NCBI GenBank assembly: GCA_012033205.1
Contig: JAAUSO010000023.1
Coordinates: 1 to 57,989, forward strand
DNA: 57,989 nucleotides
Direction of reading: 5' to 3'
Source: Richelia sp. SL_2_1
GTDB taxonomy: Bacteria > Cyanobacteriota > Cyanobacteriia > Cyanobacteriales > Nostocaceae
The notes beneath the pieces are model-generated. The model was not told the origin of the DNA, searched no databases, and saw only the letters and a list, made by a program, of their open reading frames with translations. A program made the translations under genes and the position numbers. Numbering within the stretch: position 1 is the first letter of the stretch; each line of letters starts with the position of its first letter. This document shows, piece by piece, positions 1-57,989 of this stretch.

Positions 1-3000
1 ATATACCACGGTAAACAATCATTTCGGTTGTGTCGGTTAATAAAAGTATCTATGAATTGATTGCTTGCTGAATATAAACTTAATCCAAATCCTCCTAAAA
101 TAGAAGATAAAGATGAAATAACTATACAAAAATCTAAGTTTATATTCTGTAATACTTCTTCTAGTACTGAAATTTTATGGTGTTGTAATTTGAATATATT
201 TTCTAATTCAATTTTTGTAATTTCTGGAATGGAAGCAAATGTATGTTCGCGCTTTATTCCAGTTGAACAAATGACACCATTAATTTTTCCAATATTTTCA
301 GTTGCAAAGATTAGCTGCATTTGCTCATAATTAGTTTTATCTGCACGCAGTATTAAAACTTCTGTACCGTTATTCTCGAATGCTAGTAATTGTTGAATTT
401 TGCAACTTACTTCATCATCAGTAGCATGAGTTTCAAGCCATTGTAAGAAATAATCTTTTTCTGGGAATGTAGAATCCTCTATAAATATGAGTTTTGCTTG
501 AAAAGTTTTTGCTAAATACTCTGCAAGCACAACTTCAATACTTTCTAATCCACCAGAAAACAGGTAAACACCTTGTTTTTTGAAAGGTATATCGTCTTCA
601 GCTACTGATTGCAAGCTAACTGGTTCAAATGTTTGTACCCAACGATGGCGATCGCGATAAGCAATTACATCATCTGAGGATACAGAAGTTAACTCATCAA
701 AAAGTTTATCAACAATATGGCTTTCATAATATTCCTGTCTTTCCTTTGTGTCCTTTGCGTCTCTGTGGTTATTTAAATTAATATCAATACACCGACAGCT
801 AATATCAGGATACTCTTGCGGAATGACTTTACATAAGCCTAATATTGCTGCTTTCTCTGGGTCGAGTTTTTCATTACCATTAACATCTTGAATATTATTT
901 GATATAACCCAAATTTGTAAACTATTGCTAATTTTCAGCTTACTAAGGCTTTGCGTTAAAAATAATAAACTGTTGAATTCTAAATAGTTACCTAGTTGAT
1001 TTGTTTCATCTTGACTTACGCTCCATAAATAAGCAATATGTTCTGGGTTATGGTCTAATGATACTAATTCTTTAAGCAATATATCATAGTCTTCACCTAT
1101 CAATGGATTAATTGTATAAATATCTTCACTTAATTTGCTAAACTGTTCTTCTTTTTGAACAGTAATGATCTTTTTATTTTGATTTTTAAATACTTCAACT
1201 AATTGCTTGCCTATTCCCAAATCATCAATAAAAAACAGCCATTTTTCTGATTTTGATTCTATTTGAGTGGAGGATGTTCCTGCTAGTAAAGAGCGTTTCC
1301 ATGAAGGCACATAAAAGCAGTCAGCAATATCTTGTTTATTATCTAATGTGGTTATTTTTTGATTTATAGAAGGGGAAGGGGATTTGGCATCAATCCAATA
1401 TCTTTGTCTTTCAAAAGGATAAGTTGGTAAAGGAATGCGATGACGACGCTCCTGGGTATAAAATCCCGACCAATCTATTTCTACACCTCCGAGCCACAAC
1501 CGACCTAATGTTTGTAATAAAAACTTAACATCTGAAGAATTCTCTTTGACATGGCGTAAGGAACTTAATACCTGTTGTTTAGCATCTTTTTCTAAATGCT
1601 GTCTCGTCAACGTGCTTAAAGTTCTTCCCGGTCCCACCTCCAGAAAAACACCTTCAAACTGCTGTAATAACTGCGATATTCCATCCGAGAATCTCACAGT
1701 TTGTCGTAAATGTTGGCACCAGTAATCCGGATTTGTCGCTTGTTGTTCGCTAATCCAATCACCAGTTACGTTGGAAATAAAGCGTAACTTTGGCGAATTC
1801 AGTTTAACTTTTTTGATAACCTCAAGAAATGCTTCTAAGATGGGTTCCATCATCTGGGAATGGAAAGCATGAGACGTATGCAACAGCCGACATTCAACTT
1901 CTTGAGAAGATAATTGCTTTTCTAGGGCTGCAACTGCTTCATTAGTTCCTGATACTACACAAGATTCGGGGCTGTTAACTACTGCAATTTGTAAGGATTG
2001 TTGATACAACTGATTTCCATCAAGGAGCAGTTGTATATCTTTTTCTGGAAGCTTGATTACCAGCATACTTCCTGTGGATACTTGTTGCATCAATTGCCCT
2101 CTTCTTGCCACAATTTTTAAAGCATCTTCTAAAGAGAACACACCTGCAATTGTTGCGGCAACATATTCCCCAATACTATGACCAATCATTGCTTCTGGAC
2201 GCACTCCCCAAGACATTAGTAACTGAGCCAAGGCATATTCTGTAACAAATAATGCAGGTTGAGTCAGAGATGTTTGTTGGAGTTGATTTGAAGCAATTTC
2301 AATCTCTGCTTGTTTGGGGTAAAGTAAAGAACGGATATCAAGACCAAGGTGTGGTTGTAAAATTTCAGCACAGATATCTACGTGTTCTTTAAATATCGGT
2401 TCTACTTCATACAGTTCCTTCCCCATGTTTGCATATTGTGAGCCTTGTCCCGAAAACATGAAGATAACTTGAGTATGACCTGGCTTACAGTGGCGACTCA
2501 AAATACGTTGTGGGTCTTGGCTGTGAAGCGATTTCACCGCATCATCTAGGTCTTGACAAATTACTACGCGGCGATAGTCAAAATCTCGGCGACCAACTTG
2601 TAAGGTATAAGCTACATCAGGTAGAGTAATATCGGGGTTTTGCTCTAAATAATCGCCCAGTTGTACTGTCAGAGTGTCTAAAGTTGTGCTGGTTTTGGTT
2701 GATAAGAGTAATAATTGGTAAGGACGGGAAGGACTCGAAGCTTCGATGGTTGGAGCTTCTTCTAAGATTACATGGGCATTAGTCCCACCAATACCAAAAG
2801 AACTTACACCTGCTCTGCGGGGTGTACCGTTAGTTTTCCATTCTGATAACTTATTGTTAACGTAGAAGGGACTATTGGCGAAATCTATCTGGGGATTTGG
2901 TTCTTGAAAGTGCAAACTCGGAGGTATTTGTTTATGTTTTAGTGCTAGTACAGTTTTAATTAATCCTGTTACCCCCGCTGCTGTATTCAAATGTCCGATA

Positions 3001-4080
3001 TTGGTTTTGACTGATCCGATCGCGCAAAAGCCTTTTTTATCTGTACTGGCACGGAAGGCTTGTGTAAGAGCTGTGATTTCAATCGGGTCTCCTAAAGGAG
3101 TTCCTGTTCCATGTGCTTCAATATAATTGATGGTTTCTGGTTCAACCCCAGCTAAAGCTAGCGCTTCTAAAATCACTTCTCTTTGACCATCAACACTGGG
3201 AGCGGTGTATCCAACCTTTAAAGAACCATCATTATTGATAGCTGAAGCTTTGATTACTGCATGAATACAGTCACCATCCGCAACAGCGTCTTCTAATCGC
3301 TTCAAGACCACAACACCCAAACCGCTGCCGAAAATAGTTCCTTGAGCTTGAGCATCAAAGGCTCGGCAATGTCCGTCAGGAGAATTAATCCCTCCTTCAG
3401 TATACAAATAACCAGTTTTTTGGGGAACTTGTATCGAAACACCACCTGCAAGTGCAATATCGCTTTCGCCATTTAATAAACTTTGGCAGGCTAAGTGGAC
3501 TGCAACTAGTGATGTAGAACAAGTGGTCTGAACATTTATACTCGGTCCTTTAAGATTTAACTTATAAGAAATCTGTGTAGGTAGATGGTCTTTATCATTG
3601 CCAATAAAAATTTGGAATGTATCGGCTGATTTTATAAAATCATGATTGGGATATAAATTTGATAATAAGTAATTACTAACAGTAGTACCAGCAAAAAGAC
3701 CTATTTGACCAGTGTAAGTTTCCGAATCATAACCAGCATTTTCTAAAGCTTCCCAAACACATTCTATGAAAATCCGGTGTTGTGGATCTGTAATTTCTGC
3801 CTCTCTAGGGGTGAAGCCAAAAAATGAAGCATCAAATAGCGCTGTATCTTCTAATATAGTACCTGCTTTTACATATTTAGGGTCTTTCAGTGATGCTGGG
3901 TCTACTGGTGTAGATGCTAATTCTTCATCAGTAAAAAAACAAATTGACTCTACGCCATTTTGCAAGTTTCGCCAAAATATATCGATGTTATTGGCATCAG
4001 GAAAACGACCGGACATACCGATGATAGCAATTTCATCTTTATCATTAAAGTTATTAACTAAATTATTTTTTATTTTCCAT
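1..4080 (-). CDS. Type I PKS module KS-AT-degenerate KR (3' end outside window)
   Basis: This is the last visible subunit of the assembly line and it continues past the left edge. In order it has a ketosynthase (about residues 10-430; active-site VQTTCSTSL near 187, EAHGTGT and KTNIGHL downstream), an acyltransferase (GHSIGEY near 637; HAFHS, the malonyl-type motif) and a ketoreductase-like region from about 1150. The KR nucleotide motif reads SGGLESIE instead of TGGxGxxG, so it is probably inactive. The frame is open from the window edge to about 4014. The only good start, an ATG at 4080 with AAGGA upstream, is in another frame: it meets a stop after five codons unless the T6 run at 4066-4071 gains one base. 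That points to an indel there. It lies 85 nt after the NRPS gene, probably in the same operon. Domains are clear; the start and completeness are not. Confidence 0.88.
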
Positions 4081-4165
4081 TTACAATCCTTTCTTGTTAC
4101 GTTTGTTTCAACTTTTATAGTCTAGGAGCAGCACATTTCACAAAATGACCAAATAGCCTTTATTC

Positions 4166-7100
4166 TTAATTAGATTTATGCTTTGCATCTCGATGATTTT
4201 GCCTCGCTTGTTTGCGACGATTCATTGAATCTGTGCGACTTTTGTTTTGAGCAGCATTTTCTCGAATAAATTGTTGCTTATCTTGTAATTTAGTTAAATA
4301 TTTGGTCAAATAGTTGATGGTTGGATATTGAAAAATATCAACTAATGAAAGTTGCTGAAATATTTTTTGCAACTTACTATGAACTTGAACCAAAAGTAAT
4401 GAATGACCGCCTAGTTCAAAGAAATTATCATGAATACCAACTTCTTCAATACGAAGAACTTCTTGCCAAATATTAGCAATCGTTTTTTCTACCTCAGTTT
4501 GAGGTGGTAGATAAACTGCTTCCAGTTCAGGGCGTACTTGGTCAGGTATAGGTAGTGCTTTGCGGTCAACTTTGCCATTAGGTGTTAATGGTAGTGCCTC
4601 TAAAGTCAGCAAAGCATTTGGAATCATGTAGTTTGGTAACTTTGATGCTAAAAATTCCCGTAATTCGGTAATTGTCAATGTTTGCTCTTTTTGAGAAACT
4701 ATATAAGCTACTATTCGTTGAGAATCTACCTTATCTTCCCTGACTAGTACTACAGCTTCTCGCACTGCTGGGTGTTGACTGACAACTGCTTCAATTTCTC
4801 CCAGTTCGATGCGAAAACCGCGAATCTTGACTTGATGGTCAATACGCCCTACAAATTCGATATTCCCATTCGGCAGCCAACGGGCTAAGTCGCCAGTCCT
4901 ATATAACCTTTCTTCTGCTCCCGTTTTAGTTTTATGCTTGTCCTTCGTAAACGGATTGGGAATAAACTTTTCCTGGGTTATCTCGGGCAGATCCAAATAC
5001 CCTTGTGCTAGTCCATCACCTCTTACATATAGCTCACCCGTAACACCTTGCGGGAGAAGACTGCCATACTTGTCCAGGATATAAATTTGTGTATTTGCAA
5101 TTGGTTTTCCAATCGGGATCGTATTTTTTTTCAAATATTCTTCTAAAACTTCTCCCATATCTGTTTTTAATTCGTCCGCCAACTGCAAAGGTATCGCTTT
5201 TTTATACTCCACAGCAGCTTCTGTATCACTTAAACCAATTCTTTGTACGGTTCCATTTTTTAGATTATCAAGTTTTTCCTTGCTTCTTGCTTCAATTTGA
5301 TTTGCAATTCTTAGTTGATCCTCAAGAACACTCTGTAAATCACGAGCAGTCGTATTAGGATTGGATAAAACAGCCCGAAATACAACTATTTCTTTTTCCT
5401 CATCATAAGAACTGTCCATCAGAATGGTCTTGGATGCAAAAGTCAGTCCTTGTTCAAACTGTTCTTTTTGTATCTGTGTATTAAGTTGATTAATTCTTTG
5501 GATATCATAGTCACTCAAAGATTTTTGTGTTGCTTTTGCTCTTAAATCTTCAGGGACATATCGATAATTAACGATATTTAAGGCTGGTTCCATTATCAGT
5601 TCAAATGGTTCTAATTGCTCAATAAGTCTGGAAAAATATTGGGCTTTCTCTATGCCATTGTTAATTAGAATCTCGTATCCCTTTTTACCGATAATATGAA
5701 GTGCCCCGTGTAAGCATAACGAAATCGCCGAGCGTGACCCCTCAATTGTGAAGCGTCCTACATCGAATGTATCTCGCTGAGCCTGGTAACGGGCCGTGGT
5801 TTCAGCAAAGTTTAACATCTGCGGGTCTTTAAACAAACAAACACTAATACCCTGGGGTAGGTATAACTGTTTATGTCCACAAATAGTTATAGAATCAGCT
5901 TTGTCAATCCCTTTCAATTTTCCTTTGTGCTTGTCGGAAAATATCGTCGCACCACCCCAAGCTGCATCCACATGAAAATGAATGCCGAATTCCTGCGCTA
6001 TATCGCCCATTTCCCATAAGGGATCGATTTCACCAGTTTCTGTTGTTCCAGCGATGCCCACAAGTGCCAGGATGTATAACTTATTTCTCTTGCATTCTAT
6101 TATTTTTTCTTTGAGCAGATTGATATCTAACTTCTCGTCATCATTACTGTCAATAAAAACAATGTTGTCTGTCCCCAAACCTAACATCGAAGCTGCTTTG
6201 TTGAGAGAGTAATGCATTAACCGAGAGCCGATGATAACGATATCGTCATACCCCTTCTTACTCAGAACCTTGTAAAGGCTTTCTGTTGCTAACTCACCAG
6301 AGTTTTCTTTACTTAATAATCCCGAATTTCGCGCACACAGCAAGGCACTGATGTTTGCTGTTGTACCGCCAGTTGTTATAATACCCAAATTTCGATTTTT
6401 TTGCTGAATATTTGACTCGTAAAATTCACCATTAAATCCATAAACAAGACGATGCAACATGGCGATCGCCTCTCTTTCCAAAAATATCAAAGACTTTGAT
6501 GTCTCAATTTTAACCAGATTTTGGTTCAATCGCGAGATCATCTTGCTCATATCGTGCATAAAATCAGGCAAAGCGGATGTCATATGCCCAATGTATGTAG
6601 GAGACCCCGTATCGATTGTATATGGAAGCACTTCTTGGGAAAATTTATCGTAATAATCGTCAACTTTTATAGGATATGAGGGCAACTCGCTCTGTTGAAA
6701 TTTTGTAGCTAGTATTTCTGGACTAATGCCAGGCTTGGTAAAAGGTTTGTGGTGAACCCCAAGAACCTGGTTTTCAGTTGCATCACGAACAACTTCTGGC
6801 TTGAAATATTGCAGTATTCTTTGACGTGTTTCCCAAAAATTGACTTCAAAGAATGTAACATCAGCAGCAACTTCACTTGAGCCGTAGAGATTGAACAATC
6901 TGGCAGAACTGAGTTTCTGGTGAAATGACTCAGCTAACCCTATTGGCAGGGCTTCGCCGCTGCAAAATACATATTTGAGATATCGAAGTTTTGTCAGTTG
7001 TTCAGGCGCATTGTCCAGAATCGCTTTGAGCAGGGATGGAACAACAACAATTCTAGTTATCTTTTTATCGCTCAACAGGCTCATTAGCCTGGAAACATCG

Positions 7101-10100
7101 CCCCGTATACTATCTGGAACCACCACCAGCGGAATTCCTTTGAGAAGGGGAGAAAATATTTCCGCAACATGATCGACAAAATTGATGGAGGTTTTTTGAA
7201 TGCAAATCTCCGAAGCCGCAAATGGTAGCGTTTCCCAGATCCAATGCAAGCGATTGACAATGCCACGAACCTTACCGAGAACCGCTTTGGGTTTTCCGGT
7301 GGAACCGGACGTATAGATTGCGTATGCCAAGTCATCGGGTGTTGTTTGAAGATTTAAATTTTCAACGCTTTCTCTAGCAATGGCATCCCTATCCCTATCT
7401 AGACAAACGATATGGGCGTTTTGAGAAGAAATCTTTTCGGACAAAGACTCCTGAGTCAACAGGGTACGCACATTAGAATTTTCTAGCATGAACGCCAATC
7501 GTTCTTGCGGATAGTTCGGATCTAACGGCACATATACGCCATTGGCTTTGAGAACAGCCAGCAAGCTCACCATCTGCTCCAAGGATGGCTCAAAACATAT
7601 TCCCACCAGCACTCCCGAACCAACTCCGAGAGACTGTAAATAATGTGCCAGTTGATTTGCCCATTGGTTCAACTGTCGATAGGTCAGTTGTTGGTTTTCA
7701 AATATCACTGCCACCGATAGGGGCGTTTTTTCTACCTGGGCTTCAAATAACTCATGAATACATAGGAGGGGATATTCAACTTCTGTATTATTCCATTCCC
7801 ACAGTAATTGATGCTGCTCAGATTCAGTTAATAGTGGTAACTCTGACAAACGCTGTTGTGGATTAGCAATAATTCCAGATAACAACGTTTGTAAATGGGC
7901 AGCCATTTTTTGTATAGAATTTTCTTCAAATAAATCAGTATTGTATTCTAAGCTTCCAACCAACCCCGACTCGGTTTCTGTCATATATAGGGTTAAATCA
8001 AACTTAGAAGTATTATTATCGCCTTCCAAGGGAGTTAAAGTTAAACCAGGCAACCCTAAAGCCGACATTGGAGCATTCTGAAGTACAAACATCACTTGAA
8101 ACAATGGTGCATAACTTAAATCTCGCTGTGGTTGTAGTCGCTCAACTAACAACTCAAAAGGCAAATCCTGATGTGCATAAGCTCCTAGTGCTACCTCTCG
8201 TACCCGTTTTAACAGTTCTTCAAAACTGGGGTTTCCTGCTAAGTTAGTTCTTAACACCAGGGTATTGACAAAAAATCCAATTAACCCTTCTATTTCCGTC
8301 CGATTACGGTTAGCAATCGGCGAACCAACCACAATATCTTCTTGCGCTGTATAACGCCATAGCAGTGTTTGGAAACCTGCTAACAGGGTCATAAATAATG
8401 TAGTTCCCTGCTGCTGACTTAACCTATTTAAAGCGGAGGATAATTCTTTTGATAATTTAAATGAATAGGTCGCACCACGGAAAGTTTGAATTGCTGGTCT
8501 TGGGTGATCTGTGGGTAATTCTAATACTTTTGGTGCGTTCTCTAATTGCTTGAGCCAATAAGATATCTGGGTTTCTAGTACTTCTCCTTGCAGCCATTGA
8601 CGTTGCCAAGCTGCGAAGTCTACATACTGTACTGGTAGTTCTGGGTAGGAGATGGGTTTTTCATTAGAGAAGTTAGAATAAAGTGAAGAAAATTCTTGTA
8701 CTAATATACCAACTGACCAACCATCAGAGACGATGTGGTGCATTGTCAGTAGTACTATGTGTTCTTGTTCATCAAGACGTAATAGTTTTACTCTTAGTAA
8801 AGAATCGCTGCTGATGTCAAAGGGTTGTTGAGCTTCTTGTGTAATAGTATGTTTAATTTCGGCTTCTTTTTGGAAAGCATTCAAGGAACTGATATCTAGT
8901 ATTGATAATCTTATGGGCTTTTGTTCCGAGATTACAGCTACTGCTTGCCCTTCTACTGAAAGGAAATTGCTTCTAAGGGCTTCATGACGGCGTACAATTT
9001 CGTTGAAGCTTCGTTCTAATGCATTGTGATTTAATTCTCCCTGTAGCCTCACAGCCGCAGGAATATTGTAGAAGGAACTATTTGGTTGCAGTTGGGCTAA
9101 AAACCACAGTCTTTGTTGAGCAAATGATAGTGGTAATTGTTGCGAACGTGAAATCCGCTCAATACTCGTCGCTTCAACTGCTGAATCTAGCTTAATTGCG
9201 TTCTCAATTTCTTTTGCTAACCCAGCTATTGTTGGTTTCTCGAATAAGCAACGTAAAGGAAGCTCTAGTTGAAATACTTGCCGGATTTGAGAAATCACAC
9301 GAGTTGCAATTAAGGAATGTCCTCCTAATTCAAAGAAGTTATTATCAATACCTACTTTTTCTATACTAAGTACTTCTGCCCAAATACCAGCTAATAAATT
9401 CTCGATTGGTGTGGAGGCAGGGACTATATTAGATGATGATACTTGTGTTAGTTCAGGTATAGGTAGTGCTTTACGGTCAACTTTACCATTAGGGGTCAAT
9501 GGTAATGCCTCCAATATGACAAAAGCCGCTGGCACTATGTAGTTCGGTAACTTTGATTCTAAAAAGTTACGTAGCTCATGAGTGACCAGTGTTTGTTCTT
9601 GAGGAACCACATAGGCGACTATTCGTTGAGAATTTGCTGAATCTTCCCTTACTACAACTACAGTTTCTCGTACTGCTGGGTATTGACTAATTACCGCCTC
9701 AATTTCTCCTAATTCGATGCGGAAGCCGCGTACTTTGACTTGGTTATCAATCCGACCAATGTATTCTATATCTCCACTGGGCAAATAGCGTGCTAAGTCC
9801 CCGGTTTTATACAGACGTGTTGCTTCTGTACTAAAGGGATTGGGGATAAATTTCTCTGCGCTCAAGTCTGGACGGTTTAAGTAACCCCTAGCTACTCCTA
9901 CACCACCAATATAAACTTCACCCGTTACACCCATCGGAACAGGTTTGAGATATTTATCAAGTATATAAATTTGAATATTGGCAATTGGTTGACCAATGGG
10001 AACTGTATTTTGGTTAGATAATTTTTCTTTTTTACACTGCCAATAAGTGACATCTACAGCAGCTTCCGTTGGACCATAAAGATTATGCAGTTGAGCATTA

Positions 10101-12483
10101 AGTCGATTGAAGAACCGTTCTTGCAGTTGGGCTGGTAAAGCCTCACCACTTGCTATTACTCGCACTAGAGATTGGCATTTTTCTAAACCTTCTGCCTCCA
10201 GAAATGCTTGCAGCATTGACGGCACAAAATGTAAAGTCGTAACTCGCTGCTTTCTAATTAGGTTGACCAGGTAGTTGGGGTCTCGATGCCCTTCTGGTTG
10301 AGCTACTACTAAACGCGCACCTGTCATCAACGTCCAGAAAAACTCCCACACGGATACGTCAAAACTGAAGGGAGTTTTTTGTAAAACAGCATCTGCTGAA
10401 GTTAATTGGTAAGTATCTTGCATCCACAATAAGCGATTGCAAATACCACTATGGCTATTCATTGCACCTTTGGGCTTACCTGTAGAACCGGAAGTGTAGA
10501 TTACGTAAGCAAGGTTATCAATTGTGGTGTTGGATGCAGGATTTTCTGTACTTTCCGAAGTGATTTGTTCCCAGTTACTATTGATGCAAATTACTTGAGC
10601 TTTATGAGAAGGTAGACTTTCTAACAAGTATTGTTGTGTTAGTAATACGCTTGGTTGGGAATCTTCTAACATATAAGCCAAGCGTTCTTGAGGATAGTTG
10701 GGGTCTAGGGGTACATATGCACCACCTGCTTTGAGGATGGCTAATAGCCCGATGACCATATCAAGGGAGCGCTCTACACAAATTCCCACCAGTACCTCTG
10801 GTCTTACTCCGTGCGATCGCAAATAGTACGCTAGTTGATTTGCTCTGTTGTTTAGTTCGTAGTAGGTTAATTGTTGGTCTTCAAATACTACTGCGATCGC
10901 ATTACTGTTTTTTCTACCTGGGCTTCAAATAATTCGTGAATACATCGAAGGGGATATTCTACTTCTGTATTATTACATTCAACAAGCAATTGACGTTTCT
11001 CTTGTTCTGTGAGTAATGATAATTCTGAAAGGTGCTGTTGTGGATTAGCAACAATTCTCTCTAGTAAATTCCGATAATGTTCCACCATTCTTGTAATGGT
11101 GTTAGTATCGAAAATATCAGTGCTATATTCTACTAATCCTGTTAGTCCTCTATCGGTTTGTGATAGGTTAAAACGTAACTCAAACTTTGCTGTACCGTTG
11201 TCAAAATTCAAGGGACTCACAGTTAAATTTGAAAGCTCTACTGGTTCCACTTGTACTTGTTGCAAATCAAATTTGACCTGAAATAGTGGTACCATTTCAC
11301 TGAGATTTCGCTCTGGTTTCAAAATATCCACCAACTTATCAAATGACAAGTCTTGATGGACATAAGCCTTAAGAGTTACTTCACGTACTCTACTTAGCAA
11401 CTGGGTAAAAATTGGGTTTCTAGATAAGTCAGTACGCAGTACTAAAGTGTTAATCAGAAAACCAATTAATCCTTCAGTTTCTACTTGGTTGCGGTTGGCA
11501 ATATCAGTTCCAACTACAACATCATTTTGATTAGTATATTTATATAATAAAACTTTAAATACTGTTAATAATAATGTAAATAACGTTATCCCTTCTTTTA
11601 CACTTAAAGTTTTCAGGGCATCTGATAGAGTTTTAGATAATTCAAAAGATTGTTTTACACCTTTATATGTTGCAATAGCTGGTCGAGGTCTATCAGTAGG
11701 AAGTTTTAAAACAGGAAGATTAGCAAGCTGCTTCTTCCAATAATTAGTCTGAACTTCCAACACTTCCCCTTGTAAATATTTCTGTTGCCAAACAGTCCAA
11801 TCTGCATATTGAATTGGTAGTTTAGAAAGTGGTATTTGCCCAGCGTTTGTGCAAGAGGTAGATTGCTTGTTGGAGAAAAACTCATAAAGGACTTTCATTT
11901 CTCGAACAAATATCCCCAAAGACCAACGGTCAGATATTATGTGATGCATTGTTAATAACAGCACATATTCTGTTTCTGCCAGCTTTAGAAGGCTTATCCG
12001 CAGTAATGGTTTAGTAAGGTCAAACGGTTTTTCAGCTTCTTTAGAAGCTAACATTTGAAGCTCTTCATGTCTATTAGGTACCTCCTTCAAGTCTACTATT
12101 GGTAATTTTAATGGCTGAGAAGGAGCAATTACCTGAATCGGTATTCCCTCTGAATTGGTAGTAAAAGTTGTTCGTAAACTTTCATGTCTCCCGACAATTT
12201 CAGTAAATACCTTTCCCAGCAGTTCTATGCTTAGATTACCTTCAATTCGTAAAGCGCTAAAAATATTGTAAGCACTGTTATTAGGGTTTAATTGCTGGAA
12301 AAACCATAATCTTTGTTGAGCAAAAGATAAAGGTATTTCGCTAAAATCTTGTCTTTTTTTAATTTCTATTTTAGATATTTCTTGTGTTCTTTCTTTATTC
12401 AATCTTTTCTGTTTAAGATACTTCTCAAATACCATCCGCTGTTCTGGAGACAGAGCGGCTATTTGTCGTTCAAAATCATTCAT
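4166..12483 (-). CDS. NRPS C-A(Ser)-PCP-C-A(beta-Ala)-PCP with PanP-type decarboxylase inside the second A domain; frameshifted
   Basis: Two-module NRPS of about 2770 residues. Module 1 has a C domain (HHIISDRW near 182; the usual G of HHxxxDG is R), an A domain whose read-off code DVWHISLVDK is serine-like, and a PCP (LGGHSL near 1053). Module 2 has a C domain (HHIVSDGW near 1251), an A domain interrupted between motifs A5 and A6 by a whole PLP decarboxylase (about 1880-2453), and a PCP (LGGHSL near 2695). It ends in a basic tail rich in Arg, Lys and Gln that may dock to the next PKS. The second A domain reads VDAVFSLADK, close to the beta-alanine code. The frame breaks at about 10901-10906, where one base is missing after EKT beside a HIP1 site; both halves are otherwise open. 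The start ATG at 12483 lies 54 nt after the monooxygenase gene. Confidence 0.9.
5125..6845 (-). other. Embedded PLP-dependent aspartate 1-decarboxylase (PanP family) domain
   Basis: This stretch lies inside the NRPS reading frame with no stop at either junction. It codes for a complete group II PLP decarboxylase of the PanP type. Visible marks are the TGGTTANISAL phosphate-binding region, HVDAAWGGAT with the aspartate that pairs with the pyridine nitrogen, and the PLP lysine in GHKQLYLPQG (near nt 5870). PanP-like signatures are IGHMTSALP, LNQNLVKIETSK and YRYVPEDLRA. PanP enzymes convert aspartate to beta-alanine, in place of the pyruvoyl enzyme PanD. The insert begins just after the A5 motif NLYGSSEVAADVT and ends just before IPIGKPIANTQIYIL, which leads into A6. 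Family assignment is from recognised sequence; the substrate is inferred from family and context. A glutamate- or other acid-specific relative is possible. Confidence 0.9.
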
Positions 12484-12537
12484 GAGTATATATCCACAAC
12501 AACTAAGATTTGATTCAATAATTCCGACTAATAATAA

Positions 12538-13609
12538 CTAACCCGAAAACGCTACTTCTTCTTCTTTTTTCCGATTACACATATTCTTTAAATCTTTCAG
12601 ATGAGGTAAACTCGCCATTACAGCTTCAAAATTATCATTAAAGTCAATCAAACAAGCGACTTCATCAACACCAGCTTTCTGTAGGCGCTCAACCATTTGC
12701 ATACAAGTTGTTTTTGAGCCAATTAAGGTTCTTCCTTTTAACCAACCTTCATAGGCAAACCGTAACAGGCTATTGATATCTGCTTCTGTAAATTTCTTTA
12801 AATCTACTTTAAGTCCAGCATCTCTTGCTAAACTTTCCAGTAGATTGATGTGAGTTTTCAAATAATTATAAAAAGGTTCCCTTGCCGCTTCTTTTACTTT
12901 ATCAAAATCTTCTCCTATAAACGTATGTATCATCATTGCCACTTTCCCTGCTTTAGGATCGTAACCATTTTGTTGTAAAGATTGGCGATATAGCAATATC
13001 TGTGGAGCAACTTCTTCTAAGGTTCCTCCTAATAGAGAAGTCAATACATTAGCACCAATTTTACCAGCTTCAATATAGGTGGCTGAAGATTGACATACAA
13101 CCCAAGTTGGCAGTTTAGATTGTATAGGTCGTGGAAAAGTTCTTACCTCAAAAGTTTTTCCAGTAGCATCTTTGAGTTCAACTTGTTCTCCTTCCCAAAG
13201 CTTTTGCACTGTCTGAATACCCTTCCACATTGTTTGTTTGCGGTTGGCATAGCTTTCGGTAGAAAGTACAAAGTCATCCATCGTCCAACCTGATGCAAAA
13301 CCAAGAGCAACTCTACCATTGAAAATTATCAACTACAGACCATTCTTCAGCTACTCGTGCGGGGTTATGAAGTGGCATGACAAGACTGCCAGCCCGTAAT
13401 TGAATTTGCTTGGTAATCATTGCCAATGCTGTACTAGTTAAGCACGGGTTTGGATAAAGTCCTCCAAACGGGTGAAAATGCCTTTCTGGAGTCCAAAGGG
13501 CAGAAAAATCATTCTGATCCGCAAATTTTGCACTTTCTGTTAGTAACTTATATTTGTTGTTATTAACTTTTGAACCATCTCCAGAAAAATAAAATAGGCT
13601 AAATTCCAT
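12538..13609 (-). CDS. Luciferase-like flavin monooxygenase of NRPS/PKS type, frameshifted
   Basis: Stand-alone bacterial-luciferase-like (LLM) monooxygenase of about 357 residues, of the subgroup found in natural-product clusters. N-terminal motifs include FALWTPERHFHPFGGLYPNP-like sequence (here SALWTPERHFHPFGGLYPNP), TSTALAMITKQIQLRAGS and VAEEWSVVDN; the C-terminal part continues with GRVALGFASGWTMDDFVLS. The frame breaks after VVDN at about 13322-13327. Two bases appear to be missing (or one gained) before NGRVALGFASGW, so two open halves remain. Such enzymes use FMNH2 and O2 to oxidise a carrier-bound or free intermediate; the exact reaction here is unknown. It sits between PKS and NRPS genes on the same strand, so it is likely a tailoring enzyme of this line. 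Confidence 0.85.
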
Positions 13610-13731
13610 GTCTTTACTCCTTAATTTCTACAGAAAATTATTCTTCAATCTTTGATGAAATTGTGGGGTAGCAAAAATATTTAATAGTATTCAGTAAAAC
13701 TATTCTCAACTATTGAAGTCCTTAATGAGAA

Positions 13732-16700
13732 TTACTCAGAATCTGTCACTAATTCTTGTTGAATTTCTGATAATGAAAGACTTCTTACTTTTTGCAATAA
13801 ATCCGCAGTTTCTTGAATCTCTTCATCTTCTTGCCGTCGTTGTTTTTGAGCAATAACCTTAGCAATTCCAGCTAGAGTGGGAGCATCAAAAAGAATACTT
13901 TCAAGAGGTAATTCTACTTCAAAAATCTCCCGCAAACGCGAAGTTACTTGAACTGCTAGCAAGGAGTGTCCCCCCAATTCAAAGAAATTATCATTAACAC
14001 CAATCTGCTCAACACCAATAATTTCTTGCCAGATTTGTGCTACTCTTTGTTCAATTTCGTTACTAGGAGCTGTGTAAACTGTTTGTAAATTTGGTCTAGA
14101 GTGTTGTGAAAGTAAGTCTTCTTGGGAATTATTCCTCTTGTGTAGAGATTTGCGCTCGATCCAGGTGCTAATTCTAGCTTGTAAATCTCCTGGCGAAACA
14201 ATAAATTGACTTGGTGAAGCTATTGCTAAAACGCGCTGGCATACTTCCCATGCTTCATTTGGTGTCATTGCTAAGTCAATCAAACTTGTTTCGGGCGCAC
14301 CATCTTTTCTTTCTTGTTGTTGATATCGTACAGCATCCCAGTTAATACAAAACCACGGAACAATATTTTTGTGATTTTTCTTAACAACAAAGCTATCAAT
14401 GAAAAGATTAGCTGCTGAATAAGCAACCAGTCCCAGACCTCCTACAATAGATGATAAAGAAGATTGCAATAAACAAAAATCTAATTCTCTGTCTTGCAAA
14501 AGTTTTTCTAGTACATAGAGTCCATAAACTTTTGAATGAAATTGTAACTCGCTTTGATCTCGACCAATTTCTTGAATCGAGAAACTTGACTTTTCATCAC
14601 TCATGGGGGTGACGTAAAATACACCATGAATCCGCTCAAAAGATTCGTATGCTTGATTGATTGCTGTTTGCATTTGTTCAATATTTGCAGGGTCAGCCTC
14701 AATCATGAGTAACTCTGTACCAGACTCTTCTAATCCAAGTATTTTCTTGATATAACTACTGACAATATCCTGTTCTCCATGATTTGTTAGCCATTGTGAC
14801 CATTCATCCCTTCGAGGAAGCCCTATATTACCAATCAAAATGAGTTTAACTTGTAATGTTTGAGCTAAATATTCTGCAAAAACTAAGCCAAGACTTCCGA
14901 TAAAATCTCCTGCAATTAGATAAATTCCTCCTTCCCTAAGTCTAGTTGTTTCTTCTTCCACTTGTTTTAATTGCTTTGGCTCAGTGGTTTGTACCCATCG
15001 ATGACTACCACGGTAAGCAACAACCAAGTCAGACGGCTGAGTTGTTAGCTCCGCCATGATTTGGTTTATTAGTTGTGTTTCTGAAGAATTCTTTAGTTCA
15101 GAAATGATGATATCGATGTTACGGCAGGTAATATTTGGATATTCTTGGGAAATTACCTTACAAGCTCCTAAGACCGTTCCTTTTTCTGGAATTAATTCTT
15201 CTTGTCCGCTGGTATTATGAACGTTGTTTGTTACAACTACTAATTCCAAAGGCTTGGTGATATTTCGTTTAGATAAGGCTTTAGCTATGGATAGCGTACT
15301 ATAGAAGCCGAAATTCTGATACTGTTGAAAGCTTGAGATTGCTGATTGTATCTGTTCGGAGAAAGTTTGACTCAAGTTTTGAGTATTGGCTGTGACACCC
15401 CAAAAATGAGCAATAGTTTGTGGTACTTTATCTATTTCACCTAATGTTTGGAATAAAATGTCATAGTCATCTTCCTGTTCTGGGTTGATTGCGTAAGCGT
15501 GATCGCTCAGTTGGGTAAATTTCTCTCCCACAGTTACAGTTATGACTTCTTGACCCTTTTGTTCTAGTTGTTGAGCAATTTGTAAACTGAAATTACATGA
15601 GTCAACAAAAACTAAATAGCATAGCTTTGCCTTTTCTATTTCTCTTGGTTTAAAGGGTTCAAGTAAATTAACTTGCTTCCAGCTAGGAAGATAAAACCAA
15701 TCAGCAATATTTTGTTTTTTGCTTATAGCTTGGTTATCAATAGTGTCATTTATTTTTTGTGGCTCAATCCAATAACGCTGACGTTCAAAGGGGTATGTAG
15801 GTAAGGGAATACGGTGTCGTTGTTCTTGTGCATAAAAACCAAACCAATTTACTTGTACCCCTGCTAACCAAAGTCTTCCCAAACTGTTGAGTAAAAATGC
15901 TACATCCGACTGCTCGTCTTTGGGATGACGCATTGAACTTAAAATTATTGCATCCTTTGTCTGTTGTTTGGCAAGAGTATTTAATGTTCTACCCGGACCA
16001 ACTTCTAATAATACTTGCTCGAAATCTTTGATTAACTCCGCAATACCCGTACTAAAGCGCACCGTGTGCCGTAAATGCTTTGTCCAATAGCTGGGATCGG
16101 TTGCTTCAGATGGGGTAATCCAGCCTCCTGTTAGGTTGGAAATAAAAGGAATTTCCGGAGGATTTAAATTTACTTTTTTGACTTCCTCAGTGAATATTCC
16201 CAGGATAGAATCCATCATTGCAGAATGAAAGGCATGGGAAGTATGCAAACGTCTACAATTTACACCTGCAAGTTGTAGCTCTTGTTGCAATTCCTCTATT
16301 GCTGATTCTGTTCCTGATACGACGCAGTTCGTTGGTGCATTTATTACAGCTAGACAAAGCTTTTCATTTAGACAAAATTGTATTGCCTCTTGGTCAAGTT
16401 CAACTGAAAGCATAGCACCCTTTGGAAGTTGTTGCATCAGCCGTCCACGGACAGCAACAAGCGTTAAAGCATCTTCTAGAGAAAAAACACCTGCCAAACA
16501 AGCAGCTACATATTCCCCGATGCTATGACCAATCATTGCTACGGGAGATATACCCCATGACATCCACAACTTTGCTAGAGCATACTCAATTACAAACAGT
16601 GCTGGCTGAGTTATTTGAGTCTGTTGCAGTTGCTGTCTCGCAATTTCTGTTTGTTCATGATTTGGGTATAAAATTGTGCGTAAGTCAACATCAAGATGAG

Positions 16701-18413
16701 ATTTAAGTATTTCACAGCACTCATCTATATGTTTCCTAAATACTGGCTCAATCTCGTACAATTCTTTACCCATATTTACGTACTGTGAACCTTGACCAGG
16801 AAACATAAATGTAACCTGCCGGTTGATTGGTTCTTGGAAGTGGGTAAATATTCTTTGTGGATCTAGATTTTCTAAAACTGTAACTGCATCGTCACAATTC
16901 TCACATAATAGCATTCGACGATGCTCAAAAGCTCGACGACCAACTTGTAAGGTATATGCAGCATCGGCCAAATTTAATTTGGGATGCTGTTTGAGGTGAG
17001 TAACTAAATTTGTGATCGCAATTTCTAATGCTGATTCGGTTTTCGCAGAAAGTAATAACAACTGCCAAGGACGAGACAAACTAGAAGGGTGACTAGGTGG
17101 AGCTTCTTCAAGAATCGCGTGGGCATTTGTTCCACCAATACCAAACGAACTCACACCAGCACGACGAGGAGTGCCTTTAGTCTCCCACTGCGAAAGTTGA
17201 GTATTAACGTAGAAGGGACTGTTATCGAAATCAATCTGAGGATTGGGCTGCTCAAAATGTAAACTGGGTGGTATCTGTTTATGTTTAAGGGCTAAAACTG
17301 TTTTTATTAAGCCTGTAACACCTGCAGCAGTATCCAAATGCCCAATATTCGTTTTTACTGAACCTATAGCGCAATAATTTTTCTTTTGCGAACCAGTATG
17401 AAAAGCTTGGGTTAGTGCTGCAATTTCAATTGGATCTCCCAAAGAGGTTCCTGTTCCATGTGCCTCAATATAGGTGATTGTTTCGGGGTCAACTTCAGCA
17501 ATCGTTTGAGCTGCTTTAATCACCTTTGCTTGGGTGTCAATACGGGGTGCTGTGTAGCTAACTTTTAGACCACCATCATTATTAATAGCTGAACCTTTAA
17601 TAACAGCGTGAATGGTATCTCCATCGGTGATCGCCTCATCTAATCGCTTTAAAACAACAATGCCTACACCACTACCAAAAACAGTTCCTTGCCCCTTAGC
17701 ATCAAAGGCACGACAATGACCATCTGGAGATAAAATTCCACCCTCTTGATAAGAATATCCAGTTTTTTTTGATGCATCGATCATAACACCACCAGCTAAT
17801 GCCAGATCGCATTCCCCACCCAGTAAACTTCGGCAGGCTAAATGTACGGCGACTAATGAAGTCGAACAAGCAGTTTGAACATCTACAGAAGGTCCCTCTA
17901 ATTCGAGTTTATAAGATACTCTTGTTGTAAGGAAATCTTTGTCATTTGCCAAAACAAGCTGTTGAGTATCAATAAAATTTTTAATACTTTGATTTGAATA
18001 AAGGTTTATTAGATAATCATTAGTACCCGTGCCAGCATAAACTCCTATTGAACCATCATACTGTTTAGAATCGTAACCGCTGCATTCGAGAGCTTGCCAA
18101 GCACATTCTAGGAAAATACGTTGTTGAGGATCTATAACTTCAGCTTCTCTAGGATTAAAGCCAAAAATGAAGCATCAAATAACTCTATATCTTTTAATGT
18201 AGACCCATATCTAACATAGTTAGAATTATTCAGTATGGTGAGGTCTACACCTGAAGATTTGAGTTCTTCATCTGTAAAGGACGTTATTGACTCTTTACCA
18301 TCTTGCAAATTTTGCCAAAACTCCTTAAGATTTTGGGCTCCAGGAAATCGTCCTACCATGCCAATAATAGCTATTTCTAGACCAGTTTGCTCGAAAGATA
18401 CTGAATTATTCAT
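13732..18413 (-). CDS. Type I PKS module KS-AT-degenerate KR-ACP, frameshifted
   Basis: One-module PKS of about 1560 residues. Order: KS (VQTACSTSL near 179, EAHGTGT, KTNIGHL), AT (GHSIGEY near 629, HAFHS, malonyl type), KR-like region (near 1166) and a carrier domain (LGGHSL near 1481). In the KR the nucleotide-binding motif is AGDFIGSLG rather than TGGxGxxG, although the later SSLSSIVGG and VAYSAAN segments remain; reduction is doubtful. The frame is broken at 18163-18167: a run of five A on the plus strand where two sister PKS genes have six at the same codon (FFGFNP). Repairing one base joins the 93-residue start to the main body. The ATG is one base past the stop of the upstream NRPS, so translation is probably coupled. 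Confidence 0.88.
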
Positions 18414-18414
18414 T

Positions 18415-21400
18415 TTATTTAATTCCCTTGCTAATTTTTAAAAATTGTTTGATTCGAGCTTTACCATCTTTTAATTGTTGAGTCCGTGCTTCAGCTCGAT
18501 CAAAATTTGTTAAATCATCGTTATTTACTCGACCAATGAACTCAGCCAAGGAACTGATGGTTGGGTACCTAAATAGTTCGATTATTGTCAAATCTTTCTG
18601 GCATATTTTACGCAGTTGGCTATGAACCTGAACCATTAATAAAGAATGTCCACCAAGCTCAAAGAAGTTATCATGAATGCCAACCTTTTGGACTTTGAGC
18701 GCCTTCTGCCAAATTGTAGCGATAGATTTTTCCAAATCATTTTGAGGTTTAATGTAGGTTGTTTCTAACTCTCGACGAAGATTATCTATTTTAGGCAGTG
18801 CTTGGCGATTTAGCTTACCGTTAGGCGTTAATGGCAAAGCCTTTACTGGTATAAAAGCAGCAGGTATCATATAATCAGGCAGCTTTGCTTTTAAGAAGCT
18901 CCGTAATTCACTGGGTTTAGGAGCTAATTTTTCTTCTGAGACTAAATAAGCTATTAGCTGTTTCTCCCCAGGTACGTTCTCCCTTACTACTATTATAGTT
19001 TCTCTAATAGTGGGATATTGAGTTAATTGTGTCTCAATCTCTCCAATTTCAATCCGGAAACCACGAATTTTTACTTGGTGGTCGATGCGACCAATGTACT
19101 CTATTTCTCCACTTGCAAGGTAGCGGGCTAAATCCCCTGTTTTGTAGAGACATGCTGCTGGTTTGTCGCTAAAGGGATTAGGAATAAATTTTTCAGCAGT
19201 TAGCTTAGGACGGTTTAAATAGCCTCGTGCTAGTTGCTCACTACTTATATATATTTCGCCGAGTACGCTTATGGGAACAGGTTGCTTGTTCACATCTAGT
19301 ATATATATCTGGGTGTTAGCAATTGGACGACCAATTAAGACAGATGTAGATAAGGGCGCTTGTGGAGTAACACTGTAGCAAGTAACATCCGCAGATACCT
19401 CTGATGAACCGTAAAGGTTTAACAAAGTACTATCTGGCAAACTTTGTCGAAATTGCACGAGGAGGTCATGAAACAGCGCTTCACCACTGCTAATCCACAA
19501 CTTTAACTTGGGTAAGTGTAACTGTAGGGCATGATTTCTATTTAATAATATACGTAGTAATGAAGGAACAAGTACTAATCGTGTCACATTGTTGCAAGCA
19601 AGATTAGTGACAAATTTTTGTGGGTCTTTGATAACTGAATCGGGCACAATTACTGTGGTTATTCCTTTAAGTAAAGAACCAAAAATTTCCCATACTGAAT
19701 CAACAAAGTTTAGGGATGTTTTCTGGCAACAAATTTCTTCTTCTTTGAAAGGGTAATTTTGCCACATCCATTGGCAACGATTGATAACACCTTTGTGCAA
19801 ACCAAGAACTCCCTTTGGTTGTCCTGTAGAACCGGAAGTATAGATTACGTAAGCAAGGTTATCAATTGTGGTATTGGATGCAGGATTTTCTGTGCTTTTA
19901 TCGATGATTTGTTCCCAACCACTATCAATGCAAATTACTTGAGCTTTGTGAAAAGATAGACTTTCTAATAAGTATTGTTGTGTTAGCAAGACGCTTGGTT
20001 GGGAGTCTTCTAACATATAAGCCAAGCGTTCTGTTGGATAGCTAGGGTCTAGGGGTACATATGCACCACCTGCTTTAAGGATGGCTAATAGTCCGATAAC
20101 CATATCAAGCGAGCGCTCTACACAAATTCCCACCAAAACCTCTGGTTTTACTCCCAACGAGCGCAAATAATGGGCTAGTTGATTTGCTTTGGAGTTTAGT
20201 TCGTCATAAGTTAATTGTTGGTCTTCAAAAATTACTGCCACCGATAGGGGCGTTTTTTCTACCTGGGCTTCAAATAACTCATGAATACATAGAAGGGGAT
20301 ATTCAGCTTTTGTATTATTCCACTCCCGTAGTAATTGATGCTGCTCAGATTCTGTTAATAGTGGTAACTCTGATAAACGTTGTTGTGGATTAGCAACAAT
20401 TCCAGATAACAACGTTTGTAGATGACTCACCATTCTTTGTATCGTATTTTTCTCAAATAAATCAGTATTGTATTCTAAGCTTCCAACCAACCCCGACTCG
20501 GTTTCTGTCATATATAGGGTTAAATCAAACTTAGAAGTATCATTATCGCCTTCCAAGGGAGTTAAAGTTAAACCAGGCAACTCTAAAGCCGACATTGGAG
20601 CATTCTGAAGTACAAACATCACTTGAAACAGTGGCGCATGACTTAAATCTCGCTGTGGTTGTAGTCGCTCAACTAACAATTCAAAAGGCAAATCCTGATG
20701 TGCATAAGCTCCTAGTGCTACCTCTCGTACCCGTTTTAATAGTTCTTCAAAACTGGGGTTTCCTGCTAAGTTAGTTCTCAACACCAGGGTATTGACAAAA
20801 AATCCAATTAATCCCTCAAGTTCTGCTCGATTACGGTTAGCAATTGGCGAACCAACTACAATATCTTCTTGGGCTGTGTAACGATATAGCAATGTTTGGA
20901 AGCCTGCCAACAAAGTCATAAATAAAGTAGTTCCCTGCTGCTGACTCAATTTATTAAGTTTTGCAGATAATTCTGTTGATAACTTAAATGAATAAGTTGC
21001 ACCCCGGAAAGTCTGTATTTTCGGTCTAGGATAATCTGTAGGTAATTCTAATACTTTTGGTGCGTTCTCTAATTGCTTGAGCCAATAAGATATTTGGTTT
21101 TCAAGTACTTCTCCTTGCAGCCATTGTCGTTGCCAAGCTGCAAAATCTACATACTGTACTGGTAGTTCTGGGTAGGAGATGGGTTCTTCATTACAGAAGT
21201 TAGAATAAAATGAAGAAAATTCTTCTACTAATACACCAACTGACCAACCATCAGAAACGATGTGGTGCATTGTCACTAAGATAATATGTTCTTGCTCGCC
21301 CAAACGCAATAGTTTTACTCTTAGTAAACAATCGCTGCTGATGTCAAAGGGTTTTTGTGCTTCTCGTGCAATTTGTTGTTGGAATTCTGCTTGTTGGTTT

Positions 21401-24400
21401 GCACCAATCGAACTAATATCCAGTATTGACAGCGTTAGGGGCTTTGCTTCGGAGATAACAACTAATGGTTGTCCTTCTTTTGTTAAAAAATTGGTTCTAA
21501 GAGCTTCATGACGATGCACAATTTGGTTGAAGCTTTGTTGTAGTGCTTCTACATTCAATTCTCCCTGTAGCTGTACAGCAGCCGAAATATTATAGAATGG
21601 GCTGTTCTGTTCTAATTGAGTTAAAAACCATAGCCGTTGTTGAGCAAATGATATTGGTAATTGTTGCCAACGGGGAATCGGCTCAATATTCGTCGCTGCA
21701 ACTGTTGATTCTACTGTAATTGTTTTTTCAATTTCTTTTGCTAACCATGCTATTGTTGGTGTTTCAAATAGATAGCGTAAAGGTAGCTCTACTTGAAATA
21801 CTTGCCGGATTTGAGAAATTACGCGAGTTGCAATTAAGGAATGTCCTCCTAATTCAAAGAAGTTATGATTAATACCTATTTTTTCAATCCCAAGTATTTC
21901 CGCCCAAATACCCGCTAATAAAGTCTCCACTGGTGTAGAAGCAGGAACTATATCCGATGATGATATTTGTGTTAAATCTGGTACTACTAGAGCTTTTCGG
22001 TCAACTTTACCATTCGGCGTAAGTGGTAGGGCTTCCAATGTGACAAAAGAGAAAGGTACCATGTAGTTTGGTAACTTTGATTCTACAAAAATACGCAACT
22101 CATCAATTACCAATGTTTGCTGCTTCCGAAGGACTATGTAAGCAATTATTAGTTGAGAATTTGCAGAATTTTCGCCAATTATGACTACAGTTTCTCGTAC
22201 TGCTGGATGTTGCCCGATTACAGCCTCAATTTCTCCTAGTTCAATCCGGAACCCACGCAGTTTAACTTGGTTATCAATTCTACCTATATATTCAATATTT
22301 CCACTAGGTAAATAGCGAGCTAAATCTCCGGTTTTGTAAAGGCGATTGCCTTCTTTATTGCTTAAGGGATTGGGGATAAATTTTTCTGCTGTCAAATCGG
22401 GACGACGAAAATAACCTTTTGCAAGTCCCCTTCCACCGATGCATAATTCCCCCGTTACACCCACGGGAACCAACTGATTATATTTGTCGAGGATATAAAG
22501 CTGGGTGTTGGCAATTGGTTTGTCAATTGGTACGATATTATCGCCAGCTTCTACTTGACTAGCCGCTGACCAAATAGTAGTTTCGGTAGGACCGTACATA
22601 TTCCATAAAGAATGGCATTTGTCGAGTAACTGATTTGCTAAATTTCTGGGTAAAGCTTCCCCACCACAAAGAATTTTTAATTGACTATCTCCATCCCAAC
22701 CTGCTGCTAAAAGTAACTGCCATGTTGCCGGTGTAGCTTGCATGACTGTAGCTTTTGTATCCAACAGTTTTGCCAATAACCGGATTCCGTCGGAGACAGT
22801 TTCCCGACTGGCTATTACCAAGCGAGCGCCTACTATAATTGGCAGAAATAATTCTAATGCGGCAATATCAAAGGAATAAGTAGTAACTGCCAGTAAAGTA
22901 TCCGAAGATGTTAATCCCGGAGCTTGCTGCATCGAGTACAAAAAGTTGCTCAAAGCACCGTGGGAAATTTGTACGCCTTTCGGTTTGCCCGTAGAGCCAG
23001 AAGTATAAATTGTATAAGCAAGGTTATCGCTAATGAGTTCGGAGCATAGATTTTCCTGGCTTTGTTGGGCTATCAGGTGCCAATTAATATCCAAACAAAC
23101 CACCTGAGCTTGATGTTGGGGTATAGTTTCCCGAAGTTTAGCTTGAGTCAACAACACTGCTGCTTGAGTCTCTTCTAGGATAAAAGCTATCCTTTCTTGA
23201 GGGTAGATTGGATCTAAAGGAACATATGAACTACCTGCTTTGAGAATAGCCAACAATCCAATTAGCATATCCAGGGAGCGCTCGACACAAATCCCCACCA
23301 GCACCTCTGGTTTTACTCCCAAGGAGCGCAAATGATGCGCTAGTTGATTTGCTTTGTTATTTAATTGACGATAAGTTAACTGTTGGTTTTCAAATACAAC
23401 TGCTACAGCATTGGGTGTTTTTTCTACCTGGGCTTCAAATAATTCGTGAATACATTTATCCTGAGGGTAATTAGTAGCTGTATTATTCCAATCAAACAAC
23501 AGAGTCTGACGCTCGGCTCCTGTTAATAACGGTAGCTCCGACAAACGCTTTTGTGGTTGAGCAACAATACCCTCAAGCAAATTAATCAAATGGTCTACCA
23601 TTCTCTCAATAGTGGTAGCATCAAACAAATCTGTATTGTACTCCCACCATCCCCGGAGTTGTGGCTGTGAATCCACTACATACAAGCTTAAATCAAACTT
23701 TGCTGTTCCACTATGGTTTTGCAACCATTTTAAAGTTAAATTAGGTAATACTAAATCTGTTTTAGTATCTTCTTGCACAGCAAAAGTGACTTGAAACAGG
23801 GGAGTATGACTGAGATTACGCTCCGGGTGTAATTCCGCCACCAATCGCTCAAAAGGTAGCTCTGCATGAGCATAAGCCCCTACACATACTTCACGCACTC
23901 TATCCAGTAATTCTAAAAAGCTAGGATTTCCAGACAAGTCGGTACGAAGCGCCAGGGTATTGACAAAAAAACCAATTAACCCTTCAATCTGACTTTGGTT
24001 GCGATTCGCAATTGGTGAGCCAATACAGATATATTCTTGACTTGTATAGCGGTACAATTGTACTTTAAACGCCGCTAACAAAGTCATAAACAAAGTAACT
24101 CCTTGCTGCTTGCCCAAACACCTCAACCGCTCGCTCAATTGTGGTGATAGCTCAAACTCTCTTGCCGCTCCTTGAAAACTTTGCACTGGGGGACGCTGAT
24201 AGTCTGTTGGCAAAGATAAACTGGTGGGAGCATCTGCAAGTTGTTGCTGCCAATATGAAAGTTGAGTTTTTTCTCGTTTCCCCTGAAACCATTGCTGCTG
24301 CCAAATCGAATAGTCTGCGTATTGAATCGGCAGTGGAGAAAGTGGGGAAGATTTTCTAGTTGAAAAAGCTGCATATATCCCCGCTAATTCTTGATTTAGC

Positions 24401-24975
24401 ACTTGTATTGACCAACCGTCACAGATAATGTGGTGGATGACTAATAAAAGTAAATATTCTTGTTCGCTAGTTTGCAATAACATTACCCGCAGCAAGGGAG
24501 CGGATGTTAAGTCAAAAGGCTTATGAGCAATTTCAGCAGTTAATCGCTTAATTTCAACATCTTGCAATACTGGTGGTAAGCTTCTCAAATCTACTACTGG
24601 CAAATTTATAGTTAAACTAGGATGAATTACTTGAACTGGTTCCTCATCTAAAGTTTCAAAAGAGGTACGTAGAGATTCGTGACGTTTGACAATTTCATTT
24701 AAACTTTTATCTAAAGCTGCAACATTTAGAATACCTTTAAGCTGCATACAAGCAAATTCGTTGTAAACAGAACTTTGGGGTTCTAATTGTTGGAGAAACC
24801 ACAGTCGCTGCTGGGGCGCAGACAAAGGAATTGGACTTTGCTGAGTACGACGAGGAATAACTATTTGTTGAGTATCAAATTGATGCTCTCCTCGTAAACG
24901 CTTTTCTAAAATTGCTCGTTTGGCTGCCGAAAGATTGGAACGCCGTTTAATAATTTTATCTGTTTGATTATCCAT
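18415..24975 (-). CDS. NRPS C-A(Gly)-PCP-C-A(beta-Ala)-PCP
   Basis: Intact two-module NRPS of 2186 residues. Module 1: C domain (HHIICDGW near 183), A domain (TSGSTGKPKG near 658; read-off code DILQLGMIWK, glycine type) and PCP (LGGHSL near 1043). Module 2: C domain (HHIVSDGW near 1239), A domain (TSGSTGQPKG near 1714; read-off code VDWVISLADK, the known beta-alanine code) and PCP (LGGHSL near 2108). The tail after the last PCP is basic with an RAEARTQQLKDG segment, a feature shared in style with the other NRPS subunits that precede a PKS. The second C domain is closely similar at DNA level to the one at about 7.75-9.35 kb. Codes were aligned by eye against GrsA positions, so substrates are predictions. 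Confidence 0.93.
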   Translation of the reverse strand: MDNQTDKIIKRRSNLSAAKRAILEKRLRGEHQFDTQQIVIPRRTQQSPIPLSAPQQRLWFLQQLEPQSSVYNEFACMQLKGILNVAALDKSLNEIVKRHESLRTSFETLDEEPVQVIHPSLTINLPVVDLRSLPPVLQDVEIKRLTAEIAHKPFDLTSAPLLRVMLLQTSEQEYLLLLVIHHIICDGWSIQVLNQELAGIYAAFSTRKSSPLSPLPIQYADYSIWQQQWFQGKREKTQLSYWQQQLADAPTSLSLPTDYQRPPVQSFQGAAREFELSPQLSERLRCLGKQQGVTLFMTLLAAFKVQLYRYTSQEYICIGSPIANRNQSQIEGLIGFFVNTLALRTDLSGNPSFLELLDRVREVCVGAYAHAELPFERLVAELHPERNLSHTPLFQVTFAVQEDTKTDLVLPNLTLKWLQNHSGTAKFDLSLYVVDSQPQLRGWWEYNTDLFDATTIERMVDHLINLLEGIVAQPQKRLSELPLLTGAERQTLLFDWNNTATNYPQDKCIHELFEAQVEKTPNAVAVVFENQQLTYRQLNNKANQLAHHLRSLGVKPEVLVGICVERSLDMLIGLLAILKAGSSYVPLDPIYPQERIAFILEETQAAVLLTQAKLRETIPQHQAQVVCLDINWHLIAQQSQENLCSELISDNLAYTIYTSGSTGKPKGVQISHGALSNFLYSMQQAPGLTSSDTLLAVTTYSFDIAALELFLPIIVGARLVIASRETVSDGIRLLAKLLDTKATVMQATPATWQLLLAAGWDGDSQLKILCGGEALPRNLANQLLDKCHSLWNMYGPTETTIWSAASQVEAGDNIVPIDKPIANTQLYILDKYNQLVPVGVTGELCIGGRGLAKGYFRRPDLTAEKFIPNPLSNKEGNRLYKTGDLARYLPSGNIEYIGRIDNQVKLRGFRIELGEIEAVIGQHPAVRETVVIIGENSANSQLIIAYIVLRKQQTLVIDELRIFVESKLPNYMVPFSFVTLEALPLTPNGKVDRKALVVPDLTQISSSDIVPASTPVETLLAGIWAEILGIEKIGINHNFFELGGHSLIATRVISQIRQVFQVELPLRYLFETPTIAWLAKEIEKTITVESTVAATNIEPIPRWQQLPISFAQQRLWFLTQLEQNSPFYNISAAVQLQGELNVEALQQSFNQIVHRHEALRTNFLTKEGQPLVVISEAKPLTLSILDISSIGANQQAEFQQQIAREAQKPFDISSDCLLRVKLLRLGEQEHIILVTMHHIVSDGWSVGVLVEEFSSFYSNFCNEEPISYPELPVQYVDFAAWQRQWLQGEVLENQISYWLKQLENAPKVLELPTDYPRPKIQTFRGATYSFKLSTELSAKLNKLSQQQGTTLFMTLLAGFQTLLYRYTAQEDIVVGSPIANRNRAELEGLIGFFVNTLVLRTNLAGNPSFEELLKRVREVALGAYAHQDLPFELLVERLQPQRDLSHAPLFQVMFVLQNAPMSALELPGLTLTPLEGDNDTSKFDLTLYMTETESGLVGSLEYNTDLFEKNTIQRMVSHLQTLLSGIVANPQQRLSELPLLTESEQHQLLREWNNTKAEYPLLCIHELFEAQVEKTPLSVAVIFEDQQLTYDELNSKANQLAHYLRSLGVKPEVLVGICVERSLDMVIGLLAILKAGGAYVPLDPSYPTERLAYMLEDSQPSVLLTQQYLLESLSFHKAQVICIDSGWEQIIDKSTENPASNTTIDNLAYVIYTSGSTGQPKGVLGLHKGVINRCQWMWQNYPFKEEEICCQKTSLNFVDSVWEIFGSLLKGITTVIVPDSVIKDPQKFVTNLACNNVTRLVLVPSLLRILLNRNHALQLHLPKLKLWISSGEALFHDLLVQFRQSLPDSTLLNLYGSSEVSADVTCYSVTPQAPLSTSVLIGRPIANTQIYILDVNKQPVPISVLGEIYISSEQLARGYLNRPKLTAEKFIPNPFSDKPAACLYKTGDLARYLASGEIEYIGRIDHQVKIRGFRIEIGEIETQLTQYPTIRETIIVVRENVPGEKQLIAYLVSEEKLAPKPSELRSFLKAKLPDYMIPAAFIPVKALPLTPNGKLNRQALPKIDNLRRELETTYIKPQNDLEKSIATIWQKALKVQKVGIHDNFFELGGHSLLMVQVHSQLRKICQKDLTIIELFRYPTISSLAEFIGRVNNDDLTNFDRAEARTQQLKDGKARIKQFLKISKGIK

Positions 24976-25024
24976 AATAATTTTTTAATAAAAGATAAAC
25001 TTTCATGATAAATTACTTAAAATT

Positions 25025-28000
25025 TCATACTTGCAACATTTCCGCTTCATCTTCAGTTAATTCTTCCAATTCTCTTATCAATAAATCTTCAATAACTAAA
25101 GCTAATTCAGCTATAGTTGGCGCTCTAAAAACATGACTTAATGATATTTCCACGTGAAAATATTGACGCAGTTGCGAAACTATTTGAGTTGCAATTAAAG
25201 AATGTCCGCCTAAATCAAAAAACTTGTCGTCAATGCCAACTTTCTCAATACCTAATAAGTCTTGCCAGAGGTTAGCAATATGATGTTCTACTGCATTACT
25301 AGGTTCAACAAAATCGCTATTTAAAATAGGTCTTGAATGCTTACTAGATGATAAATTATCAGTGCTTATTTGTTCTCGATTAATAAATATTGTTAAGTCA
25401 TTTACCCGCTCGATTGCAGTTGTCAGACTTTGTGTTGATACAACTACTTGGGGTTGATTAATAGATAAAATCCGATTCAATGTATCAGTACCTTCTGTAA
25501 AACTAATACCATATTTTTCTCGCATTTGTTTAAATTCAGCTTGCAACCCAGGTATTGCTGACATCAATGAATCTGCCCAATTATTTCCTTGCCACCAATC
25601 CCAGTTAATCGAGACAGTAAAAATTTGTTTTTGATAGTAATTATAATGAGCAAAAGCATCGAGAAAAGCATTTACCGCACAATAATCTACTTGTCCCATA
25701 CCACCTGTAATTGCAGTATTGGAAGAAAACAAGACAAAGAAATCTAAATTTATATCCTGCAAAACCGCATCCAAAACCAAGGTACCTTTTAGTTTTGGTT
25801 GAAAAACTTTTGCTACCAATTCTGGTGTTTTGAGTTGAATAATACCCGCACCTGGAACTCCTGCCGCATGAATCACTCCATCAATTGTACCAAAGCGATT
25901 GCGTATTTGATTAATAGCATTATGCATTTGTTCGAGGTTTGCAACATCTGCTTTCACAACTAAAACCTCTGCACCCAATTCTTCTAAAAGCTGAACTTTT
26001 TTGATTTTTGTATTTAGTAAGTCATCCTTATTTTGACTCGATAGTAATTCTTCCCACTCGTCTTGTGGAGGTAATCCCGAACGTCCAATTAACACTAGCT
26101 TTGCTTGTACTGTCTTTGCCAAGTGTTCTGCGAATACCAGCCCAATTTCTCCCAATCCACCCGTTATTACGTAAACTCCTCCTTTTCTTAACTTGTTTGT
26201 GGATAGAGTTTGGCTTTCGATTGGTAAAGGCTCAAAACACTGTATCCATCTTTGATTTCCCCGATATGCAATTACTTTATCGGACTTTATCACAAGTTCT
26301 AACAACAGATTATCTACTGACTGCTGCCATTGCTTAGAATCAACTTGAAACAGGTCAATATCGATACTGCGGCAAGAAATGTGAGAATATTCTTGAGGAA
26401 TAACTTTACATAATCCTAGAATTGTCGCTTTTTCTGGACATAGATATTTTTCATCAAATACCTGTTGCATATTGTTAGAAATGACTTCAATTTCTACAGA
26501 ATTAGTTAGGTTTTTATCCCCAAGTGCTTGTACTAAAAAAAGTAAACTGTAAAAACTTATATCTTGAAATTTATCAAAGTAATCAATTTGTGAACTTACA
26601 TTATTATCTGTTGTAATATTCCACAAATGTATTATCTTATGAGGTATTTTACCCGAATCACAAACTATTTTTAATAAACTATCATAGTCATCTCTGCTGC
26701 CGGGATTAATCGTATATTCTTTATTTGTAATTTGATTAAATTCTTCTCCACTTTTGATAGTTATAATGTTTTTATAGTCGCTTTTAACCCGTTCTACAAT
26801 TTGAGAACCAATACCACAAGCGTCAATAAATACTAACCAACAATGGCTTGATTCCATCAATTTTTCTGGTGCAATAGGTCTTAAAGCAACAGAACGTTTC
26901 CAAGAAGGAATATTAAACCAGTTGGTGACATTAAGCTTTTCATCTGAGGATACTTGATGTTGATTGGAATAACTAGCTTGTTGTGGCTCTATCCAGTAGC
27001 GTTGTCGTTCAAAAGGATATGTTGGTAACGGAACGCGATGACGACGCTCGCGAGCATAAAAACCAGACCAATTTATGCAAACACCTTTTAACCAAAGTTG
27101 TCCTAAAGTATTTAGTATAAAAGCTATATCTGAGTTTGTCTCTTTGGGATGACGCAAACAAGTTAATGCAACTTGCCCTTTTGCTTGCTGAGAATGCTGT
27201 TTAACGAGACTACATAATGTACGTCCCGGTCCGACTTCTAGTAAAATGCGATTTGGTTCTTCCAATAATGTAGATATACCAGCCGAAAACTGCACTGTTT
27301 GGCGTAAATGCTGCGCCCAGTAATTTACATCTGTAGCTTGTTCTGCTGTAATCCAAGTTCCCGTAAGGTTAGAAATAAAAGGAATTTGGGGAGCATTCAA
27401 TTTGATTTTCTTCACTATCTTAATGAATGGCTCTAACGCCGGTTCCATCATTTGAGAATGAAAAGCATGAGATGTATGCAAACGGCGACATTCTACACCT
27501 TTAGCAGTTAATAGCTCCTGTAAGCTGTTGATGGCATCATCAGTTCCGGAAACTACGCACAATGAAGGTGCATTACTGCTAGCTAATGATAACTTTTCGT
27601 TTAATAAAGGTTTAACTTCAGCTACTGGTAGCTGAATGGATAGCATAATACCCGGTGCCATTTGCTGCATTAATTTTCCCCGATCCGCAACTAAAACTAG
27701 AGCATCTTCGAGCGACATTACACCAGCTATACAAGCCGCGACATATTCACCGATGCTGTGTCCTATGGTGGCTTGAGGAGTTATACCCCAAGACATCCAC
27801 AACTGAGCTAAAGCATACTCAATTACAAATAATACTGGTTGCGCGATGTCAGTTTGCTTGAGTTTTTCTGCTGCTGCTTCGAGTTGCGATTCTGGGGGAT
27901 AGATTAGCGATCGCAAATCGAATCCCAACTGTTTGATTAGGATTGCACAGCAATTATCTACTATCTCGCGAAATATCGTTTCAGTTTGGTAAATTTCCCC

Positions 28001-29634
28001 AGCCATATTTACATATTGGGAACCTTGCCCAGGGAACATAAAAGTAATGGGATGCTCCCTAGCTTGCTCAAAGTGAGTTAAAACTTTTTTGGGTTCTAGA
28101 TTCTCTAATCCATTAATTGCATCTGTAATATTCTCACAAACCAAAATTCGACGGTAATCGAATTCAGCCCTTCCCGTTTGTAATGTATAAGCGACATCAG
28201 CTAGTTTTGATTCGGGATTTTCTCTCAAATATTCAACTAAATTTTCTGTCGCAATTTGCAATGCCGAGTCTGTTTTGGCAGAAAGTACTAATAACTGCCA
28301 AGTTCGAGATTCACTCGACTCTGGAATAACTGGAGCTGACTCCATAACGACGTGAGCGTTTGTTCCACCTATCCCCAAAGAACTCACACCTGCACGACGA
28401 GGAGTAATTTCCCATTCCTTGAGCTTGGTGTTAACGTAAAAAGGACTGTTAGAAAAATCAATTTCTGGATTAGGCTGCTCAAAATTTAAACTCGGAGGTA
28501 TTTGTTTATGTTTGAGAGCCAAAGCAGTCTTGATTAAACTTGTAACCCCTGCTGCTGCATCTAAATGACCGATATTTGTTTTTACCGAACCAATGGCACA
28601 AAATTCTTTTTTATCGGTGCTTTCGCGAAAAACGTTGGTTAAAGCAGAAATTTCAATGGGATCGCCTAAAACAGTTCCCGTTCCATGAGCTTCTATATAA
28701 CTAATAGTTTCCGGTTCCACATCTGCTAAAGCTAGCGCTTCTGCAATGACTTGCGATTGTCCGTTAACGCTCGGTGCAGTGTAACCAACCTTACCAGAAC
28801 CGTCATTATTTATCGCGCTACCTTTAATCACAGCATAGATATTATCACCATCCGCGATCGCTCAGCTAACCGCTTTAAAACTACGACCCCAGCACCATTT
28901 CCAATAATCGTTCCTCTTGCTTGAGCATCAAAAGCGCGACAGTGACCGTCTGGTGATAGAATACCTCCTTCTTGGTATAAATACCCTGTTTTTTGCAGAA
29001 TATTAACCGAAACTCCCCCTGCCAAAGCCATATCGCATTGATAATTCAATAAACTTTGACAAGCAAGTGTTGTTGCAACCAAGGAAGTAGAGCAAGCGGT
29101 TTGTACCGTCAAACTCGGACCAGTAAGATTTAATTTATAGGAAACGCGAGTCGCTAAAAAATCGTTGTCGTTACCAATACCTTTTTGAAAAAAACTAGCT
29201 AATCCGGCGCTATCTTTATCTAAATCTAAAGATAAATAATTATTTGAACTAGCCCCAGCATAAACTCCAATTGGTATTTCGCAACGTTGAGAGTCATAAC
29301 CAGCATTTTCTAATGCTTCCCATGCAGATTCTAAAAATAAACGATGTTGCGGATTTGTCAATTCTGCTTCTTTGGGATTAAAGCCAAAAAATGCAGCATC
29401 AAATAAATCTATATTTTCCAATACAGCAATGCTTTTAACATATTTAAGATTACTAAGTAATTCAGAATCAACTCCAGAAGCAATTAATTCTTCATCTGTA
29501 AAATTAGATATTGATTCTACTCCAGAGCGTAAATTTTCCCAAAACTGTTTAATACTATTAGCTCCAGGAAAACGTCCTGACATACCAATTATTGCGATTG
29601 CTTGGATTGAATTATCTAAATCTGGAGAATTCAT
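25025..29634 (-). CDS. Type I PKS module KS-AT-KR-ACP, frameshifted
   Basis: One-module PKS of about 1536 residues that takes the acyl-aminoacyl chain from the FAAL-NRPS. Order: KS (VQTACSTSL near 180), AT (GHSIGEY near 630, HAFHS, malonyl type), KR (VITGGLGEIGLV near 1156, with FSSNTAITGG and the VDYCAVNAF tyrosine) and carrier domain (LGGHSL near 1476). Unlike its two sisters this KR has an intact nucleotide motif and catalytic Ser/Tyr, so a beta-hydroxy unit is expected. The frame breaks at 28861, where one C is missing after a HIP1 octamer: LKRLAE should run on into AIADGDN. The two open pieces (268 and 1268 residues) overlap there. A 49-nt gap separates it from the next NRPS. Confidence 0.9.
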
Positions 29635-29802
29635 TATTTACACCTAAATATTTTACTTACATTAAAGTTTATGTACGACTAGTTTTTATCATTTTTTTTT
29701 AACAACAAATATTTATAATGTTTTTTCATCACTATAGTAATAATCTCATATTTTTTTCGACAATTTTAATCTTTTTATTATGATTTTACTAATTATTTTT
29801 TA
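29635..29802. other. Short AT-rich intergenic gap inside the operon
   Basis: The 168 nt between the loading NRPS and the first PKS are very AT-rich. I see no gene and no convincing terminator hairpin, so read-through from the loading gene is likely. Confidence 0.5.
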
Positions 29803-32800
29803 TCATTCATGCTTAGAATTATGCATTCTTATTCTATAGTTAACCGCTGCTTTTTGTTTTTCTGCTCTGCTACGAATTCCTTGAAAAGAATCTTTTTTAT
29901 TTTTATCTTGGTTTAGATGATTAGCTAAACTGCTGATATTTGGATATTTGAACAAATCGGTAGCTGATACATTTTTATTCAAAACATTTTGCAATTTACT
30001 TTGAACCTGAAGTACCAGCAACGAATGACCACCTAAATCAAAAAAATTATCTTCCATTCCTACTTTCTCTAGTTGCAGAACTTCTTGCCAAATATTGGCA
30101 ATTTTTTTCTCAATCTCATTACGAGGTGCAACATAATTAACGGCGAATTCTGCACTTAAATTTGTTGGTTTTGGTAAAGCTTGACGGTCTAATTTACCAT
30201 TTGCACTCAAAGGTAAATTGTTCAGCATTACAAATTTAGCAGGAATCATATATTCGGGTAGATGTTCCTTTAAATATTTTCTCAAACTTTGGACGAATTT
30301 AATATTTTCTTTTTTCGGAACAATATAAGCAATTAAGCGCTGATTTTCAACCATCTCTTCGCGGCTAATAACCACACTTTCTTTTATATCTGAGTGCTGA
30401 TTTAATAATGCTTCAATTTCACCCAATTCAATGCGGAAACCTCGAATTTTGACTTGACTATCGATGCGTCCCAAAAATTCCAAATTACCATCAGGAAAAT
30501 AGCGAACTAAATCGCCTGTTTTATAAACACGCGCTCCGGGTTCTGTACTATATGGATTAGCTATAAATCTCTGTGCTGTTAATTCTGGCTGATTGAGGTA
30601 GCCTCGTGCTATCCCTACACCTCCAATGCATAATTCACCAGCAACTCCCATAGGTAAAAGTTGTGAATTTTCGGGTGAAACAACGTAAGTCTGGACTTGG
30701 GGAATGGCTTTACCGATAGGTACTTCATTAGTCGTCGCTACCGATGATAAGTCGCACGTTGTCGCCACAATTGTAGTTTCTGTCGGTCCATAAGTATTGA
30801 CTAGACGTACTTGTTTACCTACTTTCTGCTGCCATATTGTCAGGTAATTTTTGTGAGCTTTTTCACCTCCAATAATTATCAGTCCCACGGAGTTGGGAAT
30901 TACCAAATTTTCTGTTGCTAACTCAGCACTAACTTGATGCCAAAATGCAGTAGGCAGATCCAGGATACTTATTTGCCATTTATCGCATTGCTGTAAAAAG
31001 TGAGCTATGGAACTTAACATATCATCTGTCCGCAGTACCAAAGCAGCACCACTAATTAGACAGGAAAATATTTCTTCAGCCGCAGCATCAAAGCTAATTG
31101 AAGCAAATTGCAAAAGGCGATCGCTCGACTTTATTTCAAATTCGATACAAGCATTATTAATGTAATTACTTAATGAGCGATGCTCTATCATCACTCCTTT
31201 AGGTCTTCCTGTCGAACCTGACGTATAAATTATATAGGCAAGGTTTTCGGGTTTTGTATCATTAATCGGGTTCTCTTTACTATAATCGGTAATAATTTGC
31301 CAGTCTCTATCTAAACAAACGACTTGAGATTGATTTTCGGGGAGTGCATCTAATAATACTGATGTCGTCAGTAAAACTGGCACTTGGTCATCCTCTAACA
31401 TCAAAGCTAAACGTTCTTTAGGATAGTTCGGATCTAAAGGGACGTATGCTCCTCCAGCTTTGAGAATTGCTAAAAGTGCAACTATCATCTCCAAAGAGCG
31501 CTCTATACAAACTCCCACCAAAACTTCTGGTTTAACTCCCAAAGATTTTAGGTGATGCGCTAGTTGATTTGAGCGTTGATTTAGCTGTTTGTAAGTTAAA
31601 TACTGCTCCGTGCTAACGACTGCAACTGCATTGGGTGTCTCCACTACCCGTGCTTCAAATTGTTGATGAATGCATTGTTCAATCTGAGATTGAAAATTAA
31701 ATATTTGGGACTTGTTTGTACTATATTCTAATAATTCTTCATAATCTGCCTGACTCAAAAGTGGTAATTGAGATAGCCTTAACTGTGGATTTTCAGCGAC
31801 ACCCCAGAGTAAATTCTCAAAGTGTCTCAACATTGTAGTGATAGTGAGATTATCAAACAAGTCAGTATTGTACTCAAATGAAGCTATAACTGCTGTTTGT
31901 CGCAATTCTATAGACACACTTAAATCAAACTGCGCTGTTTCGGGTTCTATTTTTACCAAATTTAATGTCAAATCAGGTATATCTGGTAGCTGTGAGTAGT
32001 CTTGCACGCTAAACATCACTTGAAACAAAGGTGTGCGACTGGTATCTCGCTCTGGTTTCACCGCTTCTACCAGTTGCTCAAAAGGTAAATCTTGATGTGT
32101 ATAAGCTTCTAAAGCAACCTTTTTGACTCGTTTGAGCAATTCAGCAAAAGTCGGATTACCGCTGATATCTGTACGCAGCACTAAGGTATTGACAAAAAAG
32201 CCAATTAACCCTTTTACTTCATCGCGATTGCGGTTAGCAATTGGCGAACCGATAACAATATCATCTTGTCCTGTATAGCGATAGAGAAAAGCCTCAAATG
32301 CTGCTAATAGCAACATAAATAAAGTTACACCCTCTTGACGAGCAATCTCCTTTAGCTTTTTAATTACTGTTTCAGATAATTCGATAGATTGTTGTGCGCC
32401 ATGTGATGTTTGTATCGCAGGTCGTGGTCTGTCAGTAGGTAATTGTAATGCTGCTGGAATATCCTTAAGTTGTTGCTTCCAGTAAGAGAGTTGGGTTTGC
32501 AGTATTTCTCCTTGTAACCATTGTCTTTGCCATTGTGCAAAGTCTTTGTACTGGATAAAAATTTCTGGTAGAGGGGAAGCAGTTCCGGCTAAGAATGCTT
32601 TGTAGAGCGTTCCTATTTCCTTTAATAAGACCTCGGTAGACCAACCATCAGAAATGATGTGGTGCATTTCCAACAAAAGAATATGCTCTTGTGGTGCTAG
32701 GCGCAAAATCTTAGCACGCAATAATGGTCCCAAGGTGAGGTCGAAAGGTTGTTGACTTTGCTCAGTCAAGAATTGTTGAATTGCGGAATCGCCCTGTAAT

Positions 32801-35184
32801 TCTATATTTTTTTGATCATCTATTACTGATAAAGATAATTTTAAAGAAGCAGCAATAATTTGCACCGGCTGTCCGTTAACTGTATCAAAAGTAGTTCTAA
32901 GAGCTTCATGTCGCCGGATAATTTCATTTAAACTTTGTTCTAAAACAAGAACATTAAGCTCACCATTGAGATTCACAGCTAAGGAAATATTGTAAGCTGG
33001 ATTCCCTCGTTCCAATTGCTCAAGGAACCATAGTCGTTGTTGGGCAAAAGATAAGGGATAAACTTCGGCTTTTTGAGTTTGGCTAAGAGAATCTGAGGGT
33101 ATGAAAGCCTCTGCCGTTATTTGAGCCAGTGTCTTTGTTGCCAAAGATTGCGTACTCATCCCTTCAAAAAAGTCTGCTACAGATACTTCTACTTCTAAGT
33201 CAACCTCAACCCGGTTTTTCAACTCAAATACTTTTAGAGAATCAAGTCCAAGAGTCGTTAATGGCTCTTCAGGATCGATTTCATCCGGTGCGATCGCCAA
33301 AACTCTCGCTTCCTGTTCTATCAGATATCTTTCTAAAACTGCTTGAGATTCTTTTGGAGAAAGCGCTAAAAGTTGATCGCGCTGTAATCGAGTTTCTTCA
33401 GGAGCAACATCACTAATTTTGAGAATATTGCTTGCAATTACACACAAGGTAGCATTCTCAAACTGAGCGCGAGTCGCACGTCGTTGAATCTTACCACTGG
33501 AAGTTTTGGGTATACTACCTGGTTTAATTAAAACAACTCCATAAACTTGTACTTCATGTTCTTCACTAATGGCTTGACGAATTGCATTCGCGACTTCTGT
33601 CTTATTTGGCTTGGCGCGAAACTCTAATTCCTGTACGACTACCAGCTTTTCTTCGTTATTAACTAAAACTGTAAAAGCTGCACTAGCACCGGAACGTAAG
33701 GAAGAATGGCTGCATTCTGCGGTTAATTCTATATCCTGCGGGTAAATATTGCGACCGCGAATAATTATTAAATCTTTGGCTCTACCCGTAATAAACAGTT
33801 CCCCATCTTGGAAAAAACCTAAATCTCCTGTCCGCAGGAATGGTCCTTCTCCTGTATCTGATAGATAAGCGTGGAATGTCTCAAGAGTCTCTTCTTCACG
33901 ATTCCAATAGCCTCTCGCAACACTCGGTCCCGATACCCAAATTTCCCCGATTTCATCAGATTGAGTACTCTTGAGTGTTTCTGGATTAGCAATTGCTACC
34001 TTCTGTTCTGGTATGACTCGACCACCACTAACAAAATTGTAAACTTCATCGTCAACAGATGATTCTACAACTCGATTAGATTCTAATCCAGATTTCTGGA
34101 CTGTTTTCACAATCGGTGATGTAGCCTTATTTACACCGGAAACCATCAAGGTAGTTTCAGCCATTCCGTAACAAGGGTAGAAAGCCTCTCTACGGAAGCC
34201 ACACTCTGAAAAAGCCTCTGTAAAACGCTCCAAGGTATCGTGTCGAATCGGTTCAGCACCATTAAATGCTACAGTCCAACTACTCAAATCAAGAGTCGCT
34301 TTTTGTTCTGGAGTAATTTTTTGCACACATAAATCGTAGGCAAAATTCGGTCCTCCACTTGTTGTTCCTTTATATTGGGAAATAGCCTGCAACCAACGAT
34401 AAGGACGTTGAAGGAACGAGGTTGGAGGCATAATTATACAAGGAAAACCTCCATATAAAGGCTGCAATATACCGCCAATTAGACCCATATCATGGTACAT
34501 CGGCAGCCAAGTTACAAACTTACTTTCTGCTGAATGCTCCATGAATTGGTAAGTTGTTTGAGCATTATGCAGTAAGTTTCCATGACTAATCATTACACCT
34601 TTGGGTGTTCCTGTAGAACCAGAGGTATATTGCAGAAAAGCTAAGGTATCTTTATTAATAGAGGGTTCAAACCAACTATCTTCTATTCCTGGTACAAGAT
34701 TATCGGTAGTCAGCCACTGCAAAGATTTCAGATCAGTCTTTTCTGTCATTAAAGACTGTACTGTAGACAATATTTCTGTTGTCGTTAGAGCTATGGTTGC
34801 TTGTGCATCTGTAGAAATCGCTTTGATTCTCGGTGTGTTGCGCTTATTTCTTGGAGGATATGCAGTTACTGCTACAACTCCTGCATACAAGCAACCGAAA
34901 AAAGCAATTAAAAAGTCTAGTCCTGCTGGATAAAGCAGTAAAGCGCGTTCCCCAGTCAAACCTTGTGCTTGCAATTGAGCCGCGATTCGACGCGCAAGTC
35001 TATCTAACTCTTGATATGTTAAGGTTGTTTGTTCAGTCTCACCATCTAATAAAAAGGTGAAAGCATTTCGATTTGGCTGCTTAAAACTTCTCAGACGCAG
35101 TAGTTCAACAACTGTAGAGCAGTTGCGAGCGTCTTCTTCAAAGCTAGAAGAATATTTATTTATTTTTTTCACAGCTAGATGCAC
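29803..35184 (-). CDS. Loading subunit FAAL-ACP-C-A-PCP
   Basis: First enzyme of the line, 1793 residues. A fatty acyl-AMP ligase (about 20-600; YTSGSTGTPKGV near 195, with the extra FAAL-type segment and GRAKDLIIIRGRN) activates a fatty acid and passes it to an ACP (GLDSL near 645). A condensation domain (HHIISDGW near 841) then acylates the amino acid loaded by the A domain (TSGSTGRPKGV near 1321) on the PCP (LGGHSL near 1719). The A-domain code read by eye is DAELIGTIVK. It is not one I can assign; the DAE start recalls some lysine-type codes. The tail RAEKQKAAVNYRIR may dock to the PKS. The first GTG at 35184 follows TTGAG closely; the GTG five codons in (35172) has better spacing from GAGG. 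Confidence 0.93.
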   Translation of the reverse strand: MHLAVKKINKYSSSFEEDARNCSTVVELLRLRSFKQPNRNAFTFLLDGETEQTTLTYQELDRLARRIAAQLQAQGLTGERALLLYPAGLDFLIAFFGCLYAGVVAVTAYPPRNKRNTPRIKAISTDAQATIALTTTEILSTVQSLMTEKTDLKSLQWLTTDNLVPGIEDSWFEPSINKDTLAFLQYTSGSTGTPKGVMISHGNLLHNAQTTYQFMEHSAESKFVTWLPMYHDMGLIGGILQPLYGGFPCIIMPPTSFLQRPYRWLQAISQYKGTTSGGPNFAYDLCVQKITPEQKATLDLSSWTVAFNGAEPIRHDTLERFTEAFSECGFRREAFYPCYGMAETTLMVSGVNKATSPIVKTVQKSGLESNRVVESSVDDEVYNFVSGGRVIPEQKVAIANPETLKSTQSDEIGEIWVSGPSVARGYWNREEETLETFHAYLSDTGEGPFLRTGDLGFFQDGELFITGRAKDLIIIRGRNIYPQDIELTAECSHSSLRSGASAAFTVLVNNEEKLVVVQELEFRAKPNKTEVANAIRQAISEEHEVQVYGVVLIKPGSIPKTSSGKIQRRATRAQFENATLCVIASNILKISDVAPEETRLQRDQLLALSPKESQAVLERYLIEQEARVLAIAPDEIDPEEPLTTLGLDSLKVFELKNRVEVDLEVEVSVADFFEGMSTQSLATKTLAQITAEAFIPSDSLSQTQKAEVYPLSFAQQRLWFLEQLERGNPAYNISLAVNLNGELNVLVLEQSLNEIIRRHEALRTTFDTVNGQPVQIIAASLKLSLSVIDDQKNIELQGDSAIQQFLTEQSQQPFDLTLGPLLRAKILRLAPQEHILLLEMHHIISDGWSTEVLLKEIGTLYKAFLAGTASPLPEIFIQYKDFAQWQRQWLQGEILQTQLSYWKQQLKDIPAALQLPTDRPRPAIQTSHGAQQSIELSETVIKKLKEIARQEGVTLFMLLLAAFEAFLYRYTGQDDIVIGSPIANRNRDEVKGLIGFFVNTLVLRTDISGNPTFAELLKRVKKVALEAYTHQDLPFEQLVEAVKPERDTSRTPLFQVMFSVQDYSQLPDIPDLTLNLVKIEPETAQFDLSVSIELRQTAVIASFEYNTDLFDNLTITTMLRHFENLLWGVAENPQLRLSQLPLLSQADYEELLEYSTNKSQIFNFQSQIEQCIHQQFEARVVETPNAVAVVSTEQYLTYKQLNQRSNQLAHHLKSLGVKPEVLVGVCIERSLEMIVALLAILKAGGAYVPLDPNYPKERLALMLEDDQVPVLLTTSVLLDALPENQSQVVCLDRDWQIITDYSKENPINDTKPENLAYIIYTSGSTGRPKGVMIEHRSLSNYINNACIEFEIKSSDRLLQFASISFDAAAEEIFSCLISGAALVLRTDDMLSSIAHFLQQCDKWQISILDLPTAFWHQVSAELATENLVIPNSVGLIIIGGEKAHKNYLTIWQQKVGKQVRLVNTYGPTETTIVATTCDLSSVATTNEVPIGKAIPQVQTYVVSPENSQLLPMGVAGELCIGGVGIARGYLNQPELTAQRFIANPYSTEPGARVYKTGDLVRYFPDGNLEFLGRIDSQVKIRGFRIELGEIEALLNQHSDIKESVVISREEMVENQRLIAYIVPKKENIKFVQSLRKYLKEHLPEYMIPAKFVMLNNLPLSANGKLDRQALPKPTNLSAEFAVNYVAPRNEIEKKIANIWQEVLQLEKVGMEDNFFDLGGHSLLVLQVQSKLQNVLNKNVSATDLFKYPNISSLANHLNQDKNKKDSFQGIRSRAEKQKAAVNYRIRMHNSKHE

Positions 35185-35502
35185 CTCAATGCAAGGTTTC
35201 TTTTTCTCTAATAAATGATGAAAATACGGCTAAATAAAGATATATATTTCCATCATGTCAGCAAAGCTACAAAGGAATCAGATAGTGTACCTCCTATAAC
35301 AAAGGCTTCTTGTGAACTGTACTCGTCAATCTGGAAATCTTAAGCACAGTAGTCAGCTAAACCAAGTTTTTTCCTCAAGTTAACAGAAGCATAATGTATG
35401 ATTACTGTACCTTGAAGTCTTGATCATGGATTGTTAGTTGAGCCAAGCAAGATTAAATATCAAATGCTAAAAATAAACAAAAATTGTTATCATCTCTTCA
35501 TT

Positions 35503-35521
35503 ATTATTGAAAATAATTTTC
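35503..35521 (+). promoter_or_regulatory. Putative Fur box (operon side)
   Basis: The 19-nt sequence ATTATTGAAAATAATTTTC has the AT-rich dyad layout of cyanobacterial iron (Fur) boxes. It lies about 320 nt upstream of the FAAL start. A similar sequence occurs in reverse orientation near the receptor gene. Assignment rests on resemblance and on the siderophore-uptake neighbours. Confidence 0.4.
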
Positions 35522-35849
35522 TTTAGCCTTAATTACTTTAACGAGAATTCTTCGCTTTAGCAATAGCGTAAACATCGCCTGTCATTATCAAGTTCGTCGG
35601 ATTCATTGAATAGACTTATCTATAATATTTCTCTACCTATTGGCAGATGAAATATATATGCTTTTGTCGTCTGGAAATTTCAGGCAGAATCTAAATTCTG
35701 TATGAAGTTGGATTAACTTCCTGTTATTCGGCAACAACTCCGTAATTAAAGAAGCACTCTAAGCTTTATCAAATACTTTAGAACCAAATAGATTAGCTGG
35801 CACCACGGTCTATGAATATGTGTCAATTAAATAGGGGAGCAAGTCAACT

Positions 35850-35921
35850 CGTAGAAAGAGGAACTCTAAGAAGTGATTCTTAGAATCCCCGCTCGTTCAC
35901 GACGGGGAGAATGTCAATTTA
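35850..35921 (+). repeat. IS200/IS605-type right-end relic (tandem hairpins)
   Basis: Two adjacent hairpins are visible. The first has an 8-bp stem, TCTAAGAA-GTGA-TTCTTAGA (35865-35884). The second has arms CCCCG (35887-35891) and CGGGG (35903-35907), followed by GAGAATGTCAA. This layout resembles the right end of cyanobacterial IS605/IS1341-type elements, which also forms the 3' scaffold of the TnpB guide RNA. No tnpB is present. The likeness is from memory of such ends, not from a search. Confidence 0.45.
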
Positions 35922-36031
35922 AGGATAACTGCTTAGTATTTACGATTAATTGACCATTAATTGAAACAAATATTAACTATCTTGTATCTTGCCTAACTCC
36001 ATAATATTATTAAACTAGTTTAAAGTTAGAT

Positions 36032-36050
36032 GCTAATAATTTTCAATAAT
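36032..36050 (-). promoter_or_regulatory. Putative Fur box (receptor side)
   Basis: Read on the minus strand this is ATTATTGAAAATTATTAGC, sharing ATTATTGAAAAT plus ATT with the dyad at 35503-35521. It lies 65 nt before the receptor GTG, a good place for an operator. Inference from resemblance only. Confidence 0.4.
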
Positions 36051-36114
36051 TGTTTTGCGTCCTCGGGTGAAACCAAGAGCAAGCAATGTGATTAAATGTA
36101 ATGTGAGGGTATAA

Positions 36115-38901
36115 GTGAAATTAGATCAATTGCTTCAAAGTCTGCTACTGACAAGCGCGGTTATTTTTTTTATTAGTACTCCTACTAAAGCTGAGGAGAT
36201 ACAAAAAGATGGAATTAGTAAATATTCTGTTGATAGTGTAGGGAAATCTAGTAATGCTAAGAAGGTTGCAGGTACCAAATCTCCCGTACTAGTTAGCAAT
36301 TCCCGAAAACCCCGAACTTTGCAACCATCAACAGCAAGTTCTGTGGATAAGGCAAATCTACATGAAGCAGGTAAAAATATTCTCCAACTGAGTGAGATCA
36401 AATTTCCTTCTACTAGCGCTCGGATGTTGGTACAAACACCAACAAATTCTCCAAACCCAGAATCTACAAGCGGGGAGCAACAAATTGTACTAATTACCGG
36501 AGTAAAAGCCAATCCTACAGATAAAGGCTTGGAAGTAATTTTACAAACATCTCAAGCAAGAGAGTTACAAGTAGTAAATCGCAGCAGTGGTAATAATTTT
36601 ATCGCCGATATTCCCAACGCTCAATTACAGCAAGCAAACGGAGATGCATTCAAATTTAGTTCAGAAAAACCTCTAGAGGGAATTACTGAAATCACAGTAA
36701 CTAATTTAGATGCGAATACTGTCAGAATAACCGCAACTGGTCAGACAGCATTACCCAAGGTAGAATTATTTGATAGCGGACAAGGTTTGATTTTTGGGTT
36801 GGCTGATGCTGTTTCCACAGCACAAAAACCAGAAGCGACATTAACGCAACCAGAAGTTGATAAGCCCGCAAGTGAAACTCCGTCAACAAAACCATCGCAG
36901 GAAGATGAAACTATTGAGTTGCTTGTAACGGGGGAACGAAATGGATATAGAGTCCCGAATGCGACCACTGCAACCCGGACGGATACGCCGTTAAAAAATA
37001 TTCCCCAATCAATTCAAGTAGTGCCGCAAGAAGTATTAAAAGACCAGCGAGCGACTAGTCCTGCTGAAGCTTTGCAAAACGTGGCTGGTGTTTCACCAGG
37101 AGGTATATCACCTCGTACAACCTTCAATAATTTTTTCATTCGAGGCTTTGATGCTTCCGACAACGTTTTAGTTAATGGATTAAGAGACAATACGAATCAA
37201 GCCGCCAATGTTTTCTCAAATATTGAACGAGTTGAAGTTCTCAAAGGACCAGCGTCCGTTCTATTTGGTCAAGGTACCATTGGAGGAACAGTAAACTATG
37301 TTACCAAGCAACCGCTATCTCAACCTTCTTACTCAGTGGAAGGTTCGGTGGGGAGTTTTAACTTATACGGCGGTGCAATTGACCTTTCAAGTCCTCTTAA
37401 CGAGGATAAAAGCGTACTGTATCGCTTGAATGCCTCTGCTGAAACGAATGAAAGCTTTGTTGATTTTTATGAGCGACAGCGATACCAGATTGCTCCCGTT
37501 TTATCTTGGAAAATAGATGACCGCACAAATCTGACTTTAGAAGCAGACTATTCTCAACTAAATGCCAGATACGACTTTGGTATACCCGCAGAAGGAAGTG
37601 TATTACCCAATCCCAATGGTGAAATAGAACGCGATCGCTTTGTTGGTGAACCTGATATCGATAATAACGAAAGTAAGGTATTTAGAATTAGTTACAATCT
37701 TGAACATCGCTTTAACGACAGTTGGAAGTTAAGGAGTGCTTTGCGGACATCCTTTCTAAATTTGGATCGAGAGATTGTTTTTCCTAGAGCTTTAGCTGAC
37801 GATAAGCGTACACTTAACAGAGGCTATGACAAACAAGATTATCAAGATAATGTCTACAACCTCGATAATTACGTGGTTGGGGAATTCGCAACTGGTAATA
37901 TTCAACATAAGTTAGTAGCAGGATTTAATTTATATCGTCAAGATACTAACCTCACAGATACAGGATTTGTTATTGCGCCACTGGATGTTTTTAACCCAGT
38001 GTATGGTAGTTCTCCAACAGATGTGAGTATATTCGAGTTTGATATTGAAAACAGAACCCAAGTACTAGGTATTTATATACAAGACCAAATTTCCTTCGGA
38101 GATAAATTTAAAGTTCTTTTAGGGGGACGCTTTGATACTGCAAGTCAAGACTTTAAAGATGCCTCTGATGGAACGGAAGATTTTAAACAATACGATGCGT
38201 TTAGTCCCCGTATCGGCATAGTGTATCAACCTATCGAACCAATATCGCTTTATGCGAGCTACAATCGTTCCTTTCAACAAACAACATCTGTATTTAGTGG
38301 TGCTTTAGCTGAACCAGAACGCGGAAGTCAATATGAAGTAGGTGTCAAAGCGGACTTAAATGATAGACTATCGGCAACGCTTGCATATTACAACTTAACT
38401 CGCTCCAATGTAGAAACCAGCGACCCTAACAACCCAGCGTTAACTATTCAAGTTGGGGAACAGCGAAGCCGAGGGATTGAGTTTGATATTTCTGGTGAAA
38501 TTTCGCCGGGATGGAAAGTAATTGCTGGCTATGCCTATACTAATGCAGAAGTCACTGAAGATAATGATTTTGAAGTTGGCAATCAACTAAATAACATACC
38601 AAAAAATGCCTTCAATATTTGGACAACTTATGAGATTCAATCCGGAGATTTGCGTGGGTTGGGCTTTGGTTTAGGACTATTTTACTTTAGCGAACGTCCA
38701 GGAGACTTAGCCAACACATTTGATTTGCCCGGTTATACGCGCACTGATGCTGCTATATTCTATAAACGAGATAATTTTCGCGCAGCTCTTAATTTCCGTA
38801 ATCTCTTCGACATTGATTATTTTGTATCTGCCCAAAACCGCAACCGCGTATTTCCTGGCGAACCATTGACAGTAGTAGGAAGTATTTCCTGGGAGTTTTA
38901 A
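36115..38901 (+). CDS. TonB-dependent siderophore receptor with N-terminal AMIN domain
   Basis: Outer-membrane receptor of 928 residues that imports ferric siderophores with energy from TonB. The protein starts with a signal peptide (about 1-26) and a low-complexity linker. An AMIN domain follows (about 125-230), as is typical of cyanobacterial receptors. Next come a TonB-box-like segment (ETIELLVTGE, about 265), the plug (NIPQSIQVVPQEVL to GGTVNYVTKQP, about 295-400) and a 22-strand-type barrel ending in Phe (SISWEF). The GTG start has GAGGG a few bases upstream. It is divergent from the NRPS/PKS operon and followed by a ferric-siderophore binding protein. It is therefore the likely uptake receptor for the product of the cluster. 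Confidence 0.95.
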   Translation: MKLDQLLQSLLLTSAVIFFISTPTKAEEIQKDGISKYSVDSVGKSSNAKKVAGTKSPVLVSNSRKPRTLQPSTASSVDKANLHEAGKNILQLSEIKFPSTSARMLVQTPTNSPNPESTSGEQQIVLITGVKANPTDKGLEVILQTSQARELQVVNRSSGNNFIADIPNAQLQQANGDAFKFSSEKPLEGITEITVTNLDANTVRITATGQTALPKVELFDSGQGLIFGLADAVSTAQKPEATLTQPEVDKPASETPSTKPSQEDETIELLVTGERNGYRVPNATTATRTDTPLKNIPQSIQVVPQEVLKDQRATSPAEALQNVAGVSPGGISPRTTFNNFFIRGFDASDNVLVNGLRDNTNQAANVFSNIERVEVLKGPASVLFGQGTIGGTVNYVTKQPLSQPSYSVEGSVGSFNLYGGAIDLSSPLNEDKSVLYRLNASAETNESFVDFYERQRYQIAPVLSWKIDDRTNLTLEADYSQLNARYDFGIPAEGSVLPNPNGEIERDRFVGEPDIDNNESKVFRISYNLEHRFNDSWKLRSALRTSFLNLDREIVFPRALADDKRTLNRGYDKQDYQDNVYNLDNYVVGEFATGNIQHKLVAGFNLYRQDTNLTDTGFVIAPLDVFNPVYGSSPTDVSIFEFDIENRTQVLGIYIQDQISFGDKFKVLLGGRFDTASQDFKDASDGTEDFKQYDAFSPRIGIVYQPIEPISLYASYNRSFQQTTSVFSGALAEPERGSQYEVGVKADLNDRLSATLAYYNLTRSNVETSDPNNPALTIQVGEQRSRGIEFDISGEISPGWKVIAGYAYTNAEVTEDNDFEVGNQLNNIPKNAFNIWTTYEIQSGDLRGLGFGLGLFYFSERPGDLANTFDLPGYTRTDAAIFYKRDNFRAALNFRNLFDIDYFVSAQNRNRVFPGEPLTVVGSISWEF

Positions 38902-39000
38902 ACAAATTTGTCTTCTTCGGATACACTTTTATACTTACAGATAAAAGTGTGTGTCGTATTCCCTTTTATAATTTTAGAATTGTCCTTGTATCATGCATTC

Positions 39001-39966
39001 ATGAAAATATATTTACGTCGTTTTACCTGTTTATTACTATTAGGAATTTTAACGTTTGTAATTTCTTCAGCTTGTAGCATAAATGTTGACCGTGGTGTTA
39101 CAAACTCGAAACAGTCAACAGAAGATTGCCGAGTCGTACAGCACATGATGGGAAAAACCTGTATCCCTAGAAATCCTCAGCGAGTAATAACCCTTAGACC
39201 AGAGCATCTAGCTAATAGTTTGGCATTAAGTATTGAGCCTGTTGCATCTGCTTTTATAGAAGACTTTCCCTTTCCAAAGGATATTCAAAGTAAAGTGGAT
39301 AAAATAGAATCTGTTGGAGATTTAAATAACCCAAATCTAGAAAAGATTTTGCGACTCAATCCAGATTTAATTATTTCTAACTCTAGACTAAAAGGTATTT
39401 ACAAACAGCTATCTCAAATTGCACCCACGGTTGTATTAAACATACCTTTTCCTCCTCCTTCCTGGAAAGAACAATTAACAAGTTTAGCTCAAATTTTGGA
39501 GAAAGAAGATGTTAGTCAGCAATTAATAGATGACTACTGGCAACGAGTTGAAAAACTCAAGCAAGCTTTAGGCTCCCGTCGCAACCAAATAGAGGTGTCT
39601 GTTGCTAATACATCTTCAGAACACGGAATTTGGGTATATGGAGAAAAGCATTATGTTGGAGAAGTTTTGAGCGATATTGGATTACAACGTCCCTCTGCAC
39701 AAAAAGGTGATTTTTTTTATATAGAAAATATCTCTAAAGAAAAAATGTCGGACATTGATGGAGATGTTCTTTTCTTTGTAACTTTTGGTAGAAAACAGGA
39801 TAAAGAGACATTAAATAAGCTTATAAATAATCCTTTGTGGCAAAAACTCCAAGTTGTTCAAAATAAGCAGGTGTATTTTGTAGATGGATATTGGCATGAT
39901 GCAGGAAGCATTTCCGCGATTAATGCCATTCTTGATGACTTATTTAAATATCTGGTCAATACTTGA
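39001..39966 (+). CDS. Ferric-siderophore ABC transporter substrate-binding lipoprotein (FecB/FhuD type)
   Basis: Periplasmic binding lipoprotein of 321 residues. I chose the ATG at 39001 over upstream TTG codons because it begins a proper lipoprotein signal (MKIYLRRFTCLLLLGIL..., lipobox ending SSAC). The mature part has PRNPQRVITLRPEHLANSLA-like sequence, LEKILRLNPDLII and a C-terminal LWQKLQVVQNKQVYFVDGYW-like block, typical of type III iron-siderophore binding proteins. It lies 99 nt after the receptor on the same strand and would pass the ligand to an inner-membrane permease. No permease or ATPase gene is in the window. Confidence 0.9.
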   Translation: MKIYLRRFTCLLLLGILTFVISSACSINVDRGVTNSKQSTEDCRVVQHMMGKTCIPRNPQRVITLRPEHLANSLALSIEPVASAFIEDFPFPKDIQSKVDKIESVGDLNNPNLEKILRLNPDLIISNSRLKGIYKQLSQIAPTVVLNIPFPPPSWKEQLTSLAQILEKEDVSQQLIDDYWQRVEKLKQALGSRRNQIEVSVANTSSEHGIWVYGEKHYVGEVLSDIGLQRPSAQKGDFFYIENISKEKMSDIDGDVLFFVTFGRKQDKETLNKLINNPLWQKLQVVQNKQVYFVDGYWHDAGSISAINAILDDLFKYLVNT

Positions 39967-40074
39967 CCAAAATTAATTGTATAGAACCCCTGACTGTATT
40001 TTTACTTTATATAGGAATATAGGACTTACGCATTGACAGAATGGTAAAATAATGTGTCTAAAAATATGTGTCGT
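39967..40074. other. Short gap, edge of insertion-sequence debris
   Basis: No gene. The sequence AGGACTTACGCA at about 40021-40032 resembles the terminal sequence of several cyanobacterial insertion sequences and may mark the end of the IS630 remnant that follows. Confidence 0.35.
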
Positions 40075-40322
40075 CTACATACAGGAATCGGACACTAGTA
40101 AAACCCCCGTCTCATCTATAAATACTAAATTTTCTGGATCTATATCTTTGACTTTTTCCCAATACTCTACTCTTAGTTTTTGGACTCTTTCTGTTGCTGC
40201 TTGACTACTCCGGAATGTGTTTTTTTACGATTTAATCGGAGTTTTTGTAAACAGCGGCACATTGCAGTCCGACTTACCCAATTTCCAGTTTTCACTGCGA
40301 ATAATTCACATAACTCTACCTG
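40075..40322 (-). pseudogene. IS630-family transposase fragment
   Basis: Internal fragment of an IS630-type transposase. It reads from an N-terminal helix-turn-helix part (VELCELFAVKTGNWVSRTAM) through KLRVEYWEKVKDIDPENL to VFIDETG, the first DDE block. The reading frame shifts in an A-run at about 40225-40232 and stops after the DETG block, so it is dead. The 3' two thirds and the 5' end are missing. Confidence 0.75.
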
Positions 40323-40425
40323 ACGGGGTGACGATACAACCTAAAATGCTTGCTATATAAACTTTGCAGCATTTTATGGTAGAAAAAGGTAGGACTCTAA
40401 TTTGCAATAAGACCTACCAATTGAG

Positions 40426-40850
40426 TCGGGTAGGTCGGGAGTATTGCTACTCCTTTCCCCCCTAAGAACCGTATGTACAAATTTCCAAGTTTACGGCTCA
40501 AGCAAATCATAAAGCTATGTCTCAGAATGGATTTGTTGAGTTTTCCCGTTCTACACGAAAAGAGATATGACCAACTTAGGATTCTGCTTTACTCCGGAAG
40601 CGTGGTATCCCCAAAATCGCAACATTTGGAGGATTTTCTTACCCCACACTGTCGTATCAGTCACTTTCGGCAGCCTATCAGATATCGGAGCCTCAACACA
40701 GATTCATGTACTTATCCATATTGGTCTTACCCTAGCCCTCCCTTTCATTCGTGACTACTAATTGGGGTTAGACATTACCCGCTAGCTGTGAGACATCGTA
40801 GTTACCCGCAATGCCCCTTTGGGTGGGTACAGGCTTCGGATACTAGCCTG
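40426..40850 (-). ncRNA. RT-less group II intron relic (domains V and VI clear)
   Basis: On the minus strand, 40499 down to 40466 is a 34-nt domain V: it starts GAGCCGTA with the AGC triad, has a GAAA tetraloop and closes with ACGGTTC. Downstream a domain VI-like stem with GGAGTA/TACTCC arms leads to CTACCCGAC, a typical 3' intron end, at about 40426. Upstream to about 40850 the sequence is non-coding and looks structured, like domain I of such introns, but no reverse transcriptase gene is present. The 5' boundary is uncertain. Short open frames in this stretch are not genes. Confidence 0.6.
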
Positions 40851-40899
40851 ATAATTTTTTAAGAATTCCACTCTTTTCGAGCGACTTTGGGTCGCACAA

Positions 40900-42042
40900 A
40901 TGTTACCTGAATTTTACCAAAATCACTTGAAAAGTCAATTAACTCTCGCTGAATATATTTTTCTAAAAATTTTGCTTAATCTTTTACAGTCGATTAAAAA
41001 AGTTAATTTAGAAAAGTTAGCGAATGCTCTACCATTGCCTATAAAATTTGAAAGTAGAAGAAAAAGAATACAAAGGTTTTTATCATTACCGAATCTAACA
41101 ATTGAAAAAGTTTGGTTCCCAATAATTGAAGAAGTATTAAAAAAATATTTTATTCATGAAAAAGTAATTTACTTAGCTATTGATAGAACTAATTGGTGCC
41201 GAATAAATTTATTTATGGTTAGTATTATTTGGGATAAAAGAGCATTTCCAATATACTTCAGACTATTACCAAAGTTAGGAAGTAGTAACATTACCGAACA
41301 AAAAGGTATTATTGAAAAAATTATCCCTCTTTTTAAAAATTATAAAATATGTGTTTTAGGAGATAGAGAGTTTTGCTCTGTAAAATTAGCAAAGTATCTC
41401 CAGGGACTAGATGTATATTTTTGTTTACGTCTAAAAAAGAATGAATTTGTTGAATACCAAAAAGATGTTTGGCTAGAATTAAATCATTTAGGATTAGTTC
41501 CCGGAGTATCCTTTTTTCTCAAGGGAGTTAAAGTTACAAAGACTGGTGGTTTTGTGGGCTTTAATGTTGCCGGTAAATGGAAGCGTAAAGTTAATGGAAT
41601 AGCACCAAAAGAAGCATGGTTTATTTTAACTAATTTTGATAGTCTAGAATCTGCTATTTCAGCTTATAAGAGAAGATTTGATATTGAAGAGATGTTTAGA
41701 GATTTTAAAAAAGGTGGTTATAATTTGGAAGACACGAATGTTAAAGGTGAACGGTTTATTTCTCTAGTTTTATTAATCGCAATTGCTTATACTTCTGCAA
41801 CTATTGGAGGTCAGCAAATTAAACGTAAAGGGATACAAAAATATATCGCTCGTGTTAAAGAATATAACCGTTTAGAGCGAAGATATAGCAGTTTTTATGT
41901 TGGTTTATATGGTTATAACTGGGTAATTTTTAAGGATAATTGTATAGATTTGGTTGTAGAATTAATGAGATTAAATCCTAGCAAACGAGATTATTACCGA
42001 CAAGGTATTAATGCTATGAAGCTTATAGAATCTACGTTTTAA
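40900..42042 (+). CDS. IS4-type DDE transposase
   Basis: Intact transposase of 380 residues. The catalytic triad can be read as D in YLAIDRTNW, D in VLGDREF and E in RFDIEEMFRDFKKGG. The last block is the YREK-like region of IS4 transposases (Y-RR-IEEMFRDFK). The start ATG follows a small inverted repeat GCGAC-TTTGG-GTCGC at about 40880-40894, which may be part of the element's left end. The right end lies between the stop and about 42060, where it abuts and truncates the helicase gene. Exact inverted ends could not be fixed. Confidence 0.9.
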   Translation: MLPEFYQNHLKSQLTLAEYIFLKILLNLLQSIKKVNLEKLANALPLPIKFESRRKRIQRFLSLPNLTIEKVWFPIIEEVLKKYFIHEKVIYLAIDRTNWCRINLFMVSIIWDKRAFPIYFRLLPKLGSSNITEQKGIIEKIIPLFKNYKICVLGDREFCSVKLAKYLQGLDVYFCLRLKKNEFVEYQKDVWLELNHLGLVPGVSFFLKGVKVTKTGGFVGFNVAGKWKRKVNGIAPKEAWFILTNFDSLESAISAYKRRFDIEEMFRDFKKGGYNLEDTNVKGERFISLVLLIAIAYTSATIGGQQIKRKGIQKYIARVKEYNRLERRYSSFYVGLYGYNWVIFKDNCIDLVVELMRLNPSKRDYYRQGINAMKLIESTF

Positions 42043-42059
42043 TCGGTATCGTCGCCCCT

Positions 42060-44147
42060 TCAGAATAAACATTCATAACAGGCATTTATACAGCTATTTT
42101 TTATATGTTTAAAATGACAAATATCTAAAGCTGCATCAGCTATTCTTTGAAAAACGTCCGGTTTTTCTAGCAGTTGGGAAAGTACCCCCGCACCGCCTTC
42201 TGATGCTTCCCACAAAAGTAAATATCTACCTTCTCCTAAGCGCTCGCTATCTAGTTCATCAGCTTCTAATTTATAAACTGCTTGAATTGCTGTTAAGACA
42301 GCATACTGCAAGGTAGCGATAAAAGCTTCTTTATTTACTACAGGAGTATTTAATGGTTCGATTACTAAAATATTGCAAGTATCGTCTACCAATAAATTAA
42401 CTTCTGTGTGTAAATCTACTTGGGTTTCATTTTTTTGGTCGCCCCAGTTACCAGTTTTGACATCAAGTTTAAATCCTCGTTCTTCTGTATTTTTCTTTAA
42501 TCCGCGATTGATTCGCCAAATCTTAGCTGTGGCTCCGTAAGTTAATTTTAGTAAGGGAGTACCATCAGCACTTTCTACGGTTGCATTTTCCTGCTTTTGG
42601 CTTGCATAACGAAAATGGGTAGTGATGTTGTAACCGTATTTCAAACGTTCTTCTTCGTCACAAGTAATCCGTTCGCGACGACGAGCGATCGCAGTTTCTA
42701 ATGGTAGTACGCGAGTCAGTTTTGCTACATTTTGGCGTTTGTCGGGTTTAATTTCTGCACCGCAGTTTTCGCAGGTGTCGCGCAAGTCTCCTTCGTGGAA
42801 GTAGCCGCAGTTAAAGCATACGCTGACACGTTTATATCGATTTTCTATCCCACCAACCGGGACTTTAATTTTTGCTACTTGAAATTTACTGCCTTCATAA
42901 TAAACAATATTACTAGGGGCAAATTCCCGTAATGCGACTGTACGAGGACGATTTACAAATTCACCACCAGTAGTTGCGGGGATATATGCTCTAACTGGTA
43001 AGCGAGGAAAGTTAAATCCGGGTAGAAATCCTTCAGCAGCAAAGTAACGGTAGGGGTAAAATTCAAATTGACTGCTGCTTTTACCTTTATTAATTTGTCC
43101 GGTGAGTAAATCTTTTTGTCGTTGGGCTTCTCGTTCCTGCATTTGGGCGATATTGCGGTCTTCTTGACTGATATCACCCCTAGCCGAACGGTCAATTATA
43201 TGACGTGCATCCTGTAATTGTTCGTCAGCTTCTTGATATAAAACACGCCAGCGATCGCAAGCTTTACTAAATGCATTGAGAGCGTTTTCTAAGGTATGCT
43301 GCAACCAATCAACGGAATACCAGGAAGATTTTCTTAAATCGTTTTGGCAGAAGCAATCGGACAATATTGATTCGGTAGCTTGCAAACACCTTCTCAATTT
43401 ATCGTTGCTCATTTTTAACTGCGAACTAATTGATTCTCGCAGGGGATAATCTTCTAAATCCAAATCTAGGATTTTATTCATTGAATCCCCTAAGTCCACT
43501 CCCGTATGTGCCAGCCAAACTGAATATACGTGGGATTGAATCAAATCTTGATTGGCTAATTCTAACTTTGGTGGTGCAACTATTCCAGCAACCATTTTAT
43601 CTTGACGCTGGTAAAAATACTGGTCGTGACCGCTACCTACTGCTGCATATGTAATAACTAAAGCTTCTTGTCCGCTTCTGCCAGCACGACCGCTACGTTG
43701 AGCGTAATTGGAAGGAGAAGGGGGTACATTCCGCATATGAACGATGTTCAAATCGGAAATATCAATTCCCAGTTCCATTGTGGGAGAACAAAATAAAGCC
43801 GCTAATTCACCAGCCCGAAACTTTTCTTCTCGTTCCTGACGGTCTTCATTTTTCACCTGTCCGGTGTATTCTCGCCCTTCCATTGTATTAATTGTAAAGG
43901 CATTGGTTTGATAAAACTTTTGGAAGAAACTATTAACAGAAATGTTTTCTTGTTCGCTATCTTGTAAGCGACGAGATGTTAACAGGTCTGGAGAGATTTG
44001 ATTAAGAAGCGTGGCTTTCCATACTAAAGAATCAACACGTAGCTGCACCTGAGATTTTTCTTTTAATAAATACCCGGCTTCGCACAAAGCATTTATCAAA
44101 GTATTAATTAAATCGGTGTAATACTCCTTATCTAAAGGCTGATTCAA
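42060..44147 (-). pseudogene. Truncated superfamily 2 helicase with DUF1998 (YprA/DrmA-B-like), broken at both ends
   Basis: The 695-residue open frame lacks the helicase N-terminal motor domain. It keeps helicase motifs V-VI (FCSPTMELGIDISDLN, QRSGRAGRSG, near residues 128-165). It also keeps a DUF1998-type zinc region (CFNCGYF and CENCGAEI, near 440-460) and the C-terminal GEGRYLLLWEASEGGAGVL. The normal ending, ACYECL plus a short tail, is cut at CYECLF by sequence next to the IS4-type element. The frame also stays open upstream of the first ATG (AFRKAWSWL) to about 44190, where it meets the 11-bp repeat beside the integrase. Such proteins act in DNA repair or phage defence (MrfA, DISARM relatives); this one is probably dead. 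Confidence 0.8.
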
Positions 44148-44191
44148 CCAGGACCATGCTTTTCTAAAAGGAGGACTGATTTCTTGGTTAG

Positions 44192-44296
44192 TCCTCGTGT
44201 CAGTAAAAATGGGGGTAAAATGGGGGTAAGAGAGTGTGAAAAGGGTGAAAGTACTGTGTTTAGGTGGTTGAAGTCAGACTGAAAATCCTCGTGTCA
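44192..44296 (+). repeat. 11-bp direct repeat TCCTCGTGTCA, possible att core
   Basis: TCCTCGTGTCA occurs at 44192-44202, at the edge of the helicase remnant, and again at 44286-44296 inside a tRNA-like 3' fragment. An integrase gene starts 190 nt further on. Repeated tRNA 3' sequence beside an integrase is the usual look of an attachment site. Confidence 0.45.
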
Positions 44297-44320
44297 CCAG
44301 TTCAAGTCTGGTTCCTGGCA
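44262..44320 (+). tRNA. tRNA 3'-half-like fragment (putative integrase attachment site)
   Basis: The end of this stretch folds as a T arm (ACCAG-TTCAAGT-CTGGT) followed by TCCTGGCA, like the 3' strand of an acceptor stem with discriminator A. Upstream is a GACTGAAAATC segment resembling an anticodon loop. No matching 5' half (GCCAGGA) with a D arm was found, so this is a fragment, not a working tRNA. It lies just upstream of a tyrosine integrase. Confidence 0.45.
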
Positions 44321-44488
44321 TTACTAAAAATTCGATGTTCTTGCTTGTCGGGTAAGGGTTTCGGAGGATGACTTAAATAAGGTGTAACCAAATTATTGGG
44401 TATGTTTAGGTCGATTTGGATAAAAAAATGGTGTAAAGATGGTGTAATCCTTGTGTACACTAGAAGGTAGATTACACCTTCTTAACTC

Positions 44489-45691
44489 ATGGCTTCCAAA
44501 ACACCAACTGGCAGGGCTTCTAAAGGCTCTGTATCGGTAATACTTTCTAATGGTCGTTTACAGCTTAGGTTTCACTTCGCTCGCAAGCGATATTATATTT
44601 CTACTGGCTATCCCGATACGCCGCATCATCGGAAGTTAGCCAAACTTAAAGCTTCGGAAATTGAAAAAGATATTTTGTTCGAGCGGTTTGACCCCAAGGA
44701 TTTAGGCAAATATAAGTCAGAATTTGATAACCGGCATATTACACCATCTTCTACACCATCTGTGTCTCAACCAACTCTGCCGCAGTTGTGGGAGAAATAT
44801 ACGGATTTTAAGCGCTTAAGCCTGTCACCAAGTACCTTGGCAAAGGATTATACTAAAATCGCTCGCTGCGTCGAATTACAGTTACCAAGTAAGTCCTTGA
44901 ATGATGCCATTGCAATCCGTGATTGGTTAGTTGCGAATAAGACAGCAAATTCAGCGAAACGAATAGTCACCCAGCTAGCAGCTTGTTGCCAATGGGCGCT
45001 AAAATCTCAGATGATTAGTCACAATCCTTTTAAAGGAATGGCGAGTGAAATCAAAATTCCGGCGTGTCAATCTGATTCTTCGGATATTAATCCTTTTACT
45101 TTAGAAGAAAGGGACAAAATCATTCAGACCTTCAAAAATAATAATTCTTACAATTATTACGCTGCTTTAATAGAATTTCTTTTCATGAGTGGGTGCAGAC
45201 CATCCGAAGCTATTGCTTTGCAATGGAAGCATATTTCAGAGGACTTCAGGACAATAAAATTTGAGCAAGCGGTAGTCGAAGCAGAAGAAGGACTAGTTTG
45301 TAAAAAAGGATTGAAGACTCAGAAAAAACGTTCGTTTCCGGCTAACAAGAAACTTGCAGCACTGTTAGAGTCTATCAAGCCAAAAGATGCGACTGGAGAG
45401 ACAAAAGTATTTCCTTCACCTAAAGATAAGTGGATTGATGTTCATAACCTTACTACGAGAGTATGGCGTTCGGTGCTTAAAGAATTAGAAGACATTATTG
45501 AATATCGTAAACTTTATCAAACCAGGCATACGTTCATCACAGCTGCATTGGAAACACCGATTCCTACCGCAGATGGAAGAACCAAGATGCTCGATGCAAA
45601 GGATGTCGCTAAATTAGTAGGAACGAGTCCTAAAATGATTTATGAGCATTATGCAGGAGCGAGTAAGGAATTGTTTGTGCCAGAGTTTTAA
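44489..45691 (+). CDS. Phage/ICE-type tyrosine integrase with Arm DNA-binding N-terminus
   Basis: Site-specific recombinase of 400 residues. The N-terminal 60 residues (SVSVILSNGRLQLRFHFARK) form the DUF3596-like arm-binding region of cyanobacterial integrases. A core-binding domain follows (LWEKYTDFKRLSLSPSTLAK), then the catalytic domain with FMSGCRPSEAIAL (Arg), YQTRHTFITAAL (His-x-x-Arg region) and VGTSPKMIYEHYAG (Tyr). It lies right after a tRNA-like fragment, the expected target. The extent of the element it moved cannot be seen. Confidence 0.92.
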   Translation: MASKTPTGRASKGSVSVILSNGRLQLRFHFARKRYYISTGYPDTPHHRKLAKLKASEIEKDILFERFDPKDLGKYKSEFDNRHITPSSTPSVSQPTLPQLWEKYTDFKRLSLSPSTLAKDYTKIARCVELQLPSKSLNDAIAIRDWLVANKTANSAKRIVTQLAACCQWALKSQMISHNPFKGMASEIKIPACQSDSSDINPFTLEERDKIIQTFKNNNSYNYYAALIEFLFMSGCRPSEAIALQWKHISEDFRTIKFEQAVVEAEEGLVCKKGLKTQKKRSFPANKKLAALLESIKPKDATGETKVFPSPKDKWIDVHNLTTRVWRSVLKELEDIIEYRKLYQTRHTFITAALETPIPTADGRTKMLDAKDVAKLVGTSPKMIYEHYAGASKELFVPEF

Positions 45692-45882
45692 ATAGTTTTA
45701 TGAATTCTACAGCCATATTATCCGAAATGATAATGTGGTGAAAAGCCTGTAATGCAAGGATTATAGCTATTCAAAATATGATATGTGTGTTTATCCACCA
45801 GTAGGAACATTCCCGACAAATCCGCATTGTTCGCAATTGAAAGCGAACTCATATTGAGTCGAATTTTTGCAAAATTAAACTG

Positions 45883-46392
45883 TCAATCGTTGAAGTTTTC
45901 AGCAATTAATTTGGTGGGTAAATAGAGTTTCAGAGGATACTGCAAAAAAGGTCGAAAACCATATTTTTGGTAAAAACTAACCGCTTTCTCATCTATTGCT
46001 TCTACTACTACAGCTAACGATGCAACCTGGGACGTAGCTTCTAAAACTCTTTTAAGAGCATCAATTAAAACCAACTCACCCATACCTTTACCTTGATAAG
46101 TTTGATCAACAGCAAGACGGCCTAGTAAAGTAGCAGGAAGCAAAGGATAGCGCGGTACAGTTTTTGCGAAGTCTTCATTCAAATTCGCAACATCTACCAT
46201 ATACGAGGAAAGCGTGTAGTAAGCAATGATATCGACATTCGGGGAATCAATTAAAACGAAAACTGTAGAAACTTTTTTCTTCAGTTCCTGGGATGCTTGT
46301 TTGCGTATGTAGTTGTCTAAACTATCGTTTCCACTGACAAATGCCGAACGGTTATGCTTCTTTTTATCAAGCAACTCAATCGTTAATGTCAT
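45883..46392 (-). CDS. GNAT-fold acetyltransferase toxin (TacT-like)
   Basis: Acetyltransferase of 169 residues. It has the FVSGNDSLDNYIRKQASQE opening typical of toxin GNATs partnered with DUF1778 proteins. The acetyl-CoA loop LGRLAVDQTYQGKGMGELVL (Q/RxxGxG/A) and the C-terminal AVSFYQKYGFRPF follow. TacT-type toxins acetylate charged tRNAs and stop translation. Its start overlaps the end of the antitoxin gene by 17 nt, so the two are translated together. Confidence 0.93.
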   Translation of the reverse strand: MTLTIELLDKKKHNRSAFVSGNDSLDNYIRKQASQELKKKVSTVFVLIDSPNVDIIAYYTLSSYMVDVANLNEDFAKTVPRYPLLPATLLGRLAVDQTYQGKGMGELVLIDALKRVLEATSQVASLAVVVEAIDEKAVSFYQKYGFRPFLQYPLKLYLPTKLIAENFND

Positions 46393-46678
46393 TATTTTCC
46401 ATTACTTGCTTATAACGTGAAGTTGCTTCCCTCAAAGTATCTGAGGGCTGGGATGGATTTAAAATCGCTTCAACAAAAGATAAAGCATCTTCTCTATTTA
46501 GCTTTAAGGTTTGTTGTTGCTCGATAACCTTACAAGCAGCAGCTTGAACGCTAGCAATAACGAAATCTGTCAAGGTTACTCCTTGTAAATCGGCAGCTTT
46601 CTGCCACAAATCTTTTATTTCTGGATTCACCCGAGCTTCTAAGCGAGCCATTGATTTTGGAACGTTGGTGTTGCTCAT
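46376..46678 (-). CDS. DUF1778 antitoxin (TacA-like)
   Basis: Small protein of 100 residues with a ribbon-helix-helix N-terminus (ARLEARVNPEIKDLWQKAAD, LTDFVIASV) and a C-terminal neutralising tail (ALSFVEAILNPSQPSDTL). It forms a toxin-antitoxin pair with the overlapping GNAT gene and should repress the operon by binding the palindrome 32 nt upstream of its start. Confidence 0.93.
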   Translation of the reverse strand: MSNTNVPKSMARLEARVNPEIKDLWQKAADLQGVTLTDFVIASVQAAACKVIEQQQTLKLNREDALSFVEAILNPSQPSDTLREATSRYKQVMENNDIND

Positions 46679-46709
46679 AGATTACATAGAGTTAGTTAAC
46701 TTTTATATT

Positions 46710-46732
46710 ATATACGGCAATTTGCCGTATAT
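46710..46732. promoter_or_regulatory. Palindromic operator of the toxin-antitoxin operon
   Basis: Perfect inverted repeat with 11-bp arms (ATATACGGCAA and its complement) around one central base. It lies just upstream of the antitoxin start in an AT-rich promoter region. Ribbon-helix-helix antitoxins bind such palindromes for autoregulation; binding here is inferred. Confidence 0.7.
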
Positions 46733-46960
46733 TTGTAAATTTTGAATTTGGTGGGAGCATAATGCGATCGGTGATTTTAAGCGAGTTTATTAATCGCACA
46801 ACCAGATTATCTAATTTAACTTGTTTTTTAGGTGGTATATACCTTCACGCTGATAGGTTTTGCTACGTCTAGCTTTTAGCATGACAGATATTATTAGTTA
46901 CACGCCGGGTTTCATAGTCAGCTGTCGCGATCAAAGCGCCAGCTTCGCGGGCGATCGCCA

Positions 46961-47140
46961 ATGGGTAGTATTGCCTCAGAAGTTGAGGAGATTATCCGCT
47001 TGCGTCCTTTGAGTGGCAATGAAGATGAAATTGCTGGTATTTCTCGGCAGTTGGGGGTAGAGCAGATTGAAGCGGCAAGTTATCAATCGCCCGATCCTAA
47101 GCAAGTTCAAGACCATACTGCGGCATTGCTAAGCTGTTAA
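46961..47140 (+). pseudogene. Possible C-terminal gene fragment, unrecognised
   Basis: An open frame of 59 codons has protein-like composition (SIASEVEEIIRLRPLSGNED, then ISRQLGVEQIEAA and a TAA stop). Codon use looks like a real gene, and it may be the 3' end of something displaced. No ribosome binding site is visible and I do not recognise a family. Confidence 0.3.
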
Positions 47141-47162
47141 GCATTTAATTTGTATTTGACTA

Positions 47163-47179
47163 GCGGGCAAGATGCCCGC
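47163..47179. repeat. Interspersed palindrome GCGGGCA-AGA-TGCCCGC
   Basis: Perfect 7-bp arms around AGA. It lacks a clear T-run at the stem base, so it is more like a dispersed cyanobacterial palindrome than a terminator. Confidence 0.5.
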
Positions 47180-47884
47180 ACTACAATAATTTGATATTTT
47201 CCTTTTATACAATTTAGCTGCACATCAGCTTATTAATGAATGATTTTGGAGTTTGCGATCGCGATCGCGTATGCCCGTTCAGCGCCCCGGTGTTCCCGAA
47301 GGGTAGGGCTTATCGCCGTCAATTACGATTGCTGTCTAAATGTCGTATAAGTGATATATTTAACATCTTTCATAAAAATAGCTAAGTATCATAAATCTCA
47401 CTATGGCTGCTTTGATATGGCGTTCAGTTTTGCTATAACTAAGGCGATCGCATAAGTACCATGTATAAGAAGCATCAGCGGATGAATGTCAAATTCGCTA
47501 TATACAAAAACCATTTCAACAAGAACCCGATTTTGCTGCAACCAGCGTCAATTATAATTTACAGGAATTGTGAGAGCGCGGAATTGAGCCGATTTAATCT
47601 ACTATTTTGAATTCGGCAAACAGTGTCTGCCGAATTTGGATAACGAGATAACTTGAGATATAGCACCAGCTATACCGTTCTGATCCTGCGACATGATGAA
47701 AATTGGCGAAAAAGGTTGGAGTATTTAGCTTCCTTGTAAATTTTGGAGTAAGTATGATGCGTCGTTTTATAATTAGTCTCAAAACAGTTTTGAGCAACAC
47801 AACTTTACTGGTTGTTAAATTATTTTAAAACCAATAAGCCTAAAAAATTATAGAAAATAAAAGTTAACGCCTGGCGGGGTGGTC

Positions 47885-49171
47885 CTATGAATCATCAACA
47901 AAAATAATTTCCCGTAGCAAATATTTTGTACCCGAACATTTTTTGATCGCTCCCTCAAGTGGAACGGAACGCATTAAAAAGCTCACAGTCTTTATGTAAG
48001 CAAAACTTGGCGCATGAATTAATCCGAAAAACGAGCTTGCTGAAAGTGTCTTGAGAGCAGATTTTCTACGCGGCAATTTTTGCTCTAACTCAACACTCAA
48101 CGTTTGCGCTATTGCATAAGCCAGCAATGGTGGAACGCTATTTCCGATAGCCTTATGAGCAGCAAGCTTACTCGTCCCAAACTCAAACCAGTCTGGAAAA
48201 CTATGTAAACGGGCAGCTTCGCGAACTGTTATAACTCTCGCTTGTTCGTAGTGAATTGGACGAGAGGAAGTTCTGTTTCCACTTCCAGCACGTAATGTCG
48301 GGGAAAAACCATTTTTTGATAATCTGTAAGCCCAAGTTGTTGGTTCTTTCTTTCCTGGTAGGGTATCGGCGTATTTTTGCACAGTCGCAGTGTTATGTGC
48401 TGTTGCTCGACAACCGCTAATAATGTTTGTCGAGATTCTGGATTTCGAGGGAAATATACTTTCTAAATATTGAGCATATTCTCCTTTTTGACTGCACTCA
48501 CAGGTATCAGTATGAGATAAATTAGGAATATGATTTAGGTCAGAAAGTGCATCTCCAACACGAAATTTTTTATCGCTTTGAGTCGGTGGCGCTATAACCT
48601 TTTTATCAGTGTCACTTAATGCGTCTATAGCTAATAAAGAACCTACCCAGATACATCTTTTTCGCTTTTGAGGAACACCATAATCAGAAGCCGTTAACAA
48701 CCATTTTGATAAATTATAATGTTCTGAAGTCAACGACCAAGCATTACCTGTAATACTCTCAAACTTCTTCGATTCGATAGCAGGAACATTCTCCATTACG
48801 AACATTTTAGGATTTAGCGCTACCACCAAATCTATGAATTTTATAACTAATTGACTCCGCTCATCATTGACATCTTGCTTACCAGCAACAGAAAAACCTT
48901 GACACGGAGGACCGCCAATAACTGCTGCAATCTCTCCATCCCAATCTGGATATTTATTTTGAATAAATTCTCTAATTTCTGCGGCTGAAATATCACTAAT
49001 ATCTCGACATACAATTAACGTATCGGGGAAATTAAGGCGATATAGTTCTAATACTTTGGAATTATTATCTATGGCAACTGCGACTTCAAACCCAGCAGAC
49101 TGAAAACCTAAATCTAAACCGCCGACTCCACAAAATAAACTTATTACCAATCTCTTGCTTTTTGATAACAT
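47885..49171 (-). CDS. DNA (cytosine-5-)-methyltransferase
   Basis: C5 methyltransferase of 428 residues. Motif I is LFCGVGGLDLGFQSAGF, motif IV is GGPPCQGFSVAGKQ with the catalytic Cys, motif VI is MENVPAI, motif VIII is QKRKRCIWVG, and motifs IX-X are RVITVREAARLHSFPD and GNSVPPLLAYA. The target-recognition region between VIII and IX (about 190-300) does not tell the target. No restriction endonuclease lies next to it, so it is either solitary or its partner was lost. The C-terminal 50 residues are less conserved-looking. Confidence 0.93.
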   Translation of the reverse strand: MLSKSKRLVISLFCGVGGLDLGFQSAGFEVAVAIDNNSKVLELYRLNFPDTLIVCRDISDISAAEIREFIQNKYPDWDGEIAAVIGGPPCQGFSVAGKQDVNDERSQLVIKFIDLVVALNPKMFVMENVPAIESKKFESITGNAWSLTSEHYNLSKWLLTASDYGVPQKRKRCIWVGSLLAIDALSDTDKKVIAPPTQSDKKFRVGDALSDLNHIPNLSHTDTCECSQKGEYAQYLESIFPSKSRISTNIISGCRATAHNTATVQKYADTLPGKKEPTTWAYRLSKNGFSPTLRAGSGNRTSSRPIHYEQARVITVREAARLHSFPDWFEFGTSKLAAHKAIGNSVPPLLAYAIAQTLSVELEQKLPRRKSALKTLSASSFFGLIHAPSFAYIKTVSFLMRSVPLEGAIKKCSGTKYLLREIIFVDDS

Positions 49172-49243
49172 TTGAATTGTAAAAAAATAGATTTAATTCT
49201 TATGAATATATTATAGAATAACTTCATGATTATATTAATGTCA

Positions 49244-49753
49244 TTAGTCATTTTTATTATTGAAATTATTCTCATTCCTCATTAAAACTTGATTAATAGC
49301 TTTTTGTCTTCGCCGTTGATCTAAAGCAATACAATTCCATCTCCATCGTTCCGACCACATTGAATATTGTTGTAATTTTGCAGTGTAGTAAGTATTTTGA
49401 GAGTTAGCACAAATTGAAAATAAACCGACTCGTGAATTACCTGCTTCAAGTTCTCCATTACTTTTACGAAAAGCCTCAACTCTTGCCCATAAAATAGCTT
49501 CTTTTCTTTGTAATCCTTTCTTTAAAGCATCCGCGTATTTTTTAGGAAAAGCATCAGATACGCGAGGGGATGCCTGATTCCACTGGTCTAAATTATTGAT
49601 AAATGCTTCGATATTTTGTTCGGGATTTATACCAACGATTTGAAGTTTATTTACTAATATAGGAATACGGCTTTTGGTTCTTTTTAAACATAAAGCATCT
49701 GCATTTTCTAAATTTGTGCCACCTCTACCTTGATCGCTACACCATCCTCTATT
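49244..49753 (-). pseudogene. 3' part of a secreted or anchored unknown protein gene, split by the Tn554-type element
   Basis: This 170-codon piece continues, on the far side of the transposon, the gene that starts at 55379. Joining 55092-55379 to 49244-49753 with one GAGAAC copy gives an unbroken 265-codon frame reading GHVDPGNGVL-NRGWCSDQGR at the joint. The piece contains WCSDQGRGGTNLENADALC, RKEAILWARVEAFRKSNGE and a basic tail, and ends with TAA at 49244. I recall similar cyanobacterial proteins of unknown function but cannot name a family; an early cell-wall-hydrolase-like guess is unsupported. Confidence 0.75.
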
Positions 49754-49759
49754 GAGAAC
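49754..49759. repeat. Left 6-bp flank duplication GAGAAC
   Basis: GAGAAC lies directly left of the element end and again directly right of the other end (55092-55097). One copy is needed to restore the split gene, so it is a target duplication or a shared crossover core. Confidence 0.85.
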
Positions 49760-49773
49760 TTATACATACCACA
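49760..49773 (+). repeat. Left terminal inverted repeat
   Basis: TTATACATACCACA, matching the right end at 13 of 14 positions. An (ACA)n-like tract follows at about 49779-49801. Confidence 0.85.
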
Positions 49774-49868
49774 TATAAAAACAACAACAACAACCACAAC
49801 AAAGGTAATAGACTCTCATCCCATAACGTTGTTTAATTTTATTACATACTATTTAAACAACATAAACA

Positions 49869-50949
49869 ATGAAGCTACAAAAAGGTTGGCTCCCCAATAT
49901 CAGCAAAATAATATGGATGGTATTAGATGATAACTTCTCACCTGTAAAACCGATTGAAGAATACTTGCATTACCTTGATAACTTAGAACGTTCTCCAAAT
50001 ACAATTGTCAGCTATGCCCGCAATTTAAAAATGTACTGGGAATTTCTTCAAGATAATCATTATGATTGGAAAGAGATAAAAACAAGAGAACTAGCAGATT
50101 TTATACATTGGCTAAGAAACCCGAACCCTAGAGTAATTTCTCTAAAACCACAACAAGCCTCTCGTTGTGAAAAAACTATCAATCATGCAATTACAACAGT
50201 CATCGGTTTCTATGAATTTCACTCTAACATGGGTACAGTTAGAACTTTAAATGCCTACAAAAATACATCCTTTCCCAACAAAAAATATAAATCACTTCTT
50301 TTCCACATTAGTCAAGATAAACCTGTTAAAAGTAAATTACTCAAGCTAAAAGAACCAAAAACATTTCCAAGATGTCTTACTAAGGATGAAGTAACACAAT
50401 TAATTAATGGATGTAATTGTAAAAGGGATAAATTTTTAATTTGCTTGTTGTATGAAACAGGAATGCGAATTGGAGAAGCTTTAGGTTTAAGGCATGAAGA
50501 CATTGACTCGACAGGAATAAACGAAATTAATGTTATCAAAAGACTAAATAATCACAATGGTGCAAGAGCCAAGTCTGGTAGACGTACTATCCATGTATCC
50601 AAAGAATTAATGCAACTTTATGGAGATTATTTAATTGAAGAATACCCAGAAGAAATTGAAAGTGATTATGTGTTTGTCAACTGCTACAAGAAGCCAATTG
50701 GTATACCAATAAAGAAAAGTAATATTGATGGTTTATTTAGACGACTTACAAAAAACAGGAATAAAAGCAAGTCCACATTTATTCCGTCATACCCATGCAA
50801 CAGAGTTAATTAGAGCAGGTTGGGACATGATGCATATTCAAAAGCGATTAGGTCATGCTTCGGTACAAACTACAATCAACACCTACGTGCATTTAAATGA
50901 TTCTGACCTTAAAGAAGAATACGAAAAATATTTAAAGAGAAAAAAATAA
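49869..50949 (+). pseudogene. tnpA: Transposase A, tyrosine recombinase of Tn554 type, frameshifted
   Basis: Tyrosine recombinase of about 360 codons. The N-terminal SAM-like domain (YLHYLDNLERSPNTIVSYAR) leads to the catalytic domain with YETGMRIGEALGLRHEDI (Arg), then HLFRHTHATELI, RLGHASVQTTINTYVHL (His and Tyr). The frame breaks in the A6 run at 50750-50755. Removing one A joins RRLT to KTGIKASPHLFRHTH without loss; the two open pieces are 49869-50813 and 50725-50949. The second element's tnpA (57339 onward) is a close relative and is unbroken as far as seen. It ends one base before tnpB. Either the element is crippled or the base is an error. Confidence 0.88.
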
Positions 50950-50950
50950 A

Positions 50951-52756
50951 ATGACACCAAAACAAAAGCACAATCATGAATCTTCAAAACCAGACTTAAA
51001 AGCTGTACAAACACAAGCTCAAGATTGTAATAAAGATATTTATCAAAAGATAATGGATATAAGCTGTCCGCTGTGTGAAAGTAAAAGTTGGATAAGAAGA
51101 GGACAATACAAAGGGAAACAACGTGTAGATTGTCGAGATTGTAAAAACACATATACGACTAATGTAGATTATTTAGAAGTTAAAAAAATAAATTTAAAAC
51201 CTTCTTTTCAGCGACCTCCAGGATTAGAATGCCCTAGTTGCGGAAGTTTAAACTATAGAAAACGAGGTTTTTCAGAAGATACAGGAAAGCAAAGATATAG
51301 ATGTAATGAATGTAATCGTAGTTTTGTAGAAAATCCAGAGCTAGGGCATGAAAGCAACTATTTACCTCTTGGAGACGATGTTTGGAGTGCAGTTCAACTC
51401 GGTTATCAGCTACATCAATATGGAGGGCTAACTAAAATTGTATTTACTCAAATTAAACAACCGTGGTTAAAAGATATTGCCAAAAAATTTATTAAATATA
51501 GAGCAGCAACAAGGAAATTTTCGACATTAAATAGTTATTTGGATGGAATTAGACAATTTTCTTATTTCTTAACAGAATTATATTCAACAATCTCTCCTGA
51601 AAAAATAGACCGTGCTGTTATACTTGACTATATTGATTACTTAAATCAATTAAGATTAAAATCACATCGTAAAAGCTTTTTATTAAGTTTTATAAGACTT
51701 TTCTTTGAAGATATTCATAGAAATGAATGGTTAGATGTCAAAGATTATTTAATTTATGACGAAGATTTTTTCACACATGAAGAACACTTACCACGAATAA
51801 TTCCAGAAGAGGTAATACGCCAATTAAATGAACATTTAGACAATTTACCTGCTCCAGTGATGCGAATGGTGCTTGTTCAACAAGAATTAGGATTAAGAGT
51901 TGGCGAACTTCTTCTATTACCTTTTAACTGTTTAAAGCAAGATACTGAAGGTAGTTGGTGGATTCAATTTATGCGTGAAAAAACCAAAAAAGAAACTAGT
52001 TTACCAATTTCTAGAGAATTAGCAGGTGTGATTATTGAGCAAAAAGATTATATTTGTAAAAATCTACAGGAATTTAATTACTTATTTTGCGGTCAAAGCT
52101 TTAATCCTAATAATAGAAAATCAAGTGATTTTAATCCAAAACCAAAAGTAATGCGATATGACTCATTTGTTGGATTTTTACGACGTTTAGCTCAAAAATT
52201 TGAGATTAAAACTAACTCAGGAGAGCTTTGGCATTTCCAAACACATCAATTTCGTCATACAGTTGCTACTCGAATGATTAATAATCAAGTTCCTCATCAT
52301 ATTGTTCAACGTTTTTTAGGACATTTGTCTCCAGAAATGACGCAAGTTTATGCCCATATTTACGATGAAACATTAAAGAATCAAATTAAAGATTTTCACT
52401 TAAGAGTGGTAAATATTACAGGAGATGTAATCTCTTCGACAACTCCAGAAATAGATGGTGATAAAGACTTACAATGGTTTAAGAAAAAAGTCATGGGTGA
52501 GGTTCTTCCTCATGGTTACTGTGGATTACCAGCTAATCTAACTTGTTCAAAAGGTAATGCTTGTTTGCAATGCGGCCATTTCCGTACAACTAAAGAGTTT
52601 CTTACCTACCATAAAAAACATAAGGAACGTACTGAAGAAGTATTAGCGAAAGCCAAACAAAATGGCTGGACACGGCAAATTCAAGTTAACGAAGAAATTT
52701 TGACAAATTTAAACAGTATTATTTTTGAACTGGAGAAAGATGATAATGTTGAATGA
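50951..52756 (+). CDS. tnpB: Transposase B, tyrosine recombinase with N-terminal zinc ribbons
   Basis: Recombinase of 601 residues, the second of the Tn554 trio. It opens with two zinc-ribbon units (CPLCESKSWIRRGQYKG ... CRDC, about 38-66; CPSCGSLNYRKRGFSEDTGK ... CNEC, about 90-120). A core-binding domain and a catalytic domain follow: QELGLRVGELLLLPF (Arg), HQFRHTVATRMI and RFLGHLSPEMTQVYAHI (His, Tyr). Near the C-terminus is a further cysteine cluster (CGLPANLTCSKGNACLQCGH). It starts one base after tnpA and overlaps tnpC, so the three are translationally coupled. Confidence 0.93.
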   Translation: MTPKQKHNHESSKPDLKAVQTQAQDCNKDIYQKIMDISCPLCESKSWIRRGQYKGKQRVDCRDCKNTYTTNVDYLEVKKINLKPSFQRPPGLECPSCGSLNYRKRGFSEDTGKQRYRCNECNRSFVENPELGHESNYLPLGDDVWSAVQLGYQLHQYGGLTKIVFTQIKQPWLKDIAKKFIKYRAATRKFSTLNSYLDGIRQFSYFLTELYSTISPEKIDRAVILDYIDYLNQLRLKSHRKSFLLSFIRLFFEDIHRNEWLDVKDYLIYDEDFFTHEEHLPRIIPEEVIRQLNEHLDNLPAPVMRMVLVQQELGLRVGELLLLPFNCLKQDTEGSWWIQFMREKTKKETSLPISRELAGVIIEQKDYICKNLQEFNYLFCGQSFNPNNRKSSDFNPKPKVMRYDSFVGFLRRLAQKFEIKTNSGELWHFQTHQFRHTVATRMINNQVPHHIVQRFLGHLSPEMTQVYAHIYDETLKNQIKDFHLRVVNITGDVISSTTPEIDGDKDLQWFKKKVMGEVLPHGYCGLPANLTCSKGNACLQCGHFRTTKEFLTYHKKHKERTEEVLAKAKQNGWTRQIQVNEEILTNLNSIIFELEKDDNVE

Positions 52757-53663
52757 GACTAAACAGCGAAGAATTGCAGCATTAAAAACTGCATCATCAA
52801 AAAAGAAACAAGAAGCTCAAGAAAAAACAGAAAAGGCAATTGAAAAGTTAATTAAGTCTAAGAATAAATTATCTTTTGCAAACATTGCTCATGAAGCCGG
52901 AGTTAGCATTCAATATCTGTATAAATATCCAGAAATTAAACAACGTATCCAATATTTACGCGAGCAACAGAATACAGAATGTAAGATTGATTCTAAAATA
53001 ACTCGTTCTGAAAAATCTAGCCAAGCTATTATTCAACTTTTGAAAAATCGAGTTAAAAGTTTAGAGCTAGAAAGAAAAAATCAAGCAAGAGAAATTGAAG
53101 TGTTAACGGGTCAGCTTTATGAACTTCATGGTATCCAAAGATTAGCTGATAGGCTTAAAGCGGAAAATGCCGATTTAAAACAAAAATTAAAAAAATATCA
53201 GAATCATGAACAAAGTTCATCTTTATTAAATGCTCCACATCAAAAATCTGAGAATGAAAGCAAATTACAAGAATCTAATAGTAATAAAATTAAATCGGAA
53301 TTAGATAATTTAGCTATTAAAATTAATTCGACATTAGCAAAATTAATTATTGAAGTTCCTTTTGAAGTAGTCATGGAAGCCATTAATGCACTAAAGGAAG
53401 CACTCATTAACAAAAAAGTACGTAATCCGAATGGTTTTTTAGTCTCAGCCATTAAAAATTATTGGATACCTAATCAAAATTATCAGCAAAAGATTAAGGA
53501 TAACGCTTTTGATGAATGGTATGAGTTAGCTATGTCAAAAAATATAGTTCATGCGGCTAAAAAACTTGGTGGAGTACAGTATGTTTTGGACTGTGATGAT
53601 AAATGGGTTTTATTTGAAAATATGCTTGTCGAATATCCATTAGAAAAACTTAAAGCTGATTAG
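52740..53663 (+). CDS. tnpC: TnpC-like DUF6262 protein
   Basis: Protein of 307 residues from the ATG at 52740, chosen because GGAG lies five bases upstream; a TTG 15 nt earlier is also in frame. The N-terminus (FANIAHEAGVSIQYLYKYPE) is a helix-turn-helix typical of TnpC/DUF6262. It is followed by a long coiled coil (LKNRVKSLELERKNQAREIE). In Tn554, TnpC aids orientation and frequency of transposition and is not a recombinase. It overlaps the end of tnpB by 17 nt and precedes the helicase gene by 13 nt. Confidence 0.9.
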   Translation: MIMLNETKQRRIAALKTASSKKKQEAQEKTEKAIEKLIKSKNKLSFANIAHEAGVSIQYLYKYPEIKQRIQYLREQQNTECKIDSKITRSEKSSQAIIQLLKNRVKSLELERKNQAREIEVLTGQLYELHGIQRLADRLKAENADLKQKLKKYQNHEQSSSLLNAPHQKSENESKLQESNSNKIKSELDNLAIKINSTLAKLIIEVPFEVVMEAINALKEALINKKVRNPNGFLVSAIKNYWIPNQNYQQKIKDNAFDEWYELAMSKNIVHAAKKLGGVQYVLDCDDKWVLFENMLVEYPLEKLKAD

Positions 53664-53676
53664 TGCAGGAGATAAA

Positions 53677-55017
53677 ATGTCTAATAAGATAATGATAATG
53701 CCACCATATAGTGTGGAATTAGAAATGGAAGTATTAGGAAGCATAATGTTTGCTTCTGATACTTTAAATAGTATTAACAACATTTTGGATATAAATGCTT
53801 TTTATCTTGAAAGTCATCAAATAATTTATCGATGCTGTTTAATATTGGCTAATAATAACAAACCAACAGACCCATTATCGGTAATCAACTGGTTATCTGA
53901 TAACAACCTATTAAAAAAAGTAGGAGGTAAAAATAAAATTATTCAGATAGCAGATTATGGTATGTTATGCATTAATGCCATTGCATATACCCAAGAATTA
54001 ATGGATAAATACTTGTCTCGTAAAATGATAAGTATTGGCGGTAAAATTGCTTCAATGGGTTATGATATGACCCAAGATATTCAAGCTCGTTTAGATTTAG
54101 CAGAGCAAGAAATATTTGCAATCAGAAATCAAAGTAATGTGACCACAAAAAATAAAATTCAATCAAGTGCAAATATTTGTGCTGATATTCTTCAAGAATT
54201 AGAAAAATTAAAAATTGGACAACAAAATTCCTGCATTAGTACGGGTTTTGATTCTTTAGATAAGTTGTTAGGAGGAGGATTATATGCAGGAGAATTAATT
54301 ATTATTGCAGGCAGACCATCAATGGGTAAAACTATTATAGGTACAAACATTGCATTTAATATTTCTTCTAGTAGTAAAAAGCCTTCTATCATCTTCTCTT
54401 TAGAAATGAGTGCTAAACAAATTAATATGCGCTATTTATCTGGGTTTTGTGGTATTACTGTTGAGCATTTACGAGCAGGAAATTTAAACAGAAGTGAGTG
54501 GGATGATTTTTTAGTTGCAGTTAATAAACTTTCTGAAATTCCAATTTTTATAGATGATTTTTATGAGCCGACTTCTTTGCAAATTCGTTCAAAAGTTCGT
54601 CAAATAATGACTAAACATGGAAAGTTGGGAGTAATTATATTGGATTATCTTCAATTAATGGTAAACAGTGCAGAGAATAATGTAACTCTAAAACTTGGTG
54701 AAATTTCTAGACAGATGAAATTATTAGCTCGCGAATGTGATGTTCCTATTATTTGTTTATCTCAATTATCTAGAAATGTAGAAGAACGTAATAACAAGCG
54801 TCCAATATTAAGTGACCTGCGGCAATCTGGACAAATAGAAGAGAACGCAGATGTAGTATTAATGATTTATAGAGATGAATATTATAATCCTAAAACATCT
54901 GAGAGAAATATCGCTGAGATTATCTGTACCAAAAATCGTAATGGTGCTACAGGTATGATACAGTTACTTACCGACCTCCCACATTGTAGATTTAAAAATT
55001 TAGAATTTGAAATTTGA
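53677..55017 (+). CDS. DnaB-type replicative helicase carried by the transposon
   Basis: Hexameric-helicase homologue of 446 residues, near the normal DnaB length. The N-terminal domain (PPYSVELEMEVLGSIM, about 8-110) is the DnaB helical domain. The RecA core follows, with Walker A GRPSMGKT (about 209-216), FSLEMSA, Walker B VIILDYLQLM (about 322), the LSRNVEERNNKRP segment and DLRQSGQIEENADVVLMIYR. Nothing essential is visibly lost and there is no intein. AGGAG lies at good spacing before its ATG. It is the last gene of the tnpABC operon and lies inside the inverted ends, so it moves with the element. Its role in transposition is inference. Confidence 0.93.
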   Translation: MSNKIMIMPPYSVELEMEVLGSIMFASDTLNSINNILDINAFYLESHQIIYRCCLILANNNKPTDPLSVINWLSDNNLLKKVGGKNKIIQIADYGMLCINAIAYTQELMDKYLSRKMISIGGKIASMGYDMTQDIQARLDLAEQEIFAIRNQSNVTTKNKIQSSANICADILQELEKLKIGQQNSCISTGFDSLDKLLGGGLYAGELIIIAGRPSMGKTIIGTNIAFNISSSSKKPSIIFSLEMSAKQINMRYLSGFCGITVEHLRAGNLNRSEWDDFLVAVNKLSEIPIFIDDFYEPTSLQIRSKVRQIMTKHGKLGVIILDYLQLMVNSAENNVTLKLGEISRQMKLLARECDVPIICLSQLSRNVEERNNKRPILSDLRQSGQIEENADVVLMIYRDEYYNPKTSERNIAEIICTKNRNGATGMIQLLTDLPHCRFKNLEFEI

Positions 55018-55077
55018 GAAATCGTTGTATAATGTTTAAACAACGTCAAATACTTACCTGGCAATCGTTGTAGACGT

Positions 55078-55091
55078 TGTGGTATGCATAA
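55078..55091 (-). repeat. Right terminal inverted repeat
   Basis: Read on the minus strand: TTATGCATACCACA. Just inside are two CGTTGT units, and others occur at about 55023 and 55031-55036 (reverse), mirrored by CGTTGT near the left end at about 49825. Confidence 0.85.
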
Positions 55092-55097
55092 GAGAAC
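55092..55097. repeat. Right 6-bp flank duplication GAGAAC
   Basis: Second copy of the hexamer at 49754-49759, directly abutting the right inverted repeat. Confidence 0.85.
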
Positions 55098-55379
55098 CCC
55101 ATTTCCTGGGTCAACATGACCTGAATAAAGCTTTGTTTTACTACCATCAATTTCACAGTTTCCTTCGGCTGTACAAATTGCTAATACACCTATAGAATAA
55201 TTATTAGCAAATAAATCGTTTAACTTTCCAGAATATGAAGTGTTAATTTCTGAGATATTTTCTACGCCATCAGAAACAAACTTAATTGCTGATTTACTTA
55301 GTGCAAAGCTTGTAATTAATAATAGTAATAGGATATTGAATAAATCCCATTTGCATCCTAATTGAAGTGAATGTTTCAT
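55092..55379 (-). pseudogene. 5' part of the unknown secreted or anchored protein gene split by the element
   Basis: The 96 codons here are the start of the gene whose end is at 49244. They carry an N-terminal hydrophobic segment (FNILLLLLITSFALSKSA), so the protein is probably exported or membrane-anchored. Next come GVLAICTAEGNCEIDGSKTK and LYSGHVDPGN, a conserved-looking motif directly before the break. Beyond 55092 the open frame reads into transposon DNA and adds meaningless residues. It lies 40 nt after the HNH gene on the same strand. Confidence 0.75.
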
Positions 55380-55418
55380 TGTAATTACGAATGCTTTTAT
55401 ATACTTGCAAATAACTAT

Positions 55419-55825
55419 TCATGCAAATAAACATAATAGTAGTAGCAAAGTACTAATAAACAGGAATAGCTGTTTTATAATCAATGGAAAACTGCACCAT
55501 AAATGCAAAGTTTTTTGAATAACGTTTGGTTGCCAGGGAGCTTTAGCTTTCATATGCCCACCATGAACAAGCCAGTGAGCTAATGGACAAAGCGGAAGTA
55601 TATCTTTCCCTAATTCCTCATGTCCTAAATGCCGATAGCCAACCCCTGTATGATGTATGTTGTATTTACCGTATTTATTACGGGCATATTTTCCTATTCT
55701 GATCCAAGGAAACATCGAACATCTATTGCCAGATTGTTTTAGCCAGTGGTAATGCTTACTTCTCCAAGCATCGGATTTAATGTACGAATAATAATCGCTT
55801 GAAGAAAGATATTTTTTGTTTTCAT
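55419..55825 (-). CDS. HNH-like protein with C-terminal membrane segment, frameshifted near its start
   Basis: The open frame carries an HNH-nuclease-like core: NIHHTGVGYRHLGHEELGKD followed by LPLCPLAHWLVHGGH. A C-terminal hydrophobic stretch follows (FLFISTLLLLLCLFA). The same frame extends upstream with DAWRSKHYHWLKQSGNRCSM but has no start codon. An ATG at 55825, with AGGAG 11 nt upstream, is in another frame; adding one base to the A6 run (T6 at 55812-55817 on the plus strand) joins them. So a one-base loss, real or artefactual, splits the start from the body. Restored length is about 135 residues. Nuclease function is a family-based guess; HNH with a membrane tail is unusual. Confidence 0.65.
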
Positions 55826-55842
55826 GGATAGTTTTTCTCCTA

Positions 55843-56712
55843 TTAAATGTTAAAAATTAAGTTTTTAGCTGAAATAAATGTAGTTGAAAATATGAAATTG
55901 TTATCCGCTTGATAATCGATATCTTTTTGCAAATAATTCATAAACTCTTGATGTCCTTTCGATGTACGTCCTACCGGACATCCAGCGCTTGCATTGTCAA
56001 CAAACTTTTGGTCGCTTGCGCTATGTTGATTTGCTCCGATTATGGAATATTCCTTTTTATCTTCCTTATCAACTTTGCTATTACGATTGAAATCCCGGAT
56101 TATATTTACTGGTGCAACTTGGACTAATGCAATCTCGCGGCCTTTATGTTTTCCAATGCGCCAAGCTTTATACTGTCCGGGAACTTGTATCTGTGCTGCA
56201 CCATCACTATTCATGGGCTGCTTAGTATAATGATTCCCCGGTTCGATAGATGCGGACCAAGCTCCAACTAATCTGGGAGTCGGATTTACTTCAACTAAAA
56301 ATCGTGAATCATTGAATTGATTCGGTTTATTGTCATTACTAATACCTGACGGAAACATCCCTTGGACATAAAACACGTTATAGCGACGCTCCGCAGTTCG
56401 TACTTCCCAGTTTTGGCTGCGTGCGTAATCTACAAGTGCAGCAGCAATTTTGTCTGCTTCTTTTGGTTTATTGGAGGCAGTTAAAACACTTATCCCAGCA
56501 ATGCGATTGAGTTGGAGTTTACCTTCAACCCACTGGTTGACTTCAGGATGAAGAATTGCGATCGCCATAACTAAAGACAGTCCAAAACAACAGATACGCC
56601 CTCGTGTTATCGATAATTTAAGTTGACGAGATGCTTCTTGGGATGCCTTAATTTCTTGGTATTGAATTTCTACTGGAAGTTGTTTTAGTAATTCGGACGC
56701 TCGAAATGACAT
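55843..56712 (-). CDS. Membrane-anchored protein with SAGC-type motif, possibly cell-wall related
   Basis: Protein of about 289 residues. I prefer the internal start at 56712 (MSFRASELLK) over the ATG at 56751, which overlaps the upstream gene more; both are possible. A single membrane segment (ICCFGLSLVMAIAILHP) precedes an extracytoplasmic part. Visible motifs are VPGQYKAWRIGKHKGREIAL, IIGANQHSASDQ and ASAGCPVGRTSKGHQEFM. The H-x-x-S then SAGC spacing resembles L,D-transpeptidase-like and related peptidoglycan enzymes, but I cannot assign the family. It starts inside the end of the preceding gene, so it belongs to the same operon. Confidence 0.6.
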   Translation of the reverse strand: MSFRASELLKQLPVEIQYQEIKASQEASRQLKLSITRGRICCFGLSLVMAIAILHPEVNQWVEGKLQLNRIAGISVLTASNKPKEADKIAAALVDYARSQNWEVRTAERRYNVFYVQGMFPSGISNDNKPNQFNDSRFLVEVNPTPRLVGAWSASIEPGNHYTKQPMNSDGAAQIQVPGQYKAWRIGKHKGREIALVQVAPVNIIRDFNRNSKVDKEDKKEYSIIGANQHSASDQKFVDNASAGCPVGRTSKGHQEFMNYLQKDIDYQADNNFIFSTTFISAKNLIFNI

Positions 56713-56978
56713 AAAGCATTCTTGTTGTAAGCATCTAATAGTGTTCGGCAATTTGATGATTCATCTAATTTCTGAATATTCTTTGGGAGTAAGGATTCAG
56801 AACGAGTCAAATTTTCTTTTGCCGAACGGATATCGGTAGTAAGTATTGCAATGTAAGGTCGCACATTTGGGATTAAAGCAAACGAACCATACCCAGGACG
56901 AGCCATATCAAGGGCAAACACAATAAACACAGTACTGGTAATTAGAAAACTTGACGTAGGAATCCTCACCCAACTCAT
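56685..56978 (-). CDS. Small membrane-anchored protein, unrecognised
   Basis: Ninety-seven residues with one N-terminal hydrophobic segment (SFLITSTVFIVFALDM) followed by a polar part (SAKENLTRSESLLPKNIQKL) with two cysteines. No family is recognised. It starts 3 nt after the stop of the truncated gene upstream and overlaps the next gene, which supports it being real and part of the operon. Confidence 0.55.
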   Translation of the reverse strand: MSWVRIPTSSFLITSTVFIVFALDMARPGYGSFALIPNVRPYIAILTTDIRSAKENLTRSESLLPKNIQKLDESSNCRTLLDAYNKNALCHFERPNY

Positions 56979-56981
56979 GTT

Positions 56982-57200
56982 CTACTTCCTCCCTACAGAT
57001 TGATATCCACCATCACCAGTCCAAGTAGTCAACGGTAAAGTGGTAGTGGGTTGTTGCTGTTTCACATCGACAGGTGATTGCTGCCAATTATTAGATTCAA
57101 CAGTTTGTAATCGTACAGCCCTATCTAAACTATCTCCCGCACCTGTGGCAACTTGACCAAATCCATTCCAAACACCGTTAGCGACAGGCTTACCAGCATT
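56982..57200 (-). pseudogene. 3' end of a gene cut by the second Tn554-type element
   Basis: The open frame enters from the right at about 57200 and runs to a TAG at 56982, giving NAGKPVANGVWNGFGQVATG, AGDSLDRAVRLQTVES and a Gln/Thr-rich tail. It has no start: the upstream part is replaced by the second element. Its stop lies 3 nt before the next ATG. Family unknown. Confidence 0.6.
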
Positions 57201-57235
57201 TTATGTCTTATTAAATTCCAAATAATAACAACAAC

Positions 57236-57274
57236 AACAGCGTAGCTGATATTAAGTTTTATCACTACGCTGTT
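57236..57274 (+). terminator. Hairpin with T-run near the left end of the second element
   Basis: Arms AACAGCGTAG and CTACGCTGTT (10 bp) are separated by 19 nt and followed by TTT. Placed between the element end and tnpA, it could insulate the transposase from outside transcription, or be part of the end structure. Confidence 0.5.
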
Positions 57275-57338
57275 TTTACATTCATACTTTTATGTAGCAT
57301 AAAACTACAATGTAATCAAAAAGACTTAATGTGTAGTC

Positions 57339-57989
57339 ATGAAAGTGCAAAAAGGTGTCCTAAGAGAGCATCTAATTTGGATGGTATTGGATGATGATTA
57401 TTTACCTGTTAAGGCAATTCAAAAGTACTTGCATTACCTTGAGTGCGTAGGACGTTCTCCAAATACGATTCAAACTTACGCTTACAACCTCAAACTTTTC
57501 TGGGAATTTTTGAGAGATTCAAAGTTGGATTGGTTAGAAGTCAATTTGGAGGAATTATCAAATTTTATTCACTGGTTGAGAAATCCGAATAAAAACGTTT
57601 TATCTATTGAACCACAAGTATCCAGACGCTCGGAGAAGACTATTAATAATTGTCTTACTACTGTTTGTGGATTTTATGAATTTCAAGAACGTATAGGAGC
57701 GATTGACGGAGTTGATGCTTATCGTTACCAGCTACAACCAGGACGTAAATACAAATCTTTTTTACATCATATAAGCAAAGGGAAAGAGGTTAAAACACGA
57801 TTATTAAAAGTAAAAGAACCTTCATCATTTCCTGGCTGTTTAACACAGTCACAAGTTAATAATTTAATAGAAGCTTGTAACACCCAGCGTGATAAGTTTT
57901 TGATTCAATTGTTATATGAAACAGGTCTAAGAATTGGAGAGGCGCTAGGACTTAGACACTCAGATATGGTAACAGGTAAAAGCAATGAA
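57339..57989 (+). CDS. tnpA: Transposase A of the second Tn554-type element (3' end outside window)
   Basis: The first 217 codons of a tyrosine recombinase, clearly homologous to the product of the tnpA at 49869. Shared blocks are IWMVLDD, YLHYLE and RSPNTI, NFIHWLRNPN, and LLYETGLRIGEALGLRHSD with the first catalytic Arg. It starts at ATG 57339 and is open to the window edge. Sequence divergence from the first copy shows these are related but distinct elements, not a recent duplication. Confidence 0.9.
   Translation, partial: MKVQKGVLREHLIWMVLDDDYLPVKAIQKYLHYLECVGRSPNTIQTYAYNLKLFWEFLRDSKLDWLEVNLEELSNFIHWLRNPNKNVLSIEPQVSRRSEKTINNCLTTVCGFYEFQERIGAIDGVDAYRYQLQPGRKYKSFLHHISKGKEVKTRLLKVKEPSSFPGCLTQSQVNNLIEACNTQRDKFLIQLLYETGLRIGEALGLRHSDMVTGKSNE

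Follow-up and report, generated by a model that had tools for sequence, protein, structure and literature searches.

A PanP-like PLP decarboxylase embedded in an adenylation domain of a cyanobacterial NRPS, with a probable role in β-alanine supply

Architecture of the interrupted adenylation domain

Here we analyse a 57,989-nucleotide stretch of DNA from Richelia sp. SL_2_1 (hereafter referred to as the window), which is an entire contig of a cyanobacterial draft genome and carries a cluster of NRPS and PKS genes (Table 1). One NRPS open reading frame, encoding 2,218 amino acids, runs without a stop from motif A5 of an adenylation (A) domain (NLYGSSE, amino acids (aa) 1311–1317, positions 6892–6872) through a PLP decarboxylase and back into the A domain. 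The decarboxylase is marked by the motifs HVDAAWGG (aa 1617–1624) and GHKQLY (aa 1649–1654). The A domain resumes at TIPIGKPI (aa 1901–1908, positions 5122–5099), shortly ahead of A6 proper (GELYVRGDGLAQGYL, aa 1929–1943), and its remainder runs on to A10. Core motifs A3, A5, A6, A7, A8, A9 and A10 are all present and flank the insert on both sides, with about 565 residues of foreign sequence between A5 and TIPIGKPI. On sequence comparison, uninterrupted A domains proved to have no more than a short loop here, which places the insert at about aa 1328–1893. The sequence-only reading of the window had put the insert at positions 5125–6845, in one frame from A5 through the decarboxylase to A6, in agreement with these boundaries. 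The ends of the decarboxylase itself were set by the extent of the DNA similarity that separate close relatives have in common.

Table 1 Features of the window around the interrupted A domain
Feature	Position	Strand	Remarks
Next module, PKS KS-AT-KR	3..4016	-	leaves the contig; Plectonema counterpart 90% identical
NRPS gene, A-PCP-C-A[decarboxylase]A-PCP	4166..10822	-	start of first A domain missing at frame break
PCP of interrupted module (FFELGGHS)	4307..4495	-	approximate
Interrupted A domain, C-terminal part (aa 1894–2090)	4553..5143	-	TIPIGKPI to NGKVDRK
Fast-evolving linker 3' of decarboxylase (aa 1847–1893)	5144..5284	-	about 47 residues
Embedded PanP-like PLP decarboxylase (about aa 1334–1846)	5285..6823	-	ends approximate
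Lys1651, PLP-binding lysine (GHK)	5870..5872	-	by alignment
Interrupted A domain, N-terminal part (aa 1018–1327)	6842..7771	-	YTSGSTGKPKA to NLYGSSE; code VDAVFSLAD
Condensation domain of interrupted module (aa 561–1007)	7802..9142	-	
Luciferase-like monooxygenase gene	12538..13332	-	syntenic marker common to G134 and G370
Second, uninterrupted A domain	18736..20295	-	code VDWVISLAD
TonB-dependent receptor with AMIN domain	36115..38901	+	
Periplasmic binding protein (Peripla_BP_2)	38908..39966	+	

Profile searches of the whole protein gave the same picture. The Pfam AMP-binding model, proposed earlier as a check on the split domain, matched in three stretches, Pyridoxal_deC matched aa 1396–1755 (E 5.9e-48), and the NCBIfam A-domain model TIGR01733 also matched. 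An AlphaFold2 model built from 80 alignment rows (mean pLDDT 73, pTM 0.49) replaced a first model from 27 rows, which was set aside at a mean pLDDT of 55. Using Foldseek, both A halves aligned across the insert with the A domain 4d56 (1,060 columns, TM 0.88 by target length, r.m.s.d. 7.6). Structure prediction, also suggested earlier, thus recovered the fit of the A halves but did not fix the position of the decarboxylase relative to the A domain: at a pTM of 0.49 the domain arrangement, including decarboxylase placement, is uncertain. The 50 Foldseek matches listed were all adenylation enzymes or NRPS chains, and the decarboxylase fold therefore rests on sequence matches. PLP enzymes of the fold-type-I kind are dimers or tetramers, according to published work (PMC3870968), and the interrupted module thus probably dimerizes.

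Beyond the NRPS and PKS genes, the window carries a TonB-dependent receptor and a periplasmic binding protein, which also accompany the clusters in Acaryochloris, Cyanothece BG0011 and the genomes G134 and G324. Given these genes and the TauD dioxygenases, a metallophore is the likely product of several of these clusters. In Mastigocoleus, one NRPS protein (L062:5850-11423) has a C-terminal TauD dioxygenase domain after its second condensation domain. Compared with relatives in G134, G303 and G370, the NRPS and PKS genes of the window are broken in frame near positions 10906, 18165 and 28870, between the C and first A domains and inside two KS domains; these breaks reflect either assembly error or decay. 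Positions 40900–55017, which hold a transposase, three integrase-family genes, a C5 cytosine methylase and a DnaB-like helicase, resemble a mobile region next to the cluster.

Family, active site and selection of the decarboxylase

Sequence matches of the embedded enzyme point to GAD-type decarboxylases. PanP is the best decarboxylase family match (44–48% identity to canonical cyanobacterial PanP), and in an alignment with GAD65 the PLP lysine, the HVDAAWGG motif and the arginine in FRxVxSNP all line up. The PanP model TIGR03799 matched aa 1372–1839 of the whole protein with 524 bits and the excised domain with 528.7 bits, under the cut-off of 606.1 that the canonical cyanobacterial sequences L010 (640.6) and L011 (629.1) pass. 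The match spans model positions 54–522, leaving the first 53 unmatched (the first 36 in Mastigocoleus). By this cut-off the embedded decarboxylase is no PanP equivalog, and aspartate is its presumed substrate. The initial description of the domain as an aspartate 1-decarboxylase is therefore borne out as to PanP likeness and the retained active site, but not by the curated cut-off (529 against 606 bits). Canonical PanP also differs in being a separate protein, whereas the enzyme in the window is embedded.

Lys1651 is invariant in all sequences compared (8 fused, 2 separate close relatives and 21 canonical). Among 475 compared columns, 120 are invariant both in the group of the embedded enzyme and in the 21 canonical PanP sequences, including H1617, D1619, K1651 and R1816. 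Another 28 columns are fixed in canonical PanP and fixed, or nearly so, for a different residue here, seven of them within aa 1673–1691; these changes could reflect an altered substrate. Over five overlapping pairs, dN/dS was 0.07–0.16 for the decarboxylase, 0.06–0.24 for the A halves and 0.49–1.39 for the linker. The embedded decarboxylase is under purifying selection. A relic or mere structural spacer might be suspected from the three frame breaks elsewhere in the cluster, which suggest decay or assembly error, and from a related copy in genome G175 that sits among numerous broken frames. The low dN/dS in all five pairs and the 120 positions kept jointly with canonical PanP, the PLP lysine among them, make this explanation very improbable.

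Recurrence of the fusion and separate-gene counterparts

It became apparent from the database scans that the arrangement is not confined to this contig. A contig scan returned seven loci with relatives of the insert, and in all seven the decarboxylase is fused in a single frame: Plectonema cf. radiosum LEGE 06105, Mastigocoleus testarum BC008, an Acaryochloris metagenome-assembled genome (MAG), Hyella patelloides LEGE 07179, a Moorena MAG, Cyanothece BG0011 and strain SU3. Of 388 whole genomes drawn from the same order, seven (the window's own included) carry the class at 75% identity or above, five of them fused and two separate. The five fused cases include Hyella, BG0011 and SU3 again, together with G175, whose A domain has a frame break in its second half. 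Sampling 386 genomes across the phylum added no carrier apart from the window's own genome, and the viral contigs contained no relative. Altogether there are nine distinct fused loci, window included, eight of which are in unbroken frame; the database search for further A–PanP–A fusions proposed in the sequence-only reading thus yielded eight more cyanobacterial loci, seven of them unbroken. An A domain with an internal decarboxylase, repeated in eight other loci, is far beyond chance. As the window belongs to a draft genome of 359 contigs, a separate gene could in principle have been assembled into the NRPS gene by mistake. Identical junctions in seven other unbroken loci from other assemblies refute such a chimera, for which we see practically no chance. 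The A–decarboxylase–A arrangement is genuine and recurrent in cyanobacteria, and is probably functional.

The surroundings of the fusion vary. Downstream of the interrupted module lies a PKS gene in the window, Plectonema and Mastigocoleus, and NRPS modules in Acaryochloris, BG0011, SU3 and Hyella. The C domain upstream of it shares 86–95% identity with that of the window in Plectonema and Mastigocoleus; for the other five named loci, the nearest window C domain is 47–59% identical. The fused cassette therefore occurs in differently built assembly lines. The G175 cluster (L042, G175:C96:1-20000) contains many short broken frames in its NRPS and PKS genes and is either decaying or an error-rich assembly.

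The two separate close relatives, 73–75% identical to the insert (L040:1637-3256 in G322 and L041:2029-3723 in G293), both adjoin a glycerol-3-phosphate dehydrogenase gene. At the DNA level, the similarity of these two to BG0011 and SU3 is restricted to the decarboxylase. In the tree, the fused rows and these two relatives form one clade against canonical PanP (support 100/100), within which G322 and G293 group with BG0011 and SU3 (91/100). Taken at face value, this grouping would mean release from the synthetase or a second insertion, but the data do not reject a clade uniting every fused row (p 0.315).

A PLP domain inside an A domain had been described before, contrary to the implication of the sequence-only reading that PLP decarboxylases are absent from interrupted A domains. 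JamL, the jamaicamide synthetase subunit of Lyngbya majuscula (UniProt Q6E7J8), is given the domain order KS-AT-ADH-KR-CP-C-HxxPF-A-PLP4-A-CP, with the fold-type-I PLP domain ‘embedded within the adenylation domain’ and its precise function then unclarified, in Milano et al. (2013, PMC3870968). Like JamL, for which the published domain order is our basis of comparison, the window protein belongs to a cyanobacterial NRPS/PKS system and has a Pyridoxal_deC domain enclosed by a single A domain in the same reading frame. Unlike JamL, it ends in C-A-PCP and is followed by a separate PKS. Published A-domain inserts (methyltransferase, ketoreductase, oxidase) lie mostly between A8 and A9 and also between A2 and A3 or A4 and A5, and the inserted methyltransferases act on the loaded substrate (PMC11355689, PMC8097286). 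The present insert likewise adds an auxiliary enzyme, but it sits between A5 and A6 and would act before activation. A decarboxylase inside an A domain was thus known from JamL, the one published example that turned up in searches of the open-licence literature; the present analysis adds the conserved family, its pocket code and its separate-gene counterpart.

Pocket code and probable function in β-alanine supply

The pocket code of the interrupted A domains, read against the uninterrupted neighbour domain (itself read against GrsA), is VDAVFSLAD in eight of the nine loci and VDAVFSFAD in G175. It agrees at seven of nine positions with VDWVISLAD, the code of that neighbour, which we take to be a β-alanine code; the two differences are W239A and I299F. 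Text searches of the open-licence literature found no paper containing the string VDWVISLAD. The window's genome has no separate PanP (the sole other match scores 21 bits), and the neighbour A domain at 18736–20295 may therefore draw on the embedded enzyme.

With the neighbour A domain as query, 148 genomes were searched and the best match was fetched for 30. The VDW code is present in 14 of these 30 A domains, and all 14 genomes carry a PanP-class enzyme (13 separate, that of the window fused). None of the 16 genomes without the code has the PanP class, two giving only distant matches of about 30%. In all 13 genomes found in both searches, the separate PanP gene lies 559–736 bp downstream of an A-domain match on the same strand, and the A domain upstream of it is of the VDW type in 11 of the 12 read (exception, G134; that of G011 was left out). 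A stricter rule, that a separate PanP gene always directly follows a VDW A domain, was rejected: G134, G303, G265, G324 and G370 carry another code there, with the VDW-type domain at a different place in the sequence read. An xDWxxSL A domain occurs at least once in each of the 11 PanP clusters that were read at length.

G134 and G370 are syntenic with the window, in the order VDWVISLAD module, PKS, luciferase-like monooxygenase, C–A module(s), separate PanP and PKS, with TonB and binding-protein genes interposed in G134. In the window, the decarboxylase lies within the protein immediately before the corresponding PKS, in its last A domain. The stretches read (18 to 60 kb) for Acaryochloris, BG0011, SU3, Hyella and Moorena showed no A domain of the VDW type, so that the interrupted A domain may be the sole such domain in those five loci. 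Modules after the PKS in Plectonema (L061:6866-10972) and Mastigocoleus (L063:7512-11633) have the code VDW(I/V)ISLAN, the latter with a thioesterase, and the PanP clusters of G134, G056, G003, G303, G265, G324 and G370 contain xDWxISLAN modules as well. PanP-like genes directly after NRPS genes are also found on plasmids of Mycetohabitans (L131:14827-16506) and Paenibacillus (L132:12287-13450), and the PanP–NRPS pairing thus extends beyond cyanobacteria. These separate panP genes, plasmid-borne or cyanobacterial, encode the same class of enzyme, in G134 and G370 with synteny to the window, but unembedded.

We consider it likely, on the strength of these sequence comparisons, that the interrupted A domain combines two activities, making β-alanine from aspartate locally and then activating it. 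The embedded PLP enzyme would strip the α-carboxyl from free L-aspartate to give β-alanine, the host A domain would adenylate the product and load the adjacent PCP, and the C domain would couple it before the PKS module takes over the chain. The benefit would be a dedicated local building block that spares the pantothenate pool. Local β-alanine supply is the best-supported function because of the pocket code, the association of separate PanP with VDW domains, the conserved active site and the purifying selection, and the earlier proposal that the megasynthase makes its own building block at the place of use gains from the same evidence. We infer that aspartate is the substrate, that β-alanine is the acid activated, that the hand-over is local and that the module dimerizes through the decarboxylase. 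Jamaicamide contains β-alanine, and in the cryptophycin pathway an aspartate-type decarboxylase supplies an NRPS A domain for a β-amino acid (CrpG / CrpD); unlike the enzyme in the window, the cryptophycin decarboxylase is a separate protein. Neither ‘decarboxylase’ nor ‘β-alanine’ appears in the main text of the papers on cyanochelin B, lusichelin and fatuamide.

Alternatively, both the enzyme and the A domain may handle a substituted β-alanine, for example 3-amino-2-methylpropionate (from 3-methylaspartate) or isoserine (from β-hydroxyaspartate). This would account for the pocket differences from VDW domains, W239A and I299F, which are constant in all nine loci, and for the near-fixed decarboxylase differences in aa 1673–1691; TauD-type dioxygenases in the BG0011 and Mastigocoleus clusters and A domains with the code KIGH(I/V)G, which we take to be of the Asp type, in Mastigocoleus, BG0011 and SU3 point the same way. 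The pocket, however, agrees with the VDW domain at the seven remaining positions, and a Pfam scan of 19 window proteins, out of 23 open reading frames of at least 150 aa, matched no mutase or TauD family. We regard a substituted substrate as unlikely. Decarboxylation on the assembly line, in which aspartate would be loaded onto the PCP through its β-carboxyl and the embedded enzyme would then remove the α-carboxyl, is more doubtful still. The enzyme is covalently close to the PCP, and decarboxylation within reach of the carrier domain has been raised as a speculation for embedded PLP domains (PMC3870968). Against it, genes for the same enzyme class stand alone in clusters that have ordinary VDW A domains, and the pocket resembles that of these VDW domains rather than the Asp-type codes that other modules carry.

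The genomes were also compared for PanD. A separate PanD above cut-off is present in eight of the ten genomes searched, namely the window's own and seven of the nine others (the Moorena MAG was left out); in BG0011 the match is in two pieces. As the window's genome has this PanD, pantothenate has no need of the embedded decarboxylase. G293, which carries a separate close relative of the insert, gave no PanD match, the sole case among nine genomes of its genus. This one case is as expected if enzymes of the insert class make β-alanine.

A fuller history can be offered tentatively, with clearly less than an even chance of being right. A separate decarboxylase would have moved into the A5–A6 loop of a β-alanine A domain to form a ‘make and load’ cassette, later shuffled among assembly lines, in which the module dimerizes and hands its product over locally; in one genus it may have been released again, replacing PanD (G293).

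With nine loci, a pocket code and separate-gene clusters, two of them syntenic, the function becomes testable, as does the question of whether embedding an enzyme in the A domain of its customer changes flux. The A5–A6 loop thus appears to provide a natural insertion site, and the insert a natural cassette, for β-amino acid supply within the synthetase.
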